From contig JAIEEQ010000031.1 in the NCBI GenBank assembly GCA_029067355.1, positions 1-58,616 of the forward strand: DNA of 58,616 nucleotides, written 5' to 3'. This document shows, in pieces, positions 1 through 58,616 of the stretch. The notes below the pieces were generated by a model. It worked only from the letters and a program-made list of their open reading frames with translations. It made no database searches and was not told the DNA's origin. The translations under genes and the position numbers were made by a program. The stretch comes from Anaeroplasmataceae bacterium. Lineage in GTDB: Bacteria; Bacillota_I; Bacilli_A; Acholeplasmatales; Anaeroplasmataceae. Within the stretch, counting starts at the first letter, position 1. Each line of letters starts with the position of its first letter.

Positions 1-17
1 ATATTAATAAATATATT

Positions 18-272
18 TTGAATCTTATAAAAAAAGATATAATAGAAAATAGAGTATATAATTATATCAATAATGAAATAGAAATTGATTTTGAGTTATC
101 TATAACTATGGAAGATTTAATTAATAAAGCTGAAGAAGCTGATATATTGGATGATTATGGTCTTTACATGAATTTGGCAGATGCGATTGATTCTCAAGGA
201 AAAAAAGAAGCATCGCAACATATTATTACTGAAACAGAGTGGAGAATACTAACTAGGAGGTATTGTTTATGA
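18..272 (+). CDS. Small protein upstream of HipA-like kinase (possibly 5'-partial)
   Basis: Encodes about 84 residues, acidic in the middle, with no recognisable domain. The frame is open back to the first base of the window, so the true start may lie outside; TTG at 18 is the first start-like codon inside. Its stop overlaps the ATG of the HipA-like kinase gene (ATGA at 269-272), which implies translational coupling. HipA/CtkA-type kinases often have a small upstream partner, so an antitoxin or accessory role is possible. No helix-turn-helix is visible, so it is not an obvious HipB. Confidence 0.5.
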   Translation: MNLIKKDIIENRVYNYINNEIEIDFELSITMEDLINKAEEADILDDYGLYMNLADAIDSQGKKEASQHIITETEWRILTRRYCL

Positions 273-1210
273 TGAAAATGATAGATTTTTCAAATTGTGA
301 ATTAAGTAGTAGAAATTTACAATATGGCGGTAGAGCCGGAGAGAAGCGTGGAATTCTTTATAATAATGAATTTTGGTTTTTAAAGTTTCCTAAAAATACA
401 ATTGGAATGAAAAAAGTAAATGATTTATCTTATGTTACATCTCCTATAAGTGAATACATTGGTAGCAACATTTATAAAATATTAGGCTATGATGTTCACG
501 AAACATTATTAGGAATTTGTTTTGATGGTAAAAAAAATAAGGTTGTATGTGCTTGTAAAGATTTTATTAAAAATGATAATAATGAATTATTAATTCCATA
601 CACAGCTCTAAGAAATGATACTAACCCATTAATCATGGAAAGAAGAGATAGTAATATTCATTCTGCTTCAAATATTAATGAAATTATTTTTCAATTAAAA
701 CATAATACTGTCTTAAGCAACATTGTAGGTGCTGAAGAACGATTTTGGGAAGTTGTATTAATTGATATGTTAATTAATAACAATGATAGAAATGAAGATA
801 ATTGGGGAGTAATTAAATATAAAGCAGAAAATAAATATTATTTAGCTCCAATTTATGACTGTGGTAATTGTTTTTATGGCAAAACAGGTGAAGAAAGAAT
901 AGTTAGTATTTTAAATGATGAAGCTAAATTATACAGCAGTGCTATTAATGGTGTTACAGCGTATGAAGATGATGATGAGAAAAGAATTACATCGATTAAT
1001 ATATTGAATTATATAAAGTTTAATAAGCCTGAAACGATACTGAAGATATACAATATGTTTATTAGTAAATTTAAAACAATTGAAGATTTTATTAATGGGA
1101 TTCCAAGTATGTTTGAGGATGTATTAGTAATTTCAGATAAACGAAAAGAGTATTATTTGAAAACCTTAAAAATAAGATTAGTATATTTGTATAATAGCTT
1201 TATAAAATAA
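269..1210 (+). CDS. HipA/CtkA-like Ser/Thr protein kinase
   Basis: About 313 residues of the HipA-like kinase fold. Visible motifs are a nucleotide-binding lysine in WFLKFPK (about residue 39), a central ACKDF segment, a catalytic loop NNNDRNEDNWG (Asp about 173, Asn about 178) and a metal-binding YDCGN (Asp about 197) in place of DFG. The pattern resembles CtkA-type proteins more than Escherichia coli HipA. The ATG at 269 is chosen because AGGAGG at 255-260 sits 8 nt upstream; the in-frame TTG at 263 is too close. It probably forms a two-gene toxin-antitoxin-like unit with the upstream gene. The substrate is unknown. Confidence 0.75.
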   Translation: MMKMIDFSNCELSSRNLQYGGRAGEKRGILYNNEFWFLKFPKNTIGMKKVNDLSYVTSPISEYIGSNIYKILGYDVHETLLGICFDGKKNKVVCACKDFIKNDNNELLIPYTALRNDTNPLIMERRDSNIHSASNINEIIFQLKHNTVLSNIVGAEERFWEVVLIDMLINNNDRNEDNWGVIKYKAENKYYLAPIYDCGNCFYGKTGEERIVSILNDEAKLYSSAINGVTAYEDDDEKRITSINILNYIKFNKPETILKIYNMFISKFKTIEDFINGIPSMFEDVLVISDKRKEYYLKTLKIRLVYLYNSFIK

Positions 1211-1397
1211 AATCATATTTTTATTTCCTATAAATAAAAAGAGTGCTTGCTGGTTATTCTTAAAAAACGTCGCAAAAATGGTGGTTTTGAGAAAAAAACT
1301 TGAAAAAAAAACATTTTAAGGTTGTCAACAAGTGAATTAGTTTAAAGACTAAAAATAAAAAATGGCTTGTATAAGCTATAAATTCTGTGTTATGTAG

Positions 1398-1685
1398 GCC
1401 ATTTTAAGTCACCCACATGTTGTAAATAACTGTGTAAAAAGACACATCAATATCCCTACCTATTCAACATCAACAGAAAATGTAATGATTAATGAATATG
1501 TACAAGGTCAGCCAATGTATCAACAACCAATGATGTATCCACAATATCCACAACAACCTTTAATGCCAGGACAATATCAGGGAAATGTAGGTACAGATCC
1601 ATTTGCACAGCAGACACCTAATGTTAATCCACAGGGCTTCCAAGGAATGGTTCCACCAATGGGAAATGTTCCATTTGGATTCTAA
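1398..1685 (+). pseudogene. Remnant of a Pro/Gln/Met-rich protein (C-terminal tail)
   Basis: The frame is open from 1398 to the stop at 1683-1685, but there is no convincing start before an unsupported ATG at 1485 without a Shine-Dalgarno. The translated tail is very rich in Pro, Gln, Met, Tyr and Gly (MYQQP, MYPQYPQQP), like the flexible C-terminus of a larger protein. A good terminator follows 14 nt later, as at a real gene end. The likeliest reading is the 3' end of a gene that lost its 5' part when the kinase module at the left arrived or rearranged. A genuine 66-residue protein starting at 1485 cannot be excluded. Confidence 0.35.
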
Positions 1686-1699
1686 TAGCCAAAGATTCG

Positions 1700-1724
1700 C
1701 AAGCTAAACATAGCTTGTTTTTTT
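1700..1724 (+). terminator. Rho-independent terminator
   Basis: CAAGCTA (1700-1706) pairs with TAGCTTG (1711-1717) across a 4-nt loop, followed by seven T residues. Confidence 0.85.
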
Positions 1725-1879
1725 GTTAGTTAAAAGACTCACAAAAACACACACATTTAACATGTGCCTTGATATTATAATAAAAATATACAAATAGTTA
1801 TACTTTTGAATAATCTGCATCAAATATTATATAAAAGAAATTACAAGCGCTTTTTATGTCTTAAAATAAGCTTTTTACT

Positions 1880-1912
1880 TTGGCACTTTTTTAGCACTTG
1901 AAATGCTATAAT
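1880..1912 (+). promoter_or_regulatory. Promoter box with tandem heptamers (copy 1)
   Basis: TTGGCAC (1880-1886) and TTAGCAC (1891-1897) are direct repeats with 11-bp periodicity. A 9-nt gap separates them from an extended -10, TGC-TATAAT (TATAAT at 1907-1912). No normal -35 exists at 17 bp. The same layout recurs at 5927-5959. Tandem heptamers one helical turn apart just upstream of -10 are how SARP/OmpR-type winged-helix activators are known to bind, and both regulators downstream carry such a domain. I infer that this is their operator. Confidence 0.6.
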
Positions 1913-1941
1913 CCTTCTATATTTTTTAGGAGGATTAAGGT

Positions 1942-4900
1942 ATGAAAAAAAGAATAATTTTTATAGCAGTGCTAAGTTTAGCATTATGTTTTTTCTTTAG
2001 TTGTAAAGAAAAAGACACACCTAATGAAGATGATAATCCACCAGTTGTGAATCCACCTGGAACAGAGCATACACATACTTGGGGAAACTGGCAGGAATCA
2101 AAGAAAGCTACCTGTACTGAAGCAGGAGAAAAAACACGAAAGTGTAATAGCTGTAATCAAGCAGAAACAGAGGTGATTCCTGCATTAAATCATAATTTTA
2201 AAGATGGATATTGTACACGCTGTACTGAAATTGATCCAACAAATACAGAAATGGTTGATGGAAGAGAATTTGTTTCTGTAATAGTTTCTAATAGTGGTGT
2301 ATTATCTTTTAGCAGATTAAAATGTGCTAGTAAATATGTTTTAACTATTTCTAATGCAAGTGAGGAAAAAAGAACAATTGAACTTGATAAAACACAGGGC
2401 TCCTATTCCTTAGAAAGTCTTCCTGCGGGAAGAACAATGGTTACTTTGACAGCTTATGAGAAGCTTGAAATTAAGGTGGAGAATGAAACACATTATCAGG
2501 ACGTTCCTATTTCAACCGCAACAGATGAATTTAGAATTACAAAAGTAAATAATACCTATACTTTGCAAAGACTAAAATATACAGATGAATATATTACCCT
2601 AGAAGGATTCTATGATGAACCTAGAACAGATAGTCAAACAAAAGAAGCATATTATTTATATGAAACGATTTATAAAGCACCTTCTTTAAGTAGTATAATG
2701 AATAACTCTCATATCAAGAATGACAAGAATTTCAAGTTAAAGGATTCTTCAAAATATAAATTAGTTTATTATGAAAGTAATGGAACAACCTCCTTTACTT
2801 TAGGAGCAAATCATTATATGAATGTAGAAAGAGCTTCCTATATGAAATATTATATTGCGGTGGTTGAAAAGGATACAGAAATTGAAGTGAAAAGATATCC
2901 AATTAAAACCTATGGACTAACAACGGCTGAAATAGAATTTAAGCAACTGACAATTACTGAAGAAAATGGAATACGTCAAGTAGAAACAAAAGATTTATTA
3001 AATAGTCCTATATCTATGACAGAAGGAGATATCTTACCTAATCAGCAAATCTATACTTCAAGTATAGAAGAGGGACTTCTTGCTAGAACGAGTCTTTATT
3101 CTGTAATTGAAAGAGATGAGGACTTAGTAGTTCCAGCTTCTAATGCAAGCAGTAAGGTAATCCTTTATTTCTACGAAGAAGAATTGGTAAGAGAGGATTG
3201 CCAGGAATATGAAAATATTTCTAAAGAGTTTAATCTTACTGAAAGTGAATATGGTTGGACTTTACGTGCAATAACTCAAGAAAAGAATGTAACAATTCCA
3301 GCCTATATTGTTGGAAAGCCTGTTGTGAGTGCTAGTTTTTATAACTCACCTTTAGAAACCCTAACCTTATCAGAAGGAATTACTATGTGGATCGTTTCTT
3401 TAAATGATTGTGCGAATATAGAAAAAATTGTACTGCCAAGTACAATAACTTATATGGGATACCAATCATTTAATGGTGTTAGAAGAGGCTGTGAAATTTA
3501 TTGTAATTTCTCTAAATCCAAAGGAGATTCCTTTGTTACTAACTGGAATCAAATTGCAGGGTCTTTCTATACATATGATACCTATTATATTGATACACCA
3601 ATCATAAAGGATGGATGTCAAGTACAAATCCTTGATGGTAAGGGTGTAATTACAGGATATACAGATGAGTTTATGGGGACATTCCCAGAAAGTGTATCTT
3701 TTGGATTGAAAGAATATCCGATATTTGAAATTAGATTCTTTGGTTTTTCTGATTTTGAGAGTTTACATATTCCTGATGGAATAAAAATAATAGGAGATAA
3801 TGCTTTTGCTGATTATAATAATTTAGTAAATATTACTATTCCTAATAGCATAACCAATATAGGAAATAATGCCTTTGCTGGTTGCAGCAGTTTAACAAAT
3901 GTTTATTTTGAAGGCAGTATAGAGGATTGGTGTCAAATTCAGTTTAGCACACTAGATTCAAATCCAATGGCTTATGCTAGTCATTTCTATTTGAAGAATA
4001 CAAATAATCAGTGGCAAGAGCTTACTCATATAGAAATACCAGATACTATATCAGAAATTGGTAGCTATCAATTCAATGGCTTTAATAATGTTTTATCCAT
4101 AGAAATATCAAATAGTGTAACCAATATAGGATCATCTGCTTTTCTTAATTGTAACAAATTAATAGAAATCTATAATTTTTCTGATTTGAACATAACAATT
4201 GGAAGTGCGAATTATGGATATATTGGGTATTATGCAAAAGCTATTCATACAGTACCAGAAGAAAGTAACTTAGTAGAAAAAGATGATTTTTTATTTATCA
4301 AAGGGAATGATAATGTATATTCCTTGATAGCTTATATGGGAAAGAATACAGAAATTGTATTCCCTAATGATATAAATGGAAACACGTATGTAATTCAGTC
4401 CTCTATTTTTGAAAATGATGAAAATCTAACTAGTGTTACCTTGTCAACAGGTGTTACAGGCATAGGGGTCTCAGCATTTAAAAATTGCGAGAATCTTACA
4501 ACAGTAGTCATTCCAAGTAGTACAACAACGATTGACTCATCTGTTTTTTCTGGATGTAATAATATAAATATGCTCTCAATCCCTATAAGCTTGTCATCTT
4601 ATTTTACCAAAAGTAATTTACGACAAATCATTATAACTGAGGCTGAAAGCATTAAAGCAAATGCATTTTCAAATTGTACGAACCTTAAAAACATAATGAT
4701 TCCATCAGGAGTTAAAACCATAGAAAGTAAGGCATTTTATAATTGCAAGCAGCTAACAAATGTTTATTTTGAGGGAAGTATAGAGGATTGGTGTCAAATT
4801 CAGTTTAGCACACTTGAATCTAATCCAATGTATTATGCTAGTCATTTTTATTTGCGAAATAGTATTCATAACTGGGAGGAAATAAAAAGTATAGAAATAC

Positions 4901-5886
4901 CAGATACCATAACAAAAATTGGTAATTATCAGTTTTATGGATTCAGTTATCTTACTTCAGTAAAATTTTCAGATCAACTAGAAAGTATAGGGAATAATGC
5001 TTTTGCGAATTGTAGTAATATAGGAAGTGTCATTCTTCCAAATGTTAGTAGTGTGGGTAATAATGCTTTTGAAAATTGTAGGAGTTTAGAAATCTTAGAA
5101 ATTCCAAAGGTAACTGCTTTAGGAGAAGCTGCTTTTTCCAATTGTGGAAATCTAATAAAAATTTCAGTTTCAGCAAACTATTTAGCTTCCATAGAAAAAA
5201 GCAAATTAGAAGAAGTCATCATTACCAGTGGAGAAATTATTGAAAGAGATGCATTTAAAGATTGTACTAATTTAACTAATATTACATTGGCATCCAGTAT
5301 AACGACTATAAATCAGTCTTTTCTACAACATTCAATACATCTTTACTATGAAGGAAGCATAGAGAGCTGGTGCAATATAAATATACCAGATGGACTCACA
5401 GGGTATCCTATACAATTTTATTTGAGAAATGCAAATTTGGAATGGGAAGAGGTAACAAATTTAGAAATACCAGATAGTATAACCAAAATAGGTAGTTACC
5501 AGTTTGTAAATTTTATTTATATTACTTCAGTGGAATTATCAAATCATTTAGAAATTATTGGTTACAATGCTTTTACGGGTTGTGCTATTAGCAGTCTTAT
5601 TATTCCTAAGGGAGTTACAACACTAAACGAATCATTTAGCTATTGTAAAAATTTAGAAACTATAATTCTTCCAAAAAGTATAAAGGAGGTCGTTGCAGCC
5701 TTTGATGGATGTCCAAACTCAAAAAAAATATATTATGAAGGAACAGCAGAAGACTGGAAAAAAGTTACAATAACATCCAATTCTAGCAGTGATAGGTACA
5801 CAGTATATTATTATAGTGAGGACAAACCTGTCTTGCATGGAAATTATTGGCATTATGTGGATGGAGTTTTAAAAGAGTGGGAGTAA
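1942..5886 (+). CDS. Giant BspA-like leucine-rich-repeat surface lipoprotein
   Basis: A 1314-residue lipoprotein. An N-terminal hydrophobic signal ends in FFFSC, placing the lipidated Cys at residue 21. Then come an acidic Pro-rich spacer and a Cys-rich HTWGNW...CTEAGEKTRKCNSC segment (about 45-95) common in surface proteins of gut Firmicutes. From about residue 455 to 1290 lie BspA-type (LRR_5) repeats with the IPDTIxxIGxxxFxxF signature. A longer unit containing YFEGSIEDWCQIQF is repeated, with the two best copies almost identical at DNA level. BspA-like repeats usually mediate adhesion or host contact. The start has AGGAGG 8 nt upstream. It is transcribed alone from the heptamer promoter and ends in a strong terminator, next to a two-component locus sharing that promoter. 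Confidence 0.85.
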   Translation: MKKRIIFIAVLSLALCFFFSCKEKDTPNEDDNPPVVNPPGTEHTHTWGNWQESKKATCTEAGEKTRKCNSCNQAETEVIPALNHNFKDGYCTRCTEIDPTNTEMVDGREFVSVIVSNSGVLSFSRLKCASKYVLTISNASEEKRTIELDKTQGSYSLESLPAGRTMVTLTAYEKLEIKVENETHYQDVPISTATDEFRITKVNNTYTLQRLKYTDEYITLEGFYDEPRTDSQTKEAYYLYETIYKAPSLSSIMNNSHIKNDKNFKLKDSSKYKLVYYESNGTTSFTLGANHYMNVERASYMKYYIAVVEKDTEIEVKRYPIKTYGLTTAEIEFKQLTITEENGIRQVETKDLLNSPISMTEGDILPNQQIYTSSIEEGLLARTSLYSVIERDEDLVVPASNASSKVILYFYEEELVREDCQEYENISKEFNLTESEYGWTLRAITQEKNVTIPAYIVGKPVVSASFYNSPLETLTLSEGITMWIVSLNDCANIEKIVLPSTITYMGYQSFNGVRRGCEIYCNFSKSKGDSFVTNWNQIAGSFYTYDTYYIDTPIIKDGCQVQILDGKGVITGYTDEFMGTFPESVSFGLKEYPIFEIRFFGFSDFESLHIPDGIKIIGDNAFADYNNLVNITIPNSITNIGNNAFAGCSSLTNVYFEGSIEDWCQIQFSTLDSNPMAYASHFYLKNTNNQWQELTHIEIPDTISEIGSYQFNGFNNVLSIEISNSVTNIGSSAFLNCNKLIEIYNFSDLNITIGSANYGYIGYYAKAIHTVPEESNLVEKDDFLFIKGNDNVYSLIAYMGKNTEIVFPNDINGNTYVIQSSIFENDENLTSVTLSTGVTGIGVSAFKNCENLTTVVIPSSTTTIDSSVFSGCNNINMLSIPISLSSYFTKSNLRQIIITEAESIKANAFSNCTNLKNIMIPSGVKTIESKAFYNCKQLTNVYFEGSIEDWCQIQFSTLESNPMYYASHFYLRNSIHNWEEIKSIEIPDTITKIGNYQFYGFSYLTSVKFSDQLESIGNNAFANCSNIGSVILPNVSSVGNNAFENCRSLEILEIPKVTALGEAAFSNCGNLIKISVSANYLASIEKSKLEEVIITSGEIIERDAFKDCTNLTNITLASSITTINQSFLQHSIHLYYEGSIESWCNINIPDGLTGYPIQFYLRNANLEWEEVTNLEIPDSITKIGSYQFVNFIYITSVELSNHLEIIGYNAFTGCAISSLIIPKGVTTLNESFSYCKNLETIILPKSIKEVVAAFDGCPNSKKIYYEGTAEDWKKVTITSNSSSDRYTVYYYSEDKPVLHGNYWHYVDGVLKEWE
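3901..4856 (+). repeat. Pair of near-identical 95-bp direct repeats inside the BspA-like gene
   Basis: The stretch 3901-3995 recurs at 4762-4856 with only a few substitutions. It encodes the YFEGSIEDWCQIQF unit. A third, more diverged copy begins near 5342. The spacing suggests duplication of a block of about 860 bp, which could allow repeat-number variation by recombination. Confidence 0.75.
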
Positions 5887-5894
5887 ATGAAATT

Positions 5895-5924
5895 GGGTAA
5901 TGGAGAAATCCATTATCCTTTTTT
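5895..5924 (+). terminator. Rho-independent terminator of the BspA-like gene
   Basis: A 10-bp stem (5895-5904 with 5909-5918, one G-U pair) closed by a GAAA tetraloop, then six T residues. Confidence 0.9.
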
Positions 5925-5926
5925 CT

Positions 5927-5959
5927 TTGGCACTTTTTTAGCACTCAAAATGCTAGAAT
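5927..5959 (+). promoter_or_regulatory. Promoter box with tandem heptamers (copy 2)
   Basis: TTGGCAC (5927-5933), four T residues, TTAGCAC (5938-5944), a 9-nt gap and TGC-TAGAAT (-10 at 5954-5959). Apart from four bases it matches the box at 1880-1912. Because it precedes a regulator gene, autoregulation is likely. Confidence 0.6.
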
Positions 5960-5991
5960 AATAACAATTTAAAATGTAGGAGTAGATGAAA

Positions 5992-6786
5992 ATGAAGGTT
6001 TTAATTATTGATGATGATTTAGCATCTTTGTCTTGTTTTTTAGAGTCTTTTGTAAATGAATATACAATTGAATACAAATTCTTTAAAGAACATCCTTTAG
6101 ATACATTGACCTACATCAAAGAAAATGACGTAGATGGAGCTTTTATTAGTATAAACCTTTCCTCTATTGGAGGAATCGAGCTTGCTGAAAAACTAGTTGA
6201 AATTAGAAGAGATTTAAAGGTTGTTTTTATAGGTGATCCTATCTTTATATTCAGTGAAAGTTTAAAAGAAAATGTATTAGGCGTATGCGATAGACCTCTA
6301 GTATCAAAACAGATAGAATATTATTTGAAAAGTATGCAGATTCAGAAAAAGAAAAGAATATATATTCATACCTTTGGAACATTTGATGTTTTTATCAATC
6401 AGCAGATTGTAAAATTTAAATCTGCCAAATCAAAGGAGCTTTTGGCATTATTAATAACCTATAATGGAAAATCATTGTATATGTCTGATGCTATATGTCA
6501 TCTTTGGCCTGACAAGGATATTGAACGCGCAAAAAGATTATACAGAGATGCTGTTTGGAAGCTTAGAAAGACAATGATAGAATATAATATTTTTCACATT
6601 ATAGAGTTTAAAAGAGCTCAACTGTTCTTGCATAAAGAAAATATAGAGTGTGATTATTGGAAATATCTAAAACAAGCTAATACAAATTATAATGGAATTT
6701 TTTTACCTAGCTATGATTGGTCAATTGAGTTTCAGTTAGAATTAGATACAATTGAGATGAAAAGAAAATATCAATTGAAATCCTAG
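5992..6786 (+). CDS. Pseudo-receiver response regulator with SARP/OmpR-like DNA-binding domain
   Basis: About 264 residues: CheY-like receiver (1-115) and winged-helix output domain (about 128-215, FGTFDVF...KSKELLALLI...WPD...LRK) of the SARP/Trans_reg_C type. It is a clear paralogue of the regulator at 8678. The acidic pocket (IIDDD) remains, but the phosphoacceptor Asp is Ser (GAFISIN against GAFLDIN), the conserved Thr is Gly (FIG against FIT) and the Lys is Arg (CDRP against CYKP). It should therefore act without phosphorylation. ATG 5992 is preferred over 5986, because AGGAG at 5978-5982 is better spaced and the N-terminus then matches the paralogue. Confidence 0.85.
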   Translation: MKVLIIDDDLASLSCFLESFVNEYTIEYKFFKEHPLDTLTYIKENDVDGAFISINLSSIGGIELAEKLVEIRRDLKVVFIGDPIFIFSESLKENVLGVCDRPLVSKQIEYYLKSMQIQKKKRIYIHTFGTFDVFINQQIVKFKSAKSKELLALLITYNGKSLYMSDAICHLWPDKDIERAKRLYRDAVWKLRKTMIEYNIFHIIEFKRAQLFLHKENIECDYWKYLKQANTNYNGIFLPSYDWSIEFQLELDTIEMKRKYQLKS

Positions 6787-6831
6787 TCTTTTTTAAAGAA
6801 GCATAGTATAATAAGGCTGAGGTGTGTGGAA

Positions 6832-8700
6832 ATGAAAAGGCTTAAAGTGATTTTAATTTTTATAGTTTCTTTTTTTTGTTTATGCCTTGGATTTTCTATT
6901 GCATTAGTGATTTCTGTTTTTAATCATGAATTGTATCACTATCCTGCGAATGTATATGGGTGTATAAATTTTGAAGGATATGACTTAAATCAAAAGCGAT
7001 CTCATTCTATAAATATGACTGGAGAGTGGGAATTTTATTATAATCGTTGGATTATAACAGATAGTGACAAAGAGCAAATGGATGCTTATATTAAGATTCC
7101 TGGCAAATGGACAGGATTAAAAGCTAATAATTGTGTCTTAGGAAAAGAAGGATACGCTTCCTATAAGACAACATTAATTAACCTTCCAAAGGGAACCAAG
7201 CTTTGTCCAACCTATCAGAGCGGAGGTGGGGATTCTGCCTATCGTGTTTACTACAATAAGATTTTAGTTGGATATACAGGGACCGCTTCAAAAAATATAA
7301 AGGAAACAAAAAACGGCTTTAAAATGGATTTTGATTCTTATTATGAGGTTCCTGATGATGGAATAGTAGAGGTTGTCATAGAGATAGGTATGAATAGACA
7401 TGGTGGGATTACGCAAATGCCAGGTGTAATAACTGATGGATATAGCGGATATTATCAAACCTTTGTCAGTTTTTTTCCAAGCTTTGTTTTAGGACTTATT
7501 TTCTTTTCAGCACTTATTGGAGTTTGTATCAATTATTCATATCGTACCTTAGGGGATCGATTTTCTATATTTAGTATAATTATGTTATTATTGATTCACT
7601 ATCTTTTTTCTATTGATATGATTAATTTATTTAGAAATTTAAATATTCGCACAAATTTCTATTTATTTCAATGCTTATCCTTTATATCCTATGTTTTGTT
7701 ATTAAGACAACTTGCTAGATACGTTTTTAGAATTAAAGAAGTAGAGTATTTAAAGCTGTATCACAAAGTTTACTCCTTTATAGGAATTCCATTATTTATA
7801 TTAGACATTGGCTTGATTGGCACCAACGTTCAGTGGATTTCTTGGATATTATTATTTTTATTTACATTACCTTATTATATAGGCTTGGCAGCTGGTGTGA
7901 TTCATCAACGAAAAAACAGCCCATATTTCTTTATTTTATTTTCTGTAATTATAGATATGGGTATTGTGGAAATGATGGATATATCTGAGATGATCCTTTA
8001 TAGTTCTTATGGCTATGAGGCTATCTTTTGTACTATTCTTATGTCCATTGTTTTCTTTTTATACTTCTCACGTATAAAGGATTTAAATAAGGGTGAAGTA
8101 GAGCATGTCCTGTTTAAACAGGAAATATTAAGAGAACAAATCAAACCTCATTTTATCTTTAATTCTTTAAATGCAATTAAAAATCTCTACCATAAAAATG
8201 TGGCTGCTGGAGATGAAGCAATGATACGCTTTTCTAAGCATTTAAGAACAAATGTAGATGCCTTAGACCATGATATGATTCCTTTTGAGGATGAGCTTGT
8301 AAACATTATTAACTATGTTGAATTAGAAAATATAAGATTGGATAAGCCCTTTACCTTATTGCTAGATATTCAATATCAGGATTTCTTTGTGCCTGTTCTT
8401 TCCTTACAGCCTTTGGTTGAAAATGCCATTAAATATAGCATGGTTAATGAAAAAGAAGATGGATATATACAGGTAATCTCTTATAAGAAGGAAGATTTTA
8501 TTTATATAATAGTATCAGACAATGGAACAGGCTTTGAAGTTCATAAGATTCCTCAAGGCTCAAAGGGAATTTCTAATTTGAAAGAGCGTTTTAGTCTAAT
8601 GCTAGATGCAGATGTGCTTATTAAAAGTAAAGCAAAAGAAGGAACTATGGTTACAATCATTTTCAAGGAGAAGAAAGATGAAGATAATAGTAGTGGATGA
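6832..8700 (+). CDS. 7TM sensor histidine kinase, LytS/YesM (His_kinase) family
   Basis: About 622 residues. One N-terminal membrane anchor (5-30) precedes an extracytoplasmic beta-sandwich-like domain (about 55-200). Seven hydrophobic segments (about 210-412) follow, the layout of 7TMR-DISM sensors. The cytoplasmic part has the H-box REQIKPHFIFNSLN (His440), the N-box LQPLVENAIKYS (Asn531) and DNGTGF (563-568). It should phosphorylate the overlapping regulator. The ATG at 6832 follows GAGGTG at 6819-6824. The 3' end overlaps the regulator gene by 23 nt. The ligand is unknown; beta-sandwich DISM domains often bind carbohydrates. Confidence 0.85.
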   Translation: MKRLKVILIFIVSFFCLCLGFSIALVISVFNHELYHYPANVYGCINFEGYDLNQKRSHSINMTGEWEFYYNRWIITDSDKEQMDAYIKIPGKWTGLKANNCVLGKEGYASYKTTLINLPKGTKLCPTYQSGGGDSAYRVYYNKILVGYTGTASKNIKETKNGFKMDFDSYYEVPDDGIVEVVIEIGMNRHGGITQMPGVITDGYSGYYQTFVSFFPSFVLGLIFFSALIGVCINYSYRTLGDRFSIFSIIMLLLIHYLFSIDMINLFRNLNIRTNFYLFQCLSFISYVLLLRQLARYVFRIKEVEYLKLYHKVYSFIGIPLFILDIGLIGTNVQWISWILLFLFTLPYYIGLAAGVIHQRKNSPYFFILFSVIIDMGIVEMMDISEMILYSSYGYEAIFCTILMSIVFFLYFSRIKDLNKGEVEHVLFKQEILREQIKPHFIFNSLNAIKNLYHKNVAAGDEAMIRFSKHLRTNVDALDHDMIPFEDELVNIINYVELENIRLDKPFTLLLDIQYQDFFVPVLSLQPLVENAIKYSMVNEKEDGYIQVISYKKEDFIYIIVSDNGTGFEVHKIPQGSKGISNLKERFSLMLDADVLIKSKAKEGTMVTIIFKEKKDEDNSSG

Positions 8701-9472
8701 TGAGATTATTGCCTTGTCTGATTTTTTGGTTGAGGTTGTAAATGATATAAAAATTGAATATAAATTCTTTTTAGATAACCCATTGGATACCATTGAATAT
8801 GTGAAAAGCCATGATGTTTCAGGAGCCTTTTTGGATATCAATATGCCTAAAATAAATGGTGTTGAACTGGCAAGAAAATTAGCTTTTGTAGCTCCAAAAT
8901 TGAAAATTGTCTTTATAACAGCCTATACGCATGATGAGAAAGCTATAAAAGAAATGCTGGGGATGAATTTATTAGGATTCTGTTATAAGCCCTTTTTAGC
9001 CTATGATGTGAATTGCTATATTGAACAAATGTATGCTTCAAAGAGGGATAATGAGATTAAGGCTGTTACCTTTGGAACCTTTGATGTATTTGTACATCGT
9101 AATGTGGTCAAGTTTTCGTCCTTTAAATCCAAAGAGCTTTTGGCACTATTGATTACATATAACGGAAAATCCTTGACTATGTCTGATGCAATATGCCATT
9201 TATGGCCAGATAAGCCTCTTGATTTGGCTAAAAGCTTATATCGTGATGCTGTATGGAGATTAAGAAAAACTCTAAAGGATTATCATATAGAACAAATCGT
9301 GGAATTCAGAAGAGCCTTATTAATTTTAAATAAAAAAGATATAGAATGTGATTATTGGAACTATTTGGAGAAAAGGGATTCCTCCTATTTTGGACAATTT
9401 TTAACTAGCTATGACTGGTCCATAGAATATCAAAGAATTTTAGATGAAGATGCCATTTCATTAGCAATATAA
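8678..9472 (+). CDS. Response regulator, receiver plus SARP/OmpR-like output domain
   Basis: About 264 residues. The receiver is complete: VVDDE acidic pocket (D7, D8), phosphoacceptor D53 in GAFLDIN, T81 and K104. The output winged helix (about 125-215) is close to that of the regulator at 5992. ATG 8678 follows AAGGAG at 8665-8670 and overlaps the kinase gene. It is the evident partner of the kinase. The pseudo-receiver paralogue may share its DNA sites and act as a competitor, a constitutive activator or a heterodimer partner. Confidence 0.88.
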   Translation: MKIIVVDDEIIALSDFLVEVVNDIKIEYKFFLDNPLDTIEYVKSHDVSGAFLDINMPKINGVELARKLAFVAPKLKIVFITAYTHDEKAIKEMLGMNLLGFCYKPFLAYDVNCYIEQMYASKRDNEIKAVTFGTFDVFVHRNVVKFSSFKSKELLALLITYNGKSLTMSDAICHLWPDKPLDLAKSLYRDAVWRLRKTLKDYHIEQIVEFRRALLILNKKDIECDYWNYLEKRDSSYFGQFLTSYDWSIEYQRILDEDAISLAI

Positions 9473-9510
9473 AAGGCAGAGTATCTAGCACAGTAGATAC
9501 CCTGCCCCTT
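9471..9510. terminator. Bidirectional terminator between convergent genes
   Basis: Long hairpin: GGCAG-GTATCTA pairs with TAGATAC-CTGCC, flanked by AAAA on the left and TTTT on the right. It serves both the regulator gene and the opposing vWA gene. Confidence 0.85.
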
Positions 9511-9527
9511 TTATTTTTTCAAATTTT

Positions 9528-10895
9528 TTATATAGTTAAATTACAGCATTTGAAGCTAAAGTCAATATAATTTGCAATTAATCTTACCTTAAACTTTTTT
9601 GTATTACAAAAAGCACAGGAACCCTCTGTATCTAAATCTCCAGGGAGTACAAATTTTATACATCTGAGTGTAACACTTTGACAGGTTGTGCCTGTAAGAG
9701 CAGGTATCGTAATTGTTTTCATTCCTCGAGTATGTTCCTCGTCATTGCAGTCAACTTCATCTAAAAGTATTGCCAAAGCAACTCTTTTATTTGGACAAAC
9801 ATCATTTAATGTTACGTCAAATTGGAAGATATGTCCTAATGGTTCTAAACCGATATCTCCTAAATCGAACTCTATTGAATCCTCACAGCCATTAATAGAT
9901 ACATCAATAGGTTCTGGACAAGGCTCAATAATAACATTAGAACAATCAATTTCAATACTTGGATTAGGGAAGGTTGCTGTATTTCCTTCATCGTCTGCAT
10001 AAGTTATGCTTTCATTTACTAAGGTTGTTCCAGTACAAACTCCATTATGTTGAACTGTAAATTCAAAGGTTGCCCCTTCACTTTGTGTAACGCCAAGATC
10101 ATCAATTCCCCATCTTACTGTGTTAGGATTGATTAAGGTAGCTGTTCCCTTTGACGGAGCAGATATTGCTGTAATTTTAAAACAGTCTGAGATGACATCT
10201 GTAACAATAATATTTGTTGCTCCTGGCTTGGTAATGTTATTTGCCAAATCCTCAAATAAATCCTCTAGCTCTGTATCATCTGGTGTAATTGCCACATATG
10301 CAGAGTCAGGATCGGATGACCATTCATTTAATGCTTGAACGTCAATTCCTCCGTTTCCAGAAAGCCCAATACAATAGATGATAACACCCTGAGCCTTTGC
10401 CTGAACAGTAACAGGTACAGGATTACCACCAGCAGTAGTAAGACCATCTGTAAACATAACCATGACCTTTGCGTTTGTGGAGGTCATATCAAATAATGCC
10501 AATGCCTTAGTAAAAGCATCCTCATGATTGGTAGCTCCACCAGCAGTCAATGAATCCACGGCTGTTTTTAAATCAGCTACTGAGGTAATTAATTGAGTAT
10601 TTTGTACGGCTGTATCAGCAAAGCTAACAATACCAATTTTACTCCCACTACCTATTTGTCCATCCTGTGTTCCGTCTGTTGCCTCATCAATGATGTCAAT
10701 AAATTTCTTAGCCCCTTGCTTTAAATTAGCTAGAGGGCTTCCAGCCATACTACCAGATCTGTCAAGTATTAAGACAATATCCGTAGGATTTGACACGATA
10801 TCTGGAGCTGCAGTTAAGGATAATCTTACATTAAAAGTTTCATTGCATTTTATACTCGTTTTGGTTATTTCCTTATTTGAAGCTGTTAATCCCAC
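9528..10895 (-). CDS. von Willebrand factor A domain protein
   Basis: 455 residues. The vWA domain (about 38-225) has an intact MIDAS: DRSGS (D45, S47, S49), the Thr of GGATNHEDA and the Asp of MFTDG. A DUF11-like beta domain follows (about 225-320), then a Cys-rich C-terminal domain (about 325-455). There is no signal peptide or anchor, so export is uncertain; similar vWA proteins without leader occur in many Firmicutes. The start is GTG at 10895, with AGGAGGA at 10901-10907. It is transcribed alone and away from the MarR-GNAT gene, with a perfect palindrome just upstream. Confidence 0.75.
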   Translation of the reverse strand: MGLTASNKEITKTSIKCNETFNVRLSLTAAPDIVSNPTDIVLILDRSGSMAGSPLANLKQGAKKFIDIIDEATDGTQDGQIGSGSKIGIVSFADTAVQNTQLITSVADLKTAVDSLTAGGATNHEDAFTKALALFDMTSTNAKVMVMFTDGLTTAGGNPVPVTVQAKAQGVIIYCIGLSGNGGIDVQALNEWSSDPDSAYVAITPDDTELEDLFEDLANNITKPGATNIIVTDVISDCFKITAISAPSKGTATLINPNTVRWGIDDLGVTQSEGATFEFTVQHNGVCTGTTLVNESITYADDEGNTATFPNPSIEIDCSNVIIEPCPEPIDVSINGCEDSIEFDLGDIGLEPLGHIFQFDVTLNDVCPNKRVALAILLDEVDCNDEEHTRGMKTITIPALTGTTCQSVTLRCIKFVLPGDLDTEGSCAFCNTKKFKVRLIANYIDFSFKCCNLTI

Positions 10896-10913
10896 TTTTT
10901 TCCTCCTTTTCTA

Positions 10914-10932
10914 TACCCATATGAAATGGGTA
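10914..10932 (-). promoter_or_regulatory. Perfect 19-bp palindrome upstream of the vWA gene
   Basis: TACCCAT (10914-10920), five bases, ATGGGTA (10926-10932). It lies immediately upstream of the vWA ribosome-binding site, so it is either a repressor operator or part of the 5' UTR. A partial extra half-site (ATGGGTAC) lies near 10976. Confidence 0.5.
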
Positions 10933-11118
10933 CGATTTAATTTATGCCATTTACAATCTGTAAGCATAGGACATTTATGGGTACTAACGTTAAAATATAC
11001 TTTGTCTTATTTCATTTGTGCTTTAAAGATAAATCTTTTGGCTTTTAGTCCATGTATATTCCCCACTTTGCAGAAATGCTGTCTTTGATAAAAGCAGATT
11101 TCTAATAATAAATACAAT

Positions 11119-11142
11119 TATAATAGTAGATATTGTCTACTA
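11119..11142 (+). promoter_or_regulatory. -10 element with MarR-type palindrome
   Basis: TATAAT at 11119-11124 runs directly into TAGTAGA (11124-11130), N5, TCTACTA (11136-11142), a 19-bp perfect palindrome at the expected transcription start. Size and position fit a MarR-family autoregulatory operator for the gene at 11191. No clear -35 is present at 17 bp. Confidence 0.6.
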
Positions 11143-11190
11143 ATTATGATATCATTAAGTTTGATTACTGGAAAGGGAAATGGCTTTAAT

Positions 11191-12090
11191 ATGGATATTA
11201 GAGAAAAAACAACAGAAGAAATTAGAAAATTTAACCAGTATTATACAGTACATATGCAATTATTACACATGAATTATCTGGATACTTTTTGGTCATTGGC
11301 TGAAATTAGAATTTTGTTTGAAATTTGGAAAAACAAGGAATGTATTCAGGATACCATCGTTCAGGCTTTGCAGATGGATAAAAGCTATTTAAGTAAAATC
11401 TTACAAAAATTTGAGAAAAACCATTTAATAAAAAGAGTGAATAGCCAAGAAGATAAAAGAAAAATGGTGGTTTGTCTAACGGATTGTGGGAAAACAGAAG
11501 TAGAAAATCTGATTCAGCAAACTCATACGTTCATTGAAGAAAAGATAGCCAAGTTAACTGATAATGAATGTGATGAGCTTTGTAATGCTCTTTCTTCTAT
11601 CCTTCATTTATTAAAAAAAGGAGAACAATCCTTTAAAATTGTTCCCTTTGAGGAGTGTTATCGACAAAGCTTTATAGCATTGAATACTGACTGGATAACT
11701 ACATATTTTGGAAAGATAGAAAAGCATAACATTGTAGAATTTGAGAATATAGATGAGGACATCAAGAATGGTGCAATGATTTTTTTTGCTGTAAAGAATG
11801 GAAGTGTCCTTGCAACCTGTATGGCAAAGCCACTAAATAATTTGACTTGGGAAATCTGTAAGCTTGGCTCAAATAAAAGTCTTCCTCATAAAGGAGCAGG
11901 AAGTGCAGTATTTGAAGCCTGCATGAACTGGGCATTCAATCATGGTGCAGCAAGACTTTTTATTGTGTCTAATCGTATTTTGAAGCCTGCACTTCACATC
12001 TACCAAAAGTACGGGTTCAAAGAAATTGAATTAAAAAAATGTGAATATGAACGTGGTGATATTGCGTTTGAGTATATTAAGGAATACTAG
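11191..12090 (+). CDS. MarR-type regulator fused to GNAT acetyltransferase
   Basis: About 299 residues. The N-terminal MarR winged helix (about 1-145) has a SYLSKILQKFEKNHLI recognition region and an EDKRKMV wing. The C-terminal GNAT domain (about 155-299) has the acetyl-CoA loop HKGAGSAVFEAC and an IYQKYGFKE C-terminal motif. Such fusions are known, and the acetyltransferase half probably modifies a small molecule or protein linked to the sensed signal. The start is uncertain: ATG 11191 fits the MarR N-terminus, while ATG 11146 would add 15 residues. The palindrome upstream suggests autorepression. Confidence 0.8.
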   Translation: MDIREKTTEEIRKFNQYYTVHMQLLHMNYLDTFWSLAEIRILFEIWKNKECIQDTIVQALQMDKSYLSKILQKFEKNHLIKRVNSQEDKRKMVVCLTDCGKTEVENLIQQTHTFIEEKIAKLTDNECDELCNALSSILHLLKKGEQSFKIVPFEECYRQSFIALNTDWITTYFGKIEKHNIVEFENIDEDIKNGAMIFFAVKNGSVLATCMAKPLNNLTWEICKLGSNKSLPHKGAGSAVFEACMNWAFNHGAARLFIVSNRILKPALHIYQKYGFKEIELKKCEYERGDIAFEYIKEY

Positions 12091-12162
12091 TGCTAGCTTA
12101 TCAATCATACTATGTGGATAAGAAGGTCTTTGATTTCCCGAAATAAAAATTCAATTGAATTA

Positions 12163-12196
12163 TAAGGTGTTTATTTTGCACCTTTATTTTTTTTAT
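12163..12196 (+). terminator. Rho-independent terminator after MarR-GNAT
   Basis: TAAGGTG pairs with CACCTTTA around a 9-nt loop, followed by a T-rich run ending near 12196. Confidence 0.75.
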
Positions 12197-12205
12197 AAAA
12201 AACTA

Positions 12206-12236
12206 TTGACTTAGAGTCAACTCCAAGAGTTATAAT
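12206..12236 (+). promoter_or_regulatory. MerR-type promoter with 19-bp spacer
   Basis: -35 TTGACT (12206-12211) and -10 TATAAT (12231-12236) are separated by 19 bp instead of 17. The spacer holds the dyad CTTAGAGT-CA-ACTCCAAG (12210-12227; 7 of 8 arm positions match). A long spacer around a dyad is the hallmark of MerR-activated promoters, and this dyad resembles AdhR/NmlR-type boxes. It drives the merR-like gene and the redox operon behind it. Confidence 0.85.
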
Positions 12237-12272
12237 AATTGTAGAAATGAAATTTAGGCAAGGAGAAAGAAA

Positions 12273-12653
12273 ATGACAATTGCAGAAGTTGCAAAAAAGT
12301 ATAATCTTACAGCAGATACCTTACGATATTATGAGAAAATTGGTTTGCTTACGAATGTTCCTAGAACTGCAAAAGGAATTAGGAACTATGATGAGGCCGC
12401 TTGTAAGCGCATTGAATTTATAAAATGTATGCGAAATGCGGGTGTTGAAATAGAAGCCCTTATTGATTATATCAGTCTTTTTGAGCAGGGAAAGAAAACT
12501 GTAAGTGCAAGAAAGGAAGTTTTAGAACAGCAAAAAGAAAAGCTTTTGGAAAAACAAAAAAATATTACAATTACGCTAGAAAAATTAAATTATAAAATTA
12601 ATCTTTATGATGAAATTATTTCTGGAAAAAGAAAAGATTTTACAGAGGACTAG
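12273..12653 (+). CDS. MerR-family transcriptional regulator
   Basis: 126 residues. MerR helix-turn-helix and wing at the N-terminus (MTIAEVAKKYNLTADTLRYY, then RNYDE) and a long coiled-coil helix (about 78-115). There is no C-terminal metal-binding Cys cluster. A single Cys at KRIEFIKCM matches the conserved Cys of NmlR/AdhR-type regulators that respond to aldehydes or electrophiles. It is the first gene of the operon it probably activates through the 19-bp-spacer promoter; the next gene starts 12 nt downstream. Confidence 0.85.
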   Translation: MTIAEVAKKYNLTADTLRYYEKIGLLTNVPRTAKGIRNYDEAACKRIEFIKCMRNAGVEIEALIDYISLFEQGKKTVSARKEVLEQQKEKLLEKQKNITITLEKLNYKINLYDEIISGKRKDFTED

Positions 12654-12665
12654 GAGGAATTTAAA

Positions 12666-13514
12666 ATGGAATATATTAAATTAAATAATGGAATTAAGAT
12701 GCCTGTATTAGGCTTAGGAACTTTTTTGTTAACACCAGATGAGGCGGAAAACTCTGTTTTACTAGCCTTAAAAAATGGTTATCGTTTGATTGATACTGCA
12801 AATGCATATGTAAATGAAAAGGCAGTTGGAAGAGGAATTAAAAAATCTTTAGTGTCAAGAAATGAAATTTTCTTAGAAACTAAACTTTGGCCAGCATTCT
12901 ATGAGGATGATGATGCAGTAGATAAAACCTTAAAACGGTTAGATACAGAATATATTGACTTAATGATTCTACATCAGCCAGCAGGAAATTATTTGGCAGG
13001 GTACAGACAACTAGAAAAAGGCTATAAAGAGGGTAAATTAAAGGCCATTGGTATTTCTAATTTTAACAAGGATGAAGTTAAGGAAATACTTGATAATTGT
13101 GAGATTAAGCCTGCCTTGATTCAGGTTGAAGCCCATCCATATTACCCGCAAACTCAGTTTAATCAATTTTTAAAAGAGAATAATATCGTTTTGCAATCCT
13201 GGTATCCACTAGGAGGAAAAGGAAACCAGAGTATTTTAACAGAAGAATACATTCAGCAATTAGGTAAGAAATATAACAAATCCAGTGCTCAAATCATTTT
13301 GAAATGGCATATTCAAAAAGGCTATATTGTAATTCCTGGGTCTAGAAGTGAACAGCACATTCAAGAAAATATAGAAGTATTTGATTTTGAACTTACAAAA
13401 GAAGAGATGAGCAAAATAGACAAGCTAGATAAAAATACGCCAATCTATATTAGAACGGATGCTGCCTTAAAGGGGTATGCTAATTGGCGCCCAGATGTAG
13501 ATGGACAGAAATAA
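12666..13514 (+). CDS. Aldo/keto reductase
   Basis: 282 residues of the NADPH-dependent aldo/keto reductase (TIM-barrel) family, usual length. The catalytic tetrad is visible as D43 (LIDTANAY), Y48, K73 (LETKLWP) and H103 (MILHQP); GISNF and PGSRS cofactor motifs are present. It should reduce aldehydes or ketones. Second gene of the MerR operon, with AGGAGG upstream; an electrophile-detoxification role fits. Confidence 0.9.
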   Translation: MEYIKLNNGIKMPVLGLGTFLLTPDEAENSVLLALKNGYRLIDTANAYVNEKAVGRGIKKSLVSRNEIFLETKLWPAFYEDDDAVDKTLKRLDTEYIDLMILHQPAGNYLAGYRQLEKGYKEGKLKAIGISNFNKDEVKEILDNCEIKPALIQVEAHPYYPQTQFNQFLKENNIVLQSWYPLGGKGNQSILTEEYIQQLGKKYNKSSAQIILKWHIQKGYIVIPGSRSEQHIQENIEVFDFELTKEEMSKIDKLDKNTPIYIRTDAALKGYANWRPDVDGQK

Positions 13515-13528
13515 AAGGAGAATAATGT

Positions 13529-14500
13529 ATGGAGTATGTATATTTAGGAGATACAAAAATTAAAGTCTCAAGAATTTGTGTTGAGTGTATGTCCTTTGGA
13601 GATTCTGAGGGAAGATTTCATAAGTGGACCTTGCCGTATGAGGAAACAAAGAAGATGATACAGCATGCCTTATCCTTAGGAATTAATTTCTTTGATACAG
13701 CTAACACCTATTCTGAAGGAACGAGTGAGGAATACTTAGGAAGAGCCTTAAAGGAATTGGGTGTGAAAAGAGAGGATGTGGTTATTGCCTCTAAGGTTTA
13801 TTTTAATGAAGGACATTTATCTAAGGAGGCCATCTTTAGAGAAATAGATGGAACTTTAGAAAGACTTCAAACAACATATCTTGACTTGTATCAGATACAT
13901 CGTTTTGATTATGATACACCTATGGAAGAAACTATGGAGGCATTGCATGAGCTTGTGAAAATGGGAAAGGTAAAAGCCATTGGTGCTTCTGCGATGTATG
14001 GATATCAATTCCATAATATGCAAGAAATTGCTTTAAAGCATAATTGGACACCTTTTTCAACAATGCAGAATCACTATAACCTTTTATATCGTGAGGATGA
14101 AAGAGAGCTTATCCCAGTATGTAAACAATTTAATGTTACGCTCATTCCGTATTCTCCACTAGCAGGAGGCCATTTGTCTCATGTGTCTTGGGAAAGCGAT
14201 AGTCTTAGAAGTCAAACGGATCAGACGATTAGAAAGAAATATGATCATGCAAAGAAGCAGGATTTAGAAATCATAACAAGTGTTAAAGAGATTGCTGATA
14301 AAAAAGGAGTATCCATGAGTCAGATTGCGTTAGCATGGATTCTTTCTAAGGGAGCAAATCCAATTGTAGGGTCTACAAAGCCTCATCACTATGATGAAGC
14401 AGTTAAGGCTTTAGAAATCCAGCTTACAGAAGAAGAGATATCTCTTTTAGAACAATTCTATTTACCTCATCAGGTGGTAGGCGCTTTGCCAGAAAGATAA
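13529..14500 (+). CDS. Aldo/keto reductase (second type)
   Basis: 323 residues of the longer aldo/keto reductase group (AKR11/YajO-like). Tetrad: D56 (FFDTANTY), Y61, K89 (IASKVYF) and H124 (YQIHRFD). The C-terminal cofactor segment VGSTKPHHYDEA is present. The usual LGLGTM-type first loop reads ICVECMSFGD, a small deviation. It follows the first reductase by 14 nt in the same operon. Confidence 0.88.
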   Translation: MEYVYLGDTKIKVSRICVECMSFGDSEGRFHKWTLPYEETKKMIQHALSLGINFFDTANTYSEGTSEEYLGRALKELGVKREDVVIASKVYFNEGHLSKEAIFREIDGTLERLQTTYLDLYQIHRFDYDTPMEETMEALHELVKMGKVKAIGASAMYGYQFHNMQEIALKHNWTPFSTMQNHYNLLYREDERELIPVCKQFNVTLIPYSPLAGGHLSHVSWESDSLRSQTDQTIRKKYDHAKKQDLEIITSVKEIADKKGVSMSQIALAWILSKGANPIVGSTKPHHYDEAVKALEIQLTEEEISLLEQFYLPHQVVGALPER

Positions 14501-14514
14501 AAGGAGGAGCTTAT

Positions 14515-15192
14515 ATGAATCGTTGTAAGGTAATAAGTCATATGTACGTTTCCATTGATGGTAAAATTGATGGAAATTATATGAGTGAACAAGGCTGTAA
14601 TTTTTCTGGAAATTACTATGATACTGCAATTTGGAGTTTGGGTGATTCTATGGCAGGAGGCAGAGTGACAAATACAATGTACCATGCTAAAGGTAATATA
14701 GATTTGAATTTATATAAGAATTCTAAGGTTCCAAAGGGTGATTTTATGATAGAATCAGAGCATTATCATTTCTGCTTTGATAGAAATGGCAAGTCTATAT
14801 GGGAATCAGGCACATTAGAATATGGTGGGGTTACTATGCAGAATGTTGCTGTTTTATCTCAAAATGTAAAAAAAGAGTATTTAGCTTTTTTAAGAGATTA
14901 TAAAGTTGCTTATATCCTTGTAGATTCCTTACAGGAAGCTTTAGAAAAAATAAAAAATGATTTCAAAGTTAATACACTCATTCTTACGGGCGGAGCCATC
15001 ATCAATGGTGCTTTTCATGAGGCAGGATTGATTGATACATTATCCATTGTTATGGCACCTTATATAGAAGGAAACTATGAGGAAAAAGGATATGCTGAGC
15101 TCTCTCATTTTGTAAACCATAAATATAGATATCAATCAATTAAGCCATTAGAGGATGGCGGAATCCATTTGGTTTTTGATAAGGAGGAATAG
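14515..15192 (+). CDS. RibD C-terminal / dihydrofolate-reductase-like protein
   Basis: 225 residues resembling the RibD_C reductase fold: N-terminal MYVSIDGKIDG and a late LILTGGAIINGAFHEAGLIDTL pyridine-nucleotide segment. A stand-alone reductase of this family without the deaminase domain is not expected to make riboflavin; it probably uses NADPH to reduce another substrate. It sits 14 nt behind the reductase gene and 2 nt before the flavodoxin gene. Confidence 0.78.
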   Translation: MNRCKVISHMYVSIDGKIDGNYMSEQGCNFSGNYYDTAIWSLGDSMAGGRVTNTMYHAKGNIDLNLYKNSKVPKGDFMIESEHYHFCFDRNGKSIWESGTLEYGGVTMQNVAVLSQNVKKEYLAFLRDYKVAYILVDSLQEALEKIKNDFKVNTLILTGGAIINGAFHEAGLIDTLSIVMAPYIEGNYEEKGYAELSHFVNHKYRYQSIKPLEDGGIHLVFDKEE

Positions 15193-15194
15193 AG

Positions 15195-15704
15195 ATGAAA
15201 AAATCCTTAATCCTTTATTTTTCTCATATAGGAGAAAACTATATGGCTGATGGAATAAGACCTATCCATAAAGGAAATACAGAGATTGTAGCAGAAATGA
15301 TTCAAAAGGTAACTCAAGCAGAGTTGTTTAAGGTTGAAACGATTATGGAATATCCTTTTTCTTACAAAGCGTGTACAGAGCAAGCCTTAAAGGAAAAGAC
15401 GACTCATGCAAGACCAACCTTGAAGGAATATTTACCCTCTGTTGAATCCTATAATGTAATTTATATTGGCTATCCAAACTGGTGGGGAACAATGCCTATG
15501 CCTTTGTTTAGCTTATTAGAAAAGCTTGATTTTGCTAATAAAATAATTAAGCCTTTTTGTACTCACGAGGGCTCAGGTATGGGAACTAGTATGGAGGATT
15601 TAAAAAAACTATGTCCTAACGCTATAATAAAAAAAGGACTTCCCCTTCAAGGAAGCTTAGTTTCTGATGCTGAAAGTGAAGTTTGGCAATGGACTTTAGA
15701 ATAA
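15195..15704 (+). CDS. Flavodoxin
   Basis: 169 residues. FMN phosphate-loop region at the N-terminus (LYFSHIGENY...GNTEIVA), GYPNWWGTMP in the isoalloxazine-contacting loop, and FCTHEGSGMG near the third FMN loop. This is the subgroup often found next to aldo/keto reductases, probably a flavin-dependent electron carrier or quinone reductase. Same operon. Confidence 0.85.
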   Translation: MKKSLILYFSHIGENYMADGIRPIHKGNTEIVAEMIQKVTQAELFKVETIMEYPFSYKACTEQALKEKTTHARPTLKEYLPSVESYNVIYIGYPNWWGTMPMPLFSLLEKLDFANKIIKPFCTHEGSGMGTSMEDLKKLCPNAIIKKGLPLQGSLVSDAESEVWQWTLE

Positions 15705-15727
15705 GAAATTTTATAGGAGGAAATGTT

Positions 15728-16459
15728 ATGAAGATTAAACAAACAGCAGGAAGAACAATCTTAGGAGAATTTGCTCCTAAATTTGCAGAATTCAATGATG
15801 ATATCTTATTTGGAGAGGTATGGAATCAAGATACCCTTTCTCCCAAAATGCGATCTATGCTTACGATAACTGTGCTTGTAAGTAAAGGACTTGTTGATAG
15901 CTCCTTTGAGCATCACTTAAGCTTTGCAAAGGAAAATGGAGTAACGAAAACAGAAATTGCAGAGCTATTAACTCATATTGCCTTTTATGCTGGATGTCCT
16001 AATGCGTGGGCAGCCTTTCGTATGGCAAAAGAGGTATATAAGGAGGATGCAAAGAATGGAGGTATGTTTGGACTAGGAGAGCCTAATACAGCTTTTTCTA
16101 AATATTTTGTAGGGAACTCTTATTTGAAGCCCTTAACCAATCCAAAGGAAACCATATTTATGGCCAATATAACCTTTGAACCTGGATGCAGAAACAATTG
16201 GCATATCCATCATGCTACAAAGGGTGGAGGGCAAATTCTATTATGTACAGAAGGTACTGGCTGGTATCAGGAATGGGGAAAGGAAGCTCAAAGACTTCAT
16301 CCTGGAGATGTTGTAACAATTCCTGTGGGGGTGAAGCATTGGCATGGAGCATCAAAGGACAGCTGGTTTAGCCATATTGCAGTAGAGGTTCCAGGAGAAA
16401 ATACCTCTAATGAATGGCTAGAGGCAGTTATAGAAGAAAGCTATAATCAATTACTCTAA
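15728..16459 (+). CDS. Carboxymuconolactone decarboxylase-like (AhpD-type) domain fused to cupin
   Basis: About 243 residues. The N-terminal CMD-like domain (about 1-105) has the helical MRSMLTITVLVSKG and TEIAELLTHIAFYAGCPNAWAA, with one Cys where AhpD proteins have CxxC. The C-terminal cupin (about 135-230) has the metal-binding WHIHHATKGGGQILLC and PVGVKHWHGA His pattern. The start has AGGAGG just upstream. Such fusions commonly travel with aldo/keto reductases and flavodoxins in anaerobes; the reaction is unknown. Last gene of the MerR operon. Its 3' end overlaps the convergent LysR gene by 9 bp. Confidence 0.82.
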   Translation: MKIKQTAGRTILGEFAPKFAEFNDDILFGEVWNQDTLSPKMRSMLTITVLVSKGLVDSSFEHHLSFAKENGVTKTEIAELLTHIAFYAGCPNAWAAFRMAKEVYKEDAKNGGMFGLGEPNTAFSKYFVGNSYLKPLTNPKETIFMANITFEPGCRNNWHIHHATKGGGQILLCTEGTGWYQEWGKEAQRLHPGDVVTIPVGVKHWHGASKDSWFSHIAVEVPGENTSNEWLEAVIEESYNQLL

Positions 16460-17329
16460 GCATTCCTTTAAAATTTTTAAAAAAATCTCTGTACATTTTG
16501 GGAATACCTGATATTTTTTCCATGCAATATCTAGGTGAGATATGAGTTTGGGATAAAAGGGTCTAAAGCATAGCTTACTATTACCTGTTACATTTATTAT
16601 TTTGTCTAAGCCAATGGCATAACCTACGCCCTCCTCAACTAGCAAAGAAGCATTATATAAAAGATTATAGGTTGCAACTATGCTGAGCTCCTCAAAGGGC
16701 CTTATAAACCAGTCAGTGATTATACTTTTCCCAAGAGATTGTTCAGAGCATATGAGAGGCTTATCCCATAAATCTTCTGGTACTATGTATTTTTTTTTAG
16801 CAAGAGGGCTATCAGCTAACATAAGTACACCCCAAGTATCTGTATAGGGTAGACGTAGATAATCGTATTTACTTATGTCAAAGGGTTCTATAAAAATTCC
16901 AAAATCTATCAGTCCTTTATCTAGCTTTTCAGAAATGGTTGAACTATCACCACTGAATAAATGAAATCTTACTTTTGGATATTTGAGTTGAACGTTAAGA
17001 ATAGCCTTTGCGATAAGTCCCATGGCGTAGCTTTCTCCACCACCAATATAAATATCACCACTGATATCTGTAATAGGTGTATTCAGCTCAGATTGTGTCT
17101 GACTGTATAATTCTATAATTTCTTCTGCACGCTTACGGAGTAATTGTCCTGTTTCTGTAAGCGTGATTTTTTTTGCTCCACGAATAAACAAGGGTTTACC
17201 TATTTCCTTTTCAAGATTTTGCATTTGCCTAGACAAATTTGGCTGTGTAACAAATAATGCTTTTGCTGCTTTAGAAATGCTTTGCTCCTTTGTGACGGCC
17301 AAAAAATATTTAAGTTCACGAATTTCCAT
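16451..17329 (-). CDS. LysR-family transcriptional regulator
   Basis: 292 residues. N-terminal LysR helix-turn-helix (MEIRELKYFLAVTKEQSISKAA then LFVTQPNLSRQMQNLEKEIG) and a periplasmic-binding-protein-like effector domain (about 90-290). AGGAGG precedes the start. It is divergent from the block beginning at 17464, with a 134-bp shared upstream region. LysR proteins usually regulate the divergent gene, so this one probably controls that redox block. Confidence 0.88.
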   Translation of the reverse strand: MEIRELKYFLAVTKEQSISKAAKALFVTQPNLSRQMQNLEKEIGKPLFIRGAKKITLTETGQLLRKRAEEIIELYSQTQSELNTPITDISGDIYIGGGESYAMGLIAKAILNVQLKYPKVRFHLFSGDSSTISEKLDKGLIDFGIFIEPFDISKYDYLRLPYTDTWGVLMLADSPLAKKKYIVPEDLWDKPLICSEQSLGKSIITDWFIRPFEELSIVATYNLLYNASLLVEEGVGYAIGLDKIINVTGNSKLCFRPFYPKLISHLDIAWKKYQVFPKCTEIFLKILKECLE

Positions 17330-17463
17330 AGATCTAGCCTCCTTTTTTATAAGTTTATCATAGATAATATATGCTTGTCAATTATAGGTAGCCCATAAAA
17401 TATAAGTATTTGACATATGTATGAATAGAAATTAAAATTGAACTATAATGAATGGAGGAAACT

Positions 17464-18033
17464 ATGGACACAGTAAAGTTTAAAGAAGAAATGAAAAATC
17501 AAAGCTATATTCTTGCTAATTCAGAAATGCATTTCCATATGCACGAAATGGCACAAAGAGCAAGAAAAATAACGGTTCAAATGAACAATGTCTACCAAAC
17601 TCCTGAAGAACTGCGGAAGTTATTTTCCGAACTTATTGGACAAATGGTTGACGAAGGGTTTGGGTTGTTTCCGCCTTTTTACGCTGACTACGGGAAAAAT
17701 ATAAAAGTTGGAAAAAATGTATTTATCAATTCGGGCTGCTGTTTTCAGGATCAGGGAGGAATAGAAATTGGAGATAACGTGCTTATTGGTCAACAAGTCA
17801 TAATAGCAACTATAAATCACGACCTTAATCCAAGTAAACGGGGAAATATGTTCCCTGCACCCGTAAAAATTGGAAACAATGTATGGATAGGTTCGCACGC
17901 AACTATTCTTTCGGGTGTAACTATTGGTGATGGTGTAGTTATAGCCGCAGGTGCAGTTGTAACAAAGAATATTCCAAAAAATGTGGTTGTTGCGGGAGTT
18001 CCTGCTAAAATAATAAAACAAATAGAGGTATAA
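17464..18033 (+). CDS. Hexapeptide-repeat O-acetyltransferase (Maa/LacA type)
   Basis: About 189 residues. N-terminal maltose/galactoside acetyltransferase helix region (Mac-like) followed by left-handed beta-helix hexapeptide repeats (about 75-185: [50 protein letters not shown]). The catalytic His is in TINHDL. It acetylates a sugar or other small acceptor from acetyl-CoA. ATG 17464 is used because GGAGG lies at 17454-17458. It opens a block whose codon use is visibly more GC-tolerant than the flanking genes. Confidence 0.85.
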
Positions 18034-18034
18034 A

Positions 18035-18658
18035 ATGAAAGTCTTACTTTTTAACGGAAGTCCAAGAGCTAATGGATGTACTTTCACAGCTCTTTTAGAA
18101 GTCGCAAGTGTACTCAATACACAGGGCATTGAAACAGAAATACTGCAAATCGGAAATAAGTCAGTACAGGATTGTATTGGCTGTAATGGTTGCGCCAACA
18201 AAGGCAAATGCGTATTCTCTAATGATTGCGTAAATGAATGGATAGAAAAAGCGAAAACGGCAGATGGTTTTGTATTTGGAACACCTGTTTATTATGCCCA
18301 CCCATCAGGGCGCATACTTTCAGCTATGGATAGGCTTTTCTATGCAGGAGGAAATGCTTTTGAGCATAAGCCTGCTGCCGTTGTAGCGTCTGCAAGGCGT
18401 GCTGGAACAACGGCAACACTTGATACAATTAGCAAATATTTTGGAATAGCACAAATGCCTGTTATATCTTCCACCTATTGGAATATGGTACATGGAAATA
18501 CTCCTGAAGAAATAAAGCAAGATTTAGAGGGGATGCAAACAATGCGAAATATAGGTGCAAATCTAGCTTGGATTTTGAAATGTATTCAAGCAGGTAAAAA
18601 GTTGGGAATAAACTCACCGCAGGCAGATACGTCCGCGTGGACGAATTTTATAAGATGA
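18035..18658 (+). CDS. Iron-sulfur flavoprotein-like NADPH-dependent FMN reductase
   Basis: 207 residues, flavodoxin-like fold: FNGSPRANGCT FMN-binding loop, then a compact Cys motif CIGCNGCANKGKC with a further Cys in SNDC, the cluster-binding pattern of Isf-type flavoproteins, and the GTPVYYAHPSG loop. Expected role is two-electron reduction of small molecules or quinones with FMN and a 4Fe-4S cluster. It begins 1 nt after the acetyltransferase stop. Confidence 0.82.
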   Translation: MKVLLFNGSPRANGCTFTALLEVASVLNTQGIETEILQIGNKSVQDCIGCNGCANKGKCVFSNDCVNEWIEKAKTADGFVFGTPVYYAHPSGRILSAMDRLFYAGGNAFEHKPAAVVASARRAGTTATLDTISKYFGIAQMPVISSTYWNMVHGNTPEEIKQDLEGMQTMRNIGANLAWILKCIQAGKKLGINSPQADTSAWTNFIR

Positions 18659-18678
18659 AAATAAGGAGTTGTTTTATA

Positions 18679-19650
18679 ATGGAAAAATTGAACCTGACAA
18701 ATGAATGGGATAAAACTTTCATAAAAAGCGATAAAGTAAATCATGAAAAAATTACTTTTCATAACCGCTACGGGATAACCCTTTCGGCGGACCTTTACAT
18801 TCCAAAGCAAGCACGAGGCCAGTTTCCTGCGATTGCGGTTTGTGGTCCGTTTGGTGCAGTAAAAGAACAGTCTTCAGGACTTTACGCTCAAACTATGGCA
18901 GAACGTGGATTTTTAACGCTTGCCTTTGATCCGTCATTTACAGGTGAAAGTGGCGGACAACCAAGATATGTTGCTTCACCAGACATCAATACGGAGGATT
19001 TTTGTGCGGCAGTAGATTATCTTTCCTGTCGTGAAGATGTAGATGGCGACAAAATAGGGATTATTGGTATTTGTGGTTGGGGCGGTATGGCAATCAATGC
19101 GGCAGCTATTGACACACGGATTAAGGCGACAGTTGCTTCCACTATGTACGATATGACAAGAGTAAACGCCAAAGGATATTTTGATGCAGAAGATAGCGAA
19201 GAAGCTCGCTATGAAACTAAGAAAGTCTTAAATGCACAAAGAATTGTTGATTACAAAAACGGCAGCTACGAACTTGGTGGTGGCGTGGCAGATACCATTC
19301 CCAATGACGCACCATTCTTTGTAAAAGATTATTACGATTACTACAAAACGACACGGGGTTATCATAAACGTTCCCTTAACTCTAATGGTGGTTGGAACAA
19401 GACTTCCGCTCTTTCTTTTATCAATATGCCAATACTCTCTTACATCAATGAGATACGTAGTGCTGTACTTGTTATGCATGGCGAAAAGGCACACTCTTGC
19501 TATTTCAGTAAAGATGTTTTTAAGAACTTAAACGGCGATAATAAAGAATTGCTTTTGATACCAGGTGCCGTTCATACTGATTTGTATGATCGCAAGGATA
19601 TTATTCCATTCAATAAACTTGAAGAGTTTTTCAAAAAAAATTTTAACTAA
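18679..19650 (+). CDS. Alpha/beta hydrolase-fold protein (atypical nucleophile elbow)
   Basis: About 323 residues of the dienelactone-hydrolase-like alpha/beta family. The oxyanion region GPFGAVKEQ, DPSFTGES and a late His (PGAVHTDLYD) are present. The nucleophile elbow reads GICGWGG with no GxSxG, so the Ser is missing; a Cys two residues earlier is the only alternative. A whole subfamily with this GWGGMA signature exists, to my knowledge uncharacterised. AAGGAG at 18663-18668 supports ATG 18679. It lies between flavoprotein and alcohol dehydrogenase genes. Confidence 0.78.
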   Translation: MEKLNLTNEWDKTFIKSDKVNHEKITFHNRYGITLSADLYIPKQARGQFPAIAVCGPFGAVKEQSSGLYAQTMAERGFLTLAFDPSFTGESGGQPRYVASPDINTEDFCAAVDYLSCREDVDGDKIGIIGICGWGGMAINAAAIDTRIKATVASTMYDMTRVNAKGYFDAEDSEEARYETKKVLNAQRIVDYKNGSYELGGGVADTIPNDAPFFVKDYYDYYKTTRGYHKRSLNSNGGWNKTSALSFINMPILSYINEIRSAVLVMHGEKAHSCYFSKDVFKNLNGDNKELLLIPGAVHTDLYDRKDIIPFNKLEEFFKKNFN

Positions 19651-19664
19651 AAAGGAGATAAATT

Positions 19665-20831
19665 ATGTTAGGTAACTTCACTTATTCAAACCCCACTAAA
19701 CTCTATTTTGGCAAGGATGCATTGGACGGTCTTAATAAAGAACTGCCCAAATACGGAAAAAACGTATTGCTCGTTTATGGTGGCGGCTCTATTAAGAAAA
19801 ATGGTATCTATGATAAAGTAGTTGCTATTCTCAAAGCTAATGGCAAAGAGATTTATGAAGATGCAGGTGTTATGCCTAATCCAACTGTCCAAAAACTCAA
19901 TGAAGGTATCAAGCGGGCAAAAGCAGCAAAAGCTGACCTTATTCTTGCAGTTGGTGGCGGGTCAGTCTGCGACTATGCAAAAGCTGTGTCTATTTCTGTA
20001 AATTGCAACGACGACGCTTGGGACAAATATTTTATTCGTTTTGAGGACGTAACCTGTGATATAATTCCTGTCGGTTGTGTTTTGACAATGGTTGGAACAG
20101 GGAGTGAAATGAATGGAGGTTCAGTCATTAGCAACCACGAACAAAAGTTGAAAATAGGACGTGTTTTTGGCGATAACGTATTCCCAAAGTTTTCTATAAT
20201 GAATCCTGAATTCACATTTACTATACCTAAATATCAAATGGTATCAGGAATTTATGATATTATGTCGCACATTCTTGAACAGTATTTTTCTGGGACAGAT
20301 GATAATACAAGTGATTACATTATGGAAGGACTTTTGCGTTCACTGATTCACAGCACAAATATAGCTGTTGAAAATCCCACTGACTATGAAGCAAGAAGTA
20401 ACATTATGTGGACGGCAACTTGGGCTTTGAATACTCTTGTTGCAAAAGGCAAGACAACCGATTGGATGGTACATATGCTTGGTCAGGCGGTTGCAGCTTA
20501 TACGGACGCAACACACGGAATGACGCTTGCAGCGGTAACTATGCCGTACTACAAATATATTCTACCTTATGGAACAGCAAAGTTTGCTCGCTATGCCATA
20601 AATGTTTGGAATGTCAACCCTGAAGGCAAGACTGACACTCAGGTTGCTTATGAAGGGTTGTTGGCTATGGAAAAATGGATGAAAAAAATTGGACTTGTTA
20701 TGAACATAACTGAACTAGGTGCAAATGAAGAATTACTTGATGGAATGGTAAAAAGCACTTTCGTTATGGAAGGCGGTTACAAGATATTGAATGAAAAAGA
20801 TATTCGAGCTGTACTCAATGCAAGTTTTTAA
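19665..20831 (+). CDS. Iron-containing alcohol dehydrogenase (YqhD/BDH type)
   Basis: 388 residues, the normal length. NAD(P)H-binding YGGGSIKKNG and AVGGGSVCDYAKA, GTGSEMNGG, and metal ligands in DIMSHILEQYF and HMLGQAV...DATHGMTLA. The YGGGSIKKNG start is typical of the NADPH-dependent butanol dehydrogenase/YqhD branch that reduces aldehydes. A Shine-Dalgarno AAAGGAG precedes it. It fits an aldehyde-reducing redox block. Confidence 0.9.
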   Translation: MLGNFTYSNPTKLYFGKDALDGLNKELPKYGKNVLLVYGGGSIKKNGIYDKVVAILKANGKEIYEDAGVMPNPTVQKLNEGIKRAKAAKADLILAVGGGSVCDYAKAVSISVNCNDDAWDKYFIRFEDVTCDIIPVGCVLTMVGTGSEMNGGSVISNHEQKLKIGRVFGDNVFPKFSIMNPEFTFTIPKYQMVSGIYDIMSHILEQYFSGTDDNTSDYIMEGLLRSLIHSTNIAVENPTDYEARSNIMWTATWALNTLVAKGKTTDWMVHMLGQAVAAYTDATHGMTLAAVTMPYYKYILPYGTAKFARYAINVWNVNPEGKTDTQVAYEGLLAMEKWMKKIGLVMNITELGANEELLDGMVKSTFVMEGGYKILNEKDIRAVLNASF

Positions 20832-20855
20832 TACAATAAAAAAGGAGTTGAAAAA

Positions 20856-21392
20856 ATGAAAAATGTTATTGTGGTCACAAGCTCACCAAGAAAAAACGGC
20901 AATTCAGAAATTTTGGCACAAAAGTTTGCTGAAGGTGCAAAGTCAGCAGGAAATCAAGCAAATATTATAGCGGTATGCAATATCGACTTGAAATTCTGCA
21001 CAGGCTGTCTTTACTGCAATACACACAGTAAATGTGTGTTGAATGACGGAATGAACACACTTTATGAAAACTTCCAAAATGCGGACGTTCTTGTGTTTGC
21101 TACCCCTATTTACTATTATTCGGTTTGCGGTCAACTCAAGACTTTGCTTGATAGGCTAAATCCTTTATTTGTCCGTAAAAACAAATTCAAAGATGTTTAT
21201 CTTCTTGCAACAGCGGCAGACGATGATGATAGTGCAATGGATGGTGCTATTAAAGATATTCAAGGTTGGGTAAGTTGTTTTGACGGTGTAACACTCAAAG
21301 GTGTAATACGCGGTATTGGTGTTACAGATAAAGGCGAAATAAACAATACAACTTATCCTCAGCAAGCCTATGAGATGGGCAAAAACATTTAG
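20856..21392 (+). CDS. Flavodoxin-fold iron-sulfur flavoprotein-like reductase
   Basis: 178 residues. FMN loop TSSPRKNGNSE, cysteines FCTGCLYCNTHSKC as in Isf-type flavoproteins, and ATPIYYYSVCGQLKTLLDR. It is related to, but distinct from, the gene at 18035. Same operon orientation and close spacing (24 nt), ending 8 nt before the lipoprotein gene. Confidence 0.82.
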   Translation: MKNVIVVTSSPRKNGNSEILAQKFAEGAKSAGNQANIIAVCNIDLKFCTGCLYCNTHSKCVLNDGMNTLYENFQNADVLVFATPIYYYSVCGQLKTLLDRLNPLFVRKNKFKDVYLLATAADDDDSAMDGAIKDIQGWVSCFDGVTLKGVIRGIGVTDKGEINNTTYPQQAYEMGKNI

Positions 21393-21400
21393 GTGGAAAT

Positions 21401-22804
21401 ATGAAAAAACTTTTTGCAATACTTTGTATAGCGTTAATTGCGAGCTTTGCTTTTGTAAGTTGTACTGACAGCAATCAGCCACAACGGAACACGTATATGG
21501 TTACTTTCGATTCGCAAGGTGGCAGTAGAGTTGCAGATCAAGAGGTCTTGGAAGGCAATCCCATAAGACGTCCTGAAACACCTGAAAGAAATGGATATTT
21601 TCTAAACGGTTGGTATTTGACTTCTTCACCTACCGCAGATTCAGAATGGCATTTTGATACGGATTTCGTTACCAAAGATATAACGCTGTATGCAGGTTGG
21701 ACTATTGAAAATTTACAAGATCCAACAGAAAAACTCATATTCAAGCAAGACGGCAATGCTTATACCATTACAGGCACAACAGGCGAAGATACAATCATAG
21801 TTATACCAAGTGAATACAACGGGTTGCCAGTAACAAAAATTCAAGGCGAATTTGGTACGGGTGCGTTTGCAAGAACAGCCATAACAAAAGTTACTATTCC
21901 TGATTCCATTATTGAAATTGGACAAAATTCATTTAATAATTGTAGTAGCTTACAAACGGTAGTTATCAGCACTCAAAGCAATCTAACTACTATTGGGAAC
22001 AATGCTTTTTTAGGTAATTCGTCTTTAACTGAAATGTATATCCCTATTGGTATGGTCAATTTAGGCGATAGCGTTTTTAATAACTGCGGTGCAATAGAAC
22101 GATTTATAGTTGCTGATGGCAATTCAGCCTATAAATCGGAAAACGGACATTTAATTTCAAAAGGTAATGAAATGCTTATTCGCGGTTCAAATAATCAAGA
22201 AATTCCAAATGGGGTTAAGTCGATAGGTATTGCAGCTTTCAGAAGAAGTATTATTACTGAGTTGATTATACCTGATTCGGTAACAGAAATAGGAAACTAT
22301 TTTATAAGTGATAGCGGCATAGAGAAAATAACTTATAAAGGTACTGCTGAAAGTTGGGAACAAGTGGAAAAAGCAAACTTATGGAATTTTGGGAAAACAG
22401 ATATTACTATTGAGTTTGTTCCTAAAATCGAGCAAGAGGAAATCACTAAAATGTATATAACAATCAATGGCAATAAATTAGAAGTTACACTTGCGGAAAA
22501 TTCTTCAGTTGGTGCACTTGTGGAACGATTAAAGCAGGGCGATATTATCTACACGGCAAACGATTATGGAGGCTTTGAAAAAGTTGGAAGTTTGGGATTT
22601 AGTCTACCAACAAACGATACTCAAATCACTACGCAATCAGGTGATGTAATATTATATTTGGGTAATCAAATCGTTTTATTTTATGGCAGCAACTCATGGT
22701 CTTACACAAGACTTGGAAGAATCATCGGATATTCCGCTTCTGAATTGCGAACCCTTCTTGGTGCAGGGAATGGCAGTTCACAGGTTATGATAAGTTTGAA
22801 ATAA
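21401..22804 (+). CDS. Lipoprotein: Listeria-Bacteroides repeat, BspA repeats, cyclophilin-like domain
   Basis: 467 residues. The signal peptide ends at FVSC (lipid Cys about residue 21). Domains in order: one Listeria-Bacteroides repeat (about 30-105, VTFDSQGG...LNGWY...LYAGW), BspA-type LRR_5 repeats (about 115-340), and a C-terminal domain (about 350-467, MYITINGNKLEVTLAENSS ... GDVILYLGNQIVLFYG) that matches the cyclophilin-like (Cyclophil_like) fold often encoded beside aldo/keto reductases and flavodoxins. The combination of an adhesion-type repeat protein with a redox-cluster domain is unusual. Confidence 0.78.
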   Translation: MKKLFAILCIALIASFAFVSCTDSNQPQRNTYMVTFDSQGGSRVADQEVLEGNPIRRPETPERNGYFLNGWYLTSSPTADSEWHFDTDFVTKDITLYAGWTIENLQDPTEKLIFKQDGNAYTITGTTGEDTIIVIPSEYNGLPVTKIQGEFGTGAFARTAITKVTIPDSIIEIGQNSFNNCSSLQTVVISTQSNLTTIGNNAFLGNSSLTEMYIPIGMVNLGDSVFNNCGAIERFIVADGNSAYKSENGHLISKGNEMLIRGSNNQEIPNGVKSIGIAAFRRSIITELIIPDSVTEIGNYFISDSGIEKITYKGTAESWEQVEKANLWNFGKTDITIEFVPKIEQEEITKMYITINGNKLEVTLAENSSVGALVERLKQGDIIYTANDYGGFEKVGSLGFSLPTNDTQITTQSGDVILYLGNQIVLFYGSNSWSYTRLGRIIGYSASELRTLLGAGNGSSQVMISLK

Positions 22805-22859
22805 GAAATTAGGTACTGGTTTAATTTTATAAGATAAAAATTTTAAATGGTGGTAAAGA

Positions 22860-24334
22860 ATGAAAAAAATTATAGGAGTGGTTCTAGTATTTATTATGGC
22901 AATATTTGGATTCGTGGCTTGTAATGGTAACAGTCCAACTGATAATGGCGGTACAGTTGGAAACGGAAATTCAGGCAGTGGAAATAACAATCCACCTGTA
23001 ATCACTACAAACAATATCTTGATTGCTTACTTTTCTTGTACAAATACAACTGAAGCAATAGCAAATCACATCCAAACAGAAACAAAAGGAAAGCTTTATG
23101 AGATAGTGCCTGAAGTGCCTTATACTGCAGAAGATTTGCAGTATTATACAGGAGGCAGAGCTGACCAAGAACAAGCTGATGCAACAGCCCGCCCTGCAAT
23201 AAGCAGTAGCATTGAAGATTTAGACAAATACAACGTGATATTTTTAGGCTATCCCATTTGGCATGGTCAAGCCCCAAGAATCATTTATACTTTTTTGGAA
23301 AGTTACGATTTTTCAGGAAAGACGATAGTTCCGTTCTGCACATCTCATTCAAGCGGTATTGGTTCAAGTGATACAAATTTACATTCTCTCACTCCTAATG
23401 CTGAATGGGTTTCAGGTAGGCGATTCTCATCAGGTGCTTCTCAAAAAACTGTTGCTGATTGGATTGATAGTCTTGATATTAAACTCATCCCTAACGTGGC
23501 AACTTTTGATTTGGAAAATGGTGAAAATGGGTGTGCACCTACCATTATGCTTAACAGCGGATATGAAATGCCTGTTCTTGGAATTGGTACATATTCTCTG
23601 CATGGTGAAACGTGTGTAAATTCAGTATTATCTGCGCTTGAAAGTGGCGTTCGACTGATTGATACAGCCTATATGTATGGCAATGAAAAAGAGGTTGGAG
23701 AGGCAATACGATCTAGTGGAATTCCACGAGAGGATATATTTGTAATCACAAAATCTATCCAGGTGAACAATTTTTAAATCCAGAAGCTGCAATTCAAAGG
23801 GCGCTTGCTGCTTTGGACATAGGATATATTGATATGATGCTTTTACATCACCCTGGCTCAAATGACGTGAAAGCGTATAAAGCAATTGAAAAGTTTGTTG
23901 AGCAAGGCAAGATACGTTCTATTGGATTGTCAAATTGGTATATAGAAGAAATTGACGATTTTATAGCACAAGTAAATATTATGCCCGCACTCGTTCAAAA
24001 CGAAATCCACCCATATTATCAGGAACAACAAGTTGTGCCGTATATGCACTATCTTGGAATTGTTATGCAAGCGTGGTATCCGTTTGGCGGACGAGGACAT
24101 ACAAATGCAATCTTCAATAATAGTACAATTACTAATATCGCGAGAACTCACAATGTAACAAGTGCACAGGTTGTTTTGCGTTGGCATTTGCAACGTGGTG
24201 TAGTTGCAATTCCTGGTTCTTCTAATCCTGAACATATAAAAGAAAATATATCTGTGTTTCATTTTTCTTTAAATGAAGAAGAAATGAACGCCATAGCTAT
24301 GCTTGATAGGAACGAAAAGCATGAATGGTATTAA
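22860..24334 (+). pseudogene. Lipoprotein-anchored flavodoxin / aldo-keto reductase fusion, frameshifted
   Basis: The first part (stop at 23775-23777) encodes a signal peptide ending FGFVAC (Cys21), a Gly/Asn-rich linker, a flavodoxin domain (about 48-205; LIAYFSCTNTTEAIA, GYPIWHGQAP, FCTSHSSGIG) and the start of an aldo/keto reductase (from about 220, MPVLGIGTYSLHG, IDTAYMYGNE). The rest of the reductase (YPGEQFLNPEAAI onward, LLHHPG, GLSNW) continues in another frame from about 23756 to 24334. One base is missing near 23751-23755, where ITK should run into LYPGEQF. Either this is a recent pseudogene or a sequence error; both halves are otherwise well conserved. Confidence 0.8.
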
Positions 24335-24367
24335 TTGATAAACTTAGAATTGATTCTGTAATAATTG

Positions 24368-24400
24368 AAAATCCAGTGATTTATACCCACTGGATTTTTT
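24368..24400 (+). terminator. Rho-independent terminator after the redox block
   Basis: AAAATCCAGTG (24368-24378) pairs with CACTGGATTTT across a 9-nt loop, with a T run to 24400. Confidence 0.85.
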
Positions 24401-24518
24401 ATCTTAAATTTTCTCAATAAAAGAATTTAGCTATGTACTATGTGGTATTGGTGCTGTATGCTTTTCTATAAAAGCTATAAAAAAGTAATATGGAATTATC
24501 ATTTGTATTTTTGTAGAA

Positions 24519-24560
24519 AGAGTCTATTGTCGAATTTATTCGGGATATAGACTTTTATTT
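24519..24560 (+). terminator. Strong hairpin upstream of the GHKL cassette
   Basis: AGTCTAT and CGAAT (24521-24535) pair with ATTCG (24538-24542) and ATAGACT (24547-24553), followed by TTTATTT. It insulates the GHKL operon from upstream transcription or acts as a leader attenuator. A TGC-TAGAAT extended -10 follows near 24569-24577. Confidence 0.65.
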
Positions 24561-24604
24561 GAAAAAATGCTAGAATATAAGTAAATTGTTAGGAGGTTAA
24601 AGGA

Positions 24605-26506
24605 ATGGAAAATATGTGGAGATTTCCAGGAAATGGATATACTCAAGACCAAGGATTAGATACTTCTGATATGGAAACCTTTAAAAAGGATCCAATAGCC
24701 TCACTAGCAAGGGAGCTTTGTCAAAACTCAATAGATGCAAGGAAGAAGACTGCAAAGGGGCCTGTCAGGGTTGAATTTAAATCATTTTCAATTCAAAGAA
24801 ATCAAATTCCTCAAGTGGATTCTATTGAAAAGCAAATTTTAGCTTGTAAAGATACATGGACTACGAATAAAAAGATTTCTGACCAATTAGAAGTTATGCT
24901 GAATCAAATCCAAAAAGAAGAAATTTCATGCTTAAGAATTAGTGATTTTAATACAAAGGGACTTGTAGGTGTAAGTGGTGGAGATAATACACCATGGCAT
25001 TATATGATTCATGGATCAGGTCTTTCTAATAAATCTTCTACGAGTGGAGGATCAAAGGGAATTGGTAAATTTGCTACCTTTGTTACCTCTCAGTTTAATA
25101 CTGTTTTTTATTCCACAATTACAGAAGAAAAGGAAAAAGGCTATCAAGGAATATGTAAGCTATGCTCTGCAAGACAAGAGGGGACAACTGAAAAAACCAT
25201 TGGTATAGGCTATTATGGTTCATCCATTCAAAATGAGCCTATTGGTGGTGAATTTAATTTAGATAAAGAATATAAAAGAAGTGGAAAAACTGGAACAGAT
25301 ATTTTTATTTTAGGCTTTAAAAATCCTGCTGGCTGGAAGGCAGATATTATATCAAAAATTTTGGAAAGTTTTATTAGTGCTATTGTATTTGAGGATTTAG
25401 AGGTTGTAGTTGATGAACATATCATCAATAAAGAGAATCTTAAAAATATCGTTTATGATGAGAATCTTATTAACAAATCAAGTAGAAAATCCATCATTTC
25501 TCAGTATCTGCTGTTGACTGATGAAGAGCATAGATATGAGGATAGTATTGATTTTAAGGAATTAGGAAAAGCAAAGCTGTTCTTAATGGAATTTGACAGC
25601 GAGAATGAGCATCTTGCTACTAATGGATGTGTTATGATTCGGTATCCTTTAATGAAAATTAGGGATATAGATAAAATTACGACACTTCCATGCAGTGCAA
25701 TGTGTATTATAGAAAATAACACATTAAATTCCATTTTGAGAAATGTAGAAAATCCTCAGCATACAAACTGGGAATTTAATCGTATTGAGGACGATAAAGA
25801 GCGTGCTGAGGTTAGAAGTATCTATAAGAAACTTTTAGATGAAATAAGAAAACTAATTATGGAGCATTTGGCTACAAGCGATAGCTTTCAAACAGATGTT
25901 GTCGGAGCTGGAAATTTTATCCCAGGTTCAGAAAGTTCAGAGGGTTTAGGTGTTGATTCTGTCAATAAAAAAATTTTGGATAAGCCTGAGATAACCACAA
26001 AAAAGGTTAAATCAACAGAAGTTAAGCTGGAGACTTTTATTCCAGATGAAAATGGGGATGAGATATTAGAAATTGAAGCAGAGGGCGAAGAAGAGGATGA
26101 AAAGGAAGCTGGTGGACATCAAAGAGCTTCTAAGGAGTATTCAAAATCTGATATACAGAGTAAGGGTGGTACATCGTCTAATCATACTTTGGTAAGGTAT
26201 TCTGAAATAAAGGGGATGTCTTACAGACTGATGTGCTTAAATAAAAAAATGAGAATGTATGCAATAGCCTTTACCTCTACTGTGGAAGAAAAAGAGGTCA
26301 TATTAGAGCTGTTTGCATTAGATGATGGAGGAGCAAAGACACAGGTATTAATTCTTGCATGTACTGTAAATGGTGTGAAGGCACAGATTATTAATAGAAA
26401 GAAAATTAAGTTTTCAGTCAGTGATGGTCAGAAAATAAAAATTGAAATGATTACTGATCAGTCTGAATTATTTAGTAGTGAGGTTAAATTATATGCGTGT
26501 AGGTAA
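24605..26506 (+). CDS. GHKL (Hsp90/MutL/MORC-like) ATPase, first gene of a three-gene cassette
   Basis: 633 residues. The Bergerat ATP-binding fold is clear: N-box ELCQNSIDA (E37, N41, D45), G1 box SDFNTKGL (D114) and G2 box GGSKGIGKFA (148-157). A transducer-like region follows to about 290, then an unassigned middle, a Glu-rich linker (about 490-515) and a C-terminal beta-rich domain (about 525-633). It has no histidine kinase H-box and is not HtpG or MutL. Such GHKL ATPases occur in MORC-like restriction or phage-defence operons. AGGAGG lies at 24591-24596. It overlaps the next gene by 14 nt. Role in defence is inference from family and cassette structure. Confidence 0.8.
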   Translation: MENMWRFPGNGYTQDQGLDTSDMETFKKDPIASLARELCQNSIDARKKTAKGPVRVEFKSFSIQRNQIPQVDSIEKQILACKDTWTTNKKISDQLEVMLNQIQKEEISCLRISDFNTKGLVGVSGGDNTPWHYMIHGSGLSNKSSTSGGSKGIGKFATFVTSQFNTVFYSTITEEKEKGYQGICKLCSARQEGTTEKTIGIGYYGSSIQNEPIGGEFNLDKEYKRSGKTGTDIFILGFKNPAGWKADIISKILESFISAIVFEDLEVVVDEHIINKENLKNIVYDENLINKSSRKSIISQYLLLTDEEHRYEDSIDFKELGKAKLFLMEFDSENEHLATNGCVMIRYPLMKIRDIDKITTLPCSAMCIIENNTLNSILRNVENPQHTNWEFNRIEDDKERAEVRSIYKKLLDEIRKLIMEHLATSDSFQTDVVGAGNFIPGSESSEGLGVDSVNKKILDKPEITTKKVKSTEVKLETFIPDENGDEILEIEAEGEEEDEKEAGGHQRASKEYSKSDIQSKGGTSSNHTLVRYSEIKGMSYRLMCLNKKMRMYAIAFTSTVEEKEVILELFALDDGGAKTQVLILACTVNGVKAQIINRKKIKFSVSDGQKIKIEMITDQSELFSSEVKLYACR

Positions 26507-27398
26507 AAGATTATTTCCATATCCTGTTTTGAATAATAATAAGCTATATTCGCAGTATAAAAACGCTACTTTATCCTTAGAATATGATGAAGTTGTTACA
26601 GAGGAATATCTAATTTTAGATAATATTCACTGCAATATTGATAGTAGCTACATAAAGAATCTTCTCTTTGAAGGCTATGCTGAAGCAGTATGTGTAGTAG
26701 AATGTACTCAGACGATGCTTAGAAATCATTATGTAATTACGGATAAAATGAATGACATTAGGATTCCTTTAATGGATATCAATGGAAAGGTGGATATTTC
26801 CTTATTTATTGTTGCTAAAAAGGATATCCCTACCTTTAAGTGTAATGATTTTTTAGATGAATATAGTGATTATGAATTTTATATAGAAAAAAATGATATC
26901 ATAGGTGTAGACGATGGATTTACAAGCAGAATAGAGTTTAATGAGGAAGACGATATGGAGAAGTCTTCTATCTTTCTTGTGATTAAAGATACAAACATTA
27001 TGGATCAGTCTATGAGAATTGAGCTCGCAGATGATAAAATTATCATTTCTCTTCCTCAGGAGCAATGGAATGAGTATGACAGGACGAAAAGAATTAGAAA
27101 ATTTCAAAACCTTTATTTTTCTATTATTGCTGTTCCTGCTTTAAGCTATGCCTTGTCTGAAATGCAAAGATTAGGTGAAAGTATAGATAATATCCGAATT
27201 GAAAAAAAATGGTTTAATTCCTTTTGTATAGCATACAAGAATAGAAAGAGTGAAGAATTAACAGATGAGTATTTCATGCAGATGAATCCTTATTTTGAGG
27301 CACAAAGGCTTCTAAATTATCCAGTTACCAAGGCTTTGGATGATATATTTGCATTAACAATGACTATGGGAGGTATTGATGATGGAAATCAATATTAA
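26493..27398 (+). CDS. Unknown protein, second gene of the GHKL cassette
   Basis: About 301 residues with no domain I recognise. It is predicted mostly beta in the first 210 residues (MRVGKRLFPYPVLN start, repeated short hydrophobic strands, acidic loops), with a helical end (about 215-300). It has no signal peptide or membrane segment. ATG 26493 is preceded by GAGGTT and overlaps the ATPase gene, and its 3' end overlaps the next gene by 17 nt, so the three products are made together. A substrate-recognition or adaptor role is only a guess. Confidence 0.7.
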   Translation: MRVGKRLFPYPVLNNNKLYSQYKNATLSLEYDEVVTEEYLILDNIHCNIDSSYIKNLLFEGYAEAVCVVECTQTMLRNHYVITDKMNDIRIPLMDINGKVDISLFIVAKKDIPTFKCNDFLDEYSDYEFYIEKNDIIGVDDGFTSRIEFNEEDDMEKSSIFLVIKDTNIMDQSMRIELADDKIIISLPQEQWNEYDRTKRIRKFQNLYFSIIAVPALSYALSEMQRLGESIDNIRIEKKWFNSFCIAYKNRKSEELTDEYFMQMNPYFEAQRLLNYPVTKALDDIFALTMTMGGIDDGNQY

Positions 27399-28128
27399 GC
27401 TTATGTCAGAGGTTGCCTATATCACCCTACAAAAAAATCCAGAGGATGTTTATCAAAACATTCTTAAGCATCCAGACGATTCCTCTTGGCTAAATGATTA
27501 TTTTGGAACAAGTCCCTATGAAGAAAAAGAATATCTTATTGAGGATTTTAAGTTAAAAGATGCAGAGGATTACAATGAGGTTCTTTTTGAAAATTGCATA
27601 ATCATTTATGAGCATTTAAAACATCTGCCAAGATATATTTTATGCAATCCAAGATTTTGGGCATGGATTACCTTTGAAAAGACCTATAAGGAAGCACAGA
27701 GGGCTTCAAAATTAACTGGATCTGATCTCATTTCTTCAATATGGTTAATTACAGGCTCAAGACGTTCCTTAATGTTAGGTGTAATTTCTCGTTCCTTTTT
27801 TCTGGTTCAAATGTCCGTAGAAGAAACGAAGAAGGAAAAATATGAACTAACAAAATATCTTCTGACGAATCTTGAAACCTACCGTAATTTCTGTTATCGA
27901 AATATGGGAATGCTAAAAAATGTAACTTGTGCTGTCATTCGTGCTCAGAAGGATATTTGTGAAAAATTTCACATCTCCCTTGTAAATAAGCAGAGTGCAG
28001 CAATGATTAAGGAAACCTCAAAAATTGGGTCTGTTATGCTCATAGACATTATGACTGAAGAAGAAATTTATGAAATTATTTATCCTAAATTTGTTAAAAT
28101 AGCCTTAGAACGTCGCTATTTACTCTAG
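27382..28128 (+). CDS. DUF6339-like protein, third gene of the GHKL cassette
   Basis: About 248 residues, largely helical. The pattern with an early NPRFWAWITF, a SRSFFLVQMS core and YELTKYLL ... YRNFCYRN resembles what I remember of the DUF6339 family; this is recall, not a search. No catalytic motif is obvious. GGGAGGT at 27368-27374 supports ATG 27382 (or 27379). It ends the cassette, 18 nt before a terminator hairpin. Confidence 0.65.
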   Translation: MEINIKLMSEVAYITLQKNPEDVYQNILKHPDDSSWLNDYFGTSPYEEKEYLIEDFKLKDAEDYNEVLFENCIIIYEHLKHLPRYILCNPRFWAWITFEKTYKEAQRASKLTGSDLISSIWLITGSRRSLMLGVISRSFFLVQMSVEETKKEKYELTKYLLTNLETYRNFCYRNMGMLKNVTCAVIRAQKDICEKFHISLVNKQSAAMIKETSKIGSVMLIDIMTEEEIYEIIYPKFVKIALERRYLL

Positions 28129-28145
28129 CATAATCAAGAAAATAT

Positions 28146-28190
28146 AAAAAGTGCTATTTGCCAAAATAAAGACTGGCCATAGCATTTTTT
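28146..28190 (+). terminator. Rho-independent terminator of the GHKL cassette
   Basis: TGCTAT plus GCCA pairs with TGGC plus ATAGCA, flanked by A5 and T6, around a 10-nt loop. Confidence 0.85.
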
Positions 28191-28389
28191 ATTAGATTGT
28201 TCTAAGGAGGATATTTAGAAGTGGCTCATTTATTTTCATCTATTCAGCTTTGATTCAGAAAATCTTTTGCTTTTATTTTCTTGTAATTTGCACAATACGG
28301 AAATTATTTTCTTTTTCTGTAAATTTATTTCTATGTCAAAGAAAGTTTATGAAAGATATGGTAAAATAAAGAAAAAGAGGGTAAAGAGC

Positions 28390-28674
28390 ATGAAAACAAG
28401 ATTATCAGAGCTTTTGGATAAAAAAGAAATCAAAAGAAAAGTAATAGCTAAGGATTTAGGAATTGAAAAAAGAACATTAGACAATTATGTGAATGAAATA
28501 ACCTTAATGAATAGTGATGTTATTGTGAAAATTGCAAAGTATTTAAATGTCTCAACAGATTATTTGCTTGGAGTTGATCAAATTAACGATGATTTTTTGA
28601 ATCAGAAGATTGACAAAATAAGCTGTGAGCTAAAGGAGATTGTTTATCATTTGAATTCTAACCAGAAATCTTAA
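28390..28674 (+). CDS. XRE-family helix-turn-helix protein
   Basis: 94 residues. Cro/C1-type helix-turn-helix (about 1-62: LSELLDKKEIKRKVIAKDLG ... NYVNEITLMNSDVIVKIAKYLNVSTDYLLG) and a short helical tail. ATG 28390 follows AGAGGGTAAAG. It is a single gene between the GHKL cassette and pncC. It could regulate the cassette, but a terminator separates them and nothing shows this directly. Confidence 0.8.
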   Translation: MKTRLSELLDKKEIKRKVIAKDLGIEKRTLDNYVNEITLMNSDVIVKIAKYLNVSTDYLLGVDQINDDFLNQKIDKISCELKEIVYHLNSNQKS

Positions 28675-28757
28675 TTTATTTAGCGATTCATATTTTGAAT
28701 TGCTTTTTTACTTTTATTTTTAAAAAAATGTGTTAAACTATTAACTAGGTGATGTTT

Positions 28758-29231
28758 GTGAGAAATAAAGAATTAGTAGAATTATTAATTGATAAGGGGT
28801 ATAAAATGAGCTGTGCAGAGAGCTGTACAGGAGGACTTTTGGCATCGAATATAGTGGAGGTTCCTGCTGCTTCTCAGGTTTTTGATATGTCATTTGTAAC
28901 TTATGCAAATGAAGCAAAGGTGCTTTTAGTAGATGTATTAGAAGAAACAATCAAAACCTATGGTGTTGTAAGTGAAGAGGTAGCCCAAGAAATGGCTATT
29001 GGCTGTGCAAAAAGGGCAAAGGCAAATATTGGTGTTGGAATATCTGGGATTGCAGGACCTACTGGGGCTACTCCCACAAAGCCTATTGGAATGGTCTGCT
29101 TTGGCTTTTATCTAAATGGCAAGACCTATACCTATACAAAGCAATTTGGCAATATTGGAAGAACAGAGGTGCGAATTGCTTCAGTTACCTTTGTTATAGA
29201 TACATTATTGGAGCTAGTAAAATCGGCATAA
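28758..29231 (+). CDS. pncC: Nicotinamide-nucleotide amidase (CinA C-terminal domain)
   Basis: About 157 residues, the stand-alone CinA_C family. Signature MSCAESCTGGLLAS, YGVVSEEVAQEMA and GISGIAGPTGATPTKPIGMV are intact. It deamidates NMN to nicotinate mononucleotide in the pyridine nucleotide cycle. GTG 28758 gives the best spacing to AGGTG at 28747-28751; ATG 28752 and GTG 28749 are alternatives. The N-terminal CinA domain is absent, as in many bacteria. Confidence 0.88.
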   Translation: MRNKELVELLIDKGYKMSCAESCTGGLLASNIVEVPAASQVFDMSFVTYANEAKVLLVDVLEETIKTYGVVSEEVAQEMAIGCAKRAKANIGVGISGIAGPTGATPTKPIGMVCFGFYLNGKTYTYTKQFGNIGRTEVRIASVTFVIDTLLELVKSA

Positions 29232-29242
29232 GCTGATTTTTT
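29219..29242 (+). terminator. Terminator overlapping the pncC stop codon
   Basis: AAAATCGGC (29219-29227) pairs with GCTGATTTT (29232-29240) with one G-U pair. The loop holds the TAA stop. A T run follows. Confidence 0.75.
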
Positions 29243-29307
29243 ATTTTTATATCGAAATTTGTAAATAATTGTGGTAGAATAAAAGAAGTGTTTGGAGGAA
29301 AGCGAAA

Positions 29308-29925
29308 ATGAAACCAATTTTAATTGCGATTGCTGGAGGAACAGCAAGTGGAAAAACCACAGTAGTAGATGAGATTATTAATCATTTTGGTTCTGAGGAT
29401 GTGGCTGTGCTTTGTCAGGATAATTATTATAAGGAACAGGATGAACTAACTTTAGAGCAGAGAAGAAAGATAAATTATGACCATCCAAATTCCTTTGATT
29501 TGGATTTGCTGTTTGATGATTTACAAGCCTTGATTTCAGGAAAAGAAATTTTATCTCCTGTTTATGATTTTAAGGAGCATAATCGAAAAAAGGAGGAAAC
29601 AACGAAAATTCTTCCAACAAAGGTTATCATTTTAGAAGGAATTTTAGCTCTTTATGATTCTAGGATAAGAGAAATTAGTGATATTTTAATTTATGTTGAA
29701 TCTGATCCAGATATTAGGTTTATTCGCAGATTAAAGCGTGATATTCATGAGCGTGGTAGAGATTTAGATAGTGTTATTATGCAGTATTTAAGTACAGTTA
29801 AGCCTATGTATGATGAGTATATTGCTCCTACAAAGCGTTATGCAGATATCATTATTCCTAATGACACGAAGCATGATGTTGCAATTGAGATTCTGGCTGC
29901 TAAGATAAAAGATATAATAAAGTAA
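29308..29925 (+). CDS. udk: Uridine kinase
   Basis: 205 residues, the family length. Walker A GGTASGKTT, LCQDNYYK, NYDHPNSFDLDLL, YDFKEHNR, ILEGILALYD and RRLKRDIHERGRDLDSV are typical. It phosphorylates uridine and cytidine in pyrimidine salvage. GGAGG precedes the ATG. Apparently monocistronic. Confidence 0.95.
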   Translation: MKPILIAIAGGTASGKTTVVDEIINHFGSEDVAVLCQDNYYKEQDELTLEQRRKINYDHPNSFDLDLLFDDLQALISGKEILSPVYDFKEHNRKKEETTKILPTKVIILEGILALYDSRIREISDILIYVESDPDIRFIRRLKRDIHERGRDLDSVIMQYLSTVKPMYDEYIAPTKRYADIIIPNDTKHDVAIEILAAKIKDIIK

Positions 29926-29968
29926 AATGCGTACTTCACAAGTCTTGTTTTTTGTGTTATAGTAAATA

Positions 29969-30115
29969 TGGCTAGAAGCAGTTTATAGAGAAGGGCTCTA
30001 CTTCCTATGAAATGGCCAAGACAATTTTATACCGTAGAGTGAGTTTCTTATATAGATATCGTGATTTTTAGTAAAGCTGCTTTTGGGCATCTTTAAAAAC
30101 AATCACGATTTTTTT
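29969..30115 (+). ncRNA. Structured RNA of about 147 nt with own promoter and terminator
   Basis: Promoter TTCACA (29935-29940), 17 bp, TATAGT (29958-29963). The 5' domain can form TGGCT/GGCCA (29969-29973 with 30014-30018) enclosing TAGAG/CTCTA (29986-29990 with 29996-30000). CTCTAC can alternatively pair with GTAGAG at 30034-30039. A 9-bp terminator stem ATCGTGATT/AATCACGAT (30058-30066 with 30101-30109) ends in a T run. AGAAGCAGTTTA (29974-29985) is complementary to TAAA(G)CTGCTTTT in the terminator loop (30072-30084). I do not recognise a known class; it is either a trans-acting RNA or a conditional leader of the two genes behind it. Confidence 0.6.
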
Positions 30116-30132
30116 GTTTTTAAGGAGGAATT

Positions 30133-30360
30133 ATGAGAGCATATAAGGAAATGGAAATTAAATTACTAAAACTGATTAGTGAATGCCCATCTATTACCAT
30201 TGATGAAATGTGTGAAAGACTGTATTTGGGAAGAACAACCGTTATGCAGTATTTAAGAAAATTTAAGGAAGAAAATTTACTTTATGATAATGGCGAAAAA
30301 AGACCATTTTATCGTAGGTTATTGACGAAAGAGGCTCGACTTTTATTGACAAAAATATAA
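30133..30360 (+). CDS. Small winged-helix DNA-binding protein
   Basis: 75 residues, essentially one winged helix-turn-helix (LLKLISECPSITIDEMCERL, then GRTTVMQYLRKFKEENLL and a wing). AAGGAGG lies 6 nt before the ATG, right after the terminator of the structured RNA. It is followed 42 nt later by the S-4TM-like gene, and the pair probably forms one unit with this protein as regulator. Confidence 0.75.
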   Translation: MRAYKEMEIKLLKLISECPSITIDEMCERLYLGRTTVMQYLRKFKEENLLYDNGEKRPFYRRLLTKEARLLLTKI

Positions 30361-30402
30361 ATTCCTTTTATAATTAAAGGCAGTTGTGAGAGGAGGAGTC
30401 TT

Positions 30403-31572
30403 ATGAATAAGGTTAGTGAACGTTGTCTTATAGATAGAAATGCCAAGTTTTATTATGCTTCTAACCGTTTATTTTTTGAATTAAAAATCATAAGAATTAT
30501 TCTTTATCTATTAGCAATTATACCTGTTATTATAACAGTATTACCTCAAATAAAATCAAACCCTATTTCTAATGTCATTTGTACCTTAGTTTCCTTTGCA
30601 ATTACCTTGATTAATGAATCTACAAGCTCCTTTATGAATCGTCATAAGGACTATGCAATATATTCCTTACAGCTTTATGAAACAGGAGTAACTGGGTCAA
30701 CCTTCTCAAAAATAGAATATGACCGTGAGCTGACAAATGAATTAAACGAATTGGCTATGCGTAGAGGAATTCCAGCAATGAAAAAGCAAGAGGAATATCA
30801 CACGATTAGAGTTCCAAAGGATATCTCAGATGAATACAGCTATTTGTATATATGCAGAATAGACGCAGCAACGAACAAATATCTATTGAGTAGAATTATT
30901 TACATTTATTTCTTTCTTTTAATGGCAATTGTTGCAATTTTTGTTGGAGCCATTTTTTTAAAAAAGGAAACGAGTCAGTATTTAATTTTAATTATTGGTT
31001 TTTATCCATTGATCAGTCCAATTATTAAAGATTTGAATAGTGCTAAGGAATGTATGCGCGATTGTACAAAGGTTTGTGCGGACATTGACAATTATTTTGC
31101 TGATGGAGATGCGTCAATAGAGCGCTTAGCAAGAATGCATTATTATGTACAGCAAATAGAATTTGAAATGTTTTCTAGCAGACCCACCATTTATCACCTA
31201 TTTAAAACAATATTTAGTGGTGGTGTAGAAATTTTGCAGGATGGTGTTACAGATCGTTTTCGGAGTGCTATTGTTGAGCTGAAACAGAAGTCGTTAATTA
31301 ATAAGGGGTTAATTTCTCAGCCAAAGGGGAAATCCCTAATTACTCAGAAGAAGGAATATGATTTAGAACAGCTAAAACGAATTGAAAAAGAGAAAAAGGT
31401 AGTTAAGGTGTCAAAGCCAGTAGAAGCAAAGCATTCTGCTCCATCTAAAATTCCAGCAGTGAAGCCTGTTTCTGCAAAATCAGCACCTAAACCTGTAAAA
31501 ACAACATCTTCAGCATCAAAAACTTCTAAAAAAACCTCAACAAAATCAACTTCTAGCAAGAATAAGAAATAG
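30403..31572 (+). CDS. S-4TM-like four-helix membrane effector protein
   Basis: 389 residues. Two hydrophobic pairs (about 27-70 and 165-212) surround a polar region. The order of motifs (AKFYYASNRLFFELK before the first pair, CRIDAATNKY before the second, and YYVQQIEFEMFSSRPTIYHLFKTIF after it) matches the SMODS-associating 4TM effector layout. The C-terminus (about 325-389) is a Lys/Ser/Pro/Ala-rich disordered tail. S-4TM proteins are known as predicted membrane effectors beside nucleotidyltransferases in CBASS-like defence. No such synthase is visible in this window, so this would be an orphan or differently triggered form. GGAGGAG precedes the start. Confidence 0.6.
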   Translation: MNKVSERCLIDRNAKFYYASNRLFFELKIIRIILYLLAIIPVIITVLPQIKSNPISNVICTLVSFAITLINESTSSFMNRHKDYAIYSLQLYETGVTGSTFSKIEYDRELTNELNELAMRRGIPAMKKQEEYHTIRVPKDISDEYSYLYICRIDAATNKYLLSRIIYIYFFLLMAIVAIFVGAIFLKKETSQYLILIIGFYPLISPIIKDLNSAKECMRDCTKVCADIDNYFADGDASIERLARMHYYVQQIEFEMFSSRPTIYHLFKTIFSGGVEILQDGVTDRFRSAIVELKQKSLINKGLISQPKGKSLITQKKEYDLEQLKRIEKEKKVVKVSKPVEAKHSAPSKIPAVKPVSAKSAPKPVKTTSSASKTSKKTSTKSTSSKNKK

Positions 31573-31587
31573 TTTCTTGCTTTTCTA

Positions 31588-31616
31588 TTGTAAATCAAAA
31601 GAAAAAAAGGTATAAT
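31588..31616 (+). promoter_or_regulatory. Promoter of the SAM-riboswitch operon
   Basis: TTGTAA (31588-31593), 17 bp, TATAAT (31611-31616). The first base of riboswitch helix P1 lies 4 nt downstream of the -10. Confidence 0.75.
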
Positions 31617-31619
31617 ACT

Positions 31620-31746
31620 TATTGTCCATAAAGAGAAGATGAGAGACAAGCTCTGTGACTCTTCAGCAACCTTTTAGGTAAGGTGCTAATGCTTGTATGA
31701 TGGCAATATGACAAGAATGCAAAAAGCCATCATTACGATGGTTTTT
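31620..31746 (+). promoter_or_regulatory. SAM-I (S-box) riboswitch with terminator
   Basis: P1 pairs TATTG(T)CCAT (31620-31629) with ATGGCAATA (31700-31708). Conserved core pieces are AAGAG at the 5' side, CTCTTCAGCAACC, P3 ACC-TTTTA-GGT and AAGGTGCTAATGC. The terminator CCATC-ATTAC-GATGG plus T5 lies at 31727-31746. ATGATGGC (31697-31704), which overlaps the 3' strand of P1, is perfectly complementary to GCCATCAT (31726-31733) in the terminator. This gives the classic antiterminator: high SAM stabilises P1 and terminates. It controls priA-fmt and genes behind, including metK. Confidence 0.9.
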
Positions 31747-31776
31747 ATTATAGATAAAAGGAAAGGATGGGAAAAT

Positions 31777-34095
31777 ATGATTGCAAGCATTGTTGTGGAC
31801 ATCGCTGCTAAGCAGGTAAATCAAACCTTTGATTATATTGTACCATCTCATCTTGAATCGGTTTTGAAGATAGGATTTAGGGTACGTGTTCTTTTTGGGA
31901 ATCGTACAGTAGTGGGATTTGTTGTTGAATTGAAGGATACCTCAACCTTCAAGAAAAAATTAAAGGAAATCAGTGATCTTGTGGATGTATATCCTGTGCT
32001 GAATAAGGAGTTTGTAGATTTAGCTAAATATATTGCCAACCATAATTTTTCTTATTATGCAGTTGCTTTACAGACTATGATTCCGGCCGCTTTAAAAATA
32101 AAATATCAAAAGGTGGCAAGACTAAAAAAAGAGGATGCCAGTTTAGATGATATTTTCAAGGGGAAAAAAGAGATTCTTATTGATTACCGGACACCTGCTG
32201 AATTAACTAAGATTTATTCAGCCTATCAGAAAGGACTTATAGAATTAGACACAAAATTTAAAAAAGCAAGAAATGAAAAGAAAATAGATTATGTTTCTAT
32301 TAAGGATGCTACTAGAATTCCTAAAAGCAAGCAAGGAAAGAAGATTGTAGAATATATGCAGGAATTAAATGAAGAAGTTTCTATTCCTGAACTGATTGAA
32401 ACTGCAGGATTTACAAAGAATTCAATAAATACTTTACTTGAACAGGGAATTTTGGAAAAAATGTCAAGAGAGGTACTTTTCTTTAGAGAACAAAAGAAAA
32501 TGACTCCTCCAAAATATGAATTGAATTCTTCTCAAAGAGCATGCTATAAGTCAGTTGTATTTCATCAAGAAAAAACGTATCTTTTCCACGGAGTAACAGG
32601 GAGTGGGAAAACAGTAGTGTATATAGAATGGATTAAGGATGTACTTTCTATGGGGAAGCAGGCATTACTTTTGGTTCCTGAAATATCTTTAACGCCCCAG
32701 ATTACAAGTATATTCCAAGCATATTTTGGAAATCAGGTGGCTATCCTGCATTCCAGATTATCTATCTCTGAACGATATTCCGAATGGAAGAAAATTGTTA
32801 CACATCAGGTTCAGATTGTAATTGGTGCCCGCTCAGCAATTTTTGCCCCACTTGATCATTTAGGCATAATCATTATTGATGAAGAGCATGAGGCTTCTTA
32901 TGTTCAGGAAAATAATCCAAGATATAATGCAATAGAGATTGCAAAGAAGAGAAGTCATACCCATCAGTGCCCTTTGATTTTGGGAAGTGCAACTCCAAAT
33001 GTATGTGACTATTATTTGGCAATAGAAGGAGAATATGAGCTTTTATCCTTGCCCGTTCGTGCCAATCAAAGAGATCTTCCTAAAAAAACACTTGTAGATT
33101 TAAGGGAAGAATTAAAAAAAGGAAATCGATCCGTTTTTTCAGAGGTTTTAAAGAAACGTTTGGTTGAGGTTTTCCAAAGAAATGAGCAGTCTATTCTATT
33201 TTTAAATCGCAGGGGTCATTCTTCCTTTGTGATGTGCAGAAGCTGTGGAGAGGTGTTGAAATGTCCCCATTGTGATATATCACTGACCTACCATGCAAGT
33301 AGAAATCTGTTGATTTGTCATCATTGTGGTCATAAACAGCCAAATGTGGATTGTTGTCCTTCCTGTGGGAGTTCTAAAATTCGTTTTGTTGGAAGTGGCA
33401 CAGAAAAGGTTTTGGAGGAGATTCAAAACCTATTGCCAGAAGCTAGAGTTCTTCGAGTGGATTTGGATACAACAACCAAGGCTATGGATTATGAAACAGC
33501 TTTTGAAACATTCAAAAGACATGAAGCAGATATTATGGTAGGAACGCAAATGATTGCGAAAGGGTTGGATTTCGCTGATGTAACCTTAGTGGGGGTAGTC
33601 AATGCAGATTTGGCTTTGCATTACCCAAGCTATACATCCAATATGACAGCCTACAATTTAATAGAACAGGTATCAGGTAGGGCAGGTCGTGGAGAAAAAA
33701 ATGGAGAGGTTATTATACAAACCTATCAGCCAGAGCACTTTGTCATACAAACCTCTATTCGTAATGATTATGATGGCTTTTTTAAACGGGAACTGGCGAA
33801 TCGTAAAATTACAGGAATGCCACCCTATTCTTTAGCCATTGAGGTTGTGATAGAATCAAAGAAGCTCGCAGAAGCACAGGCTGAAGCCTATCGTATGCTT
33901 TATGCTTTACGCCAGGTGGCACAAAGAAGTGAAATTTTAGGTCCCGCAGAGGCTTTGCCTTTTCGCTTGAATGATATCTATCGCTTTACGATTCAGATAA
34001 AGGCAGTAGAGGATGATGTTATGGATAAGCTTCATGAAATTTATCCATTATATCAAAACCATAAGGATGTAAATATAAAGATTATAAGGATGTGA
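31777..34095 (+). CDS. priA: Primosomal protein N' (PriA helicase)
   Basis: About 772 residues. N-terminal 3'-DNA-binding domain (IASIVVDIAAKQVNQTFDY), Walker A GVTGSGKT, DEEHEASYVQ helicase motif, LGSATPN, a zinc module with paired Cys (CRSCGEVLKCPHC, CHHCGHKQPNVDCCPSCGS) and VSGRAGRGEKNGEV. It restarts stalled replication forks. ATG 31777 follows AAGGA; apparent earlier starts lie inside the riboswitch and are rejected. It is the first gene after the SAM riboswitch, an unusual position probably due to operon linkage with fmt and metK. Confidence 0.95.
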   Translation: MIASIVVDIAAKQVNQTFDYIVPSHLESVLKIGFRVRVLFGNRTVVGFVVELKDTSTFKKKLKEISDLVDVYPVLNKEFVDLAKYIANHNFSYYAVALQTMIPAALKIKYQKVARLKKEDASLDDIFKGKKEILIDYRTPAELTKIYSAYQKGLIELDTKFKKARNEKKIDYVSIKDATRIPKSKQGKKIVEYMQELNEEVSIPELIETAGFTKNSINTLLEQGILEKMSREVLFFREQKKMTPPKYELNSSQRACYKSVVFHQEKTYLFHGVTGSGKTVVYIEWIKDVLSMGKQALLLVPEISLTPQITSIFQAYFGNQVAILHSRLSISERYSEWKKIVTHQVQIVIGARSAIFAPLDHLGIIIIDEEHEASYVQENNPRYNAIEIAKKRSHTHQCPLILGSATPNVCDYYLAIEGEYELLSLPVRANQRDLPKKTLVDLREELKKGNRSVFSEVLKKRLVEVFQRNEQSILFLNRRGHSSFVMCRSCGEVLKCPHCDISLTYHASRNLLICHHCGHKQPNVDCCPSCGSSKIRFVGSGTEKVLEEIQNLLPEARVLRVDLDTTTKAMDYETAFETFKRHEADIMVGTQMIAKGLDFADVTLVGVVNADLALHYPSYTSNMTAYNLIEQVSGRAGRGEKNGEVIIQTYQPEHFVIQTSIRNDYDGFFKRELANRKITGMPPYSLAIEVVIESKKLAEAQAEAYRMLYALRQVAQRSEILGPAEALPFRLNDIYRFTIQIKAVEDDVMDKLHEIYPLYQNHKDVNIKIIRM

Positions 34096-34099
34096 GAAT

Positions 34100-35011
34100 A
34101 TGAAAATAGTATTTATGGGAACACCTGACTTTGCAGTTCCTATTTTGGAGGCGTTACATACCAAATATGAGATTGTATTAGTCATCAGTCAGCCTAATAA
34201 GCTAAAGAAAAAAGGGCAATGGATAGACACTCCTGTTGCTTTTGCTGCAAAAAAATTAGGACTTCCATTATATCAGCCTGAAAAGGTTGGTGCTGATATT
34301 GATTATATAGAGAGCTTTGGAGGTGATCTTTTAGTAACAGCAGCCTTTGGACAATATGTTCCTTCCAAGGTATTAAACTTATTTAAAAAGACACTGAATG
34401 TTCATGGGTCTTTATTGCCTCAGTATCGAGGAGGAGCACCAATCCAAAGAGCAATTATGGATGGTAAAAAGGAAACCGGAATTACAATTATTAAAATGGC
34501 AAAAAAATTGGATGCTGGTGTTATGTATGCAAAAAAATCTTGTCCAATTTCTGATACAGATACTTCTAGTACATTATTTGAAAAGCTATCTTTTGTAGGA
34601 AGAGATTTATTGCTTGAGGTCATAGAGGATGTCTATACAGAAAAGCTCAAAGGAGTTGACCAGGAGGAAAGCGAGGTTACATACGCTCCTAATTTAACTC
34701 CAGAGGAGGAGCAAATAAATTTCTGCAGGCCTGCTCAGGAGATTGTCTGTCAAATTCGTGGATTGGCATTAGAGCCAGGAGCAACCATTTCCTATAAGGA
34801 TACAAAGCTTAAGGTGTTTCAGGCTCATGTTGTTCCTGATTCATCTAAATGTAAGCCAGGAACTGTTCTTTCATTAAAGAAACAGGTTGTAATCAAGGCG
34901 GCAGATGATGCAGTTAGCTTAGATTTAATCCTTGTTCCGGGAAAGAAGATGCTATCTGCAAAGGATTTTGTCAATGGTCAAAAAATTTTGAAGGAGCTAG
35001 ATGTTATTTAA
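34100..35011 (+). CDS. fmt: Methionyl-tRNA formyltransferase
   Basis: 303 residues, normal length. FMGTPDFAVPIL start, NVHGSLLPQYRGGAPIQRA catalytic segment, the GITIIKM and DAGVMYA motifs, and the C-terminal tRNA-binding domain. It formylates initiator Met-tRNA. It begins 4 nt after priA, matching the common priA-fmt gene order. As a methionine-related gene it gives sense to the upstream SAM riboswitch. Confidence 0.95.
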   Translation: MKIVFMGTPDFAVPILEALHTKYEIVLVISQPNKLKKKGQWIDTPVAFAAKKLGLPLYQPEKVGADIDYIESFGGDLLVTAAFGQYVPSKVLNLFKKTLNVHGSLLPQYRGGAPIQRAIMDGKKETGITIIKMAKKLDAGVMYAKKSCPISDTDTSSTLFEKLSFVGRDLLLEVIEDVYTEKLKGVDQEESEVTYAPNLTPEEEQINFCRPAQEIVCQIRGLALEPGATISYKDTKLKVFQAHVVPDSSKCKPGTVLSLKKQVVIKAADDAVSLDLILVPGKKMLSAKDFVNGQKILKELDVI

Positions 35012-35023
35012 TGTCGATTATGG

Positions 35024-35029
35024 TATAAT
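35024..35029 (+). promoter_or_regulatory. Possible internal promoter after fmt
   Basis: TATAAT preceded by TGG gives an extended -10 in the 45-bp gap between fmt and the membrane protein gene. No clear -35. It could let the metK part escape the riboswitch. Confidence 0.4.
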
Positions 35030-35056
35030 ATCATAGATGCTGAGGAGGTGGAATAT

Positions 35057-36361
35057 GTGTCTTTAAAAAACAAGATCAAAAATACCAAGTTTTTTAACAA
35101 TGCCTTTGGATTTGAAAGCGGAATTGATATAACCAATGAAACACAGGTGCTTTATCGAAAAAACATTGTTATAAAGAATATCATATTTCTATCTAACGTA
35201 GTCTTTACATTGATTTTTACGGTATTGTCTTTAGGGGAAAGAAACAATATTATTCTTGCCTTCCTATTGGGTATTGTAACCTTTGTTCTAAACCTGTATT
35301 TAAAAAGGAGTATCAACAGGAATCCAAATGATTATACCTCACAGAACATAGCCAGCTATCTTTCGTGCTTTTATATGCTAGCGTTAGCCATAGTCATTTA
35401 TATTAAGCTTAAATTTGGTGAAATTAAATATTTAGAGGAATGTGGTTATATATTACTCTATTATTCCTTAGCAGTATGCTCCTTTTATCAAAATAAAAAG
35501 CTTTTGAAAACTGTATTTGCCTGGACTTTAATTATTGTAACTTTCTTGCATTTTGCTGTTACATATTCAATTTTGGGCTCTGATATTGCAAAGGACATCA
35601 GTAAGATATTTACAGAATTTTTTGTTAGTGAGCCCTTCAGAGATATACTTTTAAGAACATTACTACTGTGTATCTTTATGCTAGTTCTTTACTGCATTGT
35701 TGCTATGAGTGGATATATGCAGGAGGAACGCAAGAAAGAACTTATGAAAAGACGTGCAGTTCAGGAGGACTTTACAAACGTTGTAACTAAAATTTTTGAG
35801 GTAACCTTAGATAATTCCTCTAGAAGTGAAGAGGATAAGCAAAATATTTATGTGGTTTCGCAAATGTCTAAAAGACTTGCTGAGCTTTTAAGCTTAGATT
35901 CAGATGAGATTGATAGGATAGAAACTATGGCGAAAATTCACATTGAGCAGTCAGTAAATTTTTTGCCAAGTGAAACGATGAACGAAGATGAAAAATATGT
36001 CTTGCTTCGGGAGCAGACAAACTTAGGAAGTATAATCATCTCAAGATTACAGCTAGAGCGTAAATGTGAGGCAATGATTCGTTCAACCTTTGAGGGCTCA
36101 AATACAAACGAATTTATTGCAAGAATGAATTCTATTCAGCATGAAACTTCAGCTCAGATTATTCTGATTTGTGAGCTTTATGTTTCTATGCGAAGTGTTA
36201 AATCTTATAAAAAAGCATACAGCCATAAGGTAACTATGCAATATTTAAGTGAGCATTTTAATGTTTACTTTGATGGAATCGTCTTTGAGCGTTTTGAACG
36301 CTTCAAGGATGAATTTGAAAAAATATATGATGAAAGTGAAGGAGAAGAAAATGATTTTTAA
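35057..36361 (+). CDS. Membrane protein with degenerate HD-like cytoplasmic domain
   Basis: About 434 residues. Six or so hydrophobic segments in the first 220 residues, then a helical cytoplasmic part (about 225-434). The latter resembles the HD-GYP/HD phosphohydrolase layout (VVSQMSKRLAELLSLDSDEIDRIETMAKIH), but the usual HD pair reads IHIEQ and most metal ligands are missing, so catalysis is doubtful. GTG 35057 is chosen with GAGGAGG at 35042-35048. It sits between fmt and metK and overlaps the TSCPD gene. Function unknown. Confidence 0.6.
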   Translation: MSLKNKIKNTKFFNNAFGFESGIDITNETQVLYRKNIVIKNIIFLSNVVFTLIFTVLSLGERNNIILAFLLGIVTFVLNLYLKRSINRNPNDYTSQNIASYLSCFYMLALAIVIYIKLKFGEIKYLEECGYILLYYSLAVCSFYQNKKLLKTVFAWTLIIVTFLHFAVTYSILGSDIAKDISKIFTEFFVSEPFRDILLRTLLLCIFMLVLYCIVAMSGYMQEERKKELMKRRAVQEDFTNVVTKIFEVTLDNSSRSEEDKQNIYVVSQMSKRLAELLSLDSDEIDRIETMAKIHIEQSVNFLPSETMNEDEKYVLLREQTNLGSIIISRLQLERKCEAMIRSTFEGSNTNEFIARMNSIQHETSAQIILICELYVSMRSVKSYKKAYSHKVTMQYLSEHFNVYFDGIVFERFERFKDEFEKIYDESEGEENDF

Positions 36362-36602
36362 TTATGAAACAAAGGGCACCTGCTCTAAAAAAATAACCTT
36401 TGAATTGGATGAAGAGGGAAAACTTCATAATGTCAGCTTTTTAGGAGGCTGTAATGGTAATTTAAAGGCAATTGGAAAGCTTGTAGAGGGTAAATCAGCT
36501 CAGGAGGTTGTGCAGATTTTAGAGGGAAATACCTGTGGTCCAAGAGAAACCTCCTGTGCAGATCAATTAGCAAAGGCGATTTTGGAGGCAACTCATGCGT
36601 AG
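36351..36602 (+). CDS. TSCPD-domain protein
   Basis: 83 residues. Cys-containing TSCPD family ([44 protein letters not shown]), a small metal-binding domain also found at the C-terminus of some ribonucleotide reductases. ATG 36351 overlaps the preceding gene by 11 nt, and its end overlaps metK by 8 nt. Confidence 0.82.
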
Positions 36603-37752
36603 ATTATTTACATCTGAATCAGTTACAGAAGGACATCCAGATAAGATTGCAGACCAAATCTCTGATGCAATTCTAGATGATATATTATCTCATGACCCTA
36701 ATGCTAGAGTGGCATGTGAAACCATTTGTACCACAGGACTTGTTATGGTGTTTGGAGAGATAACTACAAATCATTATGTTGATTTACAGAAAATAGTAAG
36801 AAAAACAGTGGCTGACATTGGATATACTCGTGGGAAATATGGATTTGATGCAGATAATTTGGCTGTGCTTTCTGCGATTGATCCTCAATCTCCTGATATT
36901 GCGATGGGGGTTGATGAAACTGATGAACATGAGCAGGGAGCAGGAGATCAGGGGCTTATGTTTGGCTATGCCTGTGATGAAACGGAAGAATATATGCCTT
37001 TAGCTATCACTTTGGCTCATAAGCTGGCTAGAAGACTTACAGAAGTTAGAAAGACAAATATCCTGCCTTATTTAAGACCGGATGGAAAAACTCAGGTTAC
37101 AGTTGAGTATGATGAAGAAGGAAAGGTTAAAAGAATTGATACAATTTTGATTTCAACACAGCATTCCTCTGAGGTGGATATGAATCAGCTTGCTAGGGAT
37201 ATAAAAAGAGAGGTTGTTGATTTTATTGTTCCTTCCTCCTTGGTTGATGAGCATACAAAATATTTATTTAATCCAACGGGACGTTTTGTTGTTGGTGGAC
37301 CTGCTGGAGATTCTGGACTAACAGGAAGAAAAATCATTGTTGATACCTATGGTGGCTCGGCTCCTCATGGTGGTGGTGCTTTTTCTGGGAAGGACCCTTC
37401 TAAGGTTGATCGTAGTGCTTCCTATATGGCAAGATACATTGCTAAAAATGTTGTTGCTGCCAAGCTTGCAAAAAAATGTCAAATTCAAATATCCTATGCA
37501 ATTGGTATTGCTGAGCCAACCTCTGTTTTGGTAGATACCTTTGGAACTTCTAAGGTGAGTGAGGATAAGATTGCAGAAGCAATTCAAAAGGTTTTCCCAC
37601 TTACTCCAAAGAAAATTATTTCAGCTCTTGATTTAAAGCGTCCTATTTACCTGCAAACAGCGGCTTATGGACACTTTGGCAGAACGGATATTGATCTTCC
37701 TTGGGAAAAGTGCGATAAAATTGAGGATTTACAAAAGTTATTACTGAATTAG
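36595..37752 (+). CDS. metK: S-adenosylmethionine synthetase
   Basis: 385 residues. [21 protein letters not shown], the [12 protein letters not shown] hexapeptide, [29 protein letters not shown] and [12 protein letters not shown] are all intact. It makes SAM from methionine and ATP. As the terminal gene of the cluster behind a SAM riboswitch, it closes a feedback loop. Confidence 0.96.
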
Positions 37753-37754
37753 TG

Positions 37755-37783
37755 TTGTTTTTTGCTGTTTTTCAGTATATAAT
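37755..37783 (+). promoter_or_regulatory. Promoter for lemA
   Basis: TTGTTT (37755-37760), 17 bp, TATAAT (37778-37783). Confidence 0.65.
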
Positions 37784-37821
37784 TTATATTAAGAAATGAT
37801 TTTGTATTTGGAGGACTTAAA

Positions 37822-38391
37822 ATGGATACAACACTTATTATCGTTCTTGTGGTTGTTGGAGTTATTTTATTGCTTGTATTAGGTGTAGTAGGATGGTTTA
37901 TCTCTACACGTAATAAATTTATTCGTATGGAGCAGGATGTTGAAAATTCGGAATCACGGATAGATGTTTATTTAACAAAGAGATTTGATTTGCTGACAAA
38001 AATGTATGATACAACAAAGGGATATATGAAGCATGAGAAGGAAACCCTAATGGCTGTTGTTCAAATGCGCAATCCAGGTGTGAATGCATCTTTAAAGGAA
38101 AAAGCAAATTTTAATGAGCAGCTAACTACCGCCTCTAGAAGATTAAATATGGTGGTTGAGCGCTACCCAGAACTAAAGGCAGATAAGATGTTTAACAATC
38201 TTCAGCAGGCTCAATCTGAGGTGGAAGAAAATCTTCAGGCTGCTCGGAGCAATTTCAACTCAAATGTTGCAAGCTTTAATAAAGCGATTCTGCAATTTCC
38301 AGCATCTATTGTTGCAGGAGCAAGATTTACTAAAAAAGAGTATTTTGAAGCAGAAGAATCTAAAAAGCAAGACGTTAAAATGGAATTTTAA
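37822..38391 (+). CDS. LemA family protein
   Basis: 189 residues. One N-terminal membrane helix (about 5-28) and a long helical domain with the LemA signature (VENSESRIDVYLTKRFDLLTKMYDTTKGYMKHE, AARSNFNSNVASFNKAILQFP). The C-terminus is probably cytoplasmic or surface-exposed; precise function unknown. GGAGG upstream; own promoter and terminator. Confidence 0.88.
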   Translation: MDTTLIIVLVVVGVILLLVLGVVGWFISTRNKFIRMEQDVENSESRIDVYLTKRFDLLTKMYDTTKGYMKHEKETLMAVVQMRNPGVNASLKEKANFNEQLTTASRRLNMVVERYPELKADKMFNNLQQAQSEVEENLQAARSNFNSNVASFNKAILQFPASIVAGARFTKKEYFEAEESKKQDVKMEF

Positions 38392-38402
38392 GAAGGATAT
38401 GG

Positions 38403-38430
38403 CTTTACTCTTTGTGAGTAAAGTTTTCTT
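38403..38430 (+). terminator. Terminator after lemA
   Basis: CTTTACTC (38403-38410) pairs with GAGTAAAG (38416-38423), followed by TTTTCTTTT. Confidence 0.75.
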
Positions 38431-38442
38431 TTGGAGGAAGAT

Positions 38443-39159
38443 ATGGACAAATATGAACAACTGAAAAAAATAATACAGGAAAGCAAAAATATGGTTGTTT
38501 TCACTGGGGCGGGAATATCTGTTCCTTCAGGTATTCCTGACTTTCGTTCATCAAGGGGAATTTATAGTGAGAAGTATGGAAATTATTCACCAGAAGAAAT
38601 TATCTCTCATAGTTTTTTTATGAATCATCCTGATTTATTTTATGAATTTTATGGTAGGAAAATGGTTTATCCTGAGGCAAAACCTAATTTAGCCCATTTA
38701 TTTTTTGCAAAGCTTCCAAATGTTTCTGCGGTAGTAACGCAAAATATTGATGGACTTCATCAACGGGCTGGCAGTAAAAAGGTATTTGAGCTTCACGGGA
38801 GTGTTTTACGGAATTATTGTATGAAATGCCATAAATTTTATGATTTAAAGGAAATTGAATTGCTGAAGCCTACCTATTGTTCTTGTGGAGGAATGATAAA
38901 GCCAGATGTTGTTTTGTATGAGGAGCCCTTAGATTCAAGGGTTGTATATCCTGCGATAGATGCTATTAAAGAAGCGGATACCTTAATTGTTATTGGTACC
39001 TCTTTAGTTGTTTACCCAGCTGCATCTTATTTGAAATTTTTTCAAGGAAAGCATTTAGTCTTAATAAATAAGTCTTCTACATCCTATGATGCTGATGCAG
39101 AGCTCGTTTTTAATGAGGATGTAATTGAAGTCATAAAAAGAATAGAAAAAAGCATTTGA
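38443..39159 (+). CDS. NAD-dependent protein deacylase (sirtuin)
   Basis: About 238 residues. GAGISVPSGIPDFRS, TQNIDGLHQRAG, the catalytic His of ELHGS, four zinc Cys (CMKCHKF..., CSCGG), and GTSLVVYPAA. The length and motifs fit the bacterial CobB/SrtN group. It removes acyl groups from lysines with NAD. ATG 38443 follows TGGAGG. Confidence 0.93.
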   Translation: MDKYEQLKKIIQESKNMVVFTGAGISVPSGIPDFRSSRGIYSEKYGNYSPEEIISHSFFMNHPDLFYEFYGRKMVYPEAKPNLAHLFFAKLPNVSAVVTQNIDGLHQRAGSKKVFELHGSVLRNYCMKCHKFYDLKEIELLKPTYCSCGGMIKPDVVLYEEPLDSRVVYPAIDAIKEADTLIVIGTSLVVYPAASYLKFFQGKHLVLINKSSTSYDADAELVFNEDVIEVIKRIEKSI

Positions 39160-39185
39160 GCTTTGTTTGCCCAAATGCTTTTTTT
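39146..39185. terminator. Bidirectional terminator between sirtuin and C39-like genes
   Basis: AAGCATTTG pairs with CAAATGCTT, with A6 on the left and T7 on the right, so it works on both strands. The sirtuin stop codon is in the hairpin. Confidence 0.88.
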
Positions 39186-40145
39186 CTAATTATAGTAAGC
39201 AAGCTTATAGAAAATTGGATAAGTATTCATTACATCACTTAGCTTTGTTTTAGAGGATGCAGGATCCTGAACAATAAAGCTACTTGCGGTAATAGAGTTA
39301 CCTTCTGTAAATCCAACAACGAGAACCCAGTGTTGGCCACCATAGGAATTCTTTAATCCAATCAAAACAGGCTGGTTATTTTTTAGCTTGTTATAGATTA
39401 CACTTAAATAATTACTAGTGGTAGAAGTAGTATAATTACTTGGCCAGTACAAAGAGCCATCAGCTGTATAGCGTGAACTATTTCTTATGGTTGCAGGAGT
39501 TTTAGTTGTTCCTGTTCGATAGCTTTCACTCATTGCCATACAGGTTGTTAAGCATCCAATTTGTTTGATGGTCTGTCCACTTGTACCTAGAGTTAAATTC
39601 GCCCAACGAGAGTCATATTGCTTATAGCTTGGAACCGTCAGATGAATGGAACTATAAGTATAGCTTCCATTTGTAAGATAATCATTAGAAACATATCCTA
39701 TTTTGTTTCCCTCAAATAATACCTTAGAAAAGGTCCCATGATTTGATAAGACAACTACGTAGTCATTATGACGTACCTTCTCTATGAGAGAATAGGAAGT
39801 AGATGGACCAGAACGTACATTTAAATTTACACCACCTGTGTTGACCTTTTTAGTAGAATCAGATACGATTCTTATATAATCCTTATGAACATATCCATAG
39901 GTGTTTTCTAAATATTCCACATAATAAAAGCTTCCATGCTGGGAAAGAACCGTTAAATAGGATTTATTCTTAACCTTCCCAATAATATTTGAAGCAGTGG
40001 TATTGCTTGCTCTTACATTTAAGTTGCTGCCACTTGTTTCCACAATACCTGCTTTGCTTGTGGCTGTTGCAGCTTCCGCCTCAGGAAATAAATTTAACCC
40101 AAATAGGCATCCTAGGGCAACAATGAAAATTAAAATTTTTTTCAT
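39186..40145 (-). CDS. Secreted SH3b-domain protein with C39-like cysteine peptidase domain
   Basis: 319 residues. Signal peptide (1-26, cleavage near AEAA), two bacterial SH3 domains (about 30-95 and 100-160; NLNVRAS, NLNVRSGPSTSY) and a C39-like peptidase domain (about 168-319): nucleophile C198 in QIGCLTTCMAM, H272 in GQHWVLVVGF and D294 in VQDPAS. Expected to act in the cell wall or outside the cell, the SH3 domains binding peptidoglycan. Single gene; GGAGG upstream of the start. Confidence 0.85.
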   Translation of the reverse strand: MKKILIFIVALGCLFGLNLFPEAEAATATSKAGIVETSGSNLNVRASNTTASNIIGKVKNKSYLTVLSQHGSFYYVEYLENTYGYVHKDYIRIVSDSTKKVNTGGVNLNVRSGPSTSYSLIEKVRHNDYVVVLSNHGTFSKVLFEGNKIGYVSNDYLTNGSYTYSSIHLTVPSYKQYDSRWANLTLGTSGQTIKQIGCLTTCMAMSESYRTGTTKTPATIRNSSRYTADGSLYWPSNYTTSTTSNYLSVIYNKLKNNQPVLIGLKNSYGGQHWVLVVGFTEGNSITASSFIVQDPASSKTKLSDVMNTYPIFYKLAYYN

Positions 40146-40170
40146 TTCTTCAACCTCCTGTCTTCATTAT

Positions 40171-40206
40171 AAAAAAAATACCAACCCCTTGGGCTGGTAA
40201 TTTTTA
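40171..40206 (-). terminator. Terminator after the esterase gene (minus strand)
   Basis: ACCAACCCC (40180-40188) opposite GGGCTGGT (40191-40198); on the minus strand it is followed by a run of T residues (A run at 40171-40178). Confidence 0.75.
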
Positions 40207-40213
40207 GCAATGA

Positions 40214-40873
40214 CTAAAGAACAAGATAATTTAATGCATCAAATATTTTATCTTTCCAAGCCTGCTCATTATGCTCATCATTGTCATCAATAACAAGCTT
40301 AGCGTTGCTAAATTGATTTGCAAGAGCAGTTGCTGTTTCTAAGCATTTTTTATTCATTTCCTGATTTCCAGTATAAATGTATATTAAATTATTATTTTCA
40401 ATGGAAAGAGAGGAAATTGTTTCTAAAGGAAGAAGTGGAGAAATCAAGATCATTCCTTTAAATAGTTCATTTTGATTTAAGGTAATTGCTGTTAAGCAGG
40501 CTTTAGAACAGGCAAAAGAATAAATATAGGAATTCATACGATATCGAGATGCCAAATAAGGATGAATGGAAGAAATAATAAAATCTGCTAGTTGAGTATT
40601 GCCGTATTCCTGTTCTCTACGTTCTGGATTACTTGCCGCTGCTATACCTATAAAAATAGCATCCTTACCTTCTTTAGACAAAGCTTCAATGCAGGCTTCT
40701 AATTCTAACGCGTGGCCACGATAGGAATCCTCATCTTTATATAGATTTTGACCATCTAAAAAATAAATTACAGGATAAAATCTTGATGTGTTATTGTAAT
40801 CCCTTGGAAGAGCAATTGATATTCGTATAGACCGATTCAAAGGGAAGCAATTTATTTTAAATCCTTCTAGCAT
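40214..40873 (-). CDS. Esterase D-like alpha/beta hydrolase
   Basis: 219 residues of the esterase (enterochelin esterase/EstD-like) group: RISIALPRDYNN, VIYFLDGQNLY, HALELEACIEAL. The nucleophile elbow reads SFACSKA, in place of GxSxG, with the Ser kept and Ala at the flanking small positions. A late Asp/His-rich segment (DDNDEHNEQAW) could supply the other triad residues. Substrate unknown. Confidence 0.75.
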   Translation of the reverse strand: MLEGFKINCFPLNRSIRISIALPRDYNNTSRFYPVIYFLDGQNLYKDEDSYRGHALELEACIEALSKEGKDAIFIGIAAASNPERREQEYGNTQLADFIISSIHPYLASRYRMNSYIYSFACSKACLTAITLNQNELFKGMILISPLLPLETISSLSIENNNLIYIYTGNQEMNKKCLETATALANQFSNAKLVIDDNDEHNEQAWKDKIFDALNYLVL

Positions 40874-40932
40874 TTTACATCACCTACTACAATTATACTT
40901 TATTTTTTGTCTTTTTAAAGAAAATAAAAATA

Positions 40933-40976
40933 TTTGGCAAACAAGTATTGACAGTGCCAAATTATAAGTATATAAT
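40933..40976 (+). promoter_or_regulatory. htpG promoter with inverted repeat
   Basis: TTGACA (40948-40953), 17 bp, TATAAT (40971-40976) is a near-consensus promoter. TTTGGCA (40933-40939) and TGCCAAA (40955-40961) form a perfect inverted repeat with a 15-nt centre covering the -35, a natural place for a repressor. It is not a CIRCE sequence. Confidence 0.75.
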
Positions 40977-41007
40977 AGGTAATGTAATTTGAAATGGAGG
41001 AAAATAT

Positions 41008-42903
41008 ATGAAAGAAAAAATGGAATTTAAAACAGAAACAAAGCGTTTATTAGATATGATGATTAATTCTATCTACACTCATAAAGAAATATTCTTAAGA
41101 GAACTTATTTCAAATGCTAGTGATGCGATTGATAAGAGACATTATGTATCTTTAACTGATTCAAGCAAGGCAGCAGATTCCTATGAAATTATAGTTGAGG
41201 CAAACAAGGAAGAACGTACGCTTACCATAACAGATAATGGTATTGGTATGACAAAGGCAGATCTAGTTGATCATTTGGGGACAATTGCTAAGAGTGGAAG
41301 TAAGGAATTTTTAGAAAAAATAGAAAAAGAAAAGACGCCAGATGTCGATATTATTGGACAATTTGGAGTTGGTTTTTATTCAGCGTTTATGGTTGCTAAG
41401 GAGATTACGGTTTATACAAAATCCGTAGTAGATGGTACAGCTCATGTGTTTACTTCTTTAGGACTAGATTCCTATGATATTGACGAGTGCGATAAGAAGG
41501 AATATGGAACACAGATTGTGATTTCTTTAAGAGAGAATACAGAGGATATCAATTATGATGATTTTCTAGAGGAATATCAGATTAAAGAGCTGATTAAAAA
41601 ATATTCAGATTATGTTCGATATCCAATAAAGACATGGGTTACTAAATATGATGAGAAAAAAGAAGAGGAAAAGGATGAAGAAGAGCATACCCATCTTGAA
41701 CTAGAAACTATTAATTCTATGCTTCCTATTTGGAAGAAGAATAAAAGTGAAGTTACAGATGAGGAATTAAATGCCTTTTATAAATCAAAGTTTATGGATT
41801 ATCAGGATCCAATTACTACAATTCATGTTAATGTTGAAGGTATGTTGACGTATAATGCATTGCTTTTCATTCCAAAGAAACCAATTTATGACTTTAATGA
41901 TAGAAATGAAAGAGGATTACAATTATATACAAAGGGTGTATTCATTTTAGATAAATGCAAGGATTTAATTCCAGAATATTTAAGATTTGTAAAAGGACTA
42001 GTAGATTCTGCTGATTTACCTTTGAACATTTCTCGTGAAATGCTTCAGGAGGATCGTTCTATTAAAAAGATAGCCACAAATGTTGAGAAGAAGATTTTAT
42101 CTGAGCTTGGCCGTATGCTTAAAAATGATCGTGAAAAATATGAGGAATTCTTCAATGATTATGGAGTAAATTTAAAATATGGACTTTATGAGGATTATGG
42201 TGCTAAAAAGGATTCCTTAAAGGATTTAATTATTCTTACGAGCTTGAATCAGGAAAAGAGAATTTCATTTGCTGAATATAAGGAAGCAATGGTAGAAGGG
42301 CAGAAGGATATCTACTATGCTGTTGGCAAGGATAAGGATGCTGTATTAAAGCTTCCACAAATGGATTTAATTAAGAATAAGGGATATGATGTTCTTATTT
42401 TAACAGATGATGTAGATGAATTTATGCTTCAAATTTTATCTGAATATGATGGGGTAAAGTTCAAATCCATTAATCAAGGAGATTTAGATTTGATTGATGA
42501 GGATTCAGCAAAGAAAATTGATGAGCTTAAGGAAGAAAAGAAAGATATATTAGAGGATTTAAAGAAGGCTCTTCCAGAATGTAAGGACGTTGTTTTTTCT
42601 AAGCGTCTTGTAGAAGCACCATGCTGTTTAACTGCTTCAGAAGGGTTATCCTTTGAAATGGAGCGTGTTCTACAAGCTCAGCATCAAGGACGTGGAATGA
42701 AGGCCGAGCGTATTTTAGAGATTAATCCAAACCATGAGGTATTTCAAGCAATTGAGGCGGCGTATACTAAGGATAAAGCTAGCCTAGATAAATATGCAAA
42801 GCTTTTATATACACAGGCATTGTTGATGGAAGGAATTCTTCCTTCTGATCCTAAGGAATTTTCAAACAGCTTATGTGAGCTAATGATTCAATCTGTTAAA
42901 TAG
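41008..42903 (+). CDS. htpG: Chaperone HtpG (Hsp90)
   Basis: 631 residues, full length. GHKL ATPase motifs: ELISNASDA, ITDNGIGMT, GQFGVGFYSAF; middle-domain NISREMLQED and a C-terminal dimerisation region. Cytosolic ATP-dependent chaperone. Monocistronic with a strong promoter and terminator, GGAGG 7 nt before the ATG. Confidence 0.96.
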   Translation: MKEKMEFKTETKRLLDMMINSIYTHKEIFLRELISNASDAIDKRHYVSLTDSSKAADSYEIIVEANKEERTLTITDNGIGMTKADLVDHLGTIAKSGSKEFLEKIEKEKTPDVDIIGQFGVGFYSAFMVAKEITVYTKSVVDGTAHVFTSLGLDSYDIDECDKKEYGTQIVISLRENTEDINYDDFLEEYQIKELIKKYSDYVRYPIKTWVTKYDEKKEEEKDEEEHTHLELETINSMLPIWKKNKSEVTDEELNAFYKSKFMDYQDPITTIHVNVEGMLTYNALLFIPKKPIYDFNDRNERGLQLYTKGVFILDKCKDLIPEYLRFVKGLVDSADLPLNISREMLQEDRSIKKIATNVEKKILSELGRMLKNDREKYEEFFNDYGVNLKYGLYEDYGAKKDSLKDLIILTSLNQEKRISFAEYKEAMVEGQKDIYYAVGKDKDAVLKLPQMDLIKNKGYDVLILTDDVDEFMLQILSEYDGVKFKSINQGDLDLIDEDSAKKIDELKEEKKDILEDLKKALPECKDVVFSKRLVEAPCCLTASEGLSFEMERVLQAQHQGRGMKAERILEINPNHEVFQAIEAAYTKDKASLDKYAKLLYTQALLMEGILPSDPKEFSNSLCELMIQSVK

Positions 42904-42908
42904 CATTA

Positions 42909-42940
42909 AAAAAAGAATTTCAACATTGAAATTCTTTTTC
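42909..42940. terminator. Bidirectional terminator between htpG and copA
   Basis: AAAGAATTTCAA pairs with TTGAAATTCTTT around a 2-nt loop, with A and T runs on both sides. Confidence 0.88.
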
Positions 42941-42946
42941 TTTTTT

Positions 42947-43147
42947 TTATTTCACTTCATAACCAGCGTCTGTAACAGCCTTAGAAAGAACTTCCTTTGT
43001 GATACCATCGCCAGTGATTGTAGCAGCTTTTTTTTCTAAGGAAACTTCAACCTTAGAAACTCCTGCCACGGAAGAAAGAGCTTGCTCCACTCGTCCCTGA
43101 CAATGCTTACACATCATTCCTTCAATCTGTAAAGTAATTGATTCCAT
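42947..43147 (-). CDS. Possible separately translated CopZ inside copA
   Basis: An in-frame ATG at 43147 is preceded by AGGAGG (43155-43160) with 7-nt spacing and would give a 66-residue protein that is a complete HMA copper chaperone (GMMCKHC, DAGYEVK end), the normal size of CopZ. It would be produced from the same message and frame as the C-terminus of CopA. Internal initiation is inferred from the sequence only. Confidence 0.55.
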   Translation of the reverse strand: MESITLQIEGMMCKHCQGRVEQALSSVAGVSKVEVSLEKKAATITGDGITKEVLSKAVTDAGYEVK

Positions 43148-45391
43148 CGCTTTCCCTCCTTTTTCTTTTATTTTCTTTGTTTTAAAGGTATTTAATCTCA
43201 ATGCATTTGTAACTACAAATACACTACTGAAACTCATTGCAAGCGCAGATATGATAGGATTTAATTTTATATGAAATGCATAGTAGAACATACCAGATGC
43301 AAATAGTATTCCAATCACGTTATAGAAGAATGCCCAGAATAAGTTCCCTTTGATATTGTTAATCGTTCTACGACTAAGCTTAATTGCACTATAAACATCA
43401 GTCAAGGAATTGGATACTAAAATAATATCTGCTGCATCAATGGCGATATCTGCCCCACAGCCAATAGCAATCCCAATATCAGCACTCATTAATGCAGGAG
43501 CATCATTGATTCCATCTCCAACCATTGCAACCTTTTTTCCTTTTGCCTGTTCATTTTTGACAGCATTTTGTTTTTCATCAGGTAGAACATCACTTATGAC
43601 ATATTCAATTCCTACCTCCTTTGCAATACTTGAAGCAGTAGAGGCATTATCTCCTGTCAGCATAATGACTTCTAGGCCTAATTGCTTTAGCTTAGAGATT
43701 CCTTCCCTAGAATCTTCCTTTATGGTATCCTTTACTGCAATAACTCCTATGAACCTATGATTCTTTGCAACAAAGAGTGGAGTAACTCCATTTTTGCAAA
43801 TGGATTGGATTCTTTCATCCTCCACATCCAGTTTTATTCCTAGGGTAGTTAAAAAGCTTTTATTTCCAATGTAATAGGAGTCAGAATCTATTGTACCCTC
43901 AATGCCTAGTCCTGCATGACTATCATATCTAGATAGTACAAAAGGAACTAAATTAAGTTCATTTGCTTTTTGAACAATTGCAGAAGCTAAAGGATGCTCT
44001 GATTTTTGTTCCAAGGTGAAAGCAATTCTTAATAAATCATCCTCTGTAAGACATATATAGTCTACTACATGCGGTTTTCCTTCTGTTATGGTACCTGTTT
44101 TATCTAAAATAATGGTATTAATCTTGTGAGTTCTTTCTAGTATTTCTGCATTTTTAATAAGTAATCCATTTCTTGCTGCAACCCCAGTAGCAACCATAAT
44201 GGCAACAGGAGTTGCTAATCCTAATGCACAAGGGCATGCAATGACAAGCACTGAAATTCCAATTCCAAAAGCAAAGCTTGGTCCTTCTAAAAAGCAAAAT
44301 ACAATAAAGCTAATTAGGGCTATCAGCATAACAATTGGAACGAAGAAGAAGGAAATTCTATCCGCCAGCTTAGAGATTGGTGCCTTTGAATTTCTAGCCT
44401 CCTCAACCAGCTTTATAATGGTATTGATTGTAGTATCTTCTCCAACCTTTGTAGCTTTTAATATAACATAACCATTAGTCAGTATTGTTGAAGAAATGGC
44501 TTCCTCATTTTGCTGTTTATATACAGGGATACTTTCTCCTGTTATATTGCTTTGGTCAAAGGATCCACTTCCTTCAATGATGATTCCATCTACTGGAACC
44601 TGCATTCCTTTTTTGACGATAATCTGATCGTCAAGCTGAACTTGCTCAATGAAGACCTCCATCTCTTTTCCATCTTTTAATAGTAAAGCCGTCTTTGGGG
44701 CTAAATCCATTAATTTTTCAATAGAATCATTTGTTTTTTTCTTTGATTTTCCTTCTAAGTATTTTCCTACTGAAACAAGAACTAAAATCATTGATGCAGA
44801 TTCTAAATACAGCTCATGAGCCAAATGAGAGATATCCTCATGCACTCCCAAACGATATGCCATTAAATAGATTATATAGATACCATAAATCAAACTAGCA
44901 GAAGAGCCCATCGCAATTAGGCTATCCATATTTGGAGATCTTTTCCAAAGTCGTTTAAAGCCGTTAATAAAATAATTTCGGTACAAGAAAACGACAGGTA
45001 AAGTTAATAAAAGCTCTGTAATAGCAAGAATTAAAGGATTTTGCTCAAAGATAGGAGGAATAGGAATGTGAATCATAGGACCCATACACAAATAGAAAAC
45101 TAAAAACGCAAAGATTCCTGCAATACATAGTGTTCGTCCCTTGTAATCCTTAGAAGAGGCTACGCTCTCTTTTTCCTTTGTTCCCTCAGGTATAGCTTTG
45201 TATCCTGCCTTACTTACAGCCTCTCTAATCTGGTTTTCTGTAAGATTTTTTTCATTATAGGAAACATCCATCGCATTTGCTAGTAAATTGACATTACATG
45301 ATTCAATTCCCTCTAGCTTTTCTACCGCATGCTGTACATGACTTTGACAGGCAGAACAGGTCATTCCCTCAATTTTAAATTTTTGTTTCAT
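42947..45391 (-). CDS. copA: Copper-exporting P-type ATPase with fused C-terminal CopZ-like domain
   Basis: 814 residues. N-terminal HMA domain (GMTCSAC, C12 and C15), P1B ATPase core with TGES, the CPC motif (386-388) in TM6, DKTGT (D430) and GDGIND, then a second complete HMA domain at the C-terminus (749-814, GMMCKHC, C761 and C764). HMA domains are normally N-terminal; the C-terminal one looks like a former copZ gene joined in frame, since M749 is preceded by a perfect Shine-Dalgarno. Exports Cu(I). Located 8 nt behind csoR. Confidence 0.93.
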   Translation of the reverse strand: MKQKFKIEGMTCSACQSHVQHAVEKLEGIESCNVNLLANAMDVSYNEKNLTENQIREAVSKAGYKAIPEGTKEKESVASSKDYKGRTLCIAGIFAFLVFYLCMGPMIHIPIPPIFEQNPLILAITELLLTLPVVFLYRNYFINGFKRLWKRSPNMDSLIAMGSSASLIYGIYIIYLMAYRLGVHEDISHLAHELYLESASMILVLVSVGKYLEGKSKKKTNDSIEKLMDLAPKTALLLKDGKEMEVFIEQVQLDDQIIVKKGMQVPVDGIIIEGSGSFDQSNITGESIPVYKQQNEEAISSTILTNGYVILKATKVGEDTTINTIIKLVEEARNSKAPISKLADRISFFFVPIVMLIALISFIVFCFLEGPSFAFGIGISVLVIACPCALGLATPVAIMVATGVAARNGLLIKNAEILERTHKINTIILDKTGTITEGKPHVVDYICLTEDDLLRIAFTLEQKSEHPLASAIVQKANELNLVPFVLSRYDSHAGLGIEGTIDSDSYYIGNKSFLTTLGIKLDVEDERIQSICKNGVTPLFVAKNHRFIGVIAVKDTIKEDSREGISKLKQLGLEVIMLTGDNASTASSIAKEVGIEYVISDVLPDEKQNAVKNEQAKGKKVAMVGDGINDAPALMSADIGIAIGCGADIAIDAADIILVSNSLTDVYSAIKLSRRTINNIKGNLFWAFFYNVIGILFASGMFYYAFHIKLNPIISALAMSFSSVFVVTNALRLNTFKTKKIKEKGGKAMESITLQIEGMMCKHCQGRVEQALSSVAGVSKVEVSLEKKAATITGDGITKEVLSKAVTDAGYEVK

Positions 45392-45399
45392 TTTATCAC

Positions 45400-45693
45400 C
45401 TACTGAAATCTTTTAAATAAGTCAACAATTTCATCTAAAACATCATCATTTCCTATCAATATATTTTCCTTTACACAGGATTTTATGTGCTTATCTAGCA
45501 TAAAATTGGCAAAGGATTTAATTGATTTGTCAATTGCTGAAAGCTGAATTAATATTTCATCACAATATCGATCATCTTGTATCATATTGTTTATACCTCT
45601 AATTTGGCCTTCAATCCGATTTAATCTATTGGTCAATATTCTTTTATCCTCTTCCGTTCGGTAGGTTTTTTTTTCTTCACAACAATTTCTCAT
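45400..45693 (-). CDS. csoR: CsoR-family copper-sensing repressor
   Basis: 97 residues. All-helical CsoR/FrmR family with Cu(I) ligands C44 (DDRYC), H69 and C73 (DKHIKSC), with the same spacing as characterised CsoR proteins (25 and 4). It represses copA until copper binds. First gene of the csoR-copA operon. Confidence 0.92.
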   Translation of the reverse strand: MRNCCEEKKTYRTEEDKRILTNRLNRIEGQIRGINNMIQDDRYCDEILIQLSAIDKSIKSFANFMLDKHIKSCVKENILIGNDDVLDEIVDLFKRFQ

Positions 45694-45716
45694 TTTTATC
45701 GCCTCTTTTCATTATT

Positions 45717-45746
45717 ATTCTATACCCATGAGGGGTATAATGTCAA
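45717..45746 (-). promoter_or_regulatory. csoR promoter with copper operator
   Basis: Minus strand TTGACA (45746-45741), 18 bp, TAGAAT (45722-45717). The spacer holds TATACCC (45721-45727), N5, GGGTATA (45733-45739), a perfect palindrome of the GC-centred type bound by CsoR. Confidence 0.85.
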
Positions 45747-46093
45747 GAAAAAATATAAAAAATTTTTCATACGAAATGGCTAGTGTTTTTTATGATAAGG
45801 ATAACATTTATAAATTTAATGATACTATGAGAAACAGGCTCTGCTAAAAAATGTTCATGTAAAGAGGAAGTAGTTGATTTTTTTGATTGTAATTCTTATA
45901 AATATAGACATCCTTCTAAACGGTATACACAAATAGTCTTTAGGAAATCTTATAGCTAAAACATATTATTTCATTAAGCAGAAAGCATCTTTATTTCAGT
46001 TTATTTTTTAAACTTTTTCTCTTGATGCCTATATATTAAATTATAGGTTGTTCAAGTAAATATTTCTATTTTTCATCTTGATACATAAATGAA
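45747..46093. other. Intergenic stretch without a supportable gene
   Basis: About 350 bases of AT-rich sequence. One frame is open from 45831 to the stop at 45957 (about 42 codons, Lys/Tyr/Ser-rich) without a start codon or Shine-Dalgarno; it may be a decayed coding remnant. No terminator, promoter or repeat is convincing here. Confidence 0.4.
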
Positions 46094-46122
46094 TTGACAA
46101 AGAACAAAAAATAAGTTATGAT
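46094..46122 (+). promoter_or_regulatory. Promoter of the riboswitch-controlled P2 ATPase
   Basis: TTGACA (46094-46099), 17 bp, TATGAT (46117-46122). Confidence 0.8.
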
Positions 46123-46129
46123 AATAATG

Positions 46130-46287
46130 CTTAAGGGAGTAGATGACCCAATAGGGTAGTGAATTTCGTCAGAACGAGGGAAACTTCCGGAATTACTTGA
46201 AACATCAAGACTTAAGGATAGTAGTAGTACTATGCTTGTCTTGGGTATAATAAACGATAGACAGGCTGAATGCCTGTTTTTATTTTT
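46130..46287 (+). promoter_or_regulatory. yybP-ykoY-type (manganese) riboswitch with terminator
   Basis: The aptamer starts CTTAAG-GGAGTAG (46130-46142) and ends AGA-CTTAAG (46208-46216), closing P1; GGGAGTAG is the hallmark of the class. Three alternative pairings follow: hairpin CAAGAC..AAGGATAGTA with TACTATGCTTGTCTTG (46206-46243); GCTTGTCT (46234-46241) with AGACAGGC (46259-46266); and terminator ACAGGC/GCCTGT plus T run (46261-46287). This fits an ON switch: P1 breaks the first hairpin, freeing GCTTGTCT to disrupt the terminator. A P2 ATPase with this leader is known in lactococci. Confidence 0.75.
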
Positions 46288-46297
46288 TGGAGGAAAT

Positions 46298-49060
46298 ATG
46301 GAAAAGAATTTAAATTTTGAGCAAAAAAGCATTGAAGAAGTAGAAAGACAACTATGTACAGATTGCAAGAGGGGATTAAAGGAAAAAGATGCAGAAGCTA
46401 GATTAGCGAGTTATGGACCAAATGAACTCAAAGCAAAAAAAAGAAAATCATGGTTTAAGGTTTTCTTAGGAGAACTTAATAATCCTATGATATTTGTTTT
46501 ATTTGCTGCAATTGCTGTTACTCTTTGTGTTTCTATTTATGATACGATACAAACTATAAAATCTGGAGAGTCATTTTCATTTTTAAAAACAGGAGATTGG
46601 CCAGATGTAATTATTATCTTGGCAGTAATATTTTTGAATGCCTTTATTGGTACCATTCAGGAGCTGAAAGCAGAAACCTCCTTAGAGGCATTGCAAAAAA
46701 TGTCTAGTCCAGAAGTAACAGTGATTCGAGAAGGAATTCGCAAGAAAATCAAATCTGCCTTTTTAGTGCCAGGGGACGTTGTTGTATTAGAAGAGGGAGA
46801 TACAATTGGTGCAGATTTGAGATTGACGGAGGCAATTAATTTGAAAATTAATGAAGCTTCCTTGACAGGAGAGTCTGTTCCTTCAGAGAAGAATTGTGAG
46901 CTTGTATTTTCTAATCCTGTTGGCTTAGGTGATAGGGAAAACTGTGCATTTATGTCTACCACGGTAAGCTATGGTAGAGGAATGGGGATTGTAATTCATA
47001 CAGGTATGGAAACAGAGATTGGAAAAATTGCATCTGTGATAGAGGAAGCCAAGCCAGAGCCAACACCACTTCAAAGGATTTTGGCAAGGCTTTCAAAGAC
47101 ACTGGGATTTTTGACCCTGGGTATTGTTTTTGCAGTACTCCTCGTTCATATTATCTGGATATGTATTGATGGAAAGGGAACTTCTGTTGAAGCCTATGTT
47201 GAAGCTATATTAACAGCAATTTCCTTGGCAGTTGCTGCTATTCCAGAAGGCTTGCCAGCAGTTGTTACTATTGTCTTATCTATTGGAGTTCAAAAAATGG
47301 TTAAAGCCAATACAGTTGTTAGAAAGCTGCCAAGTGTTGAAACCTTGGGAGCTGTAAAAATTGTTTGTTCTGATAAAACAGGCACATTAACACAAAATCA
47401 AATGAAGGTGGTTGAAGCCTTTATAAACTATGAAGTCATAGGCTGTGATGACTTTTTAGAAAAATCCTCCTCCTTGGAATTCTTAGCCTGTGGATTAAGT
47501 CTATGCTCTAATGCAACCGTAGATGAGGGGCTTTATGGTGATCCTACGGAAATTGCTTTAGTTTTATTTGCTAATGAGCTAGGACTTCACAAAAAGGATT
47601 TAGAACGGGTAACTCCTAGAATAGCAGAGCTTCCCTTTGATAGTGAGCGAAAGATGATGTCTACTATGCACATGAAAGAGAATCAAAGGATTATATATAC
47701 CAAAGGGGCTTTAGATAGTATTTTAAAAAGAACAGCTTATATACAAAAAGAAAATGATGTTGTACCTATAACTGCATCTGATGTTGATCAAATTATGAAT
47801 GCGAATCATCATTTTTCTGCTAGAGCCTTGCGTGTGTTGGCCTTGGCGTATCAAACAGGAGAGGAGATAACAGAGGACAATTTAGTTTTTGTAGGACTAG
47901 TTGCAATGATTGATCCTCCTAGAGTGGAGGCAAAGCCGGCAGTAGAAAAATTTAAAACAGCGGGTATTACAACTGTTATGATTACTGGGGATCATAAGGA
48001 TACTGCCTTTGCTGTTGCATCTGAGCTAGGGATATGTCAAACCATAGATCAATGCTATATTGGAGCTGAAATTGATGAAATAGGCTTTGAAGAATTAAAG
48101 GAAGTGTGCAAGAAGGCAAGAGTTTTTGCAAGAGTATCCCCTCAAAATAAAGTAGATATAGTTAAAGCCTATCAGGCCTTGGGGAATATCGTTTCTATGA
48201 CAGGAGATGGAGTCAATGATGCACCAAGCTTAAAAACAGCTGACATTGGTATAGCTATGGGAATAACGGGTACTGACGTTGCAAAGGGAGCTGCGGATAT
48301 GGTTCTGACAGATGACAATTTTGCTTCTATTGAAAGAGCAGTAGAGGAAGGAAGAGGAATTTATTCTAACATTAGAAAGACAGTCTTTTTCCTTTTAGGA
48401 AGTAATATAGCAGAAGTATTTGCGTTGTTTTTACTTATTTGTTTAGGACTTCCCACTCCTTTGATTGCGATTCATCTATTATGGGTAAATCTTGTAACGG
48501 ATTCTTTGCCCGCAATTGCCTTAGGAATGCAACCTAAGGATGCAGATATTATGCAACAGAATCCAAGAAATCCTAAAGAAAGCATTTTTGCAAGAGGTGG
48601 TCTACTACTTACTATTGGGTATGGAATAGTTATCACTCTTGCAGTAATTTTAGCTTACTTTTCTTGCGGATGGTATAATGGAGCTTATACATTTTCTGAT
48701 ATAAGGAGTCTATACACTACAAATCCGATTATCTTGCATCAAGCTCAAACGATGGCTTTTACAACCCTTGCTTTTTGTGAGCTATTCCATATGATAGGTA
48801 TGAGTAACATCAAAAAATCCTTTGTTTGTGTTTTTGAAAATAAAAATTGGATGCTCCTTGTTGCCTTTGTTGTGGGCATACTCCTTCAGTTATTTGTTGT
48901 AGAAACTCCAGGAGTGAGGGATGTATTTTCCACCAGTAACTTAACTGGGATGGAATGGGGCATCACCATATTTCTTTCCATACTCCCTTTGCTTGTTCAT
49001 GAAATTGTAGTTTTTATTCTGTGGATCAGAAACAGAAGAAAAAAGAGGACTAGTTCATAA
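46298..49060 (+). CDS. P2-type cation-transporting ATPase (Ca2+/Mn2+ exporter)
   Basis: About 920 residues. Cation-ATPase N-domain start, TGES actuator loop, IPEGLP in TM4, phosphorylated DKTGTLTQNQ, GDGVNDAPSLK, and TM6 LLWVNLVTDSLPA as in SERCA/PMR1-like pumps. The substrate by family would be Ca2+; the manganese-type riboswitch upstream suggests Mn2+ export. ATG 46298 follows GGAGG; an earlier in-frame start at 46232 lies inside the riboswitch. The stop lies in the loop of the terminator hairpin. Confidence 0.9.
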   Translation: MEKNLNFEQKSIEEVERQLCTDCKRGLKEKDAEARLASYGPNELKAKKRKSWFKVFLGELNNPMIFVLFAAIAVTLCVSIYDTIQTIKSGESFSFLKTGDWPDVIIILAVIFLNAFIGTIQELKAETSLEALQKMSSPEVTVIREGIRKKIKSAFLVPGDVVVLEEGDTIGADLRLTEAINLKINEASLTGESVPSEKNCELVFSNPVGLGDRENCAFMSTTVSYGRGMGIVIHTGMETEIGKIASVIEEAKPEPTPLQRILARLSKTLGFLTLGIVFAVLLVHIIWICIDGKGTSVEAYVEAILTAISLAVAAIPEGLPAVVTIVLSIGVQKMVKANTVVRKLPSVETLGAVKIVCSDKTGTLTQNQMKVVEAFINYEVIGCDDFLEKSSSLEFLACGLSLCSNATVDEGLYGDPTEIALVLFANELGLHKKDLERVTPRIAELPFDSERKMMSTMHMKENQRIIYTKGALDSILKRTAYIQKENDVVPITASDVDQIMNANHHFSARALRVLALAYQTGEEITEDNLVFVGLVAMIDPPRVEAKPAVEKFKTAGITTVMITGDHKDTAFAVASELGICQTIDQCYIGAEIDEIGFEELKEVCKKARVFARVSPQNKVDIVKAYQALGNIVSMTGDGVNDAPSLKTADIGIAMGITGTDVAKGAADMVLTDDNFASIERAVEEGRGIYSNIRKTVFFLLGSNIAEVFALFLLICLGLPTPLIAIHLLWVNLVTDSLPAIALGMQPKDADIMQQNPRNPKESIFARGGLLLTIGYGIVITLAVILAYFSCGWYNGAYTFSDIRSLYTTNPIILHQAQTMAFTTLAFCELFHMIGMSNIKKSFVCVFENKNWMLLVAFVVGILLQLFVVETPGVRDVFSTSNLTGMEWGITIFLSILPLLVHEIVVFILWIRNRRKKRTSS

Positions 49061-49078
49061 TGAATTAGTCCTTTTTGC
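49046..49078. terminator. Bidirectional terminator between convergent genes
   Basis: AGGACTAGTTCA (49046-49057) pairs with TGAATTAGTCCT (49061-49072), loop TAA, with T run on the right and A run on the left. Confidence 0.85.
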
Positions 49079-50323
49079 TTATTTTTGATATTTACTTTTT
49101 ATATACTGATCAATTTCCTCTGCTACCTTCTTTGTTGCCGCAACAGCTTCAACAACCGTTCTTGCTCCTGAAACAACATCCCCTGCTGCATATACACCAG
49201 GTCTTGTTGTTGCTCCTTTTTCAGATGTTTCAATTAATCCTCTTTGATTGGTATCAATTTGCTTTGTGTTTTTAACAATATTTGTTTGAGCTCCTTGTCC
49301 AATTGCGATGATGACAGAAGAGCTTTCAATTTTATACGGATGCTCAGAGTCATTCTTGTAGGTGATTGTGCCATCCTCATTTTGGTGTTTAAGAACAGGT
49401 TCAACAATAATTCCATCTGCTTCAATTTTTATCGTGTTTAAATAATAGTTCATTTTAACGCCATCAACCTCAGCAAGCATTAATTCCTCCTCAAGGGCAG
49501 TAACCTCTTCCCGTCCACGGAAGAAGATAATATCTACCTTGGCAGCACTTTTTCTTAAAATCGTTCTTGCAGCATCCATGGCAACATTGCCTGCACCTAT
49601 AATAACTACATGATCTCCTAAATTATTATAGGAGTCTGGATTTTTCAAAAAATCAATTGCAAAATGAACATTTCCTAAGGTTTCTCCAGGTATACGTAGT
49701 CGATTTGGCTTCCAAACGCCTGTCCCAATAAAGATTGCATCATAACCATCCTCAAACATATCATCAATGGTAACTGTTGGACCAATAAGCGTATTTGGTC
49801 TAAAACGGATTCCTAAATCATTCATACGATTCAAAAGCTTATCTAGAAGAGATTTAGGAAGTCTGAATTCTGGAATGCCATATCGCAAAACACCACCAAT
49901 TTTATCCTTTGAATCAATAATTGTAACATCATAGCCCTTTTGCGCTAATATAATGGCTAGTGTAATACCAGCAGGACCTGCCCCAATGATTCCAACAAGA
50001 TGTCCATTTTTTACCTCAGGGTGCAGATTGGCTTTATCTAAAAAGAAGGTAGATATATAGTTTTCTACCTCAAAAAACTTGATAGGAGAATTTTTGTGAT
50101 TTAAAACACAATGGCCCATACAATTTTTTTCATGAGGGCAGATTAAAGAACATACAGCTGAAAGCGGATTGTTTGCAAAAAGCAATGCTCCAGCTTCCTC
50201 CATTTTCCCCTCTAGAAACATCTGCATAATTGTAGGGATTTCTGTTTTTACAGGACAGCCCTCCTTGCATAATGGTCTTTTACACTTTAAGCAACGTTGT
50301 GCCTCTTGAATAATATCACTCAT
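49079..50323 (-). CDS. GltD-like NAD(P)H-dependent oxidoreductase, stand-alone
   Basis: 414 residues. N-terminal Fe-S region with Cys motifs (CLKCKRPLCKEGCP, CSLICPHEKNCMGHC), FAD loop GIIGAGPAGITLA, NADPH loop VIIGAGNVAMDAA, and C-terminal AAGDVVSGARTVVEA. It resembles the small subunit of glutamate synthase and NfnB-like subunits. No gltB or partner is adjacent, so the electron acceptor is unknown. Single gene, divergent from the pseudouridine synthase. Confidence 0.85.
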   Translation of the reverse strand: MSDIIQEAQRCLKCKRPLCKEGCPVKTEIPTIMQMFLEGKMEEAGALLFANNPLSAVCSLICPHEKNCMGHCVLNHKNSPIKFFEVENYISTFFLDKANLHPEVKNGHLVGIIGAGPAGITLAIILAQKGYDVTIIDSKDKIGGVLRYGIPEFRLPKSLLDKLLNRMNDLGIRFRPNTLIGPTVTIDDMFEDGYDAIFIGTGVWKPNRLRIPGETLGNVHFAIDFLKNPDSYNNLGDHVVIIGAGNVAMDAARTILRKSAAKVDIIFFRGREEVTALEEELMLAEVDGVKMNYYLNTIKIEADGIIVEPVLKHQNEDGTITYKNDSEHPYKIESSSVIIAIGQGAQTNIVKNTKQIDTNQRGLIETSEKGATTRPGVYAAGDVVSGARTVVEAVAATKKVAEEIDQYIKSKYQK

Positions 50324-50418
50324 TATTCCTCACCTCATATTCTTTATTATACCTTGTTTTTGGAAAAATAGAAAGCGTTTTATTTATTTTCTACTATTAT
50401 TTGTGATACAATAGGGAT

Positions 50419-51258
50419 ATGAAAGAAAATGAATTGATTTTTAAAGTGGAAAAAGAAGATATTTTATCTGAAATATTAAAGACGAAATTCTCAAAACGAA
50501 TGTATCGTTATCTAAAATATAGTCAGGCTAAAGTTTTGGTGGATGGTCATCCTTTAGAGTGGTATAAAAGAGTTTCAAGGGATTCAATAATCCAAGTTTT
50601 TTATGAAACAAAAGAAAGGGAAATTGAGTGGGAATTTAGTCAGACTATCCCAGATATCTTATATGAGTCAGAGCACTACCTAGTTGTAAATAAGGAGCCT
50701 AATTTACTTACTATCCCAACAAAAGCAAATCCAAACAGTCTATATCAGCAGCTTCTTGCCTATTTGGGAAATCAAAGCATTCATATTTTAAATCGATTAG
50801 ATAAGGAAACAAGCGGACTGGTTGTTGTGGCAAAGGACCGTTATGCAGCAAGCCTGTTAGAGCCTACACATCAGCATATAATAAGGAAGTATCTATGCTT
50901 AGTGGAAGGAGTAGTTTTTGAAGATGGAATTATTCAAACCTATATAGACAAGGAAGAAAATAGTAATAAGCGTTATGTGAGTTCAGCAGGAAAATGGGCA
51001 GTGAGCCATTACCGTGTACTTAAAGCTTTCAAGGATTCAACTCTTTTAGAATTTACATTAGAAACAGGTCGTACCCATCAAATCCGTGTTCATACAAGGT
51101 ATATAGGGCATCCTATAATAGGAGATCACTTATATGGTGGAAAGGATAATGAGATTCTTTGCTTGACAAGCTACTTTGTTCAGTTTAAGGACCCCTTTAC
51201 AAATGAAGATGTTCAATGTGGCATTAAACAGAGGTGGAAGGATTATGGACGAGAATAA
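50419..51258 (+). CDS. RluA-family 23S rRNA/tRNA pseudouridine synthase
   Basis: 279 residues. Catalytic Asp in HILNRLDKETSG, then TGRTHQIRVH and GDHLYGG, the RluA family pattern. An S4-like N-terminal region is only partly visible. It isomerises uridine in RNA; the precise target cannot be told. It overlaps the following membrane protein gene by 14 nt. Confidence 0.9.
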   Translation: MKENELIFKVEKEDILSEILKTKFSKRMYRYLKYSQAKVLVDGHPLEWYKRVSRDSIIQVFYETKEREIEWEFSQTIPDILYESEHYLVVNKEPNLLTIPTKANPNSLYQQLLAYLGNQSIHILNRLDKETSGLVVVAKDRYAASLLEPTHQHIIRKYLCLVEGVVFEDGIIQTYIDKEENSNKRYVSSAGKWAVSHYRVLKAFKDSTLLEFTLETGRTHQIRVHTRYIGHPIIGDHLYGGKDNEILCLTSYFVQFKDPFTNEDVQCGIKQRWKDYGRE

Positions 51259-51985
51259 GAAAAGAAGATATAAAATATTACGAATTGCAATTCAAATCAC
51301 TTTGATTCTGGTTTTACTTGGACTTGCCATTTATGGGTGTATTGTTTTGTATCCAATTTTTAAACGTATGCAGAATGATGACATTTACCTAGAACAGGTC
51401 GTAGAAGGAATCCGGTCCTATGGAAGCTTTAGCTGGCTTGTATTAATTGGGATGCAGATTATCCAAACGGTTTTAGCAATTATTCCAGCTGGACCTGTTG
51501 TTATCCTGACAGGTATGCTTTATCCCCCTTTTTTGGCAGTTATTATCTGTTTGGTGGGGCAAACCCTAGGAGCTCTTGCTGTTATAGGATTGGTCAAGCT
51601 TTTTGGAGAAAGGTTTTTAGCCTTGTTTATTGACCCAGATCAGCCCAAAAAATTTAAACTACTTGAAGATGGAACTCGCTGTGGAGTATTAATGTTTTCT
51701 TATTTGCTGATTCCTTTTCTTCCAAAGGATCCAATTGCATTTATCGTTCCCTTTACCAAGGTGAAGGTTCGTCATTTTGTATGGATTAATTTAATTGCCA
51801 GACTTCCAATGACTATTGTATCTGTTCTTGTTGGGAATTCCGTTGTTTCAGGTAATTATATCGTTGGAATTGTGATTGGCTCTATCAGCTTTTTTCTGGC
51901 TATGCTATGCTTTATTTTTAATAAACGTATTGTTTTATGGCTAGATTATATTGCAACCAAAAAAACAGAACGCTCTAGGGAATAA
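51245..51985 (+). CDS. TVP38/TMEM64-family (DedA-like) membrane protein
   Basis: About 246 residues. N-terminal anchor (10-35) and several further membrane helices; VVILTGMLYPPFLAVIICLVG and LIPFLPKDPIAFIVPFTKVKVRHFVWINLIARLP carry the VTT-domain signature re-entrant loops. These proteins are linked to lipid scrambling or flipping. ATG 51245 overlaps the synthase gene. Confidence 0.85.
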   Translation: MDENKKRRYKILRIAIQITLILVLLGLAIYGCIVLYPIFKRMQNDDIYLEQVVEGIRSYGSFSWLVLIGMQIIQTVLAIIPAGPVVILTGMLYPPFLAVIICLVGQTLGALAVIGLVKLFGERFLALFIDPDQPKKFKLLEDGTRCGVLMFSYLLIPFLPKDPIAFIVPFTKVKVRHFVWINLIARLPMTIVSVLVGNSVVSGNYIVGIVIGSISFFLAMLCFIFNKRIVLWLDYIATKKTERSRE

Positions 51986-52001
51986 TTTTTTAAAAAAGGC
52001 T

Positions 52002-52031
52002 CATACTATTCTTGAAAGGAAGAAGAGTATG
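52002..52031 (+). promoter_or_regulatory. Hairpin enclosing the ribosome-binding site of the DUF1540 gene
   Basis: CATACT and TTCTT (52002-52013) pair with AAGAA and AGTATG (52020-52031) with one mismatch. The Shine-Dalgarno GAAAGGA lies in the loop and the start codon at the base of the stem, so translation could be controlled by this fold. No T run, so it is not a terminator. Confidence 0.55.
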
Positions 52032-52358
52032 ACAAACGTGAATTGTAATGTTAAAATGTGTGGATACAATGAAAATTGTAAATGTGCAAAAAAGCATATT
52101 AATGTAGAAGGCTTATTTGCGAAAAGCAAAATTGGTACCTTTTGCCAAAGCTTTAAAAATCCTCACAATTCTGACATTTTAGTTTCTGAAATGGCAAAGG
52201 AAATGTCTGCTGAGGATGCACCTGTTAAGGTCTTATGCAGTGCAAATTACTGTATTCATAATGAAAATAATGAATGTGTTGCAAAAGACATCAGCATTGG
52301 AAATGAAAATGCAAGCTATCGTAGTGAAACAGAATGTGATAGCTTTAAAGCTCGTTAA
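52029..52358 (+). CDS. DUF1540 protein (two Cys-rich modules)
   Basis: 109 residues. Two copies of the DUF1540 module: VNCNVKMCGYNENCKCAKKHINV with TFCQSF, and VLCSANYCIHNENNECVAKDISI with ECDSF. The four Cys in each suggest metal binding. Function unknown. It converges on, and overlaps by 14 bp, the glutamine amidotransferase gene. Confidence 0.85.
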   Translation: MTNVNCNVKMCGYNENCKCAKKHINVEGLFAKSKIGTFCQSFKNPHNSDILVSEMAKEMSAEDAPVKVLCSANYCIHNENNECVAKDISIGNENASYRSETECDSFKAR

Positions 52359-52914
52359 TGAATGCTTTTAAATCAAATGAAATTAATTCAGGATGAAATT
52401 GAACTCCATAGATAGGAAGTTCCTTATGGCGAATGACTTCAATTTCACCATCTAAGCTTGTTCCTATGGCTTCTAGCTTGGGAGCAAGCTGATCAATGCT
52501 TTGATGATGAAAGGAGTTTACAAAAATATATTGGTGATTGATTTGAATGAAATGATTTTCATCCATGTGATTTCTAATATGTTGTTTTAACGTTCCTCCT
52601 AGAAAAACATTGATGCTTTGAATACCTCTACAAATACCAAGTAGAGGTTTTTTGTTTTGATAGGCATATAAGATTATTTTTTGATCCAGTAAATCCATCT
52701 CATTATCTATATTAGAGGAAGCATAATTTCTTTCATTATAGAATTTGGGATCAATGTCATATCCTCCTGGAAGTAAAAATCCGTCAAAGCCACCTAGATC
52801 AGTTTCTAGGGTGATAAAATCATAAGTTAAATGATATTTTTCTAATAAATAAATATAACTTCGATGGACAAAATAATCAACTTCATTTCTTCTCATTGCA
52901 ATTCCAATTTTCAT
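52345..52914 (-). CDS. Class I glutamine amidotransferase (peptidase C26, PuuD-like)
   Basis: 189 residues. Catalytic Cys in LLGICRGIQSINVFLGG, His and Glu in GVQFHPE, early FDGFLLPGGYDIDP. The gamma-glutamyl-gamma-aminobutyrate hydrolase group fits, though this copy is shorter than typical PuuD (about 250). It probably hydrolyses gamma-glutamyl compounds. Single gene. Confidence 0.85.
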   Translation of the reverse strand: MKIGIAMRRNEVDYFVHRSYIYLLEKYHLTYDFITLETDLGGFDGFLLPGGYDIDPKFYNERNYASSNIDNEMDLLDQKIILYAYQNKKPLLGICRGIQSINVFLGGTLKQHIRNHMDENHFIQINHQYIFVNSFHHQSIDQLAPKLEAIGTSLDGEIEVIRHKELPIYGVQFHPELISFDLKAFINEL

Positions 52915-52982
52915 AAAGTATCACCTAATCTAGTATATTGAATTCATTCCTAAATTATGAGATAATAGGCAGGGTGATACTT

Positions 52983-53660
52983 ATGATAGAAGAGATTAAG
53001 AGAAGATTAAATGAGCTTGCTACTCCCAAAATACAGGAGTTTTCTAAAAAACTTATTCCAAATAGCTTGCCTATTTTAGGTTGTAAAATTCCAGATTTAA
53101 GAAAGCTGGCAAAGGAAATTGGAAGAGGCGATTATTGGACCTTTTTAAAAGAATATGATGCTAGCTCCTATGAGCTTCAGTTAGTGTATGCTTATACTCT
53201 GGCTTCAGCTAAGCTGGAAATAAAAGAAAAAATCAGCTTGTTAAGAGACTTTGTTTCTACAATAAGAGATTGGGCGGTGTGTGATGGACTAGTTTCTTCT
53301 TTAAAATGCAGTAAAGTATATCCTGAGGAAATGCTTTCGTTTATTTTAGAGTATAAAGAAAGTCATCAAGAGTTTGAAGTTCGGTTTTTAGTAGAAATGC
53401 TTATGGTTTATTATCTTACACCTCAATATGCTTCTTGGGCAGTTCAAATCGTTTTGAATTTAGATATAACTTATTATTATGCAAAAATGGGAGTTGCGTG
53501 GTTTATTGCCACTCTTATGATTGATTATCCATCTCTTGGATTTCAGCTTTTAAAGGAAATTGAGGATTTAGAAACTGTTGGAATGGCGATTCGCAAGATT
53601 AGAGATTCTTACAGAGTATCCAATGAGATAAAAGAAGAGGTTTTATTTTATAAAAAATAA
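52983..53660 (+). CDS. DNA alkylation repair protein (AlkD-like)
   Basis: About 225 residues of HEAT-like repeats, AlkD family. The region IRDWAVCDGLV corresponds to the catalytic Trp/Asp segment. Expected to excise bulky or charged alkylated bases. ATG 52983 follows AGGGTGA. Divergent from the amidotransferase. Confidence 0.85.
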   Translation: MIEEIKRRLNELATPKIQEFSKKLIPNSLPILGCKIPDLRKLAKEIGRGDYWTFLKEYDASSYELQLVYAYTLASAKLEIKEKISLLRDFVSTIRDWAVCDGLVSSLKCSKVYPEEMLSFILEYKESHQEFEVRFLVEMLMVYYLTPQYASWAVQIVLNLDITYYYAKMGVAWFIATLMIDYPSLGFQLLKEIEDLETVGMAIRKIRDSYRVSNEIKEEVLFYKK

Positions 53661-53677
53661 GATTTTTCATAAAATAT

Positions 53678-53698
53678 GCAACGAAATGTTGCTTTTGT
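53678..53698 (+). terminator. Terminator after the AlkD-like gene
   Basis: GCAAC (53678-53682) pairs with GTTGC (53688-53692), followed by TTTTGTT. Short stem. Confidence 0.55.
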
Positions 53699-53776
53699 TA
53701 AATTTCATTTTATTTTTATCTGATTTATGATATAATACTATTAAATATGTTTTAAAGCATTAGAAAGGAGAAACGT

Positions 53777-55165
53777 ATGGATAAAAAAGTAGCAAAAAAG
53801 ATTATTTTAGAATGTCTTTCAACGGGTGGAGATTATGCTGAAATATTTTTAGAAGACACGAGTAAAAATTCAATTCGGAGAGTTGGGAATCAAATTGAGG
53901 ATATTAATGCGAGTCATCTTTATGGAGCGGCCATCCGTATATTAAAAGAGAATGCAGAAGTATATGGATACACCAATGATGTTAGTGAGAAGGGATTATT
54001 AAAGCTTGCAAAGAATCTTAAAACAGCGTATCATAGTGAGGTTTTAATTCACGATTTTGATTTTACTGATTGTGAAACCTCTCGTGATACCAGCTTTAAA
54101 GTATTATCTAAGGATATACCTAATTCTAAAAAACTGGGTTATTTAGAAGTATGCACAGATGCAATTCAAGCATATAGTCCAAAAATAGTTCAGGCGGTGG
54201 CTACCTTTACAGATGAAACGCAGGTTGTAACTATCGCAAATAGTCAGGGAGTATATAAGACAGATGTAAGAAATCATCAAAGAATTGCTGCCTCTGCAAT
54301 CGCAAGTGATGGTAAATCAATGGAGCAGGCATCTAATTCTTATGGGGGAAATTTCGATATATCTTATTTTGAAGACTATGATTTTGTTGATTTTTCTAAG
54401 CAGGTAGCACAAGCGGCAGTAGAAACACTAGATGCAGAGGATATGGTTGGTGGAGTTTATGATGTAGTAATTCATAATGCCTTTGGTGGTGTTATCTTCC
54501 ATGAGGCATGTGGACATGCATTAGAGGCAACCAGTGTTGCAAAGGGAATGTCAGTGTTCTGTGATAAGATAGGACAAAAGATTGCTGCAGATTGTGTAAC
54601 TGCTATTGATGATGGCACAATTCCAAATGAATGGGGAAGTGCAAATATGGATGATGAGGGGAATCCAACTAAGAAAAATATATTAATAGAAAAGGGTATC
54701 TTGAAGAGCTATATGGTAGATATGAGAAATGGTAGAAGAATGAATGCTATGCCAACAGGCTCTACTAGACGTCAAAGTTACAGATATTCTCCAACCTCCA
54801 GAATGACAAATACCTATATAGCCAATGGTGATTATACACCAGAGGAGATTATTGCAAATACAAAATTTGGATTATTTGCTAAAACGATGGCAGGAGGATC
54901 AGTCAATCCAGCAACAGGCGAATTTAACTTTTCTGTTGGTGAGGCGTTTATGATTGAGGATGGAAAGCTGACTAAGAGAGTTAAGGGAGCGACCTTAATT
55001 GGAAATGGTAAGGATACTATTTTAAATATTGATATGGTAGGCAATAACCAAAGCTTTGGCTATGGTATGTGTGGGTCTGCTTCTGGCAGTATTCCAGCTT
55101 GTGTTGGACAGCCAACCATTCGTGTAAAACAAATGACTGTTGGTGGAAACGGAGGGAACAAATAA
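53777..55165 (+). CDS. tldD: TldD metalloprotease
   Basis: 462 residues. Zinc motif HEACGHALEA, N-terminal domain DYAEIFLEDTSKNSIRR, and the MAGGSVNPATGEFNFSVGEAFMIEDG end. It forms a heterodimer with TldE that degrades unfolded peptides or matures modified peptides. Its stop overlaps the start of tldE (TAATG). Confidence 0.93.
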   Translation: MDKKVAKKIILECLSTGGDYAEIFLEDTSKNSIRRVGNQIEDINASHLYGAAIRILKENAEVYGYTNDVSEKGLLKLAKNLKTAYHSEVLIHDFDFTDCETSRDTSFKVLSKDIPNSKKLGYLEVCTDAIQAYSPKIVQAVATFTDETQVVTIANSQGVYKTDVRNHQRIAASAIASDGKSMEQASNSYGGNFDISYFEDYDFVDFSKQVAQAAVETLDAEDMVGGVYDVVIHNAFGGVIFHEACGHALEATSVAKGMSVFCDKIGQKIAADCVTAIDDGTIPNEWGSANMDDEGNPTKKNILIEKGILKSYMVDMRNGRRMNAMPTGSTRRQSYRYSPTSRMTNTYIANGDYTPEEIIANTKFGLFAKTMAGGSVNPATGEFNFSVGEAFMIEDGKLTKRVKGATLIGNGKDTILNIDMVGNNQSFGYGMCGSASGSIPACVGQPTIRVKQMTVGGNGGNK

Positions 55166-56490
55166 TGAATTTTGAGAAATTAAAAAAGGCTGCATTTAAG
55201 GCAGGAATCTCTGATATTGAAATTTATGAGGAAACCTCTAAAGGGGTTGAAATTTCTATGTTTAATGGAGTTGTTGAGAATAATACCTCCTCTGCTACTC
55301 AGGTTTGTGCCATTCGTGGTGTTTATCAAAATCAAATTGTTACAGTTTATGAAGAAAACTGTGACGATGAAATGATTCCTTCTGTAATAGAAAGAATTAA
55401 GGATAATTGTACTATTAAGAATCAAAAGGATCCATTCTTTATATATTCTGGAGATGAAAAATATCCAGAATTGAAGGAAAAAAGTCATGATTTTGATCAG
55501 TATACTTTAGAAGATAAAATCAATCTTTGTAACAAGATTACAGAATTAATGAAGGAAAAAAGTCCATTCGTACATATGACAGAGGTTTCCTATTCTGAGA
55601 ATGAAAATACAACGACCATAGTAAATTCTAATGGTTTAAATGTAAAGCGTCATTCTAAAACAGGCTTTTTAGTAGCAGAAGCTGTTTGTGTGAAGGATGG
55701 GGAAACGAAAACAGGCTTTGATTATATTCGTATAGAAAATATTAAGGATGCCGATTTGGATTCCTTAGCTCAGGAAGCCGTTACTTTAGCAACAGCAACC
55801 TTTGGAGCAGAAAGTATTGCTTCAGGAGCTTACCCAGTTGTTTTAGATAAAAAGGTTGTTAGTAGTCTGTTAGGTGCATTTGCAAATATATTTTCAGCAG
55901 AAGCTGTACTGAAAAATATGTCCTTTTTAAAGGATAAGCTTGGTGAGGCTATATTTGGATCAAATGTTACTCTTATGGATGATCCACTATCCTTAGATGC
56001 TCCAAGTCAATCAGCATTTGATGATGAGGGTGTTGCAAGCTATACAAAGGCTGTTGTGGAAAATGGTGTTTTAAAGACATATTTACATAATTTAAAGACT
56101 GCTGCTATGATGAATGTTAAATCTACGGGAAATGGGTATAAAGCTGGTGTTGCTTCAAGCGTTGGTGTTCAGCCCTGCAACCTTTATTTAAAGGCTGGGG
56201 ACACTTCCTTAGAAGAAATGTTTGAAAGGGTTAATCATGGAGTATATATTACCTCAGTTACAGGTCTTCATGCTGGTTTAAATCCTGTTAGCGGTTCATT
56301 TAATCTTCAATCAAGTGGATTTATGATAGAGGCCGGAAAGAAAACCAAACCAGTCACTTTGATTATTTTATCTGGAACCTTACAAGAACTTTTAAATAAT
56401 ATTAGTGCCGTTGGAAATGATTTTGAATTTAAGAGAGGAGTCGGTGCGCCAAGCCTTTTTGTAAAGTCTATGGCCATCTCAGGAAAGTAA
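55165..56490 (+). CDS. pmbA: TldE/PmbA partner protein
   Basis: About 441 residues. Same fold as TldD but without the zinc motif, as is normal for TldE; VEISMFNGVVENN start, FDDEGVASYTKAVVENGVL and GLNPVSGSFNLQSSGFMIE end. ATG 55165 overlaps tldD by 1 nt and has GGAGG upstream. Confidence 0.93.
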   Translation: MNFEKLKKAAFKAGISDIEIYEETSKGVEISMFNGVVENNTSSATQVCAIRGVYQNQIVTVYEENCDDEMIPSVIERIKDNCTIKNQKDPFFIYSGDEKYPELKEKSHDFDQYTLEDKINLCNKITELMKEKSPFVHMTEVSYSENENTTTIVNSNGLNVKRHSKTGFLVAEAVCVKDGETKTGFDYIRIENIKDADLDSLAQEAVTLATATFGAESIASGAYPVVLDKKVVSSLLGAFANIFSAEAVLKNMSFLKDKLGEAIFGSNVTLMDDPLSLDAPSQSAFDDEGVASYTKAVVENGVLKTYLHNLKTAAMMNVKSTGNGYKAGVASSVGVQPCNLYLKAGDTSLEEMFERVNHGVYITSVTGLHAGLNPVSGSFNLQSSGFMIEAGKKTKPVTLIILSGTLQELLNNISAVGNDFEFKRGVGAPSLFVKSMAISGK

Positions 56491-56491
56491 A

Positions 56492-57160
56492 ATGGAAGTA
56501 TTAAGAATAAGAGAAGCTTATAGCTATATAGGCCCTCTTGCTGATTTTTTAATTGAGCAGGAACAAAGAATTAAAAATTTATTGATTGATTATGAAATTC
56601 AATCCAAAGTGGAAAATTTACCTGATGGAAGAGAGGTTAAAAGTCTTCTTTTTACAAAGCAAAATGTAACGGTTCGTTTTTTGCCAGATCGTATTGATTA
56701 TACTTATAATCTTCCCAATCCTACAACGCCATCATTAGATGCCTTTACTGCTGCAAAACAATTTTTTAAACTATTTTCTGAAATTTTTTATGATGTAAAG
56801 GCTCAAAGAATTGCAATTGTAAGTCAGGGGTTTATTAAAAATGACAATAATCAGGCAATTCAGGATTTAACATCCAAAATGGGGCTTGTTAGAGCATTTG
56901 GACTATCTAATGAATTAAAATTTAAGATCAATAACCCAAAGTCTTTATTTGAGCCAGTAAATTCAGTTTTAAATTTGGATATGGGTGAAGCAAAAAATAA
57001 TAAAACTCAAGAGGTTTTAAAGGTTCTTTTAGTAAGTATTGATGTTAATACTTTGGCTGAAAATAGAGAGCTTCGCTTTAATCCTACAAATTTTGATTCT
57101 GATTTTAGTGAACTCTTTGAAGAATCAGAAGGGAAATTCAGAGATTTAGCTCGTTTTTAA
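56492..57160 (+). CDS. Unknown protein co-transcribed with tldD-tldE
   Basis: 222 residues, soluble, no recognised domain. It has mixed alpha/beta composition (VRFLPDRIDYTYNLP, AIVSQGFIKNDNNQ, VLLVSIDVNTLAENRELRF). It begins 1 nt after the tldE stop, so it is almost certainly in the same operon; no Cys or leader-cleavage motif suggests a precursor peptide. A link to TldD/E function is inferred only from position. Confidence 0.7.
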   Translation: MEVLRIREAYSYIGPLADFLIEQEQRIKNLLIDYEIQSKVENLPDGREVKSLLFTKQNVTVRFLPDRIDYTYNLPNPTTPSLDAFTAAKQFFKLFSEIFYDVKAQRIAIVSQGFIKNDNNQAIQDLTSKMGLVRAFGLSNELKFKINNPKSLFEPVNSVLNLDMGEAKNNKTQEVLKVLLVSIDVNTLAENRELRFNPTNFDSDFSELFEESEGKFRDLARF

Positions 57161-57183
57161 ATAAAGCCTTAATAAACAAGATT

Positions 57184-57684
57184 ATGATACTCAAGGAAAA
57201 TGAAAAACCTAAAAATCATACTATTATTCATATGTTTGTAATGGTTCTATCCATTGTAATGATGGGAATATTCATAAACAATCTTGTGTTTGCTGCGAAA
57301 AATTATTACATTAATACTCACGCAAATTATGAAAAAGTATATGCAACGATTGTGCGATATGAGGAGGTGTACGCCAATAATGGGCGCAGAACGTATAGCA
57401 CTTTTTATGAGTATGAAGATGACGGTGGGGTGTACTACGGTCTTTGGCATAGATTGATAAAAAATGAAGAAGAAGCAAAAGCGCAAGTAGGAAAGAAAGT
57501 GCCTATATACGTTGACCATACTTTGAAATACCATACAACAAATTTGAATTTTTCAAGCGGTGCAATTTGGTTTGCAGGGGCTATCGCTTTTGCAAGTTTT
57601 GCGGTTTTTGTGAACTCATTTGTTAGGGAACTCATTTTTATAGTTAGATGGAAAAAATATAAAAAAGAAAATCAATTCAATTAG
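57184..57684 (+). CDS. DUF3592-like membrane protein
   Basis: 166 residues. Two membrane helices (about 14-36 and 127-148) around an extracytoplasmic beta domain with the DUF3592 look (ATIVRYEEVYANNGRRTYSTFYEYEDDGG, GKKVPIYVDHTLKYH). Its codon use (GCG, GGC, CGC) differs from the tld operon. The Shine-Dalgarno is weak. Ends before a bidirectional terminator. Confidence 0.75.
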   Translation: MILKENEKPKNHTIIHMFVMVLSIVMMGIFINNLVFAAKNYYINTHANYEKVYATIVRYEEVYANNGRRTYSTFYEYEDDGGVYYGLWHRLIKNEEEAKAQVGKKVPIYVDHTLKYHTTNLNFSSGAIWFAGAIAFASFAVFVNSFVRELIFIVRWKKYKKENQFN

Positions 57685-57705
57685 AGATTCATTATGAATA
57701 TAAAC

Positions 57706-57748
57706 AAAATCCCACTAGCTTTTGAAGCAAAGCATAGTGGGATTTTTT
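57706..57748. terminator. Strong bidirectional terminator
   Basis: AAAATCCCACTA (57706-57717) pairs with TAGTGGGATTTT (57735-57746) around a 17-nt loop that itself can pair. Confidence 0.88.
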
Positions 57749-57795
57749 CTCCAGTTTACAAGATGAAATCTTATAATAACTCCAGCTTATTATTT

Positions 57796-58368
57796 TTATT
57801 TTACGATTGTTCCAAATACTTGACCAGCTAAAGCACCAGCATTAGATTCATCTGTATCTACATGCATTGCTAAAGCATAAGAAGAAGAAACACGGATTAC
57901 AGTATCTCCAAAGATTAAAGCTCTTCCTGTTTCACTTGTTACCTTAACATCAACAATTTGACCATTCTTTACGCCAAACTCTTCAGCGTCTGTTGGTGTC
58001 ATATGTATATGACGCTTTGCAACGATAACCCCTTCCTTAAGTTCAACCTCTCCAGCAGGTCCTACAAGCTTGCATCCAGCAGAACCAGCTACATCACCAG
58101 ATTCACGGATTGGTGCTGAGATTCCTAAAGTACGAGCGTCAGATAAGGAAACCTCTACTTGGTTTTCTTTTCTTTCAGGCCCTAGAATAGAGCAATTTAA
58201 TTCACCCTTAGGACCAACAACCTTAACTTTCTGGTTAGATGCAAATTGTCCAGGCTGAGATAGCATTTTCTTAACCTCAAGAGTTGCACCCTTTCCAAAT
58301 AAAACCTCTAAGGCTTCTTTAGTAACATGTACATGTCGAGCACTTGTTTCAATAATAAATTCTTTCAT
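57796..58368 (-). CDS. pduL: Phosphate propanoyltransferase / phosphotransacetylase (PduL)
   Basis: 190 residues. Zinc ligands in SARHVHV, AKRHIHM and AMHVDTDE, plus GPKGELNCSILGPER, the PduL family. It converts acyl-CoA and phosphate to acyl phosphate. There is no microcompartment gene nearby and no long encapsulation peptide, so it is probably the cytosolic phosphotransacetylase of a lineage lacking Pta. Confidence 0.92.
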   Translation of the reverse strand: MKEFIIETSARHVHVTKEALEVLFGKGATLEVKKMLSQPGQFASNQKVKVVGPKGELNCSILGPERKENQVEVSLSDARTLGISAPIRESGDVAGSAGCKLVGPAGEVELKEGVIVAKRHIHMTPTDAEEFGVKNGQIVDVKVTSETGRALIFGDTVIRVSSSYALAMHVDTDESNAGALAGQVFGTIVK

Positions 58369-58616
58369 AAATTCATTAATCCTTTCAAAATTAATATTTT
58401 ACTTTTCTATTATACCATATCTTGGAAAAAATGTAACCTATTTTTGTAATTACAAAGCATCTATTTTTTTTGAAACTTCTTTAAAGTAAATAAAGAATAT
58501 AAGATAAAATATAGAAAACTTACTGACTGAATTCTATTAATGAAACAAGTGCTCGACATGTACATGTTACTAAAGAAGCCTTAGAGGTTTTATTTGGAAA
58601 GGGTGCAACTCTTGAG
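58276..58616. repeat. 76-bp perfect inverted repeat at the window end
   Basis: The plus strand from 58541 to the last base is identical to the minus strand from 58351 down to 58276, i.e. codons for ETSARHVHV through GATLE of pduL. Arms 76 bp, spacer 189 bp. The right-hand copy has no start codon or Shine-Dalgarno in frame (an in-frame TGA lies at 58524). It may be an assembly fold-back or a real inverted duplication. Confidence 0.85.
58409..58436 (-). promoter_or_regulatory. pduL promoter
   Basis: Minus strand TTACAT (58436-58431), 16 bp, TATAAT (58414-58409) with a TGG extension. It lies between the arms of the inverted repeat at 58276-58616. Confidence 0.7.

What the first reader, a model, noticed from the sequence alone, without database searches (positions are those of the whole stretch)
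1880..5959. Identical heptamer promoter box controls a surface lipoprotein and a regulator
Two promoters 4 kb apart share TTGGCAC-TTTT-TTAGCAC, a 9-nt gap and an extended -10, with no -35. The repeat period of 11 bp and distance to -10 are those of SARP-type activator sites. The two regulators encoded downstream have SARP/OmpR-like output domains. The operator, its regulators and the regulated surface protein can thus be read from one window.
Basis: partly seen in the sequence, partly recalled or inferred. Interest (0 to 1): 0.7.

Follow-up and report, generated by a model that had tools for sequence, protein, structure and literature searches.

The report
Private SARP-type switches for surface proteins
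In a gut Mollicute, two identical promoter boxes let a two-component regulator of the antibiotic-regulator (SARP) type switch on one giant surface lipoprotein and its own operon, and related regulators in sister genomes each have their own matching box, so the regulator and its DNA word appear to evolve together.

Summary
TTGGCAC-TTTT-TTAGCAC lies at 1880-1897 and 5927-5944, nine bases before TGC-TATAAT / TGC-TAGAAT, with no -35. It precedes a BspA-type (LRR_5) lipoprotein and an RR1-kinase-RR2 operon. Across 160 genomes of the order the box occurs exactly twice in each of the seven genomes that carry this two-component system, at the same two promoters, and nowhere else. A paralogous module in four sister genomes has its own box (TTAACAC-N4-TTAACA[C/G]), again exactly twice per genome, before RR3 and another BspA lipoprotein. 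Other genera use GTTGCAN or GTC[A/C]CAT half-sites. The half-site class tracks the regulator's recognition helix without exception. In loci chosen only for the regulator gene, 44 promoters have an 11-bp repeat period and 0-6 have any other. The predicted output domain matches the SARPs AfsR and EmbR best (Z about 14, against 10 or less for PhoB-type domains), but the BTAD is truncated. RR1 is a conserved pseudo-receiver (Asp to Ser, Thr to Gly). Best reading: autoactivating, insulated SARP-type response-regulator modules that drive surface proteins. Sigma-54, CIRCE and inverted-repeat readings are rejected. DNA binding and activation are inferred, not shown.

The parts
1880..1897 (+). operator P1: half-sites TTGGCAC (1880-1886) and TTAGCAC (1891-1897), 11-bp period
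   Evidence: conserved in 7 species
1904..1912 (+). extended -10 TGC-TATAAT of P1, no -35
   Evidence: TATAAT in 7 of 7 species
1942..5886 (+). BspA-type leucine-rich-repeat lipoprotein, 1314 aa (LRR_5, E 3e-106), target of P1
5895..5918 (+). intrinsic terminator (10-bp stem, TTTTTTCTTT tail) separating the lipoprotein gene from P2
5927..5944 (+). operator P2: half-sites TTGGCAC (5927-5933) and TTAGCAC (5938-5944)
5951..5959 (+). extended -10 TGC-TAGAAT of P2 (TAGAAT or TAAAAT in all 7 species, weaker than P1)
5992..6786 (+). RR1: response regulator with a pseudo-receiver (phospho-Asp to Ser, Thr to Gly) and a SARP-like winged-helix output domain
6807..6812 (+). TATAAT conserved in 7 of 7 species between RR1 and the kinase; candidate internal promoter without operator
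6832..8700 (+). membrane sensor histidine kinase (His_kinase PF06580 + HATPase_c), overlaps the RR2 start
8678..9472 (+). RR2: response regulator with intact receiver (D53, T81, K104) and SARP-like output domain

Best explanation
The two boxes are operators for the SARP-type response regulators of the adjacent RR1-kinase-RR2 operon. When the kinase is triggered, RR2 (and RR1, which has almost the same recognition helix) binds side by side on TTGGCAC-N4-TTAGCAC, centred near -28.5 (TSS assumed), in place of a -35 element. It recruits the housekeeping sigma to the extended -10. This turns on the BspA lipoprotein (P1) and feeds back on the regulator operon (P2). RR1, which cannot be phosphorylated by the usual route, would sustain or tune the response. 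Paralogous modules work the same way with their own half-sites, which keeps them insulated. Shown by sequence: the sites, their conservation and co-occurrence, helix/half-site matching, domain content and pseudo-receiver. Inferred: binding, activation rather than repression, dimer state, signal.
For: (1) The box plus -10 occurs exactly twice in 7 of 7 genomes with this TCS and in 0 of 153 others of the order. (2) The TTAACAC class occurs exactly twice in the 4 genomes with RR3 and in 0 of the 7 other congeners, before RR3 or another BspA lipoprotein where the downstream gene could be read; one G044 site lies at a contig end. (3) The TGTYRCA class occurs in 14 of 18 regulator-positive genomes and 0 of 26 negative ones in other genera (Fisher 2.7e-8). 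(4) Period scan in 35 loci chosen only by the regulator gene: 44 promoters at 11 bp, 0-6 at any other period from 6 to 30. (5) Half-site class matches recognition helix without crossing. (6) In 55 sites T2, C5 and A6 are invariant in both half-sites although not imposed by the search. (7) Closest folds of the output domain are EmbR Z 14.4 and AfsR Z 14.2 over 136-141 of 144 residues, ahead of all PhoB-type domains, Z 10.0 or less. (8) Box position and missing -35 agree with the AfsR mechanism.
Against: No binding, expression or transcription-start data. The RR-negative genomes may form clades, so the Fisher values are not corrected for phylogeny. Pfam's BTAD model is not among the listed matches for 27 relatives; only its first helices are aligned structurally. 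Four regulator-positive genomes outside the genus lack a site of the TGTYRCA pattern, and 12 of the 35 regulator loci show none nearby under strict criteria. Repression at the same site is not excluded by sequence.
Confidence: 0.87

Rival explanations
1. The boxes are operators of this RR family but act by repression: the regulator occludes the extended -10 promoter, and kinase signalling relieves it.
For: The site touches the region just upstream of the -10; an extended -10 can work without a -35. Site and regulator linkage is equally compatible.
Against: There is no usable -35 at any P1 spacing, and the box takes its place as in AfsR promoters. SARPs and PhoB activate from this position. Conserved weaker -10s at P2 suit an activator-dependent promoter.
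Confidence: 0.09
2. A sigma-54 promoter: TTGGCAC-N5-TAGCA has GG at -24 and GC at -12 spacing.
For: GG-N10-GC spacing is exact and TTGGCAC equals the -24 consensus (established knowledge of sigma-54; box).
Against: No Sigma54_DBD (RpoN) in any of the 11 genus genomes; only one marginal hit in the family. The paralogous box TTAACAC lacks GG and GC while keeping the 11-bp repeat. An extended -10 is conserved downstream.
Confidence: 0.01
3. A dyad operator TAGCA-N7-TGCTA overlapping the -10, or a CIRCE half-site (TTAGCACTC), bound by another repressor.
For: TAGCA-N7-TGCTA is perfect at both window sites; P2 reads TTAGCACTC.
Against: The right arm is not conserved (TGATA, TGGTA, TGTTA in orthologues) while the direct repeat is. 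The CIRCE second half is absent.
Confidence: 0.01
4. The boxes are shared by recent duplication of promoter DNA or by chance and have no regulatory role.
For: The two boxes in the window are identical.
Against: The 60 bp upstream of the two boxes are only 45% identical. The box is kept in 7 species while flanks scramble; 0 in 153 other genomes; chance count 0.10 in the window.
Confidence: 0.01

Closest known systems
SARP activators (AfsR, ActII-ORF4, EmbR): direct repeats with 11-bp period overlapping the -35 (PMC10936776, PMC10972967)
   Same: 11-bp direct repeats, 3' repeat 8-9 bp from the -10, missing or poor -35, OmpR-like winged helix; AfsR and EmbR are the best fold matches
   Different: Fused behind a receiver domain, BTAD cut to its first helices, in Mollicutes, driving surface proteins rather than antibiotic genes
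COG3947 REC-SARP response regulators (e.g. Deinococcus Deide_19260, PMC3564903)
   Same: Receiver followed by a SARP-type output domain
   Different: No operator is given for the Deinococcus protein in the passages read; here operator, private half-sites, autoregulation and a pseudo-receiver partner are read
PhoB pho box (CTGTCAT, 7+4+7, PMC4415409)
   Same: Tandem 7-bp half-sites every 11 bp; the T2-C5-A6 core of our half-sites also fits CTGTCAT
   Different: Different half-site bases, regulator fold closer to SARPs than to PhoB, no phosphate genes seen beside it
CmrRST of Clostridioides difficile (PMC12548384)
   Same: RR-kinase-RR operon with one standard and one atypical receiver, one regulator autoregulating the operon
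   Different: CmrR uses an inverted repeat; OmpR-family regulators; wide phenotype range

Membership tests
SARP family | OmpR-like winged-helix DNA-binding domain of SARP type | tested here: met
   AF2 model pLDDT 91.7; EmbR Z 14.4, AfsR Z 14.2 rank first, PhoB 10.0
SARP family | full BTAD (about 150 aa) after the DNA-binding domain | tested here: not met
   About 40 aa follow the wing; Pfam BTAD not among the listed matches of 27 relatives; only the first BTAD helices are aligned
SARP family | heptamer direct repeats every 11 bp, 3' repeat about 8 bp from the -10 | tested here: met
SARP family | activates by engaging sigma region 4 at the -35 | not testable with these tools
   Position and missing -35 are consistent; needs biochemistry
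REC-SARP response regulators (COG3947) | receiver plus SARP output in one chain, beside a histidine kinase | tested here: met
   Response_reg plus SARP-type fold, kinase overlapping RR2; the COG model itself was not available
REC-SARP response regulators (COG3947) | phospho-acceptor Asp in the receiver | tested here: met
   D53 in RR2 and all RRs examined outside the RR1 group; Ser in all RR1 orthologues, so RR1 alone fails
PhoB / pho box | CTGTCAT-N4-CTGTCAT half-sites and PhoB identity | tested here: not met
   Half-site bases differ; no PhoB NCBIfam model reaches its cut-off
sigma-54 promoter | RpoN in the genome | tested here: not met
   0 of 11 genus genomes
CIRCE/HrcA | TTAGCACTC-N9-GAGTGCTAA | tested here: not met
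   second half absent, first half not conserved at P2
BspA-like LRR lipoprotein | LRR_5 repeats and lipoprotein-like signal | tested here: met
   LRR_5 E 3e-106; N-terminus MKKRIIFIAVLSLALCFFFSC

The most novel reading that the evidence does not exclude
The conserved asymmetry of the box (TTGGCAC first, TTAGCA[C/G] second, 14 of 14 sites) is read by an obligate heterodimer of the phosphorylatable RR2 and the pseudo-receiver RR1, a side-by-side SARP heterodimer in which one subunit is always 'on' and the other carries the signal; the single-regulator RR3 module uses near-symmetric boxes.
Probability: 0.15. Interest if true: 0.68.

Novelty: new variant of a known kind. Interest (0 to 1): 0.56.

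Why it matters
It gives a complete operator-regulator-target set for a poorly studied Mollicute lineage. In the papers searched I found no such operator described for this lineage. Because sister modules with different half-sites and recognition helices sit in the same genomes, the family is a natural experiment on how paralogous regulators stay insulated and how an OmpR/SARP recognition helix reads DNA. It also provides a way to find surface proteins under this control: look for any 11-bp heptamer repeat before an extended -10. The truncated BTAD asks how little of that domain is needed for activation, and the pseudo-receiver adds a case to an open question on how such receivers are controlled.

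Tried and rejected
Sigma-54 promoter (no RpoN). CIRCE half-site and TAGCA-N7-TGCTA dyad (not conserved). Chance or promoter duplication. Full SARP with BTAD. Full-length RR2 fold searches were dominated by the receiver and said nothing on the output domain, so it was predicted alone. Of six clostridial loci with the same recognition helix (YRDAV), only L049 shows a clear box (TTAGCGC-N4-TTAGCGC, divergent from the kinase), so this is not used as support. The relaxed search for boxes in the site-less loci gave one plausible lead, TTGTCCC in L147. Literature searches for Anaeroplasma with BspA, and for BTAD response regulators in Firmicutes, returned no paper.
Full report
Observation. Each is TTGGCAC-TTTT-TTAGCAC, then nine bases ending in TGC, then a -10 (TATAAT at P1, TAGAAT at P2). 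No -35 exists at usual spacings of P1. The window has no other match with up to three mismatches and shuffles expect 0.10. The genome has no third exact match to TTGGCACN4TTAGCAC. P1 precedes a 1314-aa BspA-type leucine-rich-repeat lipoprotein. P2 lies behind a terminator (5895-5918) and precedes RR1, a membrane histidine kinase and RR2; kinase and RR2 overlap.

Organism. Relatives are MAGs of Anaeroplasmataceae, one named Anaeroplasma bactoclasticum. The genome has three regulators of this type: RR1, RR2 and RR3 on another contig.

Conservation and specificity. RR2-type regulators occur in 7 of 11 genus genomes. The box occurs exactly twice in each of these seven and not in the other four. 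With the -10 included, 160 genomes of the order give 14 hits, two in each of the seven, and none elsewhere, the reversed control being empty. In the seven species the upstream flanks of P1 are unalignable while the box keeps 17 of 18 columns. P1 always has TATAAT; P2 always has the weaker TAGAAT or TAAAAT.

Sister modules. A search for any heptamer repeat with an 11-bp period before an extended -10 found boxes of other sequence at the paralogous loci. RR3 has TTAACAC-N4-TTAACA[C/G]. Searched in the genus, this class occurs twice in each of the four genomes with RR3 and never in the other seven. Where the downstream gene could be read it is RR3 itself or a BspA-type lipoprotein; the three such lipoproteins scanned are LRR_5 (E below 1e-106). 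One G044 site lies at a contig end and its gene was not identified. In the window's genome that second lipoprotein is on contig C60. The genome has 109 LRR_5 matches, including very long open frames, so the boxes mark only a few members of this family. In other genera the half-sites are GTTGCAN and GTC[A/C]CAT. A pattern for them is found in 14 of 18 regulator-positive and 0 of 26 regulator-negative genomes (Fisher 2.7e-8, not corrected for phylogeny). Targets there include large secreted proteins, lipoproteins, a class-3 lipase and a mechanosensitive channel, so regulons are larger.

Statistics without circularity. In 35 loci chosen only because they hold a regulator gene, with the window left out, 44 promoters have heptamer repeats at 11 bp; other periods from 6 to 30 give 0-6. 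Over 55 sites the half-site positions T2, C5 and A6 are invariant in both copies, though the search did not ask for them. That set includes some loci fetched by motif, so it describes the family and is not a test.

Helix and half-site. YRDAVW[R/K]LRK goes with TT[G/A]GCAC; YR[H/Y]SRW with TTAACA[C/G]; YLRN..xD with GTTGCAN; NYL[T/S]KI with GTC[A/C]CAT. No locus crosses. RR1 and RR2 share the helix core, so both should read the same box.

Output domain. Pfam sees the receiver, and Trans_reg_C only below its cut-off; BTAD is not among the listed matches of 27 relatives. The profile of the output domain finds CssR first and AfsR next among solved chains, at weak E-values. Predicted alone (pLDDT 91.7), its best folds are EmbR (Z 14.4, 141 aligned, rmsd 2.7) and AfsR (Z 14.2, 136 aligned), then PhoB at 10.0 over 93 residues (Foldseek). 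The alignment runs into the start of the BTAD, where our protein ends. So the domain is SARP-type with a truncated BTAD.

Receiver domains. D53, T81 and K104 are present in RR2 and the other 20 receivers of the alignment outside the RR1 group. All six RR1 orthologues in it have Ser for Asp and Gly for Thr, and a seventh (L042) shows the same. RR1 is a conserved pseudo-receiver. A TATAAT conserved in seven of seven species lies between RR1 and the kinase (6807-6812). It may give basal kinase and RR2 independent of P2 (inference).

Mechanism. Published SARP promoters have repeats every 11 bp, the 3' repeat 8 bp from the -10, and the AfsR box centred at -29.5, where a side-by-side dimer engages sigma region 4 (PMC10936776). 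Ours is centred near -28.5 if the start lies 7 nt after the -10 (start assumed). I infer the same: kinase signal, RR2 activation, tandem binding, recruitment of RNA polymerase to an extended -10, expression of the lipoprotein and feedback on the operon. Shown: sites, co-occurrence, covariation, domains. Inferred: binding, sign of regulation, stoichiometry, role of RR1, signal.

Rivals. Sigma-54 fails for lack of RpoN and because the sister box lacks GG/GC. The dyad and CIRCE readings fail on conservation. Repression is the only live rival.

Known or new. SARP sites, REC-SARP regulators (COG3947, PMC3564903), pho boxes and RR-kinase-RR operons with an atypical receiver (CmrRST) are known. The combination here is a new variant of a known kind: truncated-BTAD regulators, private co-diverging operators, a pseudo-receiver in the loop and surface proteins as targets.

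Noticed in passing
6807-6812: TATAAT conserved in all seven species between RR1 and the kinase, about 20 nt before the kinase start, without an operator; candidate basal promoter for kinase and RR2.
   Followed up: partly
G000:C4, G042:C11, G051:C8, G047:C3: LRR_5 matches lie in giant open frames of 12,480 to 16,498 codons, candidates for some of the largest bacterial surface proteins.
   Followed up: no
5992-6786 and orthologues: RR1 receiver has Asp to Ser and Thr to Gly in every orthologue, Lys or Arg at the third site.
   Followed up: yes
L044 849-5080: In G051 the lipoprotein gene downstream of P1 is split into two overlapping frames (337 and 1075 codons); assembly error or phase variation not resolved.
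   Followed up: no
L049 1443-1460 (- strand): Clostridia locus with the same recognition helix has TTAGCGC-TTTT-TTAGCGC, 9 nt, TATAAT, divergent from the kinase-regulator pair.
   Followed up: partly
1398-1685: Open frame without early start ending in a Pro/Gln/Gly-rich tail (YPQYPQQPLMPGQYQG...); looks like the remnant of a truncated gene.
   Followed up: no
263-1210: Protein with a weak HipA_C match (E 2e-4, below cut-off).
   Followed up: no
9528-10895 (- strand): VWA-domain protein on the opposite strand, next to the end of RR2.
   Followed up: no
G012 (11 sites), G013 (6 sites): In another genus the TGTYRCA-class boxes form larger regulons that include secreted repeat proteins, lipoproteins and proteins of unknown function.
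   Followed up: partly

What the first reader, a model, noticed from the sequence alone, without database searches (positions are those of the whole stretch)
24605..28128. Three-gene GHKL ATPase cassette: candidate undescribed system
Three genes are translationally coupled (overlaps of 14 and 17 nt), isolated by strong hairpins on both sides and placed among unrelated genes. The first is a MORC/Hsp90-like ATPase with intact N, G1 and G2 boxes but no kinase, mismatch-repair or chaperone partner. The second is unrecognisable and the third looks like a DUF6339 protein. GHKL ATPases paired with unknown proteins in compact accessory operons are often anti-phage or restriction systems.
Basis: partly seen in the sequence, partly recalled or inferred. 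Interest (0 to 1): 0.8.

Follow-up and report, generated by a model that had tools for sequence, protein, structure and literature searches.

The report
Known-candidate three-gene GHKL defence cassette
Three overlapping genes form a conserved bacterial module built around an ATP-using clamp-like enzyme; it matches an existing, untested candidate anti-phage system (PADLOC 'PDC-M33') whose relatives often share operons with DNA-restriction genes, so it is probably a restriction-type defence, but how it works is unknown.

Summary
In detail: three intact genes (24605-28128) overlap by 14 and 17 nt between hairpins. It is not undescribed: all three match PADLOC's phage-defence candidate PDC-M33A/B/C (E 3e-144, 3e-58, 9e-32), and gene 3 is DUF6339. 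No experimental test was found in the literature searched. The A-B-C order holds wherever contigs are long enough, from Mollicutes and Clostridia to Deinococcota; in 392 phylum genomes all 18 with DUF6339 also hold gene A. Gene A has ordered GHKL motifs and the invariant ExxxH of 'paraMORC2', predicted in 2008 from restriction-modification (R-M) operons; I infer M33A = paraMORC2. R-M-type genes lie within seven genes in 37 of 46 diverse loci. Adjacent same-strand neighbours are often within 30 nt: sigma-r4 protein 20/20, D12 methylase 5/7, C5 methylase 6/11. B models as beta-sandwich plus helices, C as a confident helical fold; neither has a PDB match. The window's copy is a reduced form: no R-M nearby, yet kept under purifying selection, with an unlinked type II R-M elsewhere in the genome. 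Most likely a restriction-type anti-phage module; its mechanism is inferred, not shown.

The parts
24605..26506 (+). Gene A, 633 aa: GHKL-type ATPase, PDC-M33A / paraMORC2-like. N box ELCQNSIDA 37-45, G1 DFNTKGL 114-120, G2 GGSKGIGK 148-155, GTD 230-232, MIRxPxMKI 344-352, ExxxH E382-H386; acidic low-complexity linker about 441-530; the fold of the C-terminal part is unknown.
   Evidence: PADLOC E 3.3e-144 over residues 1-631; motifs invariant in 75 homologues; weak local profile matches to MutL, MORC/MzaB and pooled GHKL sets above shuffled controls; no Pfam HATPase hit; no structure predicted
26493..27398 (+). Gene B, 301 aa: PDC-M33B. Predicted beta-sandwich part (about 20-188) followed by a helical part (about 189-292). 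Invariant P11, S159, P215, W240; conserved E70, C71, R77, Q271.
   Evidence: PADLOC E 3e-58; AlphaFold model pLDDT 86.8, pTM 0.50; no PDB match at E<=0.001 or by sequence
27382..28128 (+). Gene C, 248 aa: DUF6339, PDC-M33C. Confident, mostly helical single domain. Conserved N19, N71, W93, R128, R137, D147 (E in the window), D222.
   Evidence: Pfam PF19866 E 5.4e-26; PADLOC E 8.8e-32; model pLDDT 93.2, pTM 0.90; no PDB or viral fold match; conservation
28390..28674 (+). Probable fourth member in this genus: 94-aa Xre/Cro-type HTH protein (the longest ORF, 28267-28674, starts too early).
   Evidence: Pfam HTH_26 E 1.2e-07; found with the triad in the genus relatives examined, absent from the two triad-less relatives at the cinA junction
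24367..24399 (+). Hairpin upstream of the cassette, terminator-like, followed by a T-rich stretch
   Evidence: -14.4 kcal/mol, z -4.5
24518..24556 (+). Second hairpin, just before the promoter/RBS region of gene A
   Evidence: -14.0 kcal/mol, z -3.0
28144..28192 (+). Hairpin downstream of gene C, terminator-like
   Evidence: -18.5 kcal/mol, z -4.4

Best explanation
The cassette is a reduced, stand-alone member of the PDC-M33 (paraMORC2) family: a three-protein, ATP-driven, restriction-type anti-phage or anti-mobile-DNA module. Shown here: the three genes are a fixed, translationally coupled unit under purifying selection. Relatives are usually found beside, and often operonically coupled to, DNA methyltransferases or a large sigma-r4-domain protein. 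Inferred: A works as an ATP-gated dimeric clamp on DNA, as MutL-, gyrase- and MORC-type GHKL proteins do. B is the adaptor that couples A to target recognition or to C. C (DUF6339) is the effector or its regulator. Linked modification and DNA-binding genes, where present, mark self DNA or supply specificity. In the window's lineage those roles would fall to the linked HTH (regulation), to an unlinked type II R-M, or be dispensable.
For: PADLOC PDC-M33A/B/C full-length matches. Strict synteny: A-B-C in all 80 named-genome loci where the contig is long enough, in plasmids, in Deinococcus and in viral contigs. All 18 DUF6339-positive genomes lie among the 22 M33A-positive of 392, p about 1e-27 treating genomes as independent. 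R-M context: methylase, sigma-r4, Z1, SNF2, MzaB or DUF6997-type genes in 37 of 46 diverse loci with adequate flanks; C5/D12 methylases in 37 of 237 near versus at most 3 of 118 far genes, p 1e-4. Gap <=30 nt when adjacent and on the same strand: C5-methylase upstream 5/5 but downstream only 1/6; D12 methylase downstream 5/7; sigma-r4 protein 20/20; 76-aa protein 20/22. Also beside AlwI, Vsr, MutH/Sau3AI, MmeI and AbiG genes on plasmids. Nonsynonymous change far below synonymous in A, B and C (pN 0.13-0.22 versus pS 0.63-0.72 against the window copy).
Against: No phage-challenge data were found. The window's copy has no R-M gene nearby, and its genus keeps it beside housekeeping genes at the same divergence as its neighbours, so it is long-resident rather than freshly acquired. 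Adjacent downstream C5-methylases mostly sit 114-165 nt away, so not every linked methylase is translationally coupled. No nuclease, toxin or other effector motif was recognised in B or C. The GHKL assignment of A rests on motifs and weak local profile matches, not a structure. PDC families are themselves predictions based partly on genomic context (my understanding of PADLOC-DB), so the match is not independent proof of defence.
Confidence: 0.62

Rival explanations
1. Dedicated accessory of R-M systems: the triad is the restriction helper of a linked or unlinked methyltransferase/endonuclease, for example DNA looping or clamping between recognition and cleavage sites as Iyer et al. proposed, and does nothing on its own.
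For: Methylases in 31 of 46 loci with adequate flanks, often coupled; the 2008 proposal for paraMORCs; the window's genome has an unlinked type II MTase (E 3e-142) with an adjacent REase (E 2e-78) on contig C83.
Against: Linked methylases are of unrelated classes (C5, D12, N6/N4, MmeI), so no single partner; 9 of 46 loci lack any detected R-M-type gene; the window genus keeps the main copy of the triad away from adjacent R-M genes; G005 shows no C5, no D12 and only a weak N6_N4 hit, though it has N6_Mtase hits.
Confidence: 0.3
2. Self-contained abortive-infection system; R-M genes are only defence-island neighbours.
For: Fixed three-gene core with variable surroundings; retention alone in the window genus; HTH regulator linked in this genus; AbiG genes beside the Lactococcus copies.
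Against: Many linked methylase and sigma-r4 genes are translationally coupled, not merely nearby.
Confidence: 0.2
3. Host DNA-repair or maintenance function, for example a MutL-like helper that limits damage from methylases or Vsr.
For: GHKL proteins include MutL; C5 methylases and Vsr nucleases near some relatives; long residence in the genus.
Against: The host has its own MutL next to a MutS-like gene elsewhere (L172); patchy distribution, 22 of 392 genomes; plasmid and viral-contig carriage.
Confidence: 0.1
4. Domesticated or decaying remnant with a new regulatory role in the window lineage.
For: R-M partners absent; stable chromosomal site beside cinA; linked HTH.
Against: All three genes intact, ATPase motifs invariant, strong purifying selection across the genus.
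Confidence: 0.08

Closest known systems
PADLOC-DB PDC-M33 (phage defence candidate M33A/B/C)
   Same: All three proteins match full length in the same order.
   Different: Nothing in the core; the window copy lacks the R-M, sigma-r4 and 76-aa neighbours common in relatives and has an Xre HTH instead.
paraMORC2 GHKL ATPases (Iyer, Abhiman, Aravind 2008, PMC2292703)
   Same: GHKL motifs, invariant ExxxH after the ATPase region, Gram-positive bias, R-M neighbourhoods of relatives.
Mza (MzaA-E)
   Same: Mza also has a GHKL protein (MzaB) and a protein with a sigma-r4-like stretch (MzaA); some M33 loci sit beside MzaB and Z1 genes.
   Different: A does not match MzaB (hhalign not significant); B and C matched only M33B/M33C models; no Z1 near the window triad.
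GHKL-Shedu (VcSduA)
   Same: GHKL ATPase proposed to gate an effector (PMC12137116).
   Different: No recognised nuclease domain in A, B or C.
MutL
   Same: N-box pattern ELxxNxxDA.
   Different: Separate MutL beside a MutS-like gene in the same genome (L172); A carries a different C-terminal half and G1 spacing (D-x4-G).

Membership tests
PDC-M33 (PADLOC) | Full-length M33A, M33B and M33C matches | tested here: met
   E 3.3e-144, 3e-58, 8.8e-32
PDC-M33 (PADLOC) | The three genes adjacent in order A-B-C | tested here: met
PDC-M33 (PADLOC) | Anti-phage activity | not testable with these tools
   needs phage challenge; no report found
paraMORC2 (Iyer 2008) | GHKL motifs intact | tested here: met
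   ordered invariant N, G1, G2 and GT(D) motifs in 75 sequences; profile support weak but above shuffles
paraMORC2 (Iyer 2008) | Strongly conserved ExxxH in C-terminal part of S5 domain | tested here: met
   E382/H386 in 75 of 75; its position in an S5 fold is not shown
paraMORC2 (Iyer 2008) | S5-fold domain after GHKL | not tested
paraMORC2 (Iyer 2008) | R-M gene neighbourhood | tested here: inconclusive
   R-M-type genes in 37 of 46 loci, but not at the window locus
MORC (sensu stricto) | GhXhhpXXRhl motif in S5 | tested here: not met
   0 of 75
Mza | MzaB GHKL plus Z1 and partner genes | tested here: not met
   A matches M33A only; no MzaB or Z1 cluster member near the window triad
MutL mismatch repair | Orthology to MutL / MutS partner | tested here: not met
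   separate MutL/MutS-like locus on C76; no NCBIfam MutL match for A

The most novel reading that the evidence does not exclude
A-B-C is a new mechanistic class of restriction: a GHKL clamp that silences or destroys foreign DNA through a DUF6339 effector of a fold not in the PDB, able to plug into R-M, sigma-r4 or other recognition partners and, in the Anaeroplasmataceae, to work without any linked recognition gene.
Probability: 0.25. Interest if true: 0.75.

Novelty: new member of a known kind. Interest (0 to 1): 0.45.

Why it matters
It ties an untested defence candidate (PDC-M33) to a 2008 prediction (paraMORC2 ATPases in R-M operons). It shows that the core is a fixed three-protein unit often found in operons with R-M or DNA-binding genes, and gives fold models for two proteins with no structural relative. 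The reduced form here makes a clean test possible: does the triad work with no linked methylase?

Tried and rejected
Undescribed system: rejected. MORC proper: S5 motif absent in 75 of 75. Mza: rejected for the core. MutL: rejected. PDB sequence search gave nothing for A (one E 0.99 hit) or B, and for C only short matches to designed helical-repeat proteins with no stretch passing on its own. Foldseek for B gave only unrelated proteins, mostly FN3-type beta-sandwiches, at E >= 0.01, and nothing for C in the PDB or the viral library. hhalign of A with MzaB was not significant; local N-box and G2 matches to larger GHKL sets exceeded shuffles, but the small paraMORC-like set of two sequences did not clearly do so. 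Literature: no hit for DUF6339 or PDC-M33; a lactococcal plasmid defence paper recalled from memory (10.1093/nar/gkae671) is not held, so I cannot exclude that a Lactococcus copy was tested there.

Full report
WHAT IS THERE. The three reading frames are real and intact. Gene A runs 24605-26506. Gene B, with the start shared by its relatives, is ATG 26493-27398. Gene C is ATG 27382-28128. The overlaps are 14 and 17 nt. Hairpins at 24367-24399 and 28144-28192 are far more stable than shuffled sequence (z about -4.5 and -4.4), although the rule-based terminator scan did not list them and found no excess over chance. The surroundings are metabolic (flavodoxin/aldo-keto reductase, alcohol dehydrogenase, cinA), not a defence island.

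WHAT THEY ARE. PADLOC-DB recognises all three, full length, as PDC-M33A, PDC-M33B and PDC-M33C; gene C is Pfam DUF6339. So the system is a catalogued but, as far as I could find, untested phage-defence candidate; text searches for DUF6339 and PDC-M33 found no paper. Gene A carries ordered, invariant GHKL-type motifs and an invariant E-x-x-x-H in 75 of 75 homologues. Iyer et al. (PMC2292703) describe 'paraMORC2' by GHKL+S5, an ExxxH late in S5, a Gram-positive/cyanobacterial range and R-M neighbourhoods. I infer that M33A is paraMORC2; I could not compare with their sequences or test the S5 fold. The GHKL assignment itself rests on motif order plus weak local profile matches (N box to the MutL and pooled GHKL sets, G2 box to the MORC/MzaB set) that beat shuffled, reversed and unrelated controls. 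The separate test for MORC's own S5 motif failed in all 75.

A FIXED UNIT. In 392 phylum genomes, 22 hold M33A and 18 hold DUF6339; all 18 are among the 22 (p about 1e-27 if genomes were independent, which related genomes are not). Among 80 named-genome loci, A, B and C follow in order wherever the contig is long enough; apparent absences of B or C from my ORF picker were resolved by six-frame profile search. The same unit is on plasmids of Lactococcus, Ligilactobacillus, Priestia, Planococcus and Paenarthrobacter, in Deinococcus and in viral contigs.

NEIGHBOURHOOD. In 68 non-redundant loci I clustered the flanking proteins and named the main clusters by Pfam/PADLOC. C5-methylases occur in 22 loci, D12 adenine methylases in 16, an 800-1180 aa protein with a sigma-70 region 4 domain in 27 (some members are fragments), and a protein of about 76 aa in 34. 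Of 46 loci with at least three genes on each side, 31 have a C5 or D12 methylase and 37 have some R-M-type gene. C5 plus D12 methylases make up 37 of 237 near genes against at most 3 of 118 far genes. Coupling differs by gene and side. When the sigma-r4 protein is adjacent, all 20 cases lie within 30 nt. The 76-aa protein does so in 20 of 22, an upstream C5-methylase in 5 of 5, and a downstream D12 methylase in 5 of 7. A downstream C5-methylase does so in only 1 of 6 same-strand cases (the others are 114-165 nt away) and 1 of 3 opposite-strand cases. So some linked methylases share the operon and others are near but separately spaced. The methylases belong to several unrelated classes, which argues against one obligatory partner.

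THE WINDOW'S FORM. In the window's genus (relatives titled Anaeroplasmataceae and related Mollicutes) the triad sits between variable upstream genes and HTH-cinA-udk. Two relatives lack both triad and HTH at that junction. Its nucleotide identity to relatives (about 75%) equals that of the adjacent core genes, so it is long resident. pN is 0.13-0.22 against pS 0.63-0.72 for A, B and C when the window copy is compared with four relatives, with synonymous sites near saturation. No C5 or D12 methylase was found in the window's genome, but an unlinked type II MTase with an adjacent REase is on contig C83.

STRUCTURE. B models as a beta-rich domain plus a helical domain (pLDDT 86.8, pTM 0.50, so domain placement is uncertain); the PDB look-alikes are mostly generic beta-sandwiches at E >= 0.01. 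C is a confident helical fold (pLDDT 93.2, pTM 0.90) with no match in the PDB or viral libraries. I built no model of A.

MECHANISM. Shown: a three-protein unit, conserved order, purifying selection, frequent R-M association with coupling in many but not all cases. Inferred: A is an ATP-gated clamp on DNA, B couples it to recognition or to C, and C is the effector or its regulator. Overall I hold restriction-type anti-phage or anti-mobile-DNA function as most likely (0.62); R-M accessory (a special case of it), autonomous abortive infection, repair and domestication are the rivals.

NOVELTY. This is a new member of a known candidate family. What is added here is the proposed PDC-M33/paraMORC2 link, the coupling pattern with R-M and sigma-r4 genes, the 76-aa partner, the form without linked R-M in this genus, and two fold models without structural relatives.

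Noticed in passing
L184 (NZ_CP115927.1) 6016-11288 and L185 (NZ_CP097546.1): The 76-aa protein family found upstream of M33A also lies upstream of a different GHKL-like protein (GHKL read by eye from motifs in L184; no PADLOC hit). In L184 GajA and GajB (Gabija) genes follow; in L185 similarly annotated ATP-binding and UvrD-helicase genes follow. It may be a general partner of GHKL defence proteins; no Pfam or PADLOC match.
   Followed up: partly
A12 family, e.g. L058:7194-10001: An 800-1180 aa protein with a mid-protein sigma-70 region 4 domain is within 30 nt of the triad in all 20 adjacent cases; the rest of it has no Pfam or PDB match.
   Followed up: partly
window 22860-24334: A flavodoxin-aldo/keto reductase fusion appears broken by a frameshift between 23777 and 23813.
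   Followed up: no
window 9528-24334 versus L019 and L021: The VWA gene at 9528-10895(-) is the direct upstream neighbour of the triad in two relatives (84% identity); in the window about 13.7 kb of other, mainly metabolic, genes lie between them.
   Followed up: partly
L024 7237-8649: In one relative (G005) a 470-aa ORF on the opposite strand lies between gene C and the HTH.
   Followed up: no
G000:C83 (L179): Unlinked type II R-M pair in the host: 600-aa MTase and an adjacent REase frame open at the end of the fetched stretch.
   Followed up: partly
window 27820-27822, residue E147 of gene C: The window has E where 70 of 74 homologues have D.
   Followed up: no
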